Below are positions 1-64,000 of a DNA stretch of 64,000 bases, piece by piece. This DNA is from Limonium bicolor. Lineage: Eukaryota > Streptophyta > Magnoliopsida > Caryophyllales > Plumbaginaceae. Position numbers and translations under genes: made by a program. The stretch is from contig CM041779.1 of NCBI GenBank assembly GCA_023374045.1, positions 267,664,131 to 267,728,130 of the forward strand. The letters run 5' to 3'. Each line of letters begins with the position of its first letter. The stretch's first letter is position 1. Below the pieces are notes generated by a model. It did no database searches. It was not told the origin of the DNA and saw nothing but the letters and a program-made list of their open reading frames with translations.

Positions 1-2971
1 GTCGTCAGAAAGAAGTCTGACATCCTTGAAGGAGCATCCCATGAAAGGAATAACGACCTTGTCATTGAGTCCAATGCAACCTATAAACCGTGTAATATGT
101 ACGGAGAAGTAAATGTGTGTGAACAGCCTACAATGAGCAGAGCTTGAGGCAATAAGGCTTATAAGCCACAAGTAGAATGTGTTAAGAAAATGTTATTGAT
201 TACGAAAGTTCATGTGATATAAGTAAGTAAAGCGGATAACGAACCACTACTTTAAGAGCGAGGATACCTCTTGATATGTGAGACCGCAACAACGGTAGTT
301 ATGTGAACAGAGTTCAGGGAATATGTTAAGGGTTGACCATGTTGTTATTACCCAAGAATGATGTGAGTAGGAATAAATCGAAAAGAAGTGTTTATACCAG
401 TTGTAGAGACCCACCATAGGTGTGGGATACTAAGTGCAAAATGAACAACGCTCAAGGAGCATGGGGGTGCGAAGAATAGCGTCCTAAGAAATCAGCCAAA
501 CAAGTGGCGAAACACAGTGTAATGGCGAAAGCTAATATAATAGCGGATGCAGTATAAGTTAATGTTATACAATGAGTAACCGCACGGTGCGTAGTAAACG
601 ACCGTTGTCTAAGTATTCTTAAATAATAATGTGACAATAAGACCAGTCATGAGTGAAACTCAATGGACATACAAGTAAGTGGTGAAACGCAGACTGGGCA
701 ATAAGCCAGTAGTTGATACCATGTGATAAGGGACTCAGTGAGAATTCCCATTGCTATCACATAAGTGATTTACTGTCAAGAGTTTACGCCTCTGCACTCT
801 GTATGACTGAGTGTTTTGGTATTGCTCTCGTGCAGTAATGCGAGTGAGGTAGCTAGGAAGTTTGAGAAATGTTAAATGTGATAGAAAGACAAGACTTATG
901 ATGTGATAAAACCGATGCATAAGCAAAGCACGGTCGTACCATTCAAAGGTACTTGGTTGACATAAGTGACTACAGTAACACGATTGTTAAATATCGGTAT
1001 GGAATATACCTCAAGTGTGGGAAATAATCGAAAGAGTACTACACATTAAGTAGTAGCTCAAATTCAACCGAAAATAAGTTGGAAGAAATCAAGTAAGTCA
1101 GTGTGGAATACAGTAAATTATCATGAAAGTGGAGAGAAAGTTTGTAACTCACCGAGTTCGCTCATGGTAAGTGAAACCACGCGTCGGTTGAGAAACCGTT
1201 ATTACCAAGATAAAGGTGATAATCGGGGATGTACAATACAGTAAGAATAATGTATGGGGGCAAACTAAGCCCTAAAGTTATCAAGAGTTGCGCAGCAGAA
1301 ACTGGTGAACCAGTGATTCAAACGTTGAATGCGAATAGTGAACATGAGTGAATGGCAAACTAATGATGCCTAAAAGCCTCACAGGCCAGAATCGAAACCA
1401 GTTAAGAGTTAAAATAAACTCTAGTGAGAATTCTTGGTTAGGGACTAAACCGCCAATATGGCTAAGATCCTCAAACTGGAACACATTTTGTAATAAACCG
1501 CGTGGAGACAAAACACTTCACGACGGTAGGACGTTATAAACCAGTGATTAAGTGATTGATTACGTGGGCGTAATCCCTTTTAAGGGGGGTAGAGCGCAAA
1601 CCGTTTAGTGTATTTTACCGTGCAAGTGTACGTGAAATAGTGTGCATAGCACAAAATAATTTGTTTTGATGATTGGTGTGTGTGTTACATAAACATACGC
1701 ATACATTCATGGTTTAATTATGGTAACTGCGCACAGAAGATGCGAATACCATTGTGATAAGTGTGTTTATTGTGTCAACGGATGTGTGAGAAAGTATAAG
1801 TATAAGGGAGTAGAAAAACTCCCGGGGAACTAAACCCCGACAGTATATGTTTATATGATACCAAATGTAATTTGTGTATTATATTTTGATAAAAAAAATA
1901 TATATCGATATGTGTATATATACAGTATTGTGGTTCATGAGGATGTATGAAACCGATATAAAACCTAGTAAGAATTAAATTCCCTAGGTAGCTTGATTTA
2001 AAATAAATCTGGAAGATGATTGATGGACATAGTTCCACCCTTGGAGATGTATGATTATGACTAGAAGGATTAAAAGATAGAAAATTGGGAATGAATGTAT
2101 TATCTGTTGTTTGAAAATGTAGTGGGAGGTGAAACTTGATTATCATGAGATCAAGGGAAGCCAAACACAATTGGGGTGGAGAGATAGTTCAACACTGATG
2201 CTGATCACATCAGGGTTGGATGATTCTTGAAACTCCCTATAAGAGGTCATAAATAATCACATCAAGAATAAGATGCAATTAACAATAACTGGACTTGGAG
2301 TTGTATGGAGCTTTAAAAAGAATTTTAAATTGGGTTTCAAATTTTCAATTGGTATTTTCTAGACTTCAATAAATATTTTAAGATTCTTAAATGGTATTTT
2401 CAAAGGAAGGACTACCTTTATGTGACCTCGTAGAGGATTTTTCAACTTGTATCCTCCCAATAAAGGATTTCATTATACTTAACCTCATATAGAGTATCTT
2501 CCTATTACTTGCTCACGAGCTGAGGACGTACGAGCCTTTGTCTTAGGACCGGTGACATGAGAAGTATATTTTAAAGAAGTATGCAACTGTTTTGATCTCC
2601 CAAAGGAATGGGGACCAGAGTGTCCATCGCGACCGGTTCTGTGGGATCACAGTGTATATGTTATCAAGACCTATGTGTCTAAAGGATGTTGTGTTATCAA
2701 GACCACGAGTCTAAATGTTGTTATGTTACCCAGACCAAGAGTCTAAGGGTTATTATGTATGTACAATGTTGTTGAGGTACCCGGACCATTAAGTCCGAGG
2801 TTACTAAGTAAGTATGTTATGTTATGAATGGATGTGAATGTGTTACCCGGACCGTTAAGTCCGAGGTTGTGATATAGAGTATGTTGGAGTATGGAAGTTT
2901 TGTTATGCAAGTAATCCCTGTGTTCTAATTCAAGGGATGCTAGGGAAGTGTGAACTTCGAGGACGAAGTTC
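1..2971 (+). other. R1 interior, no recognisable gene
   Basis: No open frame here has gag, protease, reverse transcriptase or integrase motifs; all frames are short and stop-rich. At about 1560-1595 there is an ACGTGGGCGTA block followed by CCCTTTTAAGGGGGGTAGAG, a second polypurine-like motif that also occurs after the pol stop in B and in the interior of C. Bases about 2128-2240 match the interior of C (11968-11999 joined to 22298-22398, with the Athila insertion removed). About 2661-2870 holds degenerate hairpin repeats. The rest is unassigned. Confidence 0.6.
2661..2870 (+). repeat. Degenerate tandem hairpin repeats in the R1 3' untranslated region
   Basis: About five copies of a roughly 30-60-base unit share the core TTAcCcgGACC(n)AGTCynAgG. 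Clear copies are GACCACGAGTC, GACCAAGAGTC, GGACCATTAAGTCC and GGACCGTTAAGTCC. Each core is a short inverted repeat, GGAC facing GTCC, so RNA from here could form a row of small hairpins just before the polypurine tract. The function is unknown. Confidence 0.7.
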
Positions 2972-2988
2972 TTTTAAGGGGGGTAGAT
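2972..2988 (+). promoter_or_regulatory. Polypurine tract of R1
   Basis: TTTTAAGGGGGGTAGAT lies directly before the 3' LTR. It is preceded by CGAGGACGAAGTTC, the usual sequence at this place in plant Ty3/gypsy elements. The tract primes plus-strand DNA synthesis. It is almost identical to the tracts of C and B, so one RNase H/integrase could process all three. Confidence 0.85.
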
Positions 2989-4956
2989 TGAAATACCCCA
3001 AACCTTAATGTGTTAATTAATTACGTAATTATAATTTTCTAAGGCTAATTAAGTCCTTAAGATCATTGGTGAACAAGTGAAAACCAAAAAGAAAAAGAAA
3101 ATGCGTAAAAGTCACAAACGTGAAAACGCGTATTTAATTATTTTAGGAGGTACATAACCTTCATTAGGGTTATAAATATATTTTTATACCTTAATTACAC
3201 ATTAAGAACATGTGGGAAAAATTCCGGAAGAAAACGGATCCAAACAATGCGTTAAAACGCTAACGGTCTTAAAGCGCGTTTTTCAAGAAAATCCGAAAAC
3301 GTGACTTTAAACAGTTAAATGACCCCGTAAAAATAATAGTTGATTATGTAACAATAATTAAACATTAATGGGAGTTTAATAACCATTAAAATTAAAGGAA
3401 TGAGAAAATTCCGGAAAACGGTCCCGGTTAGTGAATAGTGCTAAACCGGGTAAATAAACGAGCGTTTTCTGTTATAGGACGAAAAACGCTCCAGCGTGTT
3501 TACAGTGGTGGGCCGGTTTTATTAATGTAAACAGCTCACTCACATAAGACTAGTTAACTAATAAATAAAGTAAAAAAAAGAAACACCACTTATACCCCCA
3601 CACTCTCTCTCTCCTTCCTTATTTTCTTTTTCCTCTCTCTCTCTTCCTCTCTTTCTTCCTCCATCGGTTTCCCTTCTCCCTCTCTGCTGGTTGAACGTTT
3701 TTGAAGCCTCCCATGGCTACTCCATGTTCAACCTCATGCCCAAGCTCCATTTGAGCTCCAAATCAAAAACAAATCACATATTCTTCTTCCTCTCATCTTC
3801 CTCTACCATCCTCTCTTTTCGAAATTTCAAAAGGATGAAGTTGACCTCCATGGGTTTTCCCCATTTGAAGAGATAATGGCACCAAAGTGAAGCTTGGAGT
3901 CTCCTCTTTCTTCTAAGGTAAAAATTTCCAAGAGAAAGTCATTCTTCCTTCATCTCTTGGTGTAATCAATTTTTCACCATTTTGATACCTTATTTTCTCC
4001 TTGTTCTTGAGCTCCAAATTGACCCTTCAATGGTGGAGTAATTTCCTTCTTGATTCAAGGGTGAGAATCCCTCTTAAAAGCTTCAAAAGGTAAACCCTAA
4101 CTTTGTGTTCTAGCCTTTGATTGAATTGAAATATTCCAAGGGTTTAGATAATTAATTGTGTATGTTTTGTGTTCTTGGATGTTGGGATGGAGTTTGGAAA
4201 CTCCATACCCTCTTAACCGATTTTTGGAGGAGATGAGGAGCAAGAGGTGAATTAAGGAGACTTGTGAAATTAAGGTAAGAAAACTACCTTAAACCTTGTC
4301 TATAATTGTTTAAGTGTTTGGGATGGGTAAACAAATTAATGAACCCAAAATTGTGGATTTAAAAATCTATGTTGGAAATGTGTTTAATTGATTTTAGGGA
4401 GGTTTGTGAATTAATGGTTGAATGGAGGGCCTTTAGAGCCAAATGTTTTGAGTTTGTGATTGATATTGTGGTTATGGAGTTTATGGTGATTATGTTGTCG
4501 TTGATGGGATTTGAGGAATTGTTATGTGCTGATAGGACCCTTATAAGGGTGTGGTTAGATTAGGATTGCAATGGTGAAAATTGGTGGATGTGGACATGTA
4601 AGGTTTATGGGGAGGTTATGGCAAAATTCTACTAGAAAATGAGTGTTTGAGGATGGCTTTGGATGATGGAATTTAGGTGTTCAATTGGGATGTTTAATGT
4701 CGAGTAGAGAGGATTGTTGGCCTTGTAATGGTGGATAAATAATGTAGATAAGAGAGTGCAAGATTTATAGCAAAATGATTGCTTGATTCTCTAGTGGTGA
4801 TGTTTTTGGATGCTTTTGATGCGTCAAAACCCCGTGGAAATGTGTTTTCGATTGGCTAATATGCTACAATAAATTATGTATGTTTTGTGGGGGATTTGTG
4901 GCTTGGTTCTGGCTGTTTTCCGTAATTGATTTTGCAGTTTTCGGTATGTCCTAACA

Positions 4957-5055
4957 TGTGTCCGAACATTGAAGTTCGGACATCATACGTCGGAAGATTT
5001 TCAGAACTCTCGACTTATGTCCGAACATGCAAGGTCGGACGCTTGTTCGGACCAA
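4957..5055 (+). repeat. GTCCGAAC/GTTCGGAC palindromes in the R1 LTR
   Basis: TGTCCGAACATTGAAGTTCGGACA and a weaker second unit (ATGTCCGAACATGC followed by GTTCGGAC) are inverted repeats. They are followed by a CGTTTGAACTCCGTTTTGA block that also follows the palindromes in the LTRs of D. Confidence 0.75.
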
Positions 5056-6020
5056 CCTTTGTTTTTGCATAACTTTTTCGTTTGAACTCCGTTTTGAGTG
5101 CTGTTTGCGGCGTTGGATTCCTCTTTTCGAGTACTATCTGTTTTGACATGTTTTGGCATATGTTTATGTATATTTGGATTTTAAAATGACTGATAATCTT
5201 TTGAACTCCATTTTTGTGTGCTTCAGCCTTCTAATGATGGGGGATTGGATGGTAATGGTTTGGATGATGTTTAGGCCTTGTTTGGTGACATGTAAAGGCC
5301 TTGAAATGTGTAAACAAGTGTTAGGTTTGATGTGAGAGTTGTGAACTTAAGATCACAAGAGTAAAATTAAGTATAACGGGATAACGAGGTTAACTATGGG
5401 CACACTAGGCGTTTAACAATTGTATTGCCCCGATGTTAATGGAAACAAATATAATATTACCAGTTGTTCAAAGAGTTTTTGAGGAACATGTGATGGGACG
5501 TTAGAGTGAACCTTCGGTGACAGGTATGGTTTTCTTGCAACCTGTGTCCTACCGGATTACACCGGCTTGTATGCCAATGTGTTTTTCTGTGTGTTTGCCA
5601 CCTTGCAAGATAAGCATGAAATGAGTTTATAGTAGTTCATTATTGTGGCGTAATTATTTCCGATACTGCTTAACCATAGTTATGTGTTAAATAATAGTTA
5701 ACCGACCTTAGGTTCACATAAGAGATCGGTATTCGGAATAAACGTCCCAACCCATGGGCACGTTCTAACTACGGCTATCCGTGCGTTAGTGTATGTTGTG
5801 ATTAAGTGTGATGTATGTGACTTGTTTAATATGTTGTTGTTGTTGGATACTGTTATCCGTGTTGTTGAAATGCGATGTGATTTCCCTTATGTGTCTAACT
5901 GAGTTAATAACGCTATATGATGTATGTATGTGATAAGTTCCATAAGGGAACCTTTAACTAATAAGTATATGTTATGTATGGAGAGGAATCCGGTTGTCCC
6001 GGTCGCGCGTATTGTTTGGG

Positions 6021-6024
<4 letters not shown>

Positions 6025-6050
<26 letters not shown>
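6025..6050. repeat. (TA)n microsatellite
   Basis: About 13 uninterrupted TA units lie inside the R1 LTR. It is a simple repeat with no other signal. Confidence 0.95.
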
Positions 6051-6054
<4 letters not shown>

Positions 6055-7045
6055 AATTAACTCCCATCCTGTTATGTTAGGGTTGTTTTCCTTCATTGGA
6101 TTTCGACCTCCCACTAGCTTAGCCAAAGCTTACCTACCCGACCTCCACATCGGGCTAGGAGGGAAATTATGTACAATGTTGGTAGGGTGTTGAAGCCTAA
6201 GTTCGCTTCGACTCCCTCTTTGTTATGTTACGGTTGTTCTTCCTCCTTGAATTACAACCACCCACAAGCTTAACCAAGGCTTACCTACCTCATCACTATT
6301 GGAGCTAGGGGAAAATTGTGTATGTTGTGTACGGTCCTATATGAGGCCGCCACTCAAGTAAAGAAAATGTATGTATGTTGTGCTCGGGCTTATATCACCC
6401 CGGCACTCCCAAAGTGAAGTTTATGTACTCTAAGAAGAGTGAAATTAAGTTGTGTATGTTATAAAGTGGAGTGTGTTGTTATGTTGAGTATGCTAACCCT
6501 GTGTTTGTATTCTGTTTATGGATGTTTGCTTATAAGCATGATATGTGTGAGTTTGTGCATGTATGAAATAAAATCAACCGCATGCTAAGACGACAATTAG
6601 TTGTGCGTGGCCCGGTAGCATGAGGGCTGCGGGATTACCATACCAGCAAAGGTGCTGACCCCCTTTGGAGGCCCCCATTACTCTACAGGTACGAAGGAGC
6701 TAGTAGCAGTTCGAGAGTAGGACGGGTAGTTGCTGTCCGTGGGTAGACATTCAAATTGAGATTGTATTGTAGGTGTAGTAAGACCGAAATTGTTATCGGC
6801 ATTAGTTTGTAAATACTAGGTACAGTTGTAATTTAAGTGTATAATGAATGCTGGACATGGAACGGAAATTATGTGTAGTTGCTCGGGAGTTTAGTCCATC
6901 AGACCGGTATGATGTATGTATGTTAGCCTTAATAGCCACGTGGGTGGCTAACGGCGTGTAACACTCAGTGATTTGGTCAGTGATTGTGATGTAAGTTCCG
7001 CTGCAATTAATAGTAAAATGTACAGTTTGTAGTTGGGGTGTTACA

Positions 7046-9908
7046 GTTAGGAATTAAGTTTATGAATTTTAGATAATTTAAACAAGTGTTAAAATGACAA
7101 TTTATAAAGTTTTTGGGCTAATATGTAATTTATAAAACTTATTATGAAAGTTTGGAGTTGAATATGGGTGAATTCATAATTAGGAGAATTATAAAGTTCA
7201 CTTTCGAAATTTTAAGGGATTAAATAATTAAACTATACTTTATAAGTTATTAAGTAACTATTATAAAGTTTTGGGACTATTTTGTAATTTATGGAAAGAT
7301 TGGTGTAAAGCCGAGATTCATATAAGTTTATGAGTATATTAATGTATTAAGTATAAAATTTAACCTTGGTCAAAATGTTGACCGAATACTTTGGGATAAA
7401 ATGATTTATGACATGAAATATTAAGTTTATTAATGTTTTGGGGTGAATATGTAATTTACAAGAGTTTAAATATAAACCAGATTTTACATGGGCGAATTCA
7501 CAATTTGTGGAAAAAATAAGTGTCCACTTGGTTATTAAGGAAATTTAATATTAAAACTATAGTTTATAAGTTAATATGTAACTTATATAAAGTTTTTGAG
7601 GTAAAGATGTAATTATAAGGAACTACATTGCATAGCCGAAAATAAATGTGGCTAGTTGGTGATTTATTAAAGTTATGATGTTCAAATAATAATTACCAAA
7701 TTTATAGTGGTAATTTAATGAATTAATTAATTAAGAAAATAAAACTATGTACTATAATGTATTTTGGAGTTTAATGTAAAGTTTGTGAAATAAAAGAGGT
7801 TATACTATAATAATCGAAAAGTATGATGTGTTTATGAGATTAAAAATAATTGTAGGTCCTATATGGATATTTAAGAAATTTAGAAAAGAAAATTATGATT
7901 TAAGGATTTATGGAATTAAAATTATATGACATACAAGTACAAGTAATTTACTTGGAAAAGAAATAATATTATTCGGGGTTAGTTTATAATTAAAAAAAGA
8001 TATGGGAAAAATATGCCCATGTGTGACATGTAAAAATAATTAGAGAACTTATGAAGTGGTTATGTTATTTAGACAATTATATATATGTATCATAAATAAT
8101 ACATGTGTATGAAATATATATATTTTCGATTTTCAAGTAAATCAAAAGGAAAAGAATATAAGGGATTTAATGTGGAAACACCAAATAATATTTGGAGCTA
8201 TAGTGTATTTTTAAAATAAAGTTAAGGGGAGAATTAACTAACATGTGACCAATAAATGTCATTGATAAAATTATAAGTTACTATGCCATTTGGACAATGG
8301 TAAAACATGTAACATAAATGGTACATGAATATATAGTTATAAACATTAAAGGATTTAAAGATAAGTCAAAAGGAATAACAAATAAGTTATACATCCAATC
8401 ATGAGGTAATTAAAAGAAATTACCACACAATACAAGTCTTATAAATTAGGACTACATGTTTTGGAAATATATAAATACCTTAAATAATAATAAGGAAAAG
8501 AGGTTAAAGAAACTACCTAAGTATAAAGAAATAAACCTCACGTGAAATAACGAATATGAAATCGTTTCATGAATCAATGAAATTATTATACGAGAGTTAC
8601 ATAAATTAACACTCTCGGATTAATCCTATCCTAGGACATTGTTTGAGCAGACGTTGACCGGGAACTAAACAAGTACAGTCTACGGTGAACGGTATGGGAT
8701 TCTTGTAACCTGTTCGCTACCGGATTACACCGGCTTGTGTGCTATCTGTTGTTTGAAATAATGACCAAGATAATTGCATGTAAGATGTTGTATTACTCTT
8801 GTGCACTATTGTGTTGCTTTACTTGCGTGAATGATACTAACTATAACGTGTATGTCCCACGCATACAACACTACATTACCAGTGGATTAAATACCTGCGA
8901 TTTATCATACAGAGAACTTGTACTCAAGTTTCTCACTAACTTCACTTTATAACAAACGTTGTTATCCTAAACGTGATAATCGACAATACACATTGTGTTC
9001 TTGATTAACGTCCTTATGTGACATCTAACAAATTCTATACTACGAGAAGCGAGGAGCCCAGTTGGATCTGGCCATGCATGCTACTGGAGCTGTACCTGTC
9101 ACAGGTCGTCTCCTATACAATTTACGTCGCGACGGGAGTTTTGGGTGCACTATGTCACTCACCGGCGGCGTACCGGAACAGTACAAGTGGGGAGGAAGAC
9201 TTCATTCCTCTCGAGGGTTCGATTCCCACCTTTCTAAAGTACAGGAGTTAACTACGTTATCTTCTGAGGGACTAATTACCCAACCTTTCTCTTTAACGAG
9301 GTCACTATACCTTCACTATATTGACATACTCATATATACCTGTCAGTCCCACCATGTGGACCCGACTATTATCAAATGATTACAGTTCACCTAACTTGAC
9401 CTTCTGAAGTCTTGTTTTATGTGACATGGTTATCCTTGTATGGACACTTGTTATTATCATACTATGCTTGTTTACAGCTTTATAAAAATGAACTGCATGT
9501 ATTCAACAAAGTAGTTGGTGTGGCCCGGTAGCCGATGGGCTGCACGTCTTCCATACCAGCATTGTTTGCTGAGCCCCTTTGGGGGCACCCCCATTTTTCA
9601 GGTACCTAAAGTTGAGAAGATTACCACACCGAGTGTAGGTGGGGTAGATTCAAGCTATGGGAGTCTCCTACTAGTTATTTGTTTTACTTAATTATTGTAC
9701 CTTGAGTTTGATTCCTAGTATCTCGGATTGTATTCGTATTCGGACCGTAACTTTTGGAGATTTGTTTTTGGAGTTAGCCTTGTTGGTCACAAGGGTGGCC
9801 AACGACATTGTAATACCGCCCGGTTATTGTACTTTATTCCGCTGCAGTTTATGTTTTATTCGGAGTGATCATCGCACAAGTTATTGGATTTCGGGTTGGG
9901 GTGTTACA
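7046..9908 (+). repeat. 5' LTR of C, right part
   Basis: The segment starts at the R1 insertion site and ends GGGTTGGGGTGTTACA, immediately before a primer binding site. From about 8440 it is clearly related to the LTR of B: shared are the ACCGGATTACACCGGCTTG block (about 8681-8750), the AGCCCAGTTGG...GGTTCGATTCC region (9055-9226) and the CGGTAGCC hairpin region (about 9520-9600). Open frames at 9018-9379 lie in this region and have no protein-family features. Confidence 0.85.
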
Positions 9909-9913
9909 AAAAG

Positions 9914-9925
9914 TGGTATCAAAGC
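9914..9925 (+). promoter_or_regulatory. Primer binding site of C (initiator tRNA-Met type)
   Basis: TGGTATCAAAGC lies five bases after the LTR end. It differs by one base from TGGTATCAGAGC, the plant initiator tRNA-Met site seen in A, B and D. A primer site here marks the LTR as a 5' LTR. Confidence 0.85.
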
Positions 9926-11999
9926 ATAGTTGCGCTCTGAGATCTGAATACAACCTAAATTAGCCTTGGGATACAGGGTGTGTGATAGAACAGTGAGGAG
10001 TAGAAAGTTAGTTTTTACTTGGTCCGCCGAAGGGCGTTAATAATTGTTCAAACTTACAGTAACTACAAACTATGACCTGCCTAAATAACGAGCAGATGTC
10101 ATGAGAAAAAATACATTAATTAAAACAAATACTTAAGACTACCTGAACTGGCGAAAGGGTTTGTTGAAGACCGTACGACGCCAACTGTCATTTACACGGG
10201 AGCTGACGACGAATAACAGTGACGCTATACTGATGACAACTAGAAAGGCTGACTATACCGCCAAGTATACAGTGATGATGGAGTGAAAATATACCTCAAT
10301 GGACATACTCTGCATGATGATCCAACCTGCATGGCGCACTTGCTACAACAAGTGCTGCCCTAGTAAACCAAATAAAGGCGAATGAAGACCTACTTGAGAA
10401 GAGCAAACACTGAATTTTACGGGATACCCAGGCACTGAGCTTGCCGCCCAGTGCGGGACGGGAAAAATCTTACAATCCCTTATTAACTTCGCGAGAAGAT
10501 CGTGCGAAACCTTGAAATATGACTATCAGTATAGTCCTACAAAAATAACCAATGATACTATCAAGAAAATCAGAACAAAATCTCACTATAACCAAAACAT
10601 CCAACATAAATAAACACGGGATGTAATACCTGCTCAAATACCAAGGGTCTCAGCTAGTAACATTACAGTGACAATTCTGGACTCCTAATATACAGTGAGA
10701 GGAGAACAAACTTATAGTTCACATATTTCGAATTCAGGAGAACTACCAAATTAGCAATACTAAATGCTATATATAAATACATATGATTGGGAGATTATAA
10801 AACTAAAACTTTTTTGAGAAGTATTGATATGTTTCAGAGGGATAAGTATCATAAAATATACCTACCCTATTTTGACGCACATGCCCTACACTATCCTTAT
10901 GGATTTATATGAGCATATGTCTCTTATGACAGCTCGATTTGTGGAAACCAGTAAAGAGCTTAGATAATCAAAGGAAGCTAACACCAAGGTAAGATAAATG
11001 TTCATATATACATGGTAACAAATAACCCTCTATGGAGGCAGTGTAAGCTATACTAAGAGTTTGAATTGGATATACACCAAGGGGAGTGGAGTTAAACTTT
11101 TAAGGGGGGGGGGGGGGGGGAAACATACCCCTTGACTTGTAACAAGCGTTTTACATGTGAACTTTCCTAACGATATATACCAATCTCTATGATTATAAAT
11201 CCTCTATTTTATACAACTAAGCGACCTATTTTTTTTGGAAGCCATTGAGTTGTGGATTTACCACGTTTTTAAGAGATAGGAATGAACCATAAGTTTTGAT
11301 TGTCTTGTCACCAAACCGTAGGATTCAAACTAGGAACCCCTAGTTTGGAATGGTACTATTAATAAAATATAATTAACCTAGGTTGAACATATGATTCACC
11401 TCATCCATGAAGTTTAAATATAACAAGAAAAAAACCAAGCTTTAAGGCGGAGGGATTAATACTCTAGGGGATCTTAACTGTAAAATGAGTTATGAAAACT
11501 TTTCTTGGAAGTCTAATTCCAAATTTAGAAATAACTATGACTGTCTCTATTCCAAGTGATGGTAACTAAAGTGTAGACAATGATCAAGCCTTGATAAGTT
11601 AAATACTAGATAAATCCTTTAAAGAGAAGAGTATGCCTCAAAATAACCAAGTCCATAACTGAATTTATTGCTTGCATGATGTGTTTGAGAGTGAAATGAC
11701 TGATGAAATGATTATTATACAATAAGTGTCTAGGTGTTTAATAAGAATTTATCTTTTACGCCAAGAAGAAAGACTAGATTCCACGCTAAAGGATTGATCA
11801 AAGGGACTTAGTTCCGGGAATTAAGGAGTACCCTAGTTTCAAGTCTAGGTTACAACAGCCATTAGATTAGTTGTATAACAGTTAAGAAAGAATGTTGTAA
11901 TCACCACGTCACAATGTCTTGATAAGATAAAATTTGGAAACGTGCAATTATGTGGTTGTTTGATATTTGACGTGGGAGGTCGAACTTGATCCTGGTCAG
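9926..11999 (+). other. Interior of C, left piece, no recognisable gene
   Basis: All frames are closed by many stops. A run of 17 G follows TTTTAA at 11098-11120, possibly an expanded polypurine tract with a decayed LTR start (AAACATACCCC) after it. The end of the piece (from about 11968) matches R1 at about 2128 and continues after the Athila-like insertion at 22298. The TSD GTCAG occupies 11995-11999. I see no decayed reverse transcriptase, integrase or AlkB motif. Confidence 0.6.
11104..11120 (+). repeat. Homopolymer of 17 G
   Basis: Seventeen G in a row are preceded by ACTTTTAA, a polypurine-tract-like context. The exact length may be unreliable in an assembly. Confidence 0.9.
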
Positions 12000-12275
12000 T
12001 GATAAGTGAGAAATACATAGACATTTAAGGGTTTAATTTACCCTATACTTACTCATTTTCAGGATAATATTTCTCACTTATCGTATGTTTTTCCTAAGAT
12101 TTATGTCTTGATATGGACTGATAGATTTTATGTATCAAATACAGGAAAAAGTGTTGGAATCAAATAGTTTATCTCACAAGCTTTCCAACGCAACAAATGG
12201 CGAGTAAAACGGACTTATAACGAAGAATCTGGAGCCGGTTGAAGATCGCGTGAAAATAGAAAACATATTCATTCT

Positions 12276-12515
12276 GTCCGCGTGAGTTTAGGCGGACGGA
12301 GGCGAGGACACCATAGAGACGTCCGCGTGAGCCTGGGCGGACAGAAGGGCGGACAGAAGCATAGGCGCAGACGTGAATTGTGTCCGCGTGAGTTCAGGCG
12401 GACAAAGGCGCGGACATCAGAGGCGTCCACGTGAATCTGGGCGGACAACAAGGCGGACGGAGGCAAGGACGACAGAGACGTCCGCGTGGATCTGGGCGGA
12501 CAACAAGGCGGACGT
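12276..12515 (+). repeat. CG-rich tandem repeat in the Athila LTR
   Basis: About five imperfect units of 40-60 bases each start with GTCCGCGTGAG and contain GGGCGGAC. Each unit therefore holds a GTCCG...CGGAC inverted repeat. Overlapping open frames on both strands here are arginine-rich by-products of the repeat. Confidence 0.85.
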
Positions 12516-12703
12516 GACTAAATTCGACGCGCGAAGAGTTTTCTTCTTCCTTCTTCGTTGCGGCGCCTGCAGACAACAAGATAAGGGGCAGCCGACAGTC
12601 TTCACGCGTTCTGCAGCCCCAATCCATCTACCTCCCTTATCTTGTTAATCCACTAGCACGCATGCTCCAGCTCTTCTTCTGTTTTCTTCTTCTTCCTCTC
12701 CTC

Positions 12704-12711
12704 TATATAAA
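12704..12711 (+). promoter_or_regulatory. TATA box of the Athila LTR
   Basis: TATATAAA in the context CTCTATATAAACACTACC lies about 190 bases after the CG-rich repeats, a good candidate for the LTR polymerase II promoter. The same sequence is at 21359-21366 in the 3' LTR. Confidence 0.7.
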
Positions 12712-13641
12712 CACTACCACTTCATCAGAAAAACCTGCGCACAATTGCCCGAAGTAACTCTTTGTAATACTCACATTCTCTCCCAAATCACACTTCTTCC
12801 ACAAAATTCCATACAGTGCGTACGAATGCAGAGAGCTCTTTCTTTTCTCTAACTGTACTTTGTTTTAATGGCTGTCGTGCTTACGACATCTCTTTGTATA
12901 ATTATGTCTGAGTAAAAACCTTAGCTCCCGGGTTGAGAAGTAAGCTTATTTTACTAAACTGTGTTACGTAGACTTTCTAATAAAATCTGTTCAAGCAATA
13001 TTTTGTTTCTCCTCCTTAATGCACTTTAATATTTAGGCCATTTATTAAAGTGATATTTGTAGTTTCTTGTCAAAATGCAGTGCTGAGACAAGATTCTAGA
13101 CAAGAGAAGTCAAAACAGGTTAACGACTAGAAGTGAGCTTTCGCCTATAGGTTAACCAGTCTCCAATAGGAATTATTAATAATGCGATTAATTTATTAAT
13201 AACTTGAGCAAGATTTGCGCTTGTTGTTTAAGTTAATCAGGGTTTATTAGACAGGTAACGGTCAATAAACTAATTAAGATTCTTGAGTTTATTGCTAAAG
13301 TGGGGAAGTCTACAATAATATAATTGAGTAAAATAGGTGAGCAGAACAACCCGGGGCTTCCTTAAAAACAAAAGAGTTTCATAACTGCTATTATTAATCT
13401 GTTTTAATTAATTGTTCTTTTTACTGTTTTGTTTGCACTAAGTTCTAAACCACAATTTCTCTCAAAAAATGATAAGTTTCTGTTCAGTAGTCTAATTAGA
13501 ATTCTCAATTAAATTGCACTATCAGTTAAACCACAGCAAGGTCCCCAAGAGTTCGACACCCCACAATTCCACTATTCCGCAAAACGATTAGGTACACTGC
13601 CTAGGTTGAAGAAGTAGTCACATATTTTTACAACAAGTTTT

Positions 13642-13659
13642 TGGCGCCGTTACCGGGGA
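13642..13659 (+). promoter_or_regulatory. Primer binding site, tRNA-Asp type
   Basis: TGGCGCCGTTACCGGGGA lies six bases after the LTR end. It matches the common Athila/Tat primer site complementary to tRNA-Asp with one base different. Confidence 0.88.
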
Positions 13660-14093
13660 CCTCCGGCACGGTTAACTGACAGTTTTTAATTTTATTGAGT
13701 TTTCTGTTTAACAATCTAACTATTGGACTTCGGACATCTAACTACGGACATCTAATTTCTAACATCTAATTACTAACTGTTTATTTTACTGTCATTTATT
13801 TTTAAGTCATTTAATTTCCATTGTCCTTAACATTTAATTTCCATTGTCCTTAACATTTAATTTCCATTGTCCTTAACATTTAATTTCCATTGTCATTTAA
13901 ATTCCATTGTCCTTAACATTTAAATTTCTGTCAGTTTATTTTTGTAAATTAACTACTAACTTATAATTTCTGTCCTTAACTACTAACTTCAAATTTCTGT
14001 CATTTAAAGTTTCTGTCGTTTAATTTCCAGTATACTAACTTCAAATTTCCAGTATACTAACTCCTAACATTAACACTTTAGATATTTCTATAT
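13660..14093 (+). other. Leader of the Athila-like element with short tandem repeats
   Basis: This untranslated leader is AT-rich. About 13809-13925 holds four to five copies of TTAATTTCCATTGTCCTTAACA (about 24-base period), with further degenerate copies to about 14060. No coding signal is seen. Confidence 0.75.
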
Positions 14094-15569
14094 ATGCGTC
14101 GTACTCGATCTGCAGGTAGACCTCAAAACGATTTTGAACCTGAGATTGAAAGACTTCTCCACAGAGAAAGACGACAACAACGTGTAGCGATGGCAACTCG
14201 ACAAACTCTCTGCCAATACCAGCAACCGTCAGTTGAAGGGAGGCCTTCTGCTATTGTCCTTTCTCAGGTCACTCAGGCTGAACTAGATGCCTGGCAATTC
14301 AAAACCAGTTTCATTACCACACTCTACCACCAGGGCCAATACAGCGGGCTAGATTCAGATGATGCTCCACACCATATATCTGCATTTCTTGATTTTTGTA
14401 ACACTTTTAACAAAACAGGAATCTGAACGAACGCATCCGTCTGCAATTGTTCCCCTATTCATTGAAAGATGGCGCCTCCAGGTGGCTGAGAAGTTTACAA
14501 CCCAGCAGCATCCACAGTTGGGCTGAGTTAGCAAACAAATTTTGGCGAAATACTATCCCCCGTCCAAAACAAGAGAGAAAATTGCTGAGATCACAAACTT
14601 CTGTCAAGAACCAGGTGAATCTCTCTATGATTCGTGGGATAGATTCAAAGAATTACAGATATTATGCCCACATCACGGTATGAGTAGCCAGGAGCTTGTT
14701 TATCATTCTTTAGAGGCTTAAATGATTCTAACAAATTGTTGCTAAGTTCCTCATCTGGAGGAAATTTTATGAAAATGACCGGAGAAGAAGCAGTTGATCT
14801 ACTGGACCAGATGACCGCCAGCACCAGACAATGGTGTAAGAATAAGGGGAGAGGTGAAGTAAAGAAAGAAACCGGTATCTACAGTATTCCCCCGCAGGAT
14901 CATGTGTCTGCTCAACTAGCTGCACTCACAAAAGTTGTGGAGAAACTAACTCTTAGTCAACCACAACAAAAAGCTGTGAAGTAAGCCACTTCCCCATATC
15001 TGACTCCCTGTTGCGAAAACTGTGGAGGAGCTCATGAAACCACAGACTGTGATGGCTCAGGTTGCAACAGGACCCTTGAGGAGGTAAGTCTGATTAACAA
15101 CAGACCACCAAATCCTTATCCGAACTCCTACAACCAAAATAATTGGAGGAGCAATCAACAACCATGGAGGAGTTATGACCCACAGTCGAGCAACCAAGGT
15201 TTTAACCAAAACCGACAACCGCAGTACAACCGACAACAGGAACAGCCAACCAACTCACAAGGAGACATGGGCGAATTAAAAGGCATGATGAATCAGCTTC
15301 TGAAACAAGGTCAGGCGATAAATTCAAAATTTTCTGAGATAGAAGCCAAAGTTGCTGATCAGGCTACCATAACCACGAATTTAGAAAGACAGATAGGTCA
15401 GATTTCCCAACAGTTGGCTCAAAGACCAGCAGGGTCACTCCCAGCCAACGGATCCAAATCCCAGGGAGCATGCAAAATCAATAACCCTAAGGAGCGGAAA
15501 GAGCTGGTACCCATGCCCCTGAAACTGAGGAGAAATCTAATGAACAAAAATCTGACAAAGAAGACGTAA
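14094..15569 (+). pseudogene. gag: Athila-like gag, frameshifted
   Basis: The nucleocapsid/capsid precursor starts with an arginine-rich segment (MRRTRSAGRPQ) at 14094. The frame breaks near 14426, 14683 and 14984. The capsid-like part includes GASRWLRSLQPSSIHSWAEL, typical of plant retrotransposon gag. A single zinc-knuckle-like motif CENCGGAHETTDC is encoded at about 15010-15050, followed by an asparagine/glutamine-rich stretch and a coiled-coil-like segment at 15267-15450. The protein would coat the element RNA. It cannot be made intact from this copy. Confidence 0.82.
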
Positions 15570-15672
15570 CAATTTCCAAGGAGAAGGAGTCTCCTGCATC
15601 CCTTACTATTAAACCGTCACAGGTTTCATATGATATTCCAATCCCATTTCCTGACAGATTAAAGAAAAGAAT

Positions 15673-16349
15673 TTGGACGACCAATTTGGAAAATTTCTTA
15701 ACATTTTTAAGAAATTAACTATTAATATTCCTTTTTCTGATGCCTTAACACAAATGCCTATTTATGCGAAATTTATGAAAGATATCTTGTCTAACAGGCG
15801 ATCTTTACAGGAAAATGACACGGTGAAACTAACCGAAAGAGTTTCTGCAGTACTCTTAAAGAAGCTACCACCGAAGTTGGGGATCCAGGTCTCCCTATCA
15901 TTCCTTGCAATTGAAGACATAAATTGTGGTAACGGGTTATGCGATTTAGGCGCAAGTATTAACTTAATGCCTTTATCTATATTCAAGAAATTGGGCATAG
16001 GTCAATGCTCTCCTACTCCTGTTCAGCTCCAACTAGCTGATCGTTCCATAATTCACCCCGAAGGAAAAATTGAAGATTTAGTGGTTTCTGTTGGCAAGTT
16101 TATTTTCCCCTGATTTCATTGTTATAGACATTGAGGAAGATAAATGTCCCACTAATCTTAGGTAGACCTTTTATGAGAACTGCGAGAACTTTAATTGATG
16201 TTGAAGGAGGAAAAATAATTTTAAGGCTTCATGATGAGCAGGTAGTTTTCGACATGACCCGGAACATGAAGCATCCTTCTGATACACAAAACTGTTTTTC
16301 TATTGACACTATTGACTCTTTAGTACAGGAGACGTTCCTCAGCAAATGA
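15673..16349 (+). pseudogene. Athila-like aspartic protease region
   Basis: The first part (FLNIFKKL...MPIYAKFMKDIL) is the conserved Gag-C/pro linker of Athila elements. The active-site region is CDLGASINLMPLSIFKKLG, with DLGAS in place of DSGA or DTGA. It continues after a frameshift near 16113 with LILGRPFMRTARTLIDVEGG, the flap and C-terminal LGRPF motif. The enzyme would cut the Gag-Pol polyprotein. It is broken by at least one frameshift. Confidence 0.85.
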
Positions 16350-16856
16350 AGAAACAATTTTGGAAAGATGTCTTATGGCATCTTGTGAAGCTGAATGACG
16401 AAAATCCTGATATTGCTCTCATGGCTGAGAGTTAAACAAACATAAGCCATATTTCCGTTCCTACCAACAAAGATTCGAGCCAGTAGAAAGAAACACAGAC
16501 AACCAAAGCCATCCATCGAAAAAGCACCTACAGTCGAAATGAAACCTCTTCCCCTCATTTAAAATACGCTTTCTAAAAAGCCATCTGATTACCAGTTATT
16601 ATCTCTCTAAATACAGATGTGCAGGAGAAGCAACTTTTAGGGGTGCTGCGTAAACATAACCGCTATCGGTTGGTCAATGGATATCAAAGGAATAAGCCCA
16701 TCTCTGTGCTCTCATCGAATTTACATGGAAGATGATTTCAGGGCTTAGCACAACCACAGAGGCGTCTCAACCCCGTTCTAAAGAGGTGGTCAAGAAAGAG
16801 GTAATAAAACTACTTGACGCTGGATATTATCCTTTCAGATAGCAAATGGGTAGCCC
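16350..16856 (+). other. Decayed protease/reverse transcriptase linker of the Athila-like element
   Basis: This is about 500 bases of stop-rich sequence between recognisable protease and reverse transcriptase. It includes a degenerate trace of the RT N-terminus near 16730-16850 (TTEASQPRSKEVVKKEVIKLL-like in broken frames). No intact protein is seen. Confidence 0.55.
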
Positions 16857-17582
16857 GTGCAGGTGGTACCCAAAAAGGGCGGAATAACTGTAGTTCCCAA
16901 CGAGAAAGGTGAGTTGATTCCTCAACGCACTACTACCGGTTGGAGAGTCTGTATAGACTACAGGAAATTGAATACTGCCACACGTAAGGATCACTTCCCC
17001 TTACCTTTTATTGACCAAATGCTGGAAAGGTTAGCAGGTCAGGACTATTATTGTTTTCTAGATGGCTATTCAGGATACTTTCAGATCTCAATTGCTCCAG
17101 AAGATCAGGATAAAACTACTTTTACCTGTCCTTATGGAACATACGCTTATAAAAGAATGCCGTTTGGATTATGTAATGCACCAGCTACTTTTCAACGGTG
17201 CATGATGGCTATTTTCTCTGATTACATTGAAAAATGTATAGAAGTCTTTATGGATGACTTCTCTGTGTTTGGTTCGACATTTGATACTTGCCTGGAGAAT
17301 CTTGATCTTATTTTGGCCAGGTGTGAAGACACAAATCTAGTCCTTAACTGGGAGAAATGTCACTTCATGGTTCGAGAAGGGATCGTGCTAGGACATAATG
17401 TGTCTTCCAAAGGTATTGAGGTGGACCGCGCTAAAATTGAGGTAATAGAAAAACTTCCCCCTCCTACTACTGTCAGAGGTATCCGAAGTTTTCTTGGACA
17501 TGCTGGTTTTTACAGACGATTCATTAAAAACTTTTCCAAGATTTCTAAGCCTCTCTGCACTTTACTAGACAAAAGATGCTAA
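16857..17582 (+). pseudogene. pol: Athila-like reverse transcriptase
   Basis: It copies element RNA into DNA. Visible motifs in order: WRVCIDYRKLN, QDYYCFLDGYSGYFQI, TFTCPYGTYAYKRMPFGLCN, the catalytic FMDDFSVFG, and FLGHAGFYRRFIKNFSKI at the thumb. The frame is open for about 240 codons. It ends in a frameshift at 17575-17582, just before the RNase H part. The N-terminal start is missing through decay upstream. Confidence 0.92.
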
Positions 17583-17619
17583 ATTTCATTTTTCTGATGA
17601 ATGTTTAGCAGCTTTTAAT

Positions 17620-18735
17620 TTGTTGAAAGAAAAACTTGTCTCTGCTCCTATTGTTGTATCACCCGACTGGTCACAATCTTTTGAAATCATGTGTGACGCC
17701 AGTGATTATGCGGTGGGTGCTGTTTTGTGCAAGAAATTGGATAAGGTTTTGAGAGTAATTTATTATGCAAGCCGCACTTTAAATGATGCTCAGGAAAATT
17801 ATGCCACCACCGAAAAAGAATTACTGGTAGTCATTTTCGCTTTGGATAAATTCCGTTCATATTTATTGGGTAGTAAGGTCATTATTCATACTGATCATTC
17901 TGCCCTCAAGTATTTATTTGCCAAAGCAGATGCAAAACCAAGATTGATAAGATGGATACTTCTCTTACAAGAATTCGACATCGAGATAAGGGATAAGAGA
18001 GGTATCCAGAATGTCGTGGCTGACCACTTATCAAGAATGGAGGGACCAGAGGACGAGAGACCCATCAATGAATTTTTCCCGGACGAGGCAGTTTTCACAA
18101 TTCAAACGGCAAGAGACCCTTGGTTTGCCGATATTGCAAATTATCTGGCTACAAAGATCATCCCAGCTGATATGACTTATCAGCAGAGAAAAAGGTTCTT
18201 TTCTATTGTCAAACATTATTTATGGGATGATCCATTTCTTTTCAAAATCTGTGCAGATGGTATTATCAGAAGATGTGTCCCAGAAACGGAGATCAGAAAT
18301 ATTCTTCTCCATTGCCATTCTAGAGAAACCGGCGGACATCACGGTGCAACCCGTACAGCTGCAAAGGTACTTGAATCCGGTTTCTATTGGAACACCCTTC
18401 ACAAGGACTGTCATGCCTTTGTATCTACTTGTGATCGGTGTCAAAGGCAAGGTAATATTTCTCGCCGTAATGAACTACCCTTGAACAATATGCTAGAAGT
18501 CGAATTGTTTGATGTTTGGGGGATTGATTTTATGGGACCCTTCCCAAATTCATTTGGAAATTTATACATCTTAGTAGCAGTCGATTATGTTTCTAAATGG
18601 GCGGAAGCCCTTGCTTGCTCTACTAATGATGGTAAAGTTGTGATGAAGTTCATAAGAAAACATTTTCTCTCGATTCGGTGTTCCAAGAGCAATCATCAGC
18701 GATGGTGGATCTCACTTCTGCAATCGCCAATTTGA
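17620..18735 (+). pseudogene. pol: Athila-like RNase H and integrase N-terminal part
   Basis: RNase [17 protein letters not shown], then [17 protein letters not shown] and [10 protein letters not shown], with the expected acidic residues. Integrase: zinc-binding [17 protein letters not shown]...CDRCQRQG (HHCC), then the first catalytic Asp in [12 protein letters not shown]. The frame is lost near 18690. The second Asp (SDGGSHFC) and the Glu ([11 protein letters not shown]) are still readable in other frames at about 18700-18830. Confidence 0.9.
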
Positions 18736-19350
18736 TGCTCTCCTGAAAAATATGGAGTCCGACATAAGGTTGCTCTACCATACCATCCTCAAACGAATGG
18801 TCAGGCAGAGATAACAAATAGAGAGCTAAAATGGATTTACAGAAGACGGTGAGCTCTTCCGAAAGGATGGTCCATTAAATTGGATGATGCACTCTGGCGT
18901 ACCGTACCGCCTTCAAAACACCTATCGGCGTGTCTCCCTACAAACTAGTTTTTGGGAAGGCATGTCACCTGCCTGTGGAAATTAGAGCATAAATCTTATT
19001 GGCTCTAAAGGTGTTGAACTTCGATCTACAACAAGCCGGTGAAAAAAGAAAGTTCCAGTTGACAGAACTGGAAGAACTAAGGTACAACTCATATGAAAAT
19101 GCAGTGATTTATAAGGAGAAGACCAAGCGTTGGCACGATAAGATGATTGCCAAGCGAGACTTCAAAGTGGGAGATTATGTCCTCCTTTATAATTCCAGAC
19201 TAAAGTTCTTCCCATGTAAGTTAAAATCCTTCTGGTCTGGACCATTTAAAATAATATAACCATCTACTTATGGAGCGGTAGAATTGGAAGATAAGAAAGG
19301 AGGATCATTTAAAGTTAATGGAGCTCGTATCAAGTTTATATGGGAAACAC
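18736..19350 (+). pseudogene. pol: Athila-like integrase C-terminal part
   Basis: Several frames together encode [15 protein letters not shown], a [19 protein letters not shown] stretch, and from 18999 an open segment with [28 protein letters not shown] and SGPFKI. The last is the GPY/F-like DNA-binding end of gypsy integrases. FKVNGARIKFIWE follows near 19308. It is broken by several frameshifts. Confidence 0.8.
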
Positions 19351-20655
19351 GTTAGACAACGAAAAGCTTCTGCTGCGCTTTTTTCTCAAAGAACAAGAAA
19401 ACCATTTACCTTAAATCACTGAGGTACGGTCTAGCCAAAGACCTTAAGATGGGCAGCTTGGTAGGAGGCACCCTACTATCTATCTTTTTAATCTGTATTG
19501 TGTTTATATTCTGTATTTTATTTATGCCAAAAAAAAGAGTGAAATAAAAAGAAAGAAGAGAGAACGAGGAGAATTGACTTGAGTTCTTCTGGCTGTTTAG
19601 AATAATTATTACAGGAACATCTTGCACATTCCGACAGCTGAACTCAAGTGTGGGGGAGCAACACTACATATTCTGCATTCTAGGGAGTACACTATCCATA
19701 CCTTGCTCTTTAAGTTTAAATATCTCTTATTACCATGCTTTTTTATCATTACCCAGGTAGTTTGCATGCCCTGTTATTTTAATTCTTTCTATGCAATGAG
19801 GGCATTGCTTTGGTTCAAGTGTGGGGGAGAGATAATAATCAAAAGCTTGCTCTTAAGTTTTCTTTTTCGACACGGTGTTTAAATTTGTTAAGTGATTAAT
19901 AATCAAAGAAGGAGCCATAGAGGGAGTAATGCTGGTATAAACAGGTTTAAAGGGTACACACAAAAAAAACACTCTGCTCCTTATGCAAAAAATTCTGAGG
20001 AAATTATCATTTGAATTTTGTTTTGATTTTGAGCCTGGATTTGAATTGGAATGAAATGGTGGAAAAAGAACAAGGCAAGGTACTCCTCTGATCCAAACAG
20101 GCATATTCTGATCCTAAACAGGCCTCGACCACTCGGTTATTAAGTTCTTAGGGGTGCTTCATCACCCGGCTACCTAAGGTACTCGGTATCTGGGATAGTA
20201 GACCCAAAACCGCTACAAGGGTGGAGAGAAAAGTCTGAGGTGAAAGAAAAATGAACTTCAAAATTGAAGTATCTGTGCATTTGGTACTAAAATGAAAAAA
20301 ATCGTCATTATGGATCATGAGTATGTGGCATTGAAAGGTATAATGGAATAAGATTTTACTTCATGCCCCTTGTCGTTCAAGGAATTGTGAAAGAAAATGG
20401 TGGATTGGCTCAGGGTTAAAAGCAGAATTCTCATGGTATTACTTCTCTTTCTTTTGTAGGACTACAAAGTTATTCTCAGAAATAGAGAAATATATCTAAT
20501 AAAATTAATGTTATTAGTACCCTTTTAAAATCTGAAAAGATTGGCAATTACCTCTTCTGTGCTCTCCTTACTTGATTATTGTCTATTTAACTTGTTTAAA
20601 CATTATGTCAGAAAGATTTGCTTGAGGACAAGCAAAAGATAAGTGTGGGGGAGTT
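19351..20655 (+). other. Non-coding 3' region of the Athila-like element with three polypurine-like motifs
   Basis: There is no envelope-like protein. The motif AAGTGTGGGGGAG occurs three times, at about 19646, 19817 and 20641. Only the last is directly before the 3' LTR and is the likely functional polypurine tract. The interval also holds short AT-rich open frames without family features. Confidence 0.75.
20641..20655 (+). promoter_or_regulatory. Polypurine tract of the Athila-like element
   Basis: AAGTGTGGGGGAGTT directly precedes the 3' LTR start TGATAAGTGAG. It is the standard location and form for Athila elements. Confidence 0.8.
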
Positions 20656-22292
20656 TGATAAGTGAGAAATACATAGACATTTAAGGGTTTAATTTACCCT
20701 ATACTTACTCATTTTCAGGATAATATTTCTCACTTATCGTAAGTTTTTCCTAAGATTTATGTCTTGATATGGACTGATAGATTTTATGTATCAAATACAG
20801 GAAAAAGTATTGGAATAAAATAGTTTATCTCACAAGCTTTCCAACGCAACAAACGGCGAGTAAAACGGACTTATAACGAAGAATCTGGAGCCGGTTGAAG
20901 ATCGCGTGAAAATAGAAAACATATTCATTCTGTCCGCGTGAGTTTAGGCGGACGGAGGCGAGGACACCATAGAGACGTCCGCGTGAGCCTGGGCGGACAG
21001 AAGGGTGGACAGAAGCATAGGCGCAGACGTGAATTGTGTCTGCGTGAGTTCAGGCGGACAGAGGCGCGGACATCAGAGGCGTCCGCGTGAATCTGGGCGG
21101 ACAACAGGGCGGACGGAGGCAAGGACGACAGAGACGTCCGCGTGGATCTGGGCGGACAACAAGGCAGACGTGACTAAATTCGACGCGCGAACAGTTTTCT
21201 TCTTCCTTCTTCGTTGCGGCGCCTACAAACAACAAGATAAGGGGCAGCCGACAGTCTTCACGCGTTCTGCAGCCCCAATCCATCTACCTCCCTTATCTTG
21301 TTAATCCACTAGCACGCATGCTCCAGCTCTTCTTCTGTTTTATTCTTCTTCCTCTCCTCTATATAAACACTACCACTTCATCAGAAAAACCTGCGCACAA
21401 TTGCCCGAAGTAACTCTCTGTAATACTCACATTCTCTCCCAAATCACACTTCTTCCACAAAATTCCATACAGTGCGTACGAATGTAGAGAGCTCTTTCTT
21501 TTCTCTAACTGTACTTTGTTTTAATGGCTGTCGTGCTTACGACGTCTGTTTGTATAATTATGTCTGAGTAAAAACCTTTGCTCCCGGGTTGAGAAGTTAG
21601 CTTATTTTACTAAACTGTGTTACGTAGACTTTCTAATAAAATCTGTTCAAGCAATATTTTGTTTCTCCTCCTTAATGCGCTTTAATATTTAGGCCATTTA
21701 TTAAAGTGATATTTGTAGTTTCTTGTCAAAATGCAGTGCTGAGACAAGATTCTAGACAAGAGAAGTCAAAACAGGTTAACGACAAGAAGTGAGCTTTCGC
21801 CTATAGGTTAACCAGTCTCCAATAGGAATTATTAATAATGCGATTAATTTATTAATAACTTGAGCAAGATTTGCGCTTGTTGTTTAAGTTAATCAGGGTT
21901 TATTAGACAGGAAACGGTCAATAAACTAATTAAGATTCTTGAGTTTATTGCTAAAGTGGGGAAGTCTACAATAATATAATTGAGTAAAATAGGTGAGCAG
22001 AACAACCTGGGGTGCTTCCTTAAAAACAAAAGAGTTTCATAACTGCTATTATTAATCTGTTTTAATTAATTGTTCTTTTTACTGTTTTGTTTGCACTAAG
22101 TTATAAACCACAATTTCTCTCAAAAAATGATTAGTTTCTGTTCAGTAGTCTAATTAGAATTCTCAATTAAATTGCACTATCAGTTAAACCACAGCAAGGT
22201 CCCCAAGAGTTCGACACCCCACAATTCCACTATTCCGCAAAACGATTAGGTACACTGCCTAGGTTGAAGAAGTATCACATATTTTTACAACA
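20656..22292 (+). repeat. 3' LTR of the Athila-like element (1637 bp)
   Basis: A direct repeat of 12000-13635 with scattered substitutions and very few indels. CG-rich repeats are at about 20933-21172 and the TATA box at 21359-21366. It ends TTTTTACAACA and is followed by the TSD copy GTCAG. Confidence 0.95.
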
Positions 22293-22403
22293 GTCAGATC
22301 AAGGGAAAACCAAACACAAAATGGAGTGGAGGGATAGTTCGACACTGACGCTGACCCCGTCAGGGTTGGATGATTCCTGAGACTCCCTACAAGTGGTCAC
22401 CAA
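22293..22403 (+). other. Interior of C, short middle piece
   Basis: TSD GTCAG (22293-22297) is followed by about 100 bases that continue the C interior interrupted at 11999. The joined sequence matches R1 at about 2128-2240. The last five bases, ACCAA, are the left TSD of solo LTR E. Confidence 0.8.
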
Positions 22404-25400
22404 TGAAATACCCCTAACCTTAAAAATTTAATTAAATGATCTATTAATGATCTAAGATGAATAATAAACATCTAAATATTATTGGGGAACAATCTAAAGA
22501 TCTCAACAAGGCAAAATGCCTTAAGATATCGGTAAAGCCAAAAATGTGCTTTAAGACACCATAAAGATTGTATGACCTCAAATAGGATCCAAAGTGGATT
22601 CCTAAGTATTATAATGAAGTAAGGAACACAACAAAACTATTATCAAAGAAAACTAAGCCCATAATCACCTTGCAACACAAAATGTGCACTAAAACTCCTT
22701 AAAGCACATTTTTGTGAAATTGCCTTCTAAATTGGTTATTAATGGCTTAAAGGTTATAATTACCTTTAAATATGATATTATATCACATTATATCATATTA
22801 GGAATTTAATTCCAAATTTTATAAATTTTTACAAATTTAATATTAAAATATTAATAAAACCCTAAAAGGGGACCCGCTTGAGTCAACATTGACTAAGAAT
22901 GGTCAAGAGGTCAAAGTTGACCCCTTGGACCATATTAGATCGGCAGCCACAACAAAAGAGGCTTGAATTAGCCACTTGCTTATACTAAAGACAAGACTCC
23001 AACATATCTCCCTAAATTAAGGGTACCTTTTAGCTTTTGATTAATTTTACACATTTGCTCCATTACTTGATTCAAACAGCCTCAAATCGTGGGAGCCTCA
23101 CCTTTCCCCTCCATTAGCCGATTTTCTTGTCTCCTCTTATCCTCCTTGCTGAGTCTTAGCCAATACAATCAATACAATCTAAACTTGTCTTATTCAATTA
23201 TTAAGGCTTATTCCAATCATTCATTGCCACCTAGCTCCATTCCAACCGAGATCCTTCAACTTCCAAGCTCTCCCAACCAAGTTCTTGAGCATGGAAGGTA
23301 GATCCAACTTCTAAGCTTCAAAGGTAATGGTTTAAGGCTTATTTTAGCTCTTTTTCTTCATCTCTTCACTACCACACCTAGATCTCGTGGCTCATCAACT
23401 CCTATGGATTATTCTCAGTGTTTTAAGGTTATAACATCAACCAAATTTGGCTGAAGCAAGATAAGAGACCAAGGTTTCTCAAAATCTCATTTTAAGGTAA
23501 AAACATACCTTAAGCTTCTCTACTCTTCATCCGATTTTCTTCCTTTGATTTTTATGAGTTTATACACTCATAATCTTCATATTTACATGTTCACAGTTGT
23601 TTAGCCATTTGGAGCAAGGGTGGCCGAGATCCAAAGGAAATACCCTTCTTTAAGGCATTTTTCCAAGGTAAAACCTAATAACAAGGCAGCTTGTTGTTGT
23701 CTAGCTTTTCCCTATGTCTATATGATGAATTTAACACCTTGTGGTGTGTCTAAAACAGGCCGAATCCTCTTGAACTTCCCTTGCATTTTAAGGTGATTTT
23801 ACCTTAATCTTACATTAATTATCCTTATGGTTAAGCTCAAGCTTGGAGTATAACCATATCTTGTTTTGGTGTATTAAACATGTCTAATTATGTGGTGAAT
23901 TTTCCTTCAATGGCCGAGTACATACAAGGCAAATCAAGGTATAAACACCTAAACTTATGATTTTTATGATTTTTAAGCACATATATATAAATTGTGCCGA
24001 GATGAAGTTTAACATAAGGGTCATATTGACCTAAAAATTAAAAAAAATGACTAATATAAATTAAGCTAGCCATTTAAGAGATTTAATTAACATAATGGTC
24101 AAATTATGACATTATGTGGAAAAATAATCAAATTAAAGTGAGGCCGTGAGCATATACTATATTTGAGACATTTATGTGTAATTTATTTTGCAAGTTCAAG
24201 GTTTAATAAGGCCATGTCATTAGGCCATTTAATTTAAGTTTATAAGCTTTTTAGTTAGATTTATGCTTATATAATTAGTTTGGGGCCAAACCGTAATTAT
24301 GATAAAATATAAAGTCGTGGGCTATTTAGAGGAATTTAGGGTTTTTAAATGAATTTAATAAAAATTATAACATTTTATAAAGTTTTGGTCAAAATTGTAA
24401 AATAGAAAAGTAGGTGAAGTTTGGTAATTACCGAAAGGTTTGGGTCCAATTAGGTATTAGAGTCAAGTTGACTATATAGGAGACTTTGACCAAGTTTGGA
24501 GAATTTAGAATTAAAATACAACCTTATATTAAGAGAATTAGTAAATTGTAAAAGATTTATAAGAGATGGGGCTAATTGTGATTTCCGAAAACTTGGGGTA
24601 CTAATGGAGTTTAGTACAAACCTTAGGTTATTAGGAATTTTTAGGAATTTATTTGGTTAAATTTGGATTTTATATGAGTTATATAAGTATATATAGATAT
24701 TTTATATATGTTACAAATGGGTAACATATGTGGTAAACCGAGATTTATAGAAAGTATAAGGTTAGGAATAATATTTATGACATTTTGGTATAGTTTGGTA
24801 ATTTTTGGAGTTATATATAAGGTTTTAAAAGACATATGTATAATATGTAGTTTTAATGGCATTAAAAAACTATGTATTATAAATTATGAAGATTTGGTAA
24901 ATATACAAAGTTTGGTGCTGTGATTTAATTAAAACAGTCCTAGGGCTGTTCGAAAATTATAGCCTTTAAAAACTATAGGTTATAATTATTTTAAGGTTTA
25001 AGGTCATAATATATGTTATATACTGTAATGTAACATTATATTAATTATGTGGTGGATTTTGTAATATCTAAGAACATAGATGCTGTTCGGAAATATTAAC
25101 ATTTTTAAATGGAATTTCTAATATGGTTTTAATGTTATAAGAATTATAACATTTATAATATAAGAGGTATTCATTAAAAAAATGAATATATATAATAAGA
25201 CTTACCATATAAGAAATAGTTCCATAATACATGAATATAAATAAATATATGTTATGGTGGAAAAATATAATATGGTTTAATGACCATGTATTTTCATAAT
25301 TAAAATGACATATGGAAAAGGGAAAAGAATTACAAACATTAGATATGGAATTCTGATGTTAAGAGTATACATGGGATAATAAGGATTTATATAATTCAAC

Positions 25401-26025
25401 GTATTGTTTACATATGAATTACACCACATTGAACTTGGAAAAAGAAAAAAAAAAAAAGAGAGACAACCCTTAGAAAAATAAATACTAAGGTGAGATGCAT
25501 AGTGCATGACAAAGAATCATACATGCAATAAAGAAACAAACTATATGATATACAAATATACGTTAAGTTCCATGCGATAACAAAGTTCAACAATAAGTAT
25601 ATTAATATACGAGACAAGACTACGCATGTAATGTAACACTTTTCCAATCCCGAGTTAAGCCGAAAACCCGACAAACATTGACAGTTAATAACGGGGGATT
25701 AACCGAGAGTTATTAGTGACGGTACAAGGTACCGTAGAGTTGTATTGTTATACGGGATGCTAATCAGTAGCGTTGTGTTGTTTAGACTGTTAGAGACGAC
25801 ACACAGAGCATAGGATCTTGCTGGTTCATACTCCACCGTAATACTTTCAGGGTGAACGGTATGTTATTTATGTGGCTTGATTGTCTCTGAGGATTTCCTC
25901 AGTTCAGACATTGTGTGAAAATCTGTGATAAGATTGAATGTCTGCTTGTGTGAATTAATATGCTTGAGTTGTGTATTAATGCTGCTTTATTATAACTGTT
26001 GTACGATAACAGTACAGTTCGTATA
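22404..26025 (+). repeat. Solo LTR E, left arm
   Basis: AT-rich LTR sequence with no gene. A short methionine-initiated frame at 23089-23301 is proline/serine-rich and lies in a CT-rich stretch, which is common in these LTRs. The right end carries the TSD copy GTATA of element D (26021-26025). Confidence 0.8.
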
Positions 26026-28248
26026 TGTTATAACCCAAGATTTGGTTATATTTTATTTCGTCACAAGTGGCCTTACACTATTGTATTGGATTTAGGACAT
26101 GGACGTCTTCTGATAAAGACATGGGTAGAAGGGTCTTTCTTCCTTTCCATTTAATTCTGGTGAGATAACCTAATAACCTCTTATTATTTTATTTCTTCCC
26201 TTCTTAATTACCCTCACTTCTAATCACGGTTCTCACGTCTCGTTTACGCTTCCTCTTCTCTCATTGGAAACCCTCAACCCTTCTCTCTTCTCTCTCTCAA
26301 ATCTCGTTCGTCCAATCCTTTCAAGTTTGACTGATTGTGGTTCTTCCTCGAATTCTGCTGTGGATTGCGCACCGTGCGAAGTCCGGTTCTAAGTAAGGTA
26401 ATCTACATTGTTCATTCTTCGATTCTGAGATTGGAATGCTCTCCTTGTCTGAATCCTTCCTCTACAATGCTGATTAGGAATCCGATTGTGTTCCGTTTTC
26501 CCCGTCGATTTCCTCTGCTGTTGGTCTTTCTCTGCGTTTCGTGGTCGAATTCAGGTATGAATTGTGGGTTGTCTGCGTTGACAGTCTCTGATTGAGAGTG
26601 AGTCCTGATTACGTTTGTTCTTCATCTGTTCTTTGGTTTGCATGTAAAATAGAGTTTGGGATCTGCGTTGCTTGACTGCGTTTGGAATTGGTGATGTGAG
26701 GTTTTCGTCTCGTCCTGCTGTTCGTTTGTGGTTCGTCGCTGTTAATTCGAGGTAGGTGGCTTTCGGATTCGATCCGTGTGTTCAGCCTTGGGGAGTTTGG
26801 TTCTGCAAATTAACTCACTGATTTGATCTTGTGTTGGTGTGGTTTATGTCTGTTTAATGCATTTCAATGGATTAAACCCCCAAGGTTGTTTTGTAAATGT
26901 GTGTGTTGATTTGATTGGCTTTGTACCTCTGATTGTGAAAATCGCCTCTGTTCTCTGCATTTTCGGCGTGTCGAACTTCTGTCCGACCGTTGAAGTTCGG
27001 ACATGCCCTTCTGCGCTTTTACTTTCTGAAGTTTTCGCTGTGTCCGAACTTCCGTCCGAGCTTGAAGTTCGGACACAGCTTCTGCTTCTTCTGATTTTGC
27101 TTCGACTTGTGTCCGAACATCGGATGTCCGGACACAAGTTCGGACTCTCCACGTTCTGTTTTCCGAAGGATGTCCGAACATCCGTCCGAACTTGGATGTT
27201 CGGACACCTCTGACTCTTCTTCTTCTTTTTAAGTTCGACTTGTGTCCGAACTTTGATGTCTGGACACAAGTTTCGGACATCTGTCTGATTTCGTCTTGTT
27301 TCTAAGTCTCGACTTGTGTCCGAACATTGATGTCCGGACACAAGTTCGGACAGGGTAACTGTTTTGACCTTATAACTGTCAGCTCGTTTGAGCTCCGTTT
27401 TGACTTCCGTTTGCGGGTGTGGGATTCCCCCTTCTGATTTCCAAGCCATCTATGTGCTTCTTCTGGTGCCTTTGGTGCACATATGCTTATCTGTATTTAA
27501 GCTTCTGTTTTGGGACCTAGTTTCTCTGTGTCTGCCCTTTGGATGGCTGTTTCCGATGTCTCGTAGCGCGCTATGTAGGATCTTTTTCTGTTCACGGGTT
27601 GATGTTCGTTCTCCGTTCTGTTCACGGGTGTTTACACCTGTTCTGTTTGTACGAGTGAGGTTTCCTCGTTCTGTTCACGACTGTTGCTCGTTCTGTCTGT
27701 ATGCTGTGATCGCTAGTGTCCCACTCTGTTTTTCCGCTTCTGTCTGCTTCTGCTCTGTTAGTCCCTTAATGATGACTTCTTTTCTGGTTTCTGACTATTT
27801 GTGGATTCTTTGACTCCTTCTGATTTGTCAATATTCTGTAAATGTTTTGAGCATGCTGGTTGATGAAGTTGGTCATCTACTGGGCATAGTTGTGTTGCTC
27901 ATTCCCCTACTTCTAACATTTTTGCAGATTGATTAGCGAGGATCGTCTCTCCCCTCAGCTTCTGGAGTTTAGCTGCTTTGTATTTAGCTTCTTTTGAGAC
28001 CTTTGTATTGAATTTGAGCCTTTGGGCATATTTTGTTAAGCTTCCACTTTTGACATCTGTTTGTGTGGGTTCTGTAATGACTTTTGGGGATGTTTTAACT
28101 CTCTTCGATAATACTGTATTGAAGTATTTCGTTTGGGGCCTTATTTGATTATCTGTTTAAGTCTGTTATTAGAGCCTTGCGTTATTATGTAATAATACGC
28201 GGCGTGTAATACCCCTAACTCCTAGGCCATGTGTTTGGGGGTGTTACA
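26026..28248 (+). repeat. 5' LTR of D (2223 bp)
   Basis: It starts TGTTATAACCC and ends GGGGGTGTTACA. It contains a palindromic repeat array at about 26979-27352 and a good 3' splice-site-like TTTTTGCAG at about 27920. Relative to the other LTR it has many single-base losses. Confidence 0.95.
26979..27352. repeat. GTCCGAAC palindrome array in the 5' LTR of D
   Basis: Five to six units spaced 60-90 bases combine GTGTCCGAAC with GTTCGGACAC or ATGTCCGGACACAAG. Each unit can fold back on itself. Both strands show open frames rich in SGHxxSDTS or VRTSxxVRT repeats, which are translations of the palindrome and not genes. Confidence 0.85.
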
Positions 28249-28253
28249 TTTAG

Positions 28254-28265
28254 TGGTATCAGAGC
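28254..28265 (+). promoter_or_regulatory. Primer binding site of D
   Basis: TGGTATCAGAGC lies five bases after the LTR end and matches the complement of the 3' end of plant initiator tRNA-Met. Confidence 0.93.
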
Positions 28266-28361
28266 TCTGGGTTCTAATCTGCTGGGATTCTAAGTTAGCC
28301 AGTCAGTCAGAAATGTCAGTATTAGTGTCTGAGTTTAACTGCTTGCTGTTGGACTTTCAGA

Positions 28362-29450
28362 ATGCCGCCAAGAAGAGCTTAACCCTCCAGGGAATGTGGC
28401 TGATGCTGTTCAGCAGTTTATGACGCAGCTCATGCAACCATGGCTGCAGGGGGCGGTCCAGCTGGAGGAGGACCAGCTGGCGGAGCAGGCCCAGCTGGGG
28501 CGGATGCTGAAGGGAGGAACGAAGGCGCTTCAGGAGTTCATGAAGCTGAAGCCGCCGTCGTTTGATGGGGCAGGAGATCCCCAGGAGGCCAGCCACTGGC
28601 TGTCAGAGGTGGAGGATTTGCTGCGGGGATGGGCTCTGAGGAGGAGCAAGGTTCGACTTCGCCACCTTTCTGTTCAAGGCCGAAGCCAAGGAGTGGTGGA
28701 GGTCAGTGATGGGGAAGTTCCCACAGCCATGGACGTGGGAGCAGTTCATTGGGAGTTCAACACAGTTCTACCCCGACGTCTACAAGATCAGCGCATCCTG
28801 GAGTATACCGACTACGCCAGGGTCGGGATATGAGTGTGGAGGAGTACGTCCGAAGTTTATCAGCCTATCTAAGTTTACACCTGAGCCTGACGAGCATAGA
28901 AGGCCAGGAAGTTTGAGATGGCTTGAGGCCAGACATCCGCTCTGCTGTGACGCCGCTGCGTCACAAGACCTCAGGGACGTAGCTGATGTCGCCCTGTTGG
29001 TAGAGGCTGACTTGAGAGTGTCGTCAGTCTAGAGGGAAGGACCAGAAGAGGAAGCAGAGGTCCGATGACAGTGACAGGAGGGATCAGTCTGCTTCTCAGA
29101 AGAAGCAGTCTACTGGAGACCGAGCTGGAGACCGCTCTGGAGACCGCGCACGAGATAGAGGTGGTTCGTCTTCGTCGCTCCCGCTCCGAAGTGCCGGGTC
29201 TGCAGCAAGTTTCATAGAGCCAGGACTGCTACAGGAAGTCTGGAGCCTGCTTCAAGTGTGGGTCCTTGGAGCATAGGATTGCTGATTGCCCTCAGGCTGA
29301 GAGGAGCAGAGGTAGTTCTGGAGGTAGAGCCTTGAGTCTGCTTCAGGGTCCAGAGATCGAGACCGGCTGAGCAGAAGAAGCCCCAGGGCCAGGCCAGAGT
29401 GTACGCGATGGCTGGAGAGAGAGACCGATCGACTGACAGAGTTGTCACAG
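28362..29450 (+). pseudogene. gag: D gag, frameshifted
   Basis: A start is likely at 28362 (MPPRRA), but the frame shifts within 40 bases. The continuing part reads NVADAVQQFMTQLMQPW, then FMKLKPPSFDGAGDPQEASHWLSEVEDLL, typical capsid text of Del/Tekay elements. After further shifts it reads EYVRSLSAYLS-like pieces. A zinc knuckle CFKCGSLEHRIADC (C-x2-C-x4-H-x4-C) is encoded at 29248-29289. The protein would package the element RNA; this copy cannot make it. Confidence 0.85.
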
Positions 29451-29484
29451 GTATTCTCCAGCTGTCTTCTCGTTCTGTTTTTTC

Positions 29485-29800
29485 TGTTGTTTGACTCTGG
29501 AGCCACCCACTCTTTTATTTCTGCTGAGTTGGTGGTGAGCTCGGTTTGCCTGTTGTGCCTCTGGGGTGTTGAGCTGTGTGTGCATATCCATTGGTTAGGG
29601 ACTCTTCTATGCTTTTGAATTCTGTCTGTAAAGCTAGTCCTGTGTTAGTCAAGAATAGGATTCTGTGTGCTGACCTCATCCCGATGGAGATGACTTCTTT
29701 TGATGTGATTCTGGGCATGGATTGGCTTGCTGCGCACCATGCCCATATTGATTGTGCTGCTTCGAGAGTCACTTTTGAGGAGCCGGGCCAGCCCGTCTAG
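29485..29800 (+). pseudogene. D aspartic protease
   Basis: Active-site text FDSGATHSFIS is at about 29488-29520. After a frameshift the second conserved part, FDVILGMDWLAAHHAHIDC, is at about 29700-29760. The order and spacing fit retropepsin-type proteases of Ty3/gypsy pol. Confidence 0.85.
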
Positions 29801-29997
29801 TTGTAGCAGGGAATGGACTCCCGTGCTCGCCGCCAGTCATATCTGCGATCAGGCGTTCCGCTTTCTGAGGAAAGGATGCCAGGGTTATGTGCTACATCCT
29901 GAGGTTCGCAAGGATGCGAAGTTGGAGGAGATTCCAGTGGTCGAGACTTCCCAGATGTGTTCCAGGATGACGTACCTGGGCTTCCCCCTGTTTAGAG

Positions 29998-31240
29998 GTG
30001 GAGTTCTCGATCGAGCTCGCACCTGAGACTCAGCCGATTTCGAAGGCCCCATACCGGATGGCGCCTGCTGAGCTTAAGGAGTTGAAGGTCCAGTTACAGG
30101 AGCTGCTGGATAAGGCTTCATTCGCCCGAGCGTGTCGCCTTGGGGAGCGCCAGTGTTGTTCGTTAAGAAGAAGGACGGTAGTATGCGTTGTGCATTGACT
30201 ACAGGGAGCTCAACAAGGTTACCATTAAGAATAGGTATCCTCTCCCGCGCATAGATGACTTGTTCGACCAGTTAGCGGAGCTAAGGTGTTTTCGAAGATC
30301 GATCTGAGGTCCGGTTATCATCAGCTGAGGATTAAGGCAGACGATGTGCCTAAGTCCGCCTTCAGGACCGTATGGACACTACGAGTTCCTTGTGATGCCA
30401 TTCGGTCTGACGAATGTGCCTTCTGTATTTATGGACATGATGAACCGGGTGTTCAAGCCGTTTTTGGACCAGTTTCGTGGGTCTTTATTGATGACATCTT
30501 GGTGTAATTCCAAGAGTGCTGAGGAGCACGAGAGCATTTGAGGACCGTTCTCCAGACTCTGAGGGAGAACGAGTTGTATGCGAAGCTGAAGAAGTGTGAG
30601 TTCCTGGTTGGACCAGGTGGTATATCTTGGGACATGTGGTCCCTAAGATGGTGCTCCCTCCGTGGATCCGGAGAAGATTCGAGCTATTACTGAGTGGGCC
30701 AGGCCTACTAATGTTGGGGATATTCGTAGCTTCCTTGGATTGGCGGGCTACTACCGCAAGTTTGGGTGGGGGCTTCTCCAAGTTTGGTGATTCCATTGAC
30801 TCGTCTGCTTCAGAAGGATGTGAAGTTCGAGTGGAGCGATGCCTGTGAGCAGTGTGTTTTCTGGAGCTGAAGAAGAGGTTGACTACTGCGCCGATCTTGA
30901 CTCTTCCGGAGGGACCGGGGGTCTTGAGGTTTTCTGTGATGCGTCCCATTGGGGACTTGGGTGTGTTCTGATGCGCAGGGGAAGGTGGTTGCATATGGCT
31001 CTCGTCAGCTTAAGCCATATGAGAAGAACTATCCGACCCACACCTAGAGTTAGCTGTGTTGTGTTTTGCTCTAAGATTTGGAGGCACTATCTGTATGGAG
31101 CAGCGTGTAAAGTTTAATACTGACCATAAGAGCCTCAAGTATCTATTCACTCAGAAGGAGTTGAACTTGAGGCAGAGGAGGTGGCTGGAGTTGCTACACG
31201 ACTACGACTTATAGACCTCTACCATCCGGGTAGGGCGAAT
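29998..31240 (+). pseudogene. pol: D reverse transcriptase and RNase H
   Basis: RT start: [20 protein letters not shown]. Then, in changing frames: [32 protein letters not shown] and FIDDILV (catalytic FIDD). RNase H follows with VFCDASHWGLGCVLM at about 30925 and DHKSLKYL, then the tail QRRWLEL near 31170. At least eight frame changes occur over 1.2 kb, many at repeated bases, which is unusually dense compared with the integrase part. Confidence 0.87.
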
Positions 31241-32821
31241 GTGGTTGCTGATGCGCTCAGTAGGAGGGGTCCGTCCGGGACCGTTTGTGCTTTATCTGGT
31301 GTGGAGAGGTATGCTCAGGAGTTGCAGCGCATGGGTATCTGGGTCGTCCGTTCAGAGAGGTCTGGGATTTTAGCAGCACTACAGATTCAGCCTACCTTGA
31401 TTGACCGGATCAAGGCCAGTCAGGAGCTGGATGTCGGGTTGCGTAATCGAGATGAGATTGCTGCTGGTCAGAGTCTGAATTCAGAGTTGCAGAGGATGGC
31501 TGCCTGAGGTTCAGAGACCGAGTTTGTGTGCCGGCAGACGATGCCTTGAGGCGTGAGATCATGCAGGAGGCTCATGGAGCTCCTTACTCGGTGCACCCAG
31601 GAGGTGTGAAGATGTACCGGGACTTACGTGAGACATTCTGGTGGAGCAACATGAAGAGGGATATTTCTGACTTTGTATCCAGATGTCGGACCTGTCAGCA
31701 GGTCAAAGCCGAACATCAGAGACCAGCTGGGTTGCTTCAGCCTCTTCCCGTTCCGGAGTGGAAGTGGGAGAGCGTCGGTATGGACTTTGTTATGGGACTG
31801 CCGAAGACTCCGAGGGGTTTTGATGCAGTTTGGGTCATTGTGGACCGGCTCACGAAGAGCGCTCACTTCCTACCAGTCAGGAAGACCTTCAGTTTGCACC
31901 GTTTAGCCCAGTTGTTCATGGATGAGATTGTGCGTCTACATGGGGTTCCTGCTTCGATTGTGTCTGACAGAGATCCGAGGTTTGTGTCCAGATTCTGGCA
32001 GAGTTTGCATCAGGCTTTGGGGACGAAGTTGTCCTTCAGTTCAGCTTATCATCCTCAGTTAGACGGGCAGACAGAGAGGACGAATCAGGTCCTAGAGGAC
32101 ATGCTCAGGGCATGTGTACTCGACTTTGGGGGCAGCTGGGATCAGCACGTGGCACTGATAGAGTTCGCGTACAATAATAGCTTTCAGACCAGTATTGGGA
32201 TGGCACCGTTCGAGGCCTTGTATGGCAGGAGGTGCAGATCACCCATCTGTTGGGATGATCTGAAGGAGAGCTGTGATTGGTCCAGACTTGGTTCAGGATG
32301 CTGTGGGCAAGATTCAGTCGATTAGAGAGCGCTTGCTTGTGGCTCAGAGTCGTCAGAAGAGCTACGCCGATCAGAGGAGACGACCTCTAGAGTTCGAGGT
32401 GGGCGACCATGTGTATCTGAAGGTTTCTCCGGTTCGTGGAGTTGTCCGGTTTGGGAAGAGAGGCAAGCTTAGCCCTCGTTTTGTGGGTCCTTTTGAGATC
32501 CTGGAGAGGATCGGACCGGTTGCCTATCGTTTGGCTCTGCCTCCGTCTTTAGCAGCAGTGCACAGTGTGTTCCACGTTTCTATGCTGAGGAAGTATATTC
32601 CGGACCCATCTCATGTGATCGACTTCAGTCCGCTTCAGTTGAGGGAGGACTTCACGTTCGAGGCAGTTCCTTCGAGGATTCTAGCCCGTGATGTTCGTAA
32701 GCTCAGGAGTAAGACCATGCCCCTGGTGAAGGTGCAGTGGTCGGGTCAGTCAGAGGAGGAGCGACCTGGGAGGTCGAAAGCGAAGTCCGTTCTAAGTTCC
32801 CCCCCTTTTTTCGAGCAGTAG
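31241..32821 (+). pseudogene. pol: D integrase with chromodomain-like tail
   Basis: The connection [10 protein letters not shown] leads to the HHCC zinc domain (HGAPYSVHPGGVKMYRDL...CRTCQQVK). The catalytic core has Asp in GMDFVMGLP, Asp in VSDRDPRF and Glu in DGQTERTNQVLEDML. One frameshift near 32270 separates the core from the C-terminal part, which reads GKLSPRFVGPFEI (GPY/F), VFHVSMLRKY and the chromodomain start MPLVKVQWSGQ. A last shift disrupts the expected ATWE of the chromodomain. Integrase inserts the DNA copy; the chromodomain is thought to steer it to heterochromatin. Confidence 0.9.
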
Positions 32822-32848
32822 GTATGTTTTTTTTCGAGGACGAAATTC

Positions 32849-32863
32849 TTAAGGGGGAGGTGA
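32849..32863 (+). promoter_or_regulatory. Polypurine tract of D
   Basis: TTAAGGGGGAGGTGA follows CGAGGACGAAATTC and touches the 3' LTR start at 32864. Confidence 0.85.
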
Positions 32864-35084
32864 TGTTATAACCCAAGATTTGGTTATATTTTATTTCGTC
32901 ACAAGTGGCCTTACACTATTGTATTTTGGATTTAGGACATGGACGTCCTTCTGAATAAAGACATGGGTAGAAGGGTCTTTCTTTCCTTTCCATTTAAATT
33001 CTGGTGAGATTAACCTAATAACCTCTTATTATTTTATTTCTACCCTTCTTAATTACCCTCACTTCTAATCACGTTCTCACGATCTCGTTTACGCTCTCTT
33101 CTCTCAGTTGGAAACCCTCAACCCTTCTCTCTTCTCTCTCTCAAAATCTCGTTCTGTCCAATCCTTTCAAGTTTGACTGATTGTGGTTCTTCCTCGAATT
33201 CTGCTGTGGATTGCGCACCGTTGCGAAGTCCGGTTCTAAGTAAGGTAATCTACATTGTTCATTCTTCGATTCTGAGATTGGAATGCTCTCCTTGTCTGAA
33301 TCCTTCCTCTACAATCTGATTAGGAATCCGATTGTGTTCCGTTTTCCCCGTCGATTTCCTCTGCTGTTGGTCTTCTCTGCGTTCGTGGTCGAATTCAGGT
33401 ATGAATTGTGGGTTTGTCTGCGTTGACAGTCTCTGATTTGAGAGTGAGTCCTGATTACGGTTTGTTCTTCAATCTGTTCTTTGGTTGCTGTAGAATTCAG
33501 AGTTTGGGATCTGTGTTGCTTGACTGCGTTTGGATTGGTGCTGTGAGGTTTTCGTCTCTGCTGTTCGGTTGTGGTTCGTCTGCTGTTAATTCGAGGTATG
33601 TGGCTTTCGGATTCGATCCGTGTGTTCAGCCTTGGGGAGTTTGGATTCTGCAAATTAACTCACTGATTTGATCTTGTGTTGGTGTGTGGTTTATGTCTGT
33701 TTAATGCCATTTCAATGGATTAAACCCCCAAGGTTGTTTTGTAAATGTGTGTGTTGATTTGGATTGGCTTTGTACCTCTGATTGTGAAAAAAATCTCCTC
33801 TGTTCTCTGCATTTCTCGGCGTGTCTGAAGTTCTGTCCGACCGTTGAAGTTCGGACATGCCCTTCTGCGCTTTTACTTTCTGAAGTTTTCGCTGTGTCCG
33901 AACTTCCGTCCGAGCTTTGAAGTTCGGACACAGTCTTCTGCTTTCTTCTGATTTTGTTTCGACTTGTGTCCGAACATCGGATGTCCGGACACAAGTTCGG
34001 ACTCTCCACGTTCTGTTTTCCGAAGGATGTCCGAACATCCGTCCGAACTTGGATGTTCGGACACCTCTGACTCTTCTTCTGTTTTAAGGTTCGACTTGTG
34101 TCCGAACTTTGATGTCTGGACACAAGTTCAGACATCTGTCTGATTTCGTCTTCTAAGTCTCGACTTGTGTCCGAACATTGATGTCCGGACACAAGTTCGG
34201 ACAGGGTACTGTTTTGACCTTAACTTGCTCGTTTGAGCTCCGTTTTGACTTCCGTTTGCGGGGTTGGATTCCCCTTCTGATTTCCAAGCCATCTATGTGC
34301 TTTCTGGTGCCTTTGGTGCACATATGCTTATCTGTATTTAAGCTTCTGTTTTGGAACCTAGTTATCTCTGTGTCTGAGCCTTTGGATGGCTGGTTTCGTT
34401 GTCTCGTAGCGCGCTATGTAGGATCCTTCTGTTCACGGGTGATGTTCCCCGTTCTGTTCACGGGTGTTTACACCTGTTCTGTTTACGAGTGAGGTTTCCT
34501 CGTTCTATTCACGAGCTGGTTGCTCGTTCTGTCTGTATGCTGTGATCGCTAGTGTCCCACTCTGTTTTTCCACTTCTGTCTGCTTCTGCTCTGTTAGTCC
34601 CTTAATGAATGGACTTCTGTTTCTGGTTTCTGACATATTTGTGGATTCTTTGACTCCTTCTGATTTGTCAATATTCTGTAAATGTTTTGAGCATGCTGGT
34701 TGATGAAGTTGGTCATCTACTGGGCATAGTTGTGTGCTCATTCCCCTACTTCTAACGTTTTTGCAGATTGATTAGCGAGGATCGTCTCCCCTCAGCTTCT
34801 GGAGTTTAGCTGCTTTGTATTTAGCTTCTTTTGAGACCTTTGTAATGAATTTGAGCCTTAGGGCATATTTTGTTAAGCTTCTGCTTTTGACATCTGTTTG
34901 GTGGGTTCTGTAATGACTTTTGGGGATGTTTTAACATCTCTTCGATAATACTGTATTGAAGTATTTCGTTTGGGCCTTATTTGATTATCTGTTTAAGTCT
35001 GTTTATTAGAGCCTTGCGTTATTATGTAATAATACGCGGCGTGTAATACCCCTAACTCCTAGGCCAGTGTTTGGGGGTGTTACA
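32864..35084 (+). repeat. 3' LTR of D (2221 bp)
   Basis: A direct repeat of 26026-28248, ending GGGGGTGTTACA and followed by TSD GTATA. Its palindrome array is at about 33835-34203. Confidence 0.95.
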
Positions 35085-36479
35085 GTATATATGAACATAT
35101 TATAAAACGACCTAGCGGCAATGATGCTATCTTATATGTGTAACATAAGGAACGTAAGTAAAACGTCGTAGCATCAGGATAATAAGATATATACATTACC
35201 TGAGACTTATATACGGAGCATTGGCCTCTTTAACGCCGCTCTCGTATCTAACACTGGATCCCGAGTCGACATACTTAGGATTAGGCTAACGACCTTAGTC
35301 TATTGTGTTAGGAAAAAAATAATAATAAAATGATGCGATGGTGTAGATAAGTTTATCAAGAGGATGTGGCTCTTGCTGTGAATTGTGATCCATTAACGAT
35401 ACTAGGATACCGTGTGGTAACCGTAAGTATCAGGATAAATTTCCAACGAACTACAGATTGTTCGTAGGTCGGAGACTCTACCGCTGGAGTGGCTACTGCC
35501 GTGGGTGACCGGCCATAAGAGATGGGTAACTTAGTGACACGTCGTTCTAACGAGACGTTGTCATTAGACATGACTGAATAATTACGAACGACTATATTAA
35601 CTCGTACATTAGGCGAACATTATTTGGGCTTGTATGCCAAAGACGAGAGTTTATACTCATTTATAATTTTCGTAGTTTCGCCTCGTTGTTCATTGGTTGT
35701 GTTTTGTGGTTATGTGTGGTATGTTGATGGATTTGTTTGAACGAGCCATTGTGCTCATATTGTGTGTTGTGAACTGGTTGTGTCGAGTCGCCGTACTCAC
35801 GTGTGGATTATGGTGGATTGTTTGGTCGGGTGAGTCGCCGAACTCAATTATGAACTATTAAGCGTTTGTTGGAATGGAGTCTCTACACTCATATAAGCGT
35901 TGTAACGCTTTCAGTGGTTTATTACGATGCGATGTGTGAAGCCGGGGCTTGTTTGTTATTTGAGTTTACTGCAATATATATTGTTGCTTACAGTTTTTAA
36001 CATTAAACTACTTGCATGAAAATGAATTGCATGCTCTCGACCAAATAACTGAGGGTGCGAGGGGGCATGACAGTCATGTAGTAACATACTCAGCAGGGGC
36101 TGATTCCATACCACAAACAACCATTTTTGCAGGTATGCAGCTTCCGGTGTCAGCAAAGAGAGGGACGCGCTGGGTAGTTTAATTATAATTGTTTAAATAT
36201 GCACTATTGCATTTTGATACGAACTTAGAAACATGTATAGGATTGGGATACTTAGAATGCTCACTGTGAATGTATTTTATATTGGTTTGGGAAGGTTAGA
36301 TCTATCTCTTGTTGTCACTGTGGGAAGTTGTTTCGTATGTAAGAATATATCAGTAAGCACGTTATTACTCGTATGGGCGAGTAAGGACGGTGACACCAGT
36401 AGTCCATTTGTTGAGATTACCGCTGCGATTATAATGTTAAGTAAGATGATTAGGAGCCGATTAGAGTAGGGGTGTTACA
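35085..36479 (+). repeat. Solo LTR E, right arm
   Basis: It starts with the right TSD copy of D (35085-35089) and ends at GGGGTGTTACA. It includes a TTTTTGCAG|GTATG motif at about 36125-36137, placed as in the other LTRs, and CAGCAGGGGCTG before it. No gene is seen; short frames near 35356 and 36233 have no recognisable features. Confidence 0.8.
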
Positions 36480-38908
36480 AACCAATATCTCTGTGATAAG
36501 TCAAATTTGTTCCTATTTATAGTAAGAGTCTACCTAATAAAATATATTAGATGTTGAGGGGGTAAATTAAAGGTTAAATTAACCAATCTATCCTGAAAGA
36601 ATTAAATAGCTTAAACGACTCAGGTTGTCAGAAAAATAGTCAACTATGAGAAAATACTAATTGTTATTATACCCTGAGTCATGATAATGAATTAAATACG
36701 AGAACAAGAGACATTTACCTATAATGACAATATTTGGAAGCTACTTTCTAAGTTATGGCCTTATTGCCATCTGAAGGGAAGGATCGACTTTAAGTCTTTC
36801 TTTACGAATTCAAACCCAGTATATTAAATAGGGAACCTACCTATAAGCATGGTAGAATGTAAGAGTAGAAACATTATACTAATACTCACATGAGCTGTTT
36901 TATAAACCGCAAGAACATGTGGAATTGTAAGGAAATTGTACCTTGTTAGAAACCGTTACGGGAACCCATTGTGGTATACTTGATGAACAGACAATAAAGG
37001 ATCGTGTATGTACTACCGACAATTTGTGAATCAATAATAACAGGAATCTTTATATATTATATATACGAGATGCACGGCTCGACCGTAGCTCATACTCTAC
37101 ATTGAAAATGGAAACCGAATACGGGAACAATCACCCAAATACCTAAACCACAGGATGATGACCTGAAGGTCACAGAAAAGAATTTTAATATGCCTCAGTA
37201 CTATACAAGACCTGAACACCGAAGGTTACAATTACAGGAGGTGATGAATAGAAGACACATTTGAGACCAACAAGATTACTGCAACCTTACAGCTACAACA
37301 ACTGAACCACTGAAGGCATCAGCAACACCGACAAGATGATGAACCTCACCATCTGGACACTACCACTATCAATGGAGAATATGTATAGCAAACCAATCGG
37401 GTAAGGACCCATGGGAAGAAGGATGCTTCAACTAAAACGTGCGAGAGCTTATGGACTTGACAATGAATAATCCTAAATTGAACAGGTAAGTAGTAATATA
37501 TATCAAGAAGATACACCATATGCGAAAGCAACTAGCGGGAGGAACACAAGAAAAGAATCAACTCTGATAAAGAGCAAGACGCCTCAGTAATATTGACGAG
37601 AAGAATCTTAGTGGAATCACCGTCATGAGCAGCTATAAGAAATAAGCATACAGGCACAAAAAAATCAAGTGAAACTCGTGAAGAACTCAACGATGAACAA
37701 TCAAATGGAAGGTGAACTGTATTACAGTATATACCACGTGGAGGAAGAACCTCGTAGTAGATTTGTCCAAAAAGAACAATGGAAGATACATGACATGTGC
37801 TTAAGCGTCACAGGATGGGCAAACCTTACAATATTATTGGAAGCCCGACATACAGTAATAAGATATACAATGAAGAATACCAAGCAATGCTGCAATCAAC
37901 AGTTACGAAGAGACAAGATAATCAGGAGCGGTAATATACCGCGGGACATCGATCCGACAGTCTAAACAAGACATGGAATAATTGGCAACAAACAAGATGG
38001 AAGATCACCTTCACCCATACATACGGAATTCAAATATAAAAGCATAATAATGCAAAATAGAGCATGTCAGAGAATGCATAGATTCTTAGGGGCAACACCC
38101 CGTAAACGGACAGAAGTCCAGACAAGATCAACAATAGTAACCAAATGAAGAAAATGAGGAACACAACTCATCAACCATGCATATGTACATAAATAAACTT
38201 TAACGTACCACCGACGAGCACATTTAAAACTATTCCAGAATGATTGGACATTAACTAATCAGAGTAGCGCAGCAGAAGTGTGGTGGTCCCATAAGTTAGA
38301 ATTATCTATTGAGTTCAAAGGGAATGCACAACGAGAGGCTATCATTTGAACTAATCATAAATCCAAAATAAGAGTGTACATTCCTTCACTAGTTACCGAC
38401 TAGCTATACTAGTCTAGGGTACGTGGGCGTACCCCTCTTTTAAGAGGGGAGAGCCTACTGCGTTTTAGCACTTTTAGCATGGAAGTACACTTCCAACGTA
38501 CTGTTGCACTGTGATTTGTGTGTTTACAAGTATGACTTCGTGATTCTATGAACTCTTACTTGATGATGTGTACTACATTACACTGGCATGAATGGATGAT
38601 GTGTACTACGATACACTATATTGAAACTACTTTGTTACTACGTGATTCTGTGTACTACGTTACACCATATTGGAATGACTCCATGTTTGCATGATCTGTA
38701 CTATGCTACACTATTATGAATGAATTACGTGCACTACGTTGCACTGCACTAAAATTATACTGTATGTTAGGATTGAATATATACTACGAACTGAGAAGTA
38801 GTGAAACTTGGGACTTGATCCCTAAAATAGAATTGAGTTGTGGATGCTTAGTGGAACTTGATTCCCCACAACCTTATAAACTTAGATATGAGACTTCGGG
38901 GCGAAGTC
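36480..38908 (+). other. Interior of C, right piece, no recognisable gene
   Basis: After TSD ACCAA the C interior continues for 2.4 kb. A frame of 98 codons at 37669-37965 has no family feature. At 38432-38450 the motif CCCCTCTTTTAAGAGGGG is a perfect hairpin; the same block with ACGTGGGCGTA before it follows the pol stop of B. From about 38555 to 38750, short repeats of the type TGTACTACGTTACAC occur about six times and also appear in the 3' untranslated region of B. Confidence 0.6.
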
Positions 38909-38927
38909 CTTTTTAAGGGGGGTAGAT
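38909..38927 (+). promoter_or_regulatory. Polypurine tract of C
   Basis: CTTTTTTAAGGGGGGTAGAT-type tract directly before TGAAATACCCAAATC. It follows CGGGGCGAAGTCC, which B also has at this place. Confidence 0.85.
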
Positions 38928-41900
38928 TGAAATACCCAAATCTAATTAATACCTAAAAACTATTAAATAATGGAAAATTGATCTAGAAACAGATCATTAT
39001 AGTTAAGCATGCTAATCTATGCATGCAAACATTATGTAAATTAATATTACTATACGTGCAAATGCAAACCCATGCATGCAAACGTCACGTAAAAATAGTC
39101 GTTTTACCATAAACGCTAACTAGCGTAATTTTACTAAACATATTCGTACAAATGTTCATGTACAATTATTAACAAGGACTAAACTTCTTGCATAACTAGC
39201 TCGATATAAAGAGCGTCAACAAGAAAAGAACAATACCAACGTGTATACAAACGAGCAACGTAAATACTTTACGAATACCTAAGCATCTATGAATGCTACA
39301 ATAAGTTGAAATACACACTTAGATAAATATAACAACTTATGTTACACCTATTGGATATATTATGGAGATATAATAACTCATCAAAGGTCAAAGATGCGCA
39401 CTAAACATCTTGACAAGAAGAACGTTCGTAAAACGCCTTAGAAACATGCGATTAAGCATGACCTTCTAAAACTCAAACCAAATGGTCATACCCTCATTAT
39501 ATGACTATACAAACATAGTCCCTAGGCTATATCTAGTCAAAAATGCAAAACGCTTGGGAGTGCTCACGCACGCCCCTTAAAGCACGAAAAGCCCGGAGGA
39601 GTGCCGGGGTGGCACGAACACCTATAAAATTAATTCATAGAGTTCCTAACATCATTACTAACCATCCTAAATAGAACACACGTAGTGGTTTCTCAAAATT
39701 CAACAAAAACCTCAGGAGGATTTCTTAACGCCCTTTTTGCCCGGGAGTGTCCCGATGGCCCGTAAATTATGACATGGGTTGATGTAACCCCATATAACTC
39801 AATGTAACCTATTAATATATCATTATTTACTATAATAAATGTTTATAAACACTTGTAACTCATAAAGACAAGTTATTTCACAAAATTTCCTTAGAGCACA
39901 AAAACGCACCTTCAAGTGTCACTAAAACGCGTTTTATGCAATTACCTTGTAGTTTTTTACATGCCACGAATTAAGAATCTTAAATAGGGTTAAAATGACC
40001 CTCTAAATCAATTAAAGGAAGTGTCAAAAAAGGTGCTCTATAGGGGCCGATTTTCAGTCCAAAAACTAGTATAAAACTTACATTAAAAATTTATAAAAGG
40101 CATAAGACATGGTGACTCACCTTCCCATGTGCTATAATACTTAATGTCAAAGAATGTAGGTCTCATTTGACCTCCAAGCTGTCGAAATTATGCAAGGAAA
40201 CAAAGCCATGTTAGCTAGACAAAAACAAAATGCTAAAAGCAAAAAGTAGATTCTTATTCCACCTTTTTGATTTCTTAAAGTTCAAGTGACCTTCCTTGCT
40301 TGTCCTTGGCTCTTGATTGCCGATTGATAATCTCCAATATGCCCTTGATTTCGTCCACCTACAAGAGAAGAAGAAGACAAGCATAACATAGAAAAATCAA
40401 AGGAACAAAACTTACCTAAATTTCCTTGTCTTCTAGCTCACATTATTTTCTTCCACCTTGCCTTGTCACACCACATGGCCGAACACATGCATATAACATG
40501 GGCATTTATTGAGCCAATAACCTATGGAATAAACTAATGAAAAAGACTAGTCAATTGACATTAAAAATTAACAAAACAAAAATTAAGCAAACATGCCTTA
40601 AGACTTATGGTTGCAATTTCATTTCTCTCACACATTGCAACCGGTTGGTAAGGCTCCTCTCTTCTCCTTTAATCTTCTTCCTTTGAAACTCTCAAGTCCA
40701 TTAATGGAGATTTAACTTCTATCTTCATCTTTAAGGTAATTTCCTAGCATTTCTTGTGAAGCCTTGAAGTAAAACTCTTCCTAGCACAACCATAGCAATT
40801 CGGCATCAACATATACTCCAAGGAGGTTGTCTAAATCAACATTAATCCAAGGAGCATCTCAAAGTTACCTTAAGGTATTTTTCATGCTTGAAAATCCTTA
40901 AAGCACATTTTTATGTGTAACCAAATTCTACTTCTTCTAAGGCTCTTTTCTTCTTCATTTTCATGAAGGAAAGTTTGTTCTTCATCCATCTTAGGTGTGC
41001 CGAATTTATAAGGAGAAAAGCTTAAGGTAAATCCTTGGAAAACTACTTACAAATCTACTTAAGATCTTTATTGAAGATCTAACTCCTAAACTCCTTCACC
41101 ACTTACATATAACCGAAGTGGAGCATCAAAATTTCTTTGGAGAAAGCTTGGGAATTCAAGAGGAGTTCAAGCACTTAATCATCCTTTATTAAGAGTAAGT
41201 TTACTAACTAAACCTTTATTGTTTTAGGCCTATTTAAGCTCTTAAAAATTGTATAAAAATTATGTACACCTTCCTAGGTGTTTAAAACCGAAATCATATG
41301 GTAACATATACCAAAAATATAATCTATAACATACATGGAAAATATTTACCTTAAGACACATTTTTGTGTCACAAAATTACCTAAGTTAAATACATATACA
41401 TGTCGAATGGTCAAGGGCAAATATGCTTTATTTTGAGCTAAGAATCAATCTAAGACATTACAATAATTTTTACATGAGCTATATGACTCATGTGAATTTA
41501 TGTATAATTATTTTGACATATAAATCTACTTTTATATACTATATGGTACCTTATTAATTATGGCCGAATTGGTCTAGTGAAGAATAAGTTTTATTGAGCT
41601 ACATATGTATATAAACTTATATTATAAAGTTTGGTGAGCTAAAAATATTTTACTAGTGCTTAAATGGCTAATTAATTAAGTTAGGTGGCTAAGTTGCAAA
41701 TTTTGGAATGTTTGGTGTAAGTATGGTAAAAGCCGAAAGTAAAAGGTCTCTTTGGAATAAAAATGATATAATATAAGGTTAGGAATTAAGTTTATGAATT
41801 TTAGATAATTTAAACAAGTGTTAAAATGACAATTTATAAAGTTTTTGGGCTAATATGTAATTTATAAAACTTATTATGAAAGTTTGGAGTTGAATATGGG

Positions 41901-42918
41901 CGCATTCATAATTAGGAGAATTATATAGTTCACTTTCGAAATTTTAAGGGATTAAATAATTAAACTATAGTTTATAAGTTATTAAGTAACTATTATAAAG
42001 TTTTGGGACTATTTTGTAATTTATGGAAAGATTGGTGTAAAGCCGAGATTCATATAAGTTTATGAGTATATTAATGTATTAAGTATAAAATTTAACCTTG
42101 GTCAAAATGTTGACCGAATACTTTGGGATAAAATGATTTATGACATGAAATATTAAGTTTATTAAAGTTTTGGGGTGAATATGTAATTTACAAGAGTTTA
42201 AATATAAACCAGATTTTACATGGGCGAATTCACAATTTGTGGAAAAATAAGTGTCCACTTGGTTATTAAGGAAATTTAATATTAAAACTATAGTTTATAA
42301 GTTAATATGTAACTTATATAAAGTTTTTGAGGTAAAGATGTAATTATAAGGAACTACATGGCATAGCCGAAAATAAATGTGGCTAGTTGGTGATTTATTA
42401 AAGTTATGATGTTCAAATAATAATTACCAAATTTATAGTGGTAGTTTAATGAATTAATTAATAAAGAAAATAAAACTATGTACTATAATGTATTTTGGAG
42501 TTTAATGTAAAGTTTGTGAAATAAAAGAGGTTATACTATAATAATCGAAAAGTATGATGTGTTTATGAGATTAAAAATAATTGTAGGTCCTATATGGATA
42601 TTTAAGAAATTTAGAAAAGAAAATTATGATTTAAGGATTTATGGAATTAAAATTATATGACATACAAGTACAAGTAATTTACTTGGAAAAGAAATAATAT
42701 TATTCGGGGTTAGTCTATAATTAATAAAAGATATGGGAAAAATATGCCCATGTGCGACATGTAAAAATAAATTGAGAACTTATGAAGTGGTTATGTTATT
42801 TTAGACAATTATTTATGTATCATAAATAATACATGTGGTATGAAATATATATATTTTCGATTTTCAAGTAAATCAAAGGAAAAGATATAAGGGATTTATG
42901 TGGAAACACCAATAATTT
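38928..42918 (+). repeat. 3' LTR of C, left part
   Basis: It begins TGAAATACCC after the polypurine tract. From 41778 on it matches the 5' LTR remnant at 7046 with few differences. It is cut at 42918 by element A, so the rest lies beyond the window. It shows LTR-typical AT- and CT-rich stretches and no gene. The five bases before A are AATTT, probably the left TSD of A. Confidence 0.85.
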
Positions 42919-45900
42919 TGAAATACCCCAAACTTAGATATGGTGTTTAATGATAAACTAAGATATATGAAGGCTAAATAATGCCTTGAAACATTAAGAA
43001 ATTTCTAATCAAAGAAAATAAGGAAACACCAAGAATAGTTTTAGCAAAAACGTGCTCTAAACTTGGAGAGACATGGGATGAGTACCCAAATATTGTTCTA
43101 AGACCTTATAATATCCTAATGGTCTTTTAAAATCAATTACCAAAGAAACCAAAGCTGAAAACTAGTTAAAACACAAAATGTGCTTTAATAGGATCTAAAG
43201 CACGTTTTTGAAAAATTGTCTTGTAAATGAGTTTGATGGCTAATGTCCTCATTACTCCTTAATTAACATGTGTACTATATAGTATCACATTTGAAGTCTA
43301 TATCAATGGGAAATCAAAAATTTCACAACAATGTCCTTTTTTGGTGAATAGTGAATTAATTAAGCAGTTTATAACATAAGTCTATAATAGTGAGACATTT
43401 GGTCACAAAGACTTAAGTACCCTCATTATTAAAAGGGGCCGGTTTCTTCGGAGGTGAGTCACCACCTTCATGAGTTATTAAGCAATAGAAAGCAAATAAT
43501 ACTTATAAAGCAAAAGTACCTATTTACCTTTTAACATAAATATCACATTTTACTTCCTCTCTCTCCTCATCTCCTCATTTCTTCTTGTTTCCCACGGTTT
43601 CTTCAAAGCTCTCTCCCCTTCTCCATTAACGTGAATAACAACTCCATGTAGCTCCCTCTAGCCTTGTGCCCACATCTTGCTCATTTTAGCTCCAATCCAA
43701 ACAAAATACATATTCTTCTTAGGTAGCTCAAGCTCCTTCTTTCTATCTTTTCAAAACTTCAAGAGCTTCATTTTGGTGCGAAGCCAAACCACCATTGGAG
43801 GAGGAAATTCAATTTGGAGACTCCCTTGGTCTTCATCCATTCTCTTAAGGTAAAGAAAGTGTAAGAAAATCTAGGTTTCACCACCATTTTTCTTTCACAT
43901 GTCCGAAAATTAGTACTCATGGACGACATTTGAATGCCTTGTTCTAGCTTGTTCTACTCTTCAAATAGATAGGAGGTCCGTCTTGCTTCATATCCAAGCT
44001 TGTCTGAGGAACTAAGGTAAACAATCAATTCAAACCTTAAAACACATTTTGACCTATGTTTATTCCTTACGGTAAGTGTGTTGTTTATGCTCATTAGAGT
44101 TATTGGATATTGGTTAGAACATTGGCAGAGAATACACATGGTGACCGGATTGAACAAGAAAGACCTAAGGAAGAAAGCTTTTCAAACTTGTAAATGAACA
44201 AGGTAAATTACTTACCTTAAGGTGTTTTATTGTTTAAGGAATGGGATCTAGATATGTGATGATTTAGTAAGAGTTTACATTAGAAAAGGGTTATATATAA
44301 CCTGGAGAAACAATTAATGACTATGCTTGTGCACTTTGACTAAGAGCAAATGAGAAAAAGAGATAGTTTAAGAATATCAAGGTGAATACAGAACATTTTA
44401 TTTCAATGGGAGCCTTGTTGTGTGTATTCGCAGGTTGAAGGCAAATATATGAGGAAATTCAGTGGGTTAATTTATTGTCATTTAAGGGCCTAAGTGCCAA
44501 GCATTTTGAGTTTAAGCATATTGATGATGTGTGAAGTTTTAGTGTAAATTGTGTGTTAAGGTGTTTGTGATGAATTTGTGTGGTATTTGTTGTTTGATGG
44601 AGAAAACCATGTGTTATGGAGGTACTATAACTAGAGAACCCATGGCAAAATTTAAAGAAGCTTAATGTTTAATATTCTAAGGGAATTTAATGATAAGGAA
44701 GTACTAGGATGTTCTATAGGTTGTCTTGATGAAAAAGGGTGAAGTTAAGGTGTTCTAATGACTTATAATGACTTAGGTATCACCATGGAGGATTTAGGAA
44801 TCAAGAGAATGTATTTGAGTATTTAGGACTTAGCAAATGTTGGTAACACTAGGAAGGAAATAATGTGTTGATGGATGGAAGTTTAGTTGTGAAGGAACAT
44901 TAAATAAATGCATAAGAGAGTTTTTAGATAGTGAAAGATGCTTGGGAGATGATGTTATAGTGGTGCGGAAAACCTTGGCATAGTGGTTACATTAGGTATG
45001 AACCACCACCTAGAAACCTAGAGGAAAGCATTACAAGTGTTAGCATTATTACAAGGAAAAATGTATAATGATTAAGGTGAATCTTGGTGAATGATTTAAT
45101 GTGTTTGGAGGATGCTCTAAGGTGGATTTAAGGGTCTAAATGATGTTAGAACACATTGGATGGCTTGAGGAAAGGTTTAGTGAAGATTTGGCAAAGTTTG
45201 GGCATGTTTTGGTGGCGTCCGACCCAGGGGTCCGACCCAAGTTTGGGTCGGACGGCCTCTGTTTAACGCCAGGGAAAGGTTCTGGAATGGTCCGACCCAG
45301 AGGTCTTGGGTCGGACATGGGTCGGACGGGTGAGTTTTAGAGGCAAATAAGTTTCTGGAATGGTCCGACCCATGTTGGGTCGGACGTGGGTCGGACGTGG
45401 GTCGGACATGGAGGTTTTAGAAGACGGAAATTTTCTGGAATGGTCCGACCCAGTTGGTTGGGTCGACGTGGGTCGGACATGTAGGGTTTTCAAACCCGAA
45501 AGTTACTGGTGGTCGACCCAGAGGGTGGGTCGGACCGGTGGGTCGCGCCCTTAACACTTAAAAAAAAATGAAATTTTGAATTCTAAGAATGGTAATAGGT
45601 AATGAGTATACCTTGGTAGGGTGGTAATGATTGTGACCCTAAGAACTTAAGGGCTTAAGTTAAGTTAAGTTAAGTATAAATATTGATGTTTAAAGTTAAC
45701 TTGTAAGCTAAGTGGCAAAGACTTGAGAGGTTATTGAATGGGAATCTTAAGAGACTAAGTGAGTTAAGCAAGATGCAAATACTAATGACCTAAAATGAAT
45801 GAATGTTTAGGTTTATGAATCGGGACCCCGAAGAAGGTTAAACAAACAACGATCGACGGTGAAACGTACAATCTTCTTGTGACCTGCTTGCTAACGAGGT

Positions 45901-47006
45901 GTCCCGGTTTGGTGCTATCTGTTTAATTGCTATGACTAAACAAGATAAAGCATGCAACCGGTTTATATTGTTCTCGTGTGTTTGTGTTGTTTTACACTAA
46001 CCCCCGAGACTTGAAATTGCTACTAACCAAGTTTAGTACTTACTGAGTTAAGAATAAGAGTTAAGTTTTGGTGGTTGTTGGTTAATGCCCGTTAAGGCTT
46101 AGCTAGCACATGATGGATTAAAATTTCTACTAACTGGAACTTGATGAGGAAACCCGGGACCGATCTCCGGTCATGCATGCTAAGGAAAAGGGGGACGGTA
46201 TCTGAATCAGATCCGCCCTCCGCTTAAGGACTTGTCTTCGGACTTGTAGCCTAGGGCCGGTTGCCGGCTCAGCTACGCTGGACTCCGTCCAGAGTAGGTG
46301 GCATTAAGATGGTGCGGTGGGATCACCTAAATCCCAGGTTCGAATTAAGCTACAACCAATCCCTTCCAGGAAAGGTTTGTATACTGAGATTAAGATTAAG
46401 ATTAAGATGATAAGGTTAAGGTAAGGAACTGAGATTAAGGAAATGAGGACTAAGGAGGGGTTACTAACCCCTTGATAAGGGAACGCTTGAGTCGTTCATT
46501 GTTTGTGAACTATATATGTTCATCTGTGGTTATTGTTTGGCACTTCATATATGCTTGTGTATGTAATCAATTTCCATGCTATCGACAATTAGTCGTCGTA
46601 GCCCGTTAGCTTGGGGGCCATGAGGGTGTACCAGCATTCGTGCTGACCCCCTCGGGGGCTATTTTTACACTTGCAGGTAAGACCCATGAGGACGCACTAC
46701 GAGAGTAGGAGCGGTTAGACTTAGGGTGGGATGTTTATTTTGAGTTCGGGTTGCGCCTGTGCACTCGACTGTTTATAGTTAAACTGAAGTAAGGTTGAGA
46801 TTATGTTTAAGATACTTGTACTCGGTTGGTTGTGGTATTGAGGTTGGTGATGTTTTGAGATGGTTAAGTGTTGTAAATGTTAAGACCGGTATATTCTATC
46901 GATCAGACCGTGGCAAGGTCCAGGTGTTGTTTATTTCCGCTGCGACGTGTTCGATTAAGTGTTCAGTTTTGCGATAACCACGAATGGCTTTGGATGGGGT
47001 GTTACA
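42919..47006 (+). repeat. 5' LTR of A (4088 bp)
   Basis: It starts TGAAATACCCCAAAC and ends ATGGGGTGTTACA, followed by the primer site. It contains GGTCCGACCC repeats (45219-45547), the CGGTGAAACGTA...CGGTTTGGTGCTATCTG block (about 45855-45925) and two hairpins followed by CTTGCAG|GTAAG at about 46628-46680. Layout is like the R1 LTR. Confidence 0.92.
45219..45547. repeat. GGTCCGACCC/GGGTCGGACC repeats in the A LTR
   Basis: About five units of GGTCCGACCCA with GGGTCGGAC in inverted arrangement are spaced by TTCTGGAAT-containing spacers. Open frames on both strands across this tract are repeat by-products. Confidence 0.85.
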
Positions 47007-47011
47007 AAAAG

Positions 47012-47023
47012 TGGTATCAGAGC
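47012..47023 (+). promoter_or_regulatory. Primer binding site of A
   Basis: TGGTATCAGAGC lies five bases after the LTR end, an exact match to the initiator tRNA-Met type. Confidence 0.93.
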
Positions 47024-47884
47024 GTAGTTACGCTCTGATCAAGAAATACCAGACATGAGTAACCACCGAGTTAGGATATAAGTTAAGGAATAAGTGATGG
47101 GTTAAGGGTGTGAGAAGTTAGAGTGAGTAGAGTCAGATGACCACTAATAAGTGTGGATCGTTTTTATCGTCTACGGACGTTATAAATTCGTTAACCAAAA
47201 CAGTGGTGAATACGAATCTAATGTGAGTTATGCTTGTTCAGATGGCAGGACGTCCTAGGGGAAGCCGAGGTCGCGGCCAGGGTGAGGATACTTCAGGGAT
47301 ACCTGGAGGGCAGACGATCGCAGAGATCGTAGCTGCCGCATTAGGGCATATGGGCTATCAGCCTGGTGCGGGTGCACCACCTCCACCGCCACAACCTAGG
47401 GAACCAAACTGGGTGAAGAGTCTAGCAGATCTTCGACCCGCGCACTTTAAGGGGGAGACCGATCCCGCCAAGCTTGAGGCGTACATCTCCGAGCTGAGAC
47501 CGCCTTCGAGACCCTTGATGTCCCTGCTGGGATCAAGGTGCGTCTAGATGCTTTCTATCTGAAGGGGCGGCAGGCGATTGGTGGAAGTTGGTGAGGGCCG
47601 AGCATGTGGCCATCCAGAGTTCGGCTGGGAGCAGTACACTGCCTTGCTACGAGCAAAGTACTACCACCCCGCCCATGTCCAGACGAAGAAGCGCTTGCAG
47701 TTGGATGCGCTTAGGCAGACGGACAAGATGACAGTGGACGAGTATTACTCAGAGTTCACTGCCTTGCTCCGTCTTCTGCCAGGTCCTTTGGATATTCTGA
47801 CCAGATCTTGGTGGACCGCTTCTATGGCGGGCTTAGCCATCGACTCCGCTACGGCATGGGGCCGACGAGTTACACTACCTGCAG

Positions 47885-47969
47885 GTAATAAGAATGATTG
47901 AGATTGAGTAAGTAATGAGTAAGATTTAGATTATGAGAAATAAGTGTGACTAATACTATGGAAAAGCAG
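47885..47969 (+). other. Predicted intron 1 of A gag (85 bp)
   Basis: Donor GTAATAAG, acceptor GAAAAGCAG, AT-rich with stops in every frame. It lies at the same protein position as an 89-bp intron in B (phase 0 there). Confidence 0.8.
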
Positions 47970-48222
47970 GAGTGCTATCACGCCGCTGCTAAGGTTGAGA
48001 TTACCGTCCAGTTGAGGGACGAGGAGAATGCAAAGAGGAAGAGTGCTGGTAAAAGCTCAGAAAGTCAGGGGCAAGGAGGGTACAAGAAACAAAAGTACCA
48101 GCCTCAGGCCTAGAAAAGTCAGAACCCAAAGGGGAGGGAGGAAAAGGAGAAGGCTTCGGAAGAGCCATTGAAGCTGACATATGCTATTGCAGCTACACCC
48201 CTGCGCTCTAAGGCGCCAATGG

Positions 48223-48303
48223 GTAAGGAAATTGATATTGAATGAGTTAAGAAATAAATTAGTAACCGTTTGAGATATGAGAATTGACAATATGAATCAT
48301 CAG
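48223..48303 (+). other. Predicted intron 2 of A gag (81 bp)
   Basis: Donor G|GTAAGG, acceptor AATCATCAG, phase 1. Splicing joins ATG G to GA TCT, giving APMGSE before the zinc knuckles. The intron in B at the same place is 89 bp and also phase 1. Confidence 0.82.
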
Positions 48304-48645
48304 GATCTGAGACTGAGAAGGGAGCCAGTGGTGGCTACCAGCGACGCTTCATCTGTAGATGGTGTCACAAGGACCACCCCGGGCTCGACTGTAAGGGGAA
48401 TAAGGTGGAGTGCAACTTTTGTGGAGTCTACGGGCATCGAGCATATGAGTGTTACCGGAACCCTGCTAGCAGAGCCTATAGGCCCGACACCAGGGGCAAG
48501 GGCAAGACCGATCAGGGAGCTGGATCTGACAGTCAGAGAAAGGTGCAGCAGCCGGCGGACAAGAACCCACGGGTGACCCAGAAGTCGGGACCCACGTTAC
48601 ACATGGTGGACCGGGACGATGAGCCTGAACCCTCATCGAGGCCAG

Positions 48646-48778
48646 GTACCACTATAACCATTTAGTAATAAAAACTACCTGCTTACCGCATTATCATGCA
48701 TGCTTAGTGAATAAATGAGTTAAGTAAGAATAAGATGAGATTAGAACTTAAGTAAGATATAACCTACTACCACTCTAG
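48646..48778 (+). other. Predicted intron 3 of A, gag to AlkB (133 bp)
   Basis: Donor CCAG|GTACCACT, acceptor CACTCTAG|GA, phase 1. Without splicing, gag ends after GTTITI. The B counterpart is 129 bp with the same donor context CCAG|GTAC and the same phase. Confidence 0.82.
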
Positions 48779-49518
48779 GAAGATTCAACATCTGCTACCC
48801 AATACCATCTACACCTAACCCGGAGCACACCGACATCGAAACCATAGACTTTCCAACCGAACAATGTCAGGTTATCCGCCCAGGTATGATTTTATTAAGG
48901 GGATACCTGACACCCGAAGCACAAATAGCCATCATCAGAAGATGCAATCAACTAGGAATGGGACCGGGAGGTTTTTACACACCGGAGTACCCAGGGGGAG
49001 CAAGGATGAGATTAAAAATGATGAGCTTAGGCAAGGATTGGAACCCGTATGCCAAGAATTACCAAACCATGAGGGAGCAAGATGGAGTCTCACCACCGGG
49101 AATACCCGAAGAGTTCCATCCAGTTATTACACAAGTCGTGGAAATCGCTCAGCAGTTGGAAGCTGAACCGATTCAAGACATCCAGGCAGACATTTGCATT
49201 GTAAACTTCTACGAGAAGGATGGGAAACTGGGACTACACCAGGATAAGGACGAGACAACGGAGTCTCTCGAAAGAGGGATACCCATAGTGTCTTGGTCCA
49301 TTGGGGATGATGCAGAGTTTTTATACGGCGAGCAGAAGCGTGCGGACCGTGCAGATAAGATAGTACTTAAGTCAGGTGATGTATTAATTTTGGGAGGAGA
49401 ATCAAGGATGTTATACCATGGGATTAAGAGAATCAAGCTGAATACAGCACCGTCAGCAGTAATCAATGCGACGCATATGAGACCAGGAAGATTAAACCTA
49501 ACCTTTAGACAATATTAG
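48779..49518 (+). CDS. AlkB-type 2-oxoglutarate/Fe(II) dioxygenase exon of element A
   Basis: A 740-bp open exon, 246 residues when joined to gag (the first Met inside it is residue 37, at 48886). AlkB enzymes oxidatively remove methyl groups from bases in DNA or RNA using Fe(II), O2 and 2-oxoglutarate. Visible features (exon numbering): FNIC near residue 4, ILLRGYLTP (about 38-46), GPGGFYTP, LKMMSLGKDWNP, then VNFY (N143, Y145). Iron ligands are H154 and D156 in LGLHQDKDE and H214 in YHGI. R238, N240 and R244 lie in GRLNLTFRQ, the 2-oxoglutarate and substrate signature. All AlkB core residues are present. The sequence is closest in style to plant ALKBH proteins related to ALKBH1/2, so host capture is likely. 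It is flanked by gag zinc knuckles and protease and is undamaged although gag and pol of this copy are broken. Activity is untested. Confidence 0.93.
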
Positions 49519-49673
49519 CCATGTAATGTTAGAATGAGATGAGGAATGAGATGTAAGATTGAAGCACATGTTGTAAACAGGATGGTCATGAATAAAATAA
49601 CAGTGTTGTTCATATAAATTGTTATGACTCTTGTTATACCATCAATACTCATGAAGCTTGTGAACACAATTAG
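49519..49673 (+). other. AlkB-pol spacer with predicted pol splice acceptor in A
   Basis: About 155 bases of AT-rich sequence end in CACAATTAG|GTTATGG. Joining gag exon 3 (CCAG) to base 49674 gives an open phase-1 junction into ALSILTE of pol. The same acceptor position and phase exist in B. Confidence 0.7.
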
Positions 49674-50087
49674 GTTATGGACTCGGTACGGAAGGTGCGT
49701 TAAGCATACTTACAGAGGCACAGGCCGACGCTAGCGGTACTATCCTCACCGGCACCTTTCCGATTAATGGGATTGAGGCATCAGTTCTCTTCGACTAAGG
49801 GGCCTCGCATACCTTTGTCTCGGCATTATTCGCGAGCAGGTTGGGGCTAGACGCTGATGAGCTACCCGACTTCACGGTTACGCTCCCGTCTAAGGAGAAG
49901 GTTCGTTGCACTCGTTACTACCGAGGAGCCACAATCAGAATTAAGGGAGAAGACTATCCATTCAGTTTCATTGAGTTCAGTAAGCTAGGATTTGATGTTA
50001 TCTTCGGGATGAACTGGTTGGAGCGGCACAAGGGACGTATCCTCTGCGCCGAGCATAGATTGCTGCTCAGGAGTCCGTCTGGGGTAA
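49674..50087 (+). pseudogene. A protease, 5' part, interrupted by B
   Basis: It encodes GALSILTEAQADASGTILTG, then VLFD-stop-GASHTFVS: the second codon of the catalytic DSGA is TAA. It continues with LPSKEKVRCTRYYRGATI, LGFDVIFGMNWLERHKGRILC and LLLRSPSGV, where element B is inserted (TSD GGTAA at 50083-50087). The protein continues at 61364. With its active-site stop this copy cannot produce Pol. Confidence 0.88.
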
Positions 50088-52531
50088 TGTAATACCCCAA
50101 CCCGAAATCCAATAACCTGTGCGATGATCACTCCCAAATAAACATAAACTGCAGCGGAATAAAATACAATAACCGGGCGGTATTACAATGCCGTTGGCCA
50201 CTCTTATGACCAACAAGGCTAAGTCCAAATACAATTCTCAAAAGTCGCGGTCTGAATACGAATACAACCCGAGATACTAGGAATTCAAACTCAAAGGTAC
50301 AATAAATAAGTAAAACAATAACTAGTAGTAGACTCCCATAGCTTGGTCTACCCCACCTACGCTCGGTGTGGTGATCTTCTCAACTTCAGGTACCTGGAAT
50401 TGTTTATCCATGAAATGGCTCAGCAAAATAATTGCCGGTATGGGAAAACGTGCAGCCCATCGGCTACTGGGCCACACCAACTGATTGTTGAATACATGCA
50501 GTTCATTTATAAAGCTGTAAATAAGCATAGCATGATAATATCAAGTATCCATACAAGGACAATAATGTCACATAGAACAAGACTTCAGAAGGTCAAGTTA
50601 GATGAACTATAATCCTTTAATGATAGTCGGGTCCACACAATGGGACTGACAGGTATAAATGAATATCTCAAAATAGTGGAGGTATCGTGACCTCGTTAAA
50701 ATGGAAAGGTTGGGTAATTAGTCCCTCAGAAGATAACATAGTTAACTCCTGTACTTTAGAAAGGTGGTAATTGAACCCTCGAGAGGAATGAAGTCTTCCT
50801 CCCCACTTGTACTGTTTCGGTACGCAGCCGGTGGATGACATAGTGCACCCAAAACTCCCGTTGCGACGTAAATTGAATAGGAGACGACCTGAGACAGGTA
50901 CAACTCCTGTAGCATGCATGGCCAGATCCAACTGGGCTCCTCGTTCTCGTAGTATAGAATTGTTAGGTGACATACAAGGACGTTAATCAAGAACACAATG
51001 TGTATTGTCAATTACCATGTTTAGGATAACGACGTTTGTTATAAAGTGAAGTTAGTGAGGGACTTGTGTACAAGTTCTCGGTACAAATAAACGCAGGAAT
51101 TTAATCCACTGGTATTGTAGTGTTGTATGCGTGGGACATACACGTCGTAGTTAGCATCATTCACGCATTTAAAATAGCACAACAGTGCATAAGAGTAAAC
51201 AACATTTTACATTAATTTTCTTGGTCGTTAATTCAAACAACAATAGCACACAAGCCGGTGTAATCCGGTAGCAAACAGGTTGCAAGAATCCATACCGTTC
51301 ACCGTAGATTGTACTTGACTATTTCCTGGTCAACGTCTGGTCAAGTATAGTCCTAGAACAGGATTAACTGAGAGCGTTAATGGAGTTACCCTCGTATAGT
51401 AATTTTAACGTATTACGTATAGGTTACGTATTCATTATTTCATGTGAGGTTTTAATTGAACGTTAGTTAGTTCCTTTAACCCCTTAACCTTATTTTATGT
51501 TTAAGGCATTTATATACCTTTGAAATCATGTAGCCTCTATTATAAGACTTCTATGGTGTGGTAATTTCCTTTAATCCCCTTATATTTATGTATAACATTT
51601 TATGTTATTTCTTTTGATTTATTATTTTTAAATCCTTTAATATATACTTATATATATATACACGTATTATTCAATTGTAGTTGGTACTAGTCTCCCTTAA
51701 ATTCCTCCTTAAATTACTCTCTCACAATGTTGTTTTGTTTTGTATATTACCGCAAGCAGCACACAATTCGGAACCTATGCTTGCTTAGAGAACATGTATT
51801 GTTCATGTACTAGTTTAATAAATGCAAGTACAATTTTCCTTAAATTACTCCCCACTCTTGTGTCATCTTTGTCACCTTCCATCATTTTTTTTTGAAAGGC
51901 AACGGCTGGAACAAGGCCTTGCGCCAGCTCTTTTTTTTTTGTCTTGCTATAATATTGTATACCATATATTATAACATTATGTATTTAAGTGTTGTCACAT
52001 TGGACTTATTTCCATGTGTTAATTTTTTTACACATGCTATTACTTTGACTTAAGGTTTATTCCTTATGTATATCTTTGTGTATGAATGTATACTTATTTT
52101 ATTGGTGATTAGTAAAGTATACGTAGTGTTCTTGGTACAAGGATTAAGGTACAACATAGGTTGTTACATTGTTTAAATGTGTATAGCAATTTATTTTAGT
52201 ATTTGTAATTACTTACGTCGCTCGTTTGTATAAACGTCCGTATTGATTTTCTTTTCTTGTCGACACTCTCTATATCGAGCTTGTTATGTAAGGGGTTTAA
52301 TCCTTGTTAATAAACGTACATAATTGTTTTGTACGAGTATGTTAATACGTTAGTAAAATTTTCCCCGTTAGCGTTTATGGTAAAACAACTATTGTTACGT
52401 ATCGTTTGCATGCGTGAGGTTGCACGCGTACGTAAACGTTTGCATGTGGGAATGAGCATGCGTACGTGAAATAATTTATACTTTTATTATTTAAATTGTT
52501 TTATAGTGTTAATTGGATTTGGGGTATTTCA
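50088..52531 (-). repeat. 3' LTR of B (2444 bp)
   Basis: On the minus strand it starts TGAAATACCCCAAATC and ends GGGTTGGGGTATTACA. It is nearly identical to 58901-61358 and related to the LTR of C in its 3' half. It contains the short palindromic block with CAAGGCCTTG between A-tracts (about 51885-51942). Confidence 0.95.
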
Positions 52532-52550
52532 ATCTACCCCCCTTAAAAGG
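52532..52550 (-). promoter_or_regulatory. Polypurine tract of B
   Basis: Minus strand CCTTTTAAGGGGGGTAGAT directly before the 3' LTR, nearly the same as in R1 and C. Confidence 0.88.
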
Positions 52551-52956
52551 GACTTCGCCCCGAAGTCTCATTTCTAAATATAAATGGTTGTGGGGAAACA
52601 GATTCCGTTAAGTATCCAATTTAGTTCTAGTTTAGGGAACAAGTCCCGGGTAACGGTAATCTACAAGTCATTGTGCAGAAACAACATAACGGCAATGATT
52701 ACGAAGGATTGTTCTAGTAACCGTGGTACACATATTCATTCCATATAGTAACATAGTGCAACGTAGTGCACATAATCATTCAAAATGGTGTAACGTAGTG
52801 CATATCAAAAGTAGAGTACACAAGTACGAACAAACGTAGTGTTATGCAAGAACACTTACATGTAAAAGTGTAACGAAAGTGCACATAAACTAAAAAGCGA
52901 AAAAGCTCTACCCCCCTAAAAAGAGGGGTACGCCCACGTACCCTAGGCTAGTGTAG
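52551..52956 (-). other. 3' untranslated region of B with a second polypurine-like hairpin
   Basis: After the pol stop, ACGTGGGCGTACCCC is followed by TTTTTAGGGGGGTAGAG (minus strand, 52904-52945), about 370 bases before the true polypurine tract. CCCC and GGGG can pair. CACTACGTTACAC-like repeats follow (about 52740-52880). Confidence 0.75.
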
Positions 52957-53102
52957 CTAGTCGGTAAACAGTGAGGGGAATTTAGCACGCATATCGGCCT
53001 CTAATTCCCAAGTGGCTTCCTCAACATCGTGGTTTGACCAAAGAATCTTTACGAGACTCACAGTCTTGTTGCGAGTATCTCGTGTTTTCCTGTCTAAAAT
53101 TC
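52957..53102 (-). pseudogene. B chromodomain, split off by a one-base frameshift
   Basis: The open pol frame ends at ETPHEF. Inserting one base at GAATTT would read on as a tail starting [10 protein letters not shown], with VKILWSN and EEATWELE, ending at TAG (52957-52959). This is the chromodomain-type C-terminus of Tekay integrases, which is thought to bind methylated histone H3 and direct insertion into heterochromatin. In this copy it is out of frame. Confidence 0.85.
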
Positions 53103-55418
53103 GTGAGGTGTCTCCACGTATCGTATCGTCGGTTCTAAAGATAAAGTCTCTGGTTGTAAGACATGCGAAGGGTGAGGCATATATTTCTTGAGCTGAGACA
53201 CATGAAAAACGTTGTGTACTTTACCCAACTCTGCTGGCAAATCAAGTCGATATGCCACAAGGCCCACCCGCTCTGTGATAGCGTAGGGTCCTACAAATTT
53301 CGGGCTTAGCTTGCCCTTCTGTCCAAATCTGAATACACCCTTAATGGGTGATACTCGTAGAAATACCTGGTCGCCAACCGCGAACTCAAGGTCTCGTCGT
53401 CTCTCATCAGCATACGATTTCTGTCTATCCTGTGCTGCTTTCATATTGTTTCTGATTTGTTGTACTTCTGCCTGGACTTGCTCTAAGTACTCAGGCCCAA
53501 TGATGACGGTCTCACTAGACTCGTCCCAGCACAATGGTGTGCGGCATGGTCTGCCATATAGTGCTTGAAAAGGTGACATCTGTATAGAGGCGTGATAGCT
53601 GTTATTGTATGCAAATTCAATGAGATGTAATCTATCTATCCAGCTGCCCTGGAAATCCAAAGCACATGCTCGTAGCATGTCCTCTAAGGTCTGAATAGTC
53701 CTCTCTGACTGACCATCTGTCTGAGGATGAAATGCTGTGCTAAGCTTCAATTCAGTTCCAAGTGCTTCGCGAGTAGCTCGCCAATATCGTGAAAGAAATC
53801 TGGTATCTCGATCTGAAACAATAGTCTTTGGTACTCCATGATGTCTGATAATCTCTTGCTCGAATAGTTCTGCCAACTTTGGCACTTTCCAAGTGTCTTT
53901 CATCGGAATAAACCTAGCAACTTTAGTCAGTCGATCAACAACAACCCATATCATATTTAGTCCTCCTCTCGTAGGTGGTAGTCCCACCACGAAGTCCATA
54001 GAGATATCATAAAACTTCCACTCTGGAACTGGCATAGACTGTACCATACCTCCTGGTCGTCTATGTTCGAATTTCACTTTCTGACAAGTGAGACATCGAA
54101 TCACATATTCTGTCACGTCGCCCTTCATACCACTCCACCAGAAATACCTCTTTAGATCTTTGTACATCTTAGAAGCTCCTGGATGGACAGATGTGGTAGA
54201 AGTGTGGGACTCTCGAAGAATATGCTCCTTTATATCTGTGCTGTCTCTGGGAATACACAATCTGCCCTTTAATCTGATCAACCCATCATCGTGTAGCTGA
54301 AACTCATACTTCCCTCCTTCAAATGTACCGTCAGACAACTTCTGACTGATCTCCGTCATTCGCTGATCATTCTGCTGTGCGCTACGTATGTCGTCTATAA
54401 GACTCGAGCTAGCCACAATGGCATTTAAGGAATGTGCTCGTCGACTCAATGCGTCTGCTACTACATTAGCTTTTCCTTCTTTGTACTGCAAATCGATGTC
54501 GTAATCCTTGAGAAATTCAACCCATCTTCTTTGTCTCATGTTTAACTCCTTCTGGGTGAATACGTATTTCAAACTTTTATGATCCGAGTATACAGTCATC
54601 TGGACACCATACAGGTAGTGGCGCCAGATCTTCAATGCAAAAACAATTGCTCCAAGCTCCAAGTCATGTGTGGGATAGTTCTCCTCATGTTTCTTCAGCT
54701 GTCGGGAAGCGTAGGCGACTACCTTCCCATTCTGCATGAGTACACACCCTAATCCCCTGCCTGATGCATCACAGTAAACTTCATAACCCTCTGTGCCTTC
54801 AGGTATAGTCAAAACTGGTGCTGATGTCAAAGCATCCTTCAAATTCTGGAATGAGGTCTCACATTCTGTAGTCCATGTGAATGGCGCGTCCTTCTTCATT
54901 AAACTTGTCATTGGTTTTGCTATTCTGGAGAAGTCTCGGACGAACCTTCTGTAGTAACCTGCTAACCCAAGGAAACTCCTGATATCAGTCACTATCTTTG
55001 GTCTGGGCCAGGTGCGGACTGCTTCTATTTTTGCTGGATCCATTGCGATCCCAGCGTCTGATATAACATGTCCTAGAAAGGAAACTCTGTCCAACCAAAA
55101 CTCACACTTGGAGAACTTAGCATAAAGCTGGTTCTCCCTTAAGATCTCGAGTACATGTCGGAGGTGACTCTCATGCTCTTCCTTAGACTTTGAATAAATT
55201 AGGATATCATCGATGAATACAACCACGGTCTTGTCCAGCTGCTCTCTGAATAATCTGTTCATTAAATCCATGAAGACTGCCGGTGCGTTTGACAAGCCAA
55301 AAGGCATAACTGTAAACTCATAGTGGCCATAACGTGTTCTGAAAGCTGTCTTTTCCCTGTCTTGCTCCCTAATAGGTATCTGATGGTAGCCTGATCTCAA
55401 ATCGATCTTTGAAAACAC
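53094..55418 (-). CDS. pol: B reverse transcriptase, RNase H and integrase (774 codons open)
   Basis: Reading starts at [12 protein letters not shown] in the RT palm; the true N-terminus is upstream in shifted frames. [21 protein letters not shown], catalytic [11 protein letters not shown] (near residue 68), [23 protein letters not shown]. RNase [35 protein letters not shown] and DHKSLKYV. Linker: [12 protein letters not shown]. Integrase: HHCC zinc domain ([18 protein letters not shown]...CLTCQKVK). Catalytic core: Asp in SMDFVVGLP, Asp in [11 protein letters not shown], Glu in [16 protein letters not shown]-terminus: [18 protein letters not shown] (GPY/F) and [18 protein letters not shown]. 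All catalytic residues are present, so this is the best preserved polymerase/integrase in the window. Confidence 0.96.
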
Positions 55419-56329
55419 CTTTGCTCTCTTAACTGATCAAAAAGTCATCAATTCGTGGTAGTGGATATTTGTTCTTCACTGACACTGCATTAAGCTCTCT
55501 GTAATCGATACATAACCGAAGGCTTCCATCCTTCTTCTTCACAAAAAGAACTGGTGCTCCCCAAGGAGATACGCTAGGTCGTATGTATCCCTTGTCTAGT
55601 AAATCCTTCAACTGTTCCTTCAACTCAGCCATTTCTGCTGGTGCCATACGGTACGGTGCCTTAGCTATGGGACCGGTACCTGGTAGTAATTCAATGGAGA
55701 ACTCCACCTCTCTAGGTGGCGGTAAGCCTGGAAGTTCCTTTGGGAAAATATCTGGAAATTCTGACACCACTGGCATATCTGGATCAAAATCAGGGTCGTG
55801 CTCTACATCCTGAACATAGCATAAATATACTTCCTTCTTTCCTGACGTGTTTGTACATGGACATAGCAGATATCACCTTTATTGATGGTGCTCTAGGGCT
55901 CTGGCGGTAAGATATTGTCACTCCTGATGGGCTCTTAAGTAACAGTCTGCGCTCTGCACAAAGAATGCGGCCTCTGTGCCGCCCCAACCAGTCCATCCCG
56001 GCTATAACGTCGAATCCTAGACCTCTGAACTCAATCAGGTCAATGGGAAATTCCTCCTCCTTAATACGGATAGTGGCTCCTCTATAAAGGCGAGTGCAAC
56101 TGACCTTCTCCTTAGACGGGAGTGCCACCTTAAAATCAGGTAACTCTACAGTCTAGCCCCAACTTCCCCGCAAGCGAAGGCGAAACGAAAGTATGTGAGG
56201 CTCCGGAGTCGAACAGTACTAATGCAGCCACTCCATTGACAGGAAAGGTGCCAGTGAGGATCGCGCCGCCCTTGCTGGCCTCCTCCTCAGTAAGTATACT
56301 TAAGGCACCTTCCGCCTCCTTAGCACAAC
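55419..56329 (-). pseudogene. pol: B protease and RT N-terminus, frameshifted
   Basis: Predicted pol exon from acceptor TTGTTAG|GTTGTG (first exon base 56329). It reads GALSILTEEEAS, then the intact active site VLFDSGASHTFVS (about 56200). Frame changes follow near 56145, about 55820 and about 55435 (TTTTT run). Between them it reads [71 protein letters not shown] and [19 protein letters not shown]. Retropepsin would process the polyprotein. The frame upstream of the acceptor is open to a Met at 56417, so separate translation is another possibility. Confidence 0.85.
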
Positions 56330-56461
56330 CTAACAACAGAATCTGGGTAAGTACTTTGGCATATGATGGAGGTCGAAAAACATTCACCCCTTTTTTTTTA
56401 CAACAATATTGCTTCATTAATGAGATGATCTTCTTTCAGATGTCCAAAAACAATTACAACA
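56330..56461 (-). other. AlkB-pol spacer with predicted pol acceptor in B
   Basis: Non-coding stretch after the AlkB stop with a run of A, ending CTGTTGTTAG|GT at 56330. It matches in position and phase the spacer of A at 49519-49673. Joining exon 3 to 56329 would skip AlkB. Confidence 0.68.
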
Positions 56462-57201
56462 CTAGTACTTTCTAAAAGTCAAACTTAATCTTCCTGGTTT
56501 CATGTGTGTGGTGTTTATCACTGTCGAAGGTGCTGTGTTTAGTTTAATCCTTTTAATCCCATGGTATAGCAACCTTGATTTTCCACCCATTATTAAAACA
56601 TCTCCTGAATTCAATATGATTTTCTTTGCAAGGTCCACACGCTTCTGCTCGCCATAAAGGAACTCTGCGTCATCTCCAATTGACAAAGACAATACTGGTA
56701 TCCCCTGATCGAGGGACCCTTGTGTTTCATCCTTGTCCTGATGTAGTCCTAAGCGGCCTCCTTCTTCATAGAAGTTGATGATACATAGATCAGCCCTTAA
56801 GTTGGGAACTGGATCTTCTTCTAGCTGCTGAGCTGTATTAACTGCTTGTTCCACAATATGTAAAAGTTCTTCTGGGATTTTTGGCACTTGCGTTCCATCT
56901 CCATTTCTTGTATCCTGGTAGGTCTTTGAGTAAGGATTCCAATCCTTTCCTAAGCACATCATTTTCAGCTTCATTTTTGATCCTCCTGGAAATTCTGGAG
57001 TGTAGAACCCTCCTGGTCCTGCTCCCAATTCTTGACATCTCCTGATGATTGCAATTTGTGTCTCCGGTGTTAGGTATCCCTTGAGTAGTATCAAACCTGG
57101 TTGGATAACCTTACACTGTTCGTTCTCTGGTTCTGGTGCTTTGATAATGTTTTCTTCCTGGGAGGGCGGTGAGGGGATAGGAAAGCATATCTTATAGCTT
57201 C
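56462..57201 (-). CDS. AlkB-type 2-oxoglutarate/Fe(II) dioxygenase exon of element B
   Basis: A 740-bp open exon, exactly as long as that of A; the two proteins align without gaps at about 70% identity over the 210-residue core. There is no ATG in the first part: the position of Met37 in A is Leu (TTG) here. Expression as a spliced gag fusion therefore seems required. The exon opens with YKICFPIP. Core motifs: LILLKGYLTP, GPGGFYTP, LKMMCLGKDWNP, INFY, iron ligands H and D in LGLHQDKDE, the third His in YHGI, and GRLSLTFRKY at the end. The residue that is Asn in A and in bacterial AlkB (RxNLTFR) is Ser here, which might weaken co-substrate binding. Predicted role is oxidative demethylation of methylated bases. 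It stands between gag zinc knuckles and protease, as in A. Confidence 0.93.
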
Positions 57202-57330
57202 CTACGTGGTTTAAAATTTTACTAGTGAGTCTTATTAGTTTCTTCCTATGTAACTAGGCAATCAAGGCATGCAAGCACTCATTCATATCATCCATTGCTC
57301 AAATAACAGGTTCACATGGGTTTAGAAGTA
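57202..57330 (-). other. Predicted intron 3 of B, gag to AlkB (129 bp)
   Basis: Donor CCCAG|GTACTTCT, acceptor CCACGTAG|GA, phase 1, parallel to intron 3 of A (133 bp). Unspliced, gag ends at GTSKPM a few codons into the intron. Confidence 0.82.
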
Positions 57331-58717
57331 CCTGGGTTGGTAGAAGGACCAGCCTCATCTGAGCGGTCCATGACATGCAGGGCGGGTCCCGATGCTGGGC
57401 CCTTGCCCTTATTTCCCTGAGTTTGGTTTGTTGGTGGAGGGCGAGTATCGCTAGCTCCATTCTTATGGCCGGTGTTTGCCTTTGCTCCCGGGGTAGTTCC
57501 TGCTCTCCGGGTTCTTAATGCACTCGAAGGCTCGGTGTCCCCATATCTGACAGTGGCGGCACTGGACTTTCTCCCCTTGGCAGTCCACGCCGGGGTGATC
57601 CTTTCCACATTGTCTACAGTTGAAGTGGCGGACAAACCTCTGGCCCGTGTGTGAGCCATGTCCAGAACCTATTACAATTGAAGTCAATTATATATTCCAA
57701 CGGTACTGAAGTAATCACAAAAGTTTTCAAATTTAACTGCTTGGTTAGAGTGTCTACCCTTAGATGGGTAGGTTTTCTGTGAGTTTGCTGCTCCGTAGGT
57801 TCCTGACTGGGGGTTCCCAGTAGTCTGGTTCCCCTTCCCTTGATAGGACCCCTGGCCTCTCTGAAAGGGTTTGTTCCTTCTGTTGGAGTTTCCCTGCTTG
57901 GCATCATCGCCGCCAGGCCCATCCTTTCTCTTTTGGGAGCTCAAAGCATCCCTTCTCTTGCATGTGATCTCCACAACGGAGGCAGCACGGCAACATTCCT
58001 GAAATCTCAAGGTATCAGTTTCCAAATCTCCCATGACGGGGTAATATAGGTAATAAAATTCTAACTGGTCATATTACTCTTGTTTACCTGCAAGCTGGTG
58101 GGAATAACTGGTCCCATCCCAAACTGGAGACGAGGACTCAGTCCCCCATAAAACCAGTCGACCAAAATCTCGTCCGAGTATCCTATTCCGGGTAGTAGTC
58201 GGAGTAGTGAAGTAAACTTTGCATAGTACTCGTCCACGGTCATCTTTCCCGTCTGCTCCAGCGCATCAAACTCCCTAGTCTTCACCATCCTGGTGTGGGT
58301 CGGGTAGTACTTGCCCCGAAGTAGTGCGGTGTAGGCTTCCCAAGTGAAAGCTGGATCGTCCAGGTGGTCGGCCTTCACCATATTCCACCAATCTCTTGCT
58401 GCATCTTTCAGGTAAAAGGCAGCGAGCCTCACCTTTTCCCTAGGTGGGACGGCGAGTGTCTCAAACGCTGTTTCCATCTCCATGATATAAGCCTCCAAGT
58501 GAGCAGGGTCAGTCTGCCCTTTGAATACATTTGGTCTGAGATCAGCCAAACTCTTCACCCAATCTCTCTCTCTGGGTGGTGGTGGTGGAGGTAGCTGCTG
58601 CTGCTGTTGTGCAACCCCCGCCTGTGCAAATGCCTGAGCTATCAAAGTAGCAATATCTGCCAGCGTGACAGGTGACTCCTCAGCTGTCTGTCCGCGGCGT
58701 CCTCCTCTTCCTGACAT
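57331..58717 (-). CDS. gag: B gag: three exons with two zinc knuckles
   Basis: Start MSGRGGRRGQ at 58717. Predicted exons on the minus strand: 58717-58088 (210 codons exactly), 57998-57758 and 57668-57331. Exon 1 is capsid: QQQQLPPPPPPRERDWVKSL, LRPNVFKGQTDP, AAFYLKDAARDWW, MTVDEYYAKFTSLLRLLPG. Exon 2 begins ECCRAASVVEI and ends in a basic, Gly/Asn/Gln-rich nucleocapsid stretch. Exon 3 encodes CRQCGKDHPGVDC and CRHCQIWGHRAFEC, RNA-binding zinc knuckles; a one-base shift near 57470 breaks the part after them. Gag forms the particle and packages RNA. Exon lengths and phases (0, 1, 1) support real introns. Confidence 0.87.
57669..57757 (-). other. Predicted intron 2 of B gag (89 bp)
   Basis: Donor AAGG|GTAGAC, acceptor TTGTAATAG|GT, phase 1. 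Splicing gives SKGSGHG before the zinc knuckles. Position and phase match intron 2 of A. Confidence 0.75.
57999..58087 (-). other. Predicted intron 1 of B gag (89 bp)
   Basis: Donor TTGCAG|GTAAACAAG, acceptor GAGATTTCAG|GAATG, phase 0, AT-rich with stops. Splicing gives TSLQECCRAA. It matches intron 1 of A in position. Confidence 0.82.
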
Positions 58718-58883
58718 CTGCAGGATGTTGAGGTATATTAGATACTGTGGTCACAATCTTGGTCTTGGATAGTAGTCTAAGTAAAAACTAACTTAAACTC
58801 CTTTCTAAACTATCTCTCAACCCGTAACCTAAAGCTTTAGAAATCCTAATCTTAGTGTATTCTTGTATCCAGAGCGTAACTAC

Positions 58884-58895
58884 GCTCTGATACCA
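58884..58895 (-). promoter_or_regulatory. Primer binding site of B
   Basis: TGGTATCAGAGC on the minus strand, five bases after the 5' LTR end, exact initiator tRNA-Met type. Confidence 0.94.
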
Positions 58896-58900
58896 CTTTT

Positions 58901-61358
58901 TGTAATACCCCAACCCGAAATCCAATAACCTGTGCGATGATCACTCCCAAATAAACATAAACTGCAGCGGAATAAAATACAATAACCGGGCGGTATTACA
59001 ATGCCGTTGGCCACTCTTATGACCAACAAGGCTAAGTCCAAATACAATTCTCAAAAGTCGCGGTCTGAATACGAATACAACCCGAGATACTAGGAATTCA
59101 AACTCAAAGGTACAATAAATAAGTAAAACAATAACTAGTAGTAGACTCCCATAGCTTGGTCTACCCCACCTACGCTCGGTGTGGTGATCTTCTCAACTTC
59201 AAGTACCTGGAATTGTTTAGCCATGAAATGGCTCAGCAAAATAATTGCCGGTATGGGAAAACGTGCAGCCCATCGGCTACTGGGCCACACCAACTGATTG
59301 TCGAATACATGCAGTTCATTTATAAAGCTGTAAATAAGCATAGCATGATAATATCAAGTATCCATACAAGGACAATAATGTCACATAGAACAAGACTTCA
59401 GAAGGTCAAGTTAGATGAACTGTAATCCTTTAATGATAGTCGGGTCCACACAATGGGACTGACAGGTATAAATGAATATCTCAAAATAGTGGAGGTATCG
59501 TGACCTCGTTAAAATGGAAAGGTTGGGTAATTAGTCCCTCAGAAGATAACGTAGTTAACTCCTATACTTTAGAAAGGTGGGAATCGAACCCTCGAGAGGA
59601 ATGAAGTCTTCCTCCCCACTTGTACTGTTCTGGTACGCAGCCGGTGGATGACATAGTGCACCCAAAACTCCCGTCGCGACGTAAATTGAATAGGAGACGA
59701 CCTGAGACAGGTACAACTCCTGTAGCATGCATGGCCAGATCCAACTGGGCTCCTCGTTCTCGTAGTATAGAATTGTTAGGTGACATACAAGGACATTAAT
59801 CAAGAACACAATGTGTATTGTCAATTACCATGTTTAGGATAACGACGTTTGTTATAAAGTGAAGTTAGTGAGGGACTTGTGTACAAGTTCTCGGTACAAA
59901 TAAACGCAGGAATTTAATCCACTGGTATTGTAGTGTTGTATGCGTGGGACATACACGTCGTAGTTAGCATCATTCACGCATTTAAAATAGCACAACAGTG
60001 CATAAGAGTAAACAACATTTTACATTAATTTTCTTGGTCATTAATTCAAACAACAGATAGCACACAAGCCGGTGTAATCCGGTAGCAAACAGGTTGCAAG
60101 AATCCCATACCGTTCACCGTAGATTGTACTCGACTATTTCCCGGTCAACGTCTGGTCAAGTATAGTCCTAGAACAGGATTAACTGAGAGCGTTAATGGAG
60201 TTACCCTCGTATAGTAATTTTAACGTATTACGTATAGGTTACGTATTCATTATTTCATGTGAGGTTTTAATTGAACGTTAGTTAGTTCCTTTAACCCCTT
60301 AACCTTATTTTATGTTTAAGGCATTTATATACCTTTGAAATCATGTAGCCTCTATTATAAGACTTCTATGGTGTGGTAATTTCCTTTAATCACCTTATGA
60401 TTTTATGTATAACATTTTATGTTATTTCTTTTGATTTATTATTTTTAAATCCTTTAATATACTTATATATGTATATATATATATATACACGTATTATTCA
60501 ATTGTAGTTGGTACTAGTCTCCCTTAAATTCCTCCTTAAATTACTCTCTCACAATGTTGTTTTGTTTTGTATATTACCGCAAGCAGCACACAATTCGGAA
60601 CCTATGCTTGCTTAGAGAACATGTATTGTTCATGTACTAGTTTAATAAATGCAAGTACAATTTTCCTTAAATTACTCCCCACTCTTGTGTCATCTTTGTC
60701 ACCTTCCATCATTTTTTTTTGAAAGGCAACGGCTGGAACAAGGCCTTGCGCCAGCTCTTTTTTTTTTGTATTGCTATAATATTGTATACCATATATTATA
60801 ACATTATGTATTTAAGTGTTGTCACATTGGACTTATTTCCATGTGTTAATTTTTTTACACATGCTATTACTTTGACTTAAGGTTAATTCCTTATGTATAT
60901 CTTTGTGTATGAATGTATACTTATTTTATTGGTGATTAGTAAAGTATACGTAGTGTTCTTGGTACAGGGATTAAGGTACAACATAGGTTGTTACATTGTT
61001 TAAATGTGTATACCAATTTATTTTAGTATTTGTAATTACTTACGTCGCTCGTTTGTATAAACGTCCGTATTGATTTTCTTTTCTTGTCGACGCTCTCTAT
61101 ATCGAGCTTGTTATGTAAGGGGTTTAATCCTTGTTAATAAACGTACATAATTGTTTTGTACGAGTATGTTAATACGTTAGTAAAATTTTCCCCGTTAGCG
61201 TTTATGGTAAAACAACTATTGTTACGTATCGTTTGCATGCGTGAGGTTGCACGCGTACGTAAACGTTTGCATGTGGGAATGAGCATGCGTACGTGAAATA
61301 ATTTATACTTTTATTATTTAAATTGTTTTATAGTGTTAATTGGATTTGGGGTATTTCA
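58901..61358 (-). repeat. 5' LTR of B (2458 bp)
   Basis: A direct repeat of the 3' LTR with about 1-2% visible differences. Its outer end, at 61358, touches the TSD GGTAA. It includes the ACCGGATTACACCGGCTTG block (about 60058-60122) and the GGTTCGATTCC motif (59580-59590, minus strand). Confidence 0.95.
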
Positions 61359-61363
61359 GGTAA

Positions 61364-64000
61364 CAATATCATACCGCCAGAGGCCCAGAGAGCCTTCGAC
61401 CAGGATCATCACCGCCATGGCAATGTATAGAGAATTAAGGAGAAAGGAAGAAGTATACCTCTGCTATGTACAGGACATAGAGAGAGACCTTGAGTTCGAC
61501 CCCGACTTACTGGTAGTGTCGGAGTTCCCTGACTTATTTCCACGGGAACTGCCCGGCATGCCACCCACTCGGGAGGTAGAGTTCACCATCGAGCTTCTAC
61601 CTGGTACCGGACCGATAGCCAAAGCACCATACCGTATGGCTCCGGCAGAAATGACTGAGTTAAAGGAACAATTGAAAGATTTGTTGGATAAGGGATTCAT
61701 TAGACCAAGTGTGTCACCATGGGGAGCGCCAGTCCTCTTCGTGAAGAAGAAGGATGGTAGTCTCCGCCTCTGCATCGACTACAGAGAGCTGAATGCAGTG
61801 ACAGTAAAGAATAAGTATCCACTACCCCGCATTGACGATCTGTTCGATCAGTTGAAGGGAGCATCTGTGTTTTCCAAGATTGATCTCAGATCGGGGTATC
61901 ATCAGATAGCCATTAAGGAGGGAGACATTGAGAAGACGGCATTCCGGACACGATACGGCCACTATGAGTTTACAGTGATGCCGTTCGGATTGTCGAACGC
62001 ACCGGCAAAGTTTATGGATCTGATGAACCGCTTGTTCCGGGAGCAGCTGGACAAGTCGGTTGTGGTTTTTATTGACGACATTTTGATATATTCAAAGTCT
62101 AAGGATGAGCATGAGGAACATCTGAGGAGGGTATTGGAAATATTGAGAGAGAACCAGCTATATGCTAAGTTCTCCAAATGTGAGTTTTGGCTTGACCAGG
62201 TCTCTTTCCTAGGTCATGTCATCTCAGATGCTGGGATCGCAGTGGATCCAGCAAAGATTGATGCCGTACGTACTTGGCCAAGGCCGAAGACTGTTACCGA
62301 CATCTGGAGCTTTCTCGGTCTGGCAGGTTACTACAAGAGGTTTGTTAGGGATTTCAGCAAGGTCGCGAAACCGATGACCAGTCTGATGAAGAAGGACGCA
62401 CCATTCTTGTGGACAGTTGACTGTGAGAGATCATTTCAGCGCTTGAAGGACTCACTGACCACTGCACCGGTTCTGACCATTCCAGACGGTACAGAGGGCT
62501 TTGAGGTTTATTGTGATGCATCCGGCAGAGGGCTGGGTTGCGTGCTCATGCAACATGGCAAGGTGGTGGCATATGCCTCACGCCAGTTGAAGAAACATGA
62601 GGAGAACTACCCCATACATGATTTAGAGCTGGGAGTTGTAGTCTTCGCTTTGAAGATATGGCGCCACTACTTATATGGGGTTAGTGTCACGATCTACACC
62701 GATCAAAAGAGTTTGAAATACATATTCACTCAGAAGGAGTTAAATCTTCGATAGAGGAGATGGTTAGAGTTTCTGAAAGACTATGACATTGACCTCCAAT
62801 ACAAAGAAGGGAAGGCCAATGTTGTAGCAGATGCCCTGAGCCGTCGAGCACACTCACTCCATTCGCTAGTTTCTTTCTCCAGCTTGGTTGATGAGGTGCG
62901 AGAGGCTCAGAGGACAAATGAGTACATGAGGGAGGTCAGACAGAAGCTGACAGATGGTACCTTTGAGAGTCAGAAATACGACTTCAGACTTCATGATGAT
63001 GATCTGATCAGACTTAAGGGCCGGTTATGCATACCACGAGGCAACACGGATCTGAAAGACCGTATACTTAGAGAATCACACTGTTCTTCAGTTTCCATCC
63101 ATCCGGGAGCCTCTAAAATGTATAAAGACATGAAGAGATACTTCTGGTGGTCGGGGATGAAGACAGATGTTACCGAGTTCGTCTTGAGGTGTCTCACATG
63201 CCAGAAGGTGAAATTCGAGCACCGACGACCGGGCGGAATGGTACAGTCGATGCCAGTTCCGGAGTGGAAGTTCCATGATATCTCCATGGACTTCGTAGTT
63301 GGGCTTCCACCTGCTAGGGGAGGTCTCAACATGATATGGGTGGTGGTGGATCGCCTTACCAAAGTAGCCCGATTCATACCGATGAAGGATACTTGGAAGG
63401 TGACCAAATTAGCTGAGTTATTTGAGAAAGAAATCATGAGACATCACGGCATACCAAAGACCATAGTGTCAGATAGAGATACCAGATTCCTTTCAAGGTA
63501 CTGGAGGGCTACCAGAGAAGCATTGGGTACAGAACTCAAGCTGAGTACCGCGTTCCATCCTCAGACAGATGGTCAGACTGAGCGTACTATTCAGACACTC
63601 GAGGACATGCTAAGAGCATGTGCCTTAGACTTCCAGGGCAGTTGGATTGACAGATTACATCTGATCAAGTTTTCATACAACAACAGCTATCACGCGTCGA
63701 TCAAGATGGCACCTTTTCAAGCGTTGTACGGTAGACCATGTCGTACACCGCTTTGCTGGGATGAGTCGAGTGAGACGGTCATTATAGGACCAGAGTACTT
63801 AGAACAAGTTAAGGCTGAAGTTCAGCAAATCAGGGAGAACATGAAAGCTGCTCAAGATAGGCAGAAGTCGTATGCTGATGTTCGACGACGGGACCTGGAG
63901 TTCGCAGTGGGCGACCAGGTATTTCTGCGAGTTTCACCGATGAAGGGTGTATTCAGGTTTGGACAGAAGGGCAAATTAAGCCCGAAATTTGTTGGTCCTT
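61364..64000 (+). pseudogene. pol: A pol continued: RT, RNase H and integrase, cut by window end
   Basis: It continues the protease frame after B with [12 protein letters not shown] and [81 protein letters not shown], catalytic [23 protein letters not shown]. RNase [16 protein letters not shown], then TDQKSLKY where B has DHKSLKY. An in-frame TAG at 62752-62754 replaces the usual Gln of NLRQRRW; the frame then stays open to the end. Integrase: HHCC ([18 protein letters not shown]...CLTCQKVK), [36 protein letters not shown], and the start of the GPY region. A single nonsense change separates this stretch from an open frame. Confidence 0.95.
62752..62754 (+). other. Premature TAG in A pol
   Basis: LNLR-stop-RRW: CAG, Gln in B at this place, has become TAG. 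A C-to-T change in a CAG (CHG) site fits deamination of methylated cytosine. Confidence 0.9.

Follow-up and report, generated by a model that had tools for sequence, protein, structure and literature searches.

Why does an AlkB-type dioxygenase exon lie inside a Ty3/gypsy LTR retrotransposon of Limonium bicolor? What kind of enzyme is it, what carries it, and what may it do for its carrier? The exon was found in a stretch of 64,000 nucleotides (contig CM041779.1, forward strand), here called the window. A preliminary description of the window reported a complete AlkB dioxygenase with HxD...H and RxNLTFR motifs, and proposed a profile search of the exon. The exon belongs to an element that we call element A.

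48779..49518, + strand: AlkB exon of element A, classed as an ALKBH1-type 2OG-Fe(II) dioxygenase (PF13532), with an AG at 48777-48778 and a stop codon at 49516-49518.

The exon lies within an open reading frame at 48763-49518 (+). It comprises 245 codons plus two bases of a split codon, and it ends in its own stop, TAG. The preliminary description gave the start as 48779, which coincides exactly with the boundary predicted for the splice acceptor. The profile search matched PF13532 (2OG-FeII_Oxy_2; Pfam) with an E value of 5e-46 and covered all 194 profile positions. The HQD...H and C-terminal motifs of this AlkB and of a second one in the window, that of element B, can be aligned with those of rice ALKBH1 and of E. 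coli AlkB. The HQDKDE motif is identical to that of E. coli AlkB. The C-terminal RxNLTFR-type motif is RLNLTFR in A and RLSLTFR in B, where S replaces N. The full-length match and the motif alignment bear out the description of a complete enzyme.

The AlphaFold model of the element AlkB has a mean pLDDT of 93.7. Its top structure matches in the PDB were 5xoi and 5xeg, "structure of OsALKBH1," with an E value of 1e-28 and 51% identity. Among solved structures, E. coli AlkB came next after OsALKBH1, and ALKBH5 appeared first at rank 42 among the fold matches. A profile search of the PDB retrieved OsALKBH1 (8e-123), E. coli AlkB and mammalian ALKBH1, with ALKBH2 weak; ALKBH5 was absent up to an E value of 10. 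The nearest named proteins (best 120 of 373) include several plant proteins named "DNA N(6)-methyladenine demethylase ALKBH1C/D." By these profile and fold searches, the element AlkB is of the ALKBH1 type, not the ALKBH5 type. Rice chain 5xeg is presumably the same locus as the rice ALKBH1 reported to be active on N-methyladenine (6mA). The accessible part of PMC10469495 describes rice ALKBH1 as nuclear and as active in vitro on 6mA in single-stranded DNA.

Element A contains the following features around the exon.

42919..47006, + strand: 5' LTR of element A, with termini TGAAATACCCC...GGGGTGTTACA, matched by a 3' LTR.
47012..47023, + strand: primer binding site (PBS), TGGTATCAGAGC.
47227..47884, + strand: Gag exon 1 region, with an interrupted reading frame.
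48288..48645, + strand: nucleocapsid (NC, zinc knuckle) frame, running to a phase-1 donor between 48645 and 48646; the exon start is not fixed.
49674..50087, + strand: protease (PR) exon, with one in-frame stop, cut by the insertion of element B.
61852..64000, + strand: RT-RNase H-integrase, after element B, with one in-frame stop, running past the window.

The 3' LTR lies beyond the window (L031:625-4772), with AAGGGGGGTAGAT before it. Aligned over 4190 columns (144 gaps), the two LTRs differ at 69 positions. The target site duplication (TSD) is 4-5 bp, and its fifth base is ambiguous. We take the PBS TGGTATCAGAGC to be complementary to initiator tRNA-Met. The knuckle region upstream of AlkB (48288-48662) contains CNFCGVYGHRAYEC, a plain C-x2-C-x4-H-x4-C; the Pfam zinc-knuckle matches are weak, at 17.8 and 15.7 bits, under the cut-offs of 27 and 20.8. 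Downstream of AlkB is a retroviral aspartyl protease (PF08284, 9e-16, 49799-50089). The chromodomain of A also lies beyond the window (PF00385, L031:60-320, 26.2 bits against a cut-off of 25.1). The 5' LTR contains a tandem repeat of about 73-80 nt at 45273-45545 of the window. In the alignment with the 3' LTR, the register of this repeat is shifted, so the repeat number may differ between the LTRs.

Element A is a Ty3/gypsy LTR retrotransposon, with LTRs, a TSD, a PBS, Gag knuckles and the order PR-RT-RNase H-integrase. The preliminary description had given it an LTR, primer site, gag and pol, and had placed AlkB between the gag zinc knuckles and the protease. All of these parts were located, and the PF13532 match, the knuckle motif and PF08284 confirm the placement. 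Judged by the sequence of the chromodomain at the integrase C end, elements A and B are chromoviruses; in B this tail is in another frame. The lineage is presumably Tekay/Del. The pol relatives among the matches listed (best 120 of 7970) include the chromodomain proteins P0252, P0272 and P0339.

Element B is inserted in the PR exon of A. The preliminary description was right about the AlkB of A; it was incomplete in that it missed this nested second AlkB element and the phase-1 exon layout given below.

50088..61358, - strand: element B, a chromovirus nested in A, with both LTRs (50088-52531 and 58901-61358).
58884..58895, - strand: PBS of element B.
56462..57201, - strand: AlkB exon of element B, with its own stop, TAG (PF13532, 7e-49).
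53094..55872, - strand: RT-RNase H-integrase of element B, in more than one frame (Pfam).
52966..53103, - strand: chromodomain-like integrase tail of element B, in another frame (tblastn with P0241).

The LTRs of B are 98.45% identical to each other. The TSD is GGTAA, at 50083-50087 and 61359-61363. The NC, PR and chromodomain frames of B are broken, and the layout NC-AlkB-PR is common to both elements. A search of the 64-kb window by tblastn found no third AlkB.

The two elements are well diverged. Amino acid identity between A and B is 67% for AlkB and 87% for pol, and AlkB changes faster than pol. For AlkB, pN is 0.19 and pS is 0.75, with synonymous sites near saturation. Divergence at 4-fold sites is 0.52 for AlkB (33/64), 0.56 for PR (14/25) and 0.62 for pol (141/228). 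These similar values indicate that AlkB has diverged with the element since before the split of A and B.

Other repeats were seen in the window. An LTR fragment at 8329-9908 is 86.7% identical to the B LTR and represents a further B-family copy or a solo LTR. A gypsy gag-pol remnant with several open stretches lies at 14985-18735 (+); we take "Athila-like" to be its name. A further chromovirus-like element, at about 26800-34200, contains the PBS TGGTATCAGAGC at 28254 and an integrase and chromodomain-like region at 31456-32821. It gave no AlkB match by tblastn. A run of nine A is present at 56391-56399 (-), about 60 nt past the AlkB stop of B, and none was seen there in A. This run may be left over from the 3' end of a captured mRNA.

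How could the exon be expressed? The pieces between the coding parts have the following predicted boundaries.

47885..47969, + strand: predicted intron 1 of element A (GT...AG), with a homologous intron in B and stops in all frames.
48646..48778, + strand: predicted intron of element A between NC and AlkB, with low conservation between A and B.
57202..57331, - strand: predicted intron of element B between NC and AlkB.
49519..49673, + strand: spacer of element A between the AlkB stop and the PR exon, with GTAAT at 49523-49527 and the PR acceptor AG at 49672-49673.

The inter-exon pieces are 85-155 nt long with 64-72% A+T and contain stops in all frames. Between A and B, the exons tested are well conserved (z of 18-38 against shuffles), whereas the pieces between splice sites are poorly conserved (z of 2.6-4.1). 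In loci of the A family, sampled as described below, the GT and AG of intron 1 are kept in 30/30 (the window's own included). The intron between NC and AlkB keeps its GT in 29/30 and its AG in 30/30 loci in each of two partly overlapping samples. The AlkB stop and the PR acceptor are kept in 30/30 loci in both samples, and the GTAAT after the stop is kept in 29/30 and 30/30. As a possible donor site, this GTAAT might turn AlkB into a cassette exon.

In both A and B, all three sites (the NC donor, the AlkB acceptor and the PR acceptor) fall in phase 1. Eight loci of a third sublineage (L032-L039) extend the comparison. The AlkB acceptor is phase 1 in the same codon, and the AlkB stop is at the same place, in all 10 diverged elements (A, B and L032-L039). 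For NC, a script located an in-phase donor in A, L032 and L039, and inspection by eye located one in B; the script did not find one in L033-L038, where some NC frames are shifted or stopped earlier. For PR, the script located the acceptor in A and in six of the eight loci (all but L032 and L036); in B the acceptor was identified by eye. For a single ancestral layout, both joins would be in phase with a chance of one in nine. Because the phases match, NC can join AlkB, giving a Gag-NC-AlkB that ends at its own stop, or PR, giving Gag-Pol. We infer from these predicted sites that NC is spliced onto AlkB in some transcripts and onto PR in others.

Is the exon a feature of one copy or of a family? 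The window's own 2.92-Gb assembly was searched. With the AlkB of A as the query, 150 of 150 scored places had 95-100% identity, and 6 contained an internal stop. The copy number is thus at least 150 scored places. The first-look candidates (53,534 with the AlkB of A, 46,479 with a Kingdonia query and 2,254 with a PR query) are loose, may overlap and are not counts. We fetched 30 of the 150 places, the window's own included. In 29/29 other copies, gag exon 1, intron 1, exon 2, NC, the intron, AlkB, the spacer and PR all align.

This first sample was chosen on AlkB, so a second sample was taken with the PR exon of A. It had 40 scored places, of which 30 were fetched, the window's own included; some elements are common to both samples. 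In 30/30 PR-chosen loci, AlkB has the NC donor site on one side and PR on the other. The five ligand codons are unchanged in 30/30 AlkB-chosen loci and in 30/30 PR-chosen loci, except for one gapped H153 codon in the latter. AlkB is free of stops and frameshifts in 8/30 PR-chosen loci and free of frameshifts in 10/30 in the selection alignment. Many of these loci (L040-L069, about 98% identical in PR) contain several frameshifting AlkB indels, up to 12 in one. The indels reflect either decay or long-read assembly noise in repeats.

The nonsynonymous/synonymous ratio of the AlkB frame in the 30 PR-chosen loci is 0.24 for shared variants and 0.39 for singletons. At the same sites, the two other frames gave ratios of 0.86-1.30 as a wrong-frame control. 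A pN/pS ratio of 0.15 from the AlkB-chosen sample was set aside as biased by choice, and the PR-chosen sample was used instead. On these sequence ratios, the AlkB frame is under purifying selection. The low in-frame ratio together with the decayed copies indicates that replicating lineages kept the enzyme while individual copies decayed.

A third sublineage was reached with the host ALKBH1 of Kingdonia as the query. This gave 132 scored places at 51-60% identity. Eight of them were opened, and all were element copies. Their AlkBs are 58-62% identical to those of A and B. An NC peptide lies upstream and PR lies downstream of AlkB in 8/8 loci. The genome's own host ALKBH1 gene was not identified among these eight of 132 places.

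The preliminary description had allowed for a domain confined to this single locus, or for an exon nearly identical to a host gene. Many copies were found, and named host proteins are at most 52% identical to the AlkB of B (39-52%, best 120 of 373 listed). A chance or single-locus reading was rejected on the 150/150 places, the 29/29 copies and the 8/8 third-sublineage loci. A recent insertion of a host gene was also rejected, because the exon is common to A and B, its synonymous sites are close to saturation between them, and host identity is low.

Where did the element AlkBs come from? Five unnamed database proteins (P0001-P0004 and P0108) contain element-type AlkB features, and an associated element is indicated for P0002 only. 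P0002 is on a contig of 26,561 bases. P0241, a protein of 1095 aa with a chromovirus-type pol 79% identical to that of B, is also on a contig of 26,561 bases. Because the contig figure is the same, P0002 and P0241 are probably on one contig. P0241 has a chromodomain match of 17.8 bits, under the cut-off. The next pols after P0241 are at most 61% identical (best 120 of 7970). In a tree of 38 pols, a branch with a support of 100 separates A, B and P0241 from the others. This tree was built without the window's Athila element, since its very long, mostly empty row had split the group.

In the AlkB tree, 15 element-type AlkBs group together in a single clade (100/99). The 28 other AlkB proteins in the tree, mostly named ones from plants or algae, fall outside it. 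The clade consists of 10 AlkBs seen in elements of this genome and the 5 database proteins, which were assigned by features. The element-type AlkBs are without an insert that is present in most aligned host proteins. As far as sampling shows, the sequences suggest that the element AlkBs stem from one capture. Among the annotated proteins listed (120 of 124 matches, about 476-1515 aa), none combines AlkB with a gag domain. Elements of this kind are usually masked when plant genomes are annotated. Eight ALKBH1-like proteins from a conifer, liverworts and green algae (P0178, P0185, P0186, P0188, P0233, P0234, P0236 and P0239) contain an extra PF23134, PF06221 or PF10408; the named flowering-plant matches in the same listing (120 of 124) do not show these domains. 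A scan of IMG/VR with the AlkB of B gave no match.

The preliminary description knew of no LTR retrotransposon lineage with an AlkB. One precedent exists. An Ogre-like Gypsy element of Phalaenopsis (Gypsy_Pa_2799) encodes a paALKBH5-like 2-ODD in ORF2 that demethylates m6A in vitro, according to the accessible text of PMC9289625. The same text reports that a screen of 121 angiosperm genomes found the domain in no other genome, even without a copy filter. Like the present elements, those of Phalaenopsis are high-copy plant Ty3/gypsy elements with a complete AlkB and its cofactor residues (PMC9289625, in the part available). The Phalaenopsis elements are described there as Tat/Ogre-like and 25.5 kb long, with a tRNA-Arg PBS and a dual RNase H, whereas the present ones have a chromodomain and the PBS TGGTATCAGAGC. 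Their Gag-Pol is in one ORF and AlkB is in a separate ORF2; here AlkB is an exon between NC and PR, with a predicted Gag fusion. Their AlkB belongs to the ALKBH5/9/10 clade on the available account (PMC9289625), while ours is classed as ALKBH1-type. Besides PMC9289625, we found no report of AlkB in LTR retrotransposons among the literature matches listed, a set that leaves subscription papers and preprints outside. The elements described here appear to represent a second AlkB capture, in another Ty3/gypsy lineage and with another AlkB type and architecture.

Other known systems are alike in part. The plant ALKBH1C/D host genes and OsALKBH1 (5xeg and 5xoi) belong to the same subfamily and gave the best sequence and fold matches. 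Host ALKBH1 differs in that it is 39-52% identical to B among the matches listed, with the Kingdonia protein at 51-60% to the third sublineage, and the elements form their own clade. The Ty1/copia elements EVD (shGAG) and BARE1 produce spliced Gag-only RNAs, as far as the sources at hand describe them. There too, splicing separates Gag-only from Gag-Pol; their product is Gag alone, whereas here an enzyme is predicted to be added. Fungal DNA transposons carry TET/JBP dioxygenases, and PMC12730594 states that no retrotransposon was found with one. These are also transposon-borne dioxygenases able to remove base methylation, but the family differs (PMC12730594). Betaflexiviridae and relatives also contain AlkB in a selfish RNA-based element; the likeness is by description, and the best matches of the element AlkB are to plant ALKBH1 proteins.

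What may the enzyme do? Our main reading is that a high-copy chromovirus carries an ALKBH1-type exon under purifying selection, likely as an alternative terminal exon of Gag, and that the enzyme would demethylate the RNA or cDNA that the element itself packages. We give it a probability of about 0.5. What it starts from is read from sequence: the AlkB domain with its catalytic residues, the same placement of this domain across three diverged sublineages, the selection, the GT/AG sites and the AlkB stop. The phase-1 fit of NC to both AlkB and PR covers A, B and part of the third sublineage. A single splice choice would lead from NC to AlkB (Gag-NC-AlkB) or from NC to PR (Gag-Pol). This one choice would thus set the Gag:Pol ratio and tether the enzyme to the zinc-knuckle protein. 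The spliced Gag-only RNAs of EVD and BARE1, as described in the parts available, provide a precedent for the splicing step.

A fraction of Gag would then bear AlkB at its zinc-knuckle end, and coassembly would place the enzyme on the packaged nucleic acid. Gag-NC-AlkB would enter virus-like particles and act on single-stranded nucleic acid during reverse transcription. The favored substrate would be 6mA in minus-strand cDNA, because the closest characterized relative acts on single-stranded DNA. Other candidate substrates are m1A/m3C lesions, on the model of AlkB; m6A in element RNA, on the model of the orchid enzyme; and the primer tRNA. In HIV-1, m1A58 of the primer tRNA sets the plus-strand strong stop, according to the accessible part of PMC13191261, so its removal from the primer tRNA could help or harm the element. 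In full, the proposal is a particle-borne demethylase, with a splice choice between Gag-Pol and Gag-nucleocapsid-ALKBH1, that would demethylate the packaged genome, cDNA and primer tRNA (6mA, m1A/m3C and perhaps initiator-Met m1A58). We hold this detailed version tentatively, as somewhat less probable than an even chance.

Could the exon be a neutral passenger, that is, a host ALKBH1 fragment captured and copied without function? Gene capture by plant transposons is common, and most PR-chosen copies have decayed. The selection seen with the wrong-frame control, the same layout in three diverged sublineages and the divergence of AlkB along with the element all argue against this, and we regard it as extremely improbable. 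The exon might instead matter mainly for its stop codon, as a regulated exon that keeps Pol in check, with the enzyme secondary. The stop and the acceptor are kept in 10/10 diverged elements, and Gag is split from Pol by splicing in EVD and BARE (in the source passages available). A bare stop, however, would not keep catalytic residues and a low nonsynonymous/synonymous ratio across 245 codons, which makes this very unlikely.

The remaining alternatives accept a functional enzyme and differ in its target. In one, AlkB would be freed by the protease or made as a separate product, and its trans-acting target would be mRNA of the host or the element, with m6A as an example. This has been proposed for the Phalaenopsis ORF2, and ALKBH9B is reported to act in this way on the retrotransposon ONSEN (as cited in PMC9289625). 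The neighboring exon of the element encodes a protease, and the Phalaenopsis ORF2 product demethylates m6A in vitro (PMC9289625). The element AlkB is, however, classed as ALKBH1-type, not ALKBH5-type, and the exon phases point to a Gag fusion; we consider this reading rather doubtful. Repair may also be the main task, with m1A/m3C lesions that block reverse transcriptase removed from element RNA or cDNA rather than host marks erased. The HQDKDE motif shared with E. coli AlkB, and the rank of that protein next after OsALKBH1 among solved structures, are consistent with this, and RNA repair has been postulated for virus AlkBs (PMC9289625, part available). Substrate preference is not readable from sequence, and rice ALKBH1 is reported to be active on 6mA (PMC10469495, accessible part), so we judge repair as the main task to be unlikely.

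If the main reading is true, LTR retrotransposons acquired AlkB at least two times, from different subfamilies; the Ty3/gypsy lineages that took it up, and their gene layouts, differ as well. Nucleic acid methylation would then be a recurring focus of conflict between plants and their transposons. Given the ALKBH1 type and the predicted Gag fusion, a testable question is whether the mark or lesion is on the packaged RNA, the single-stranded DNA intermediate or the primer tRNA.
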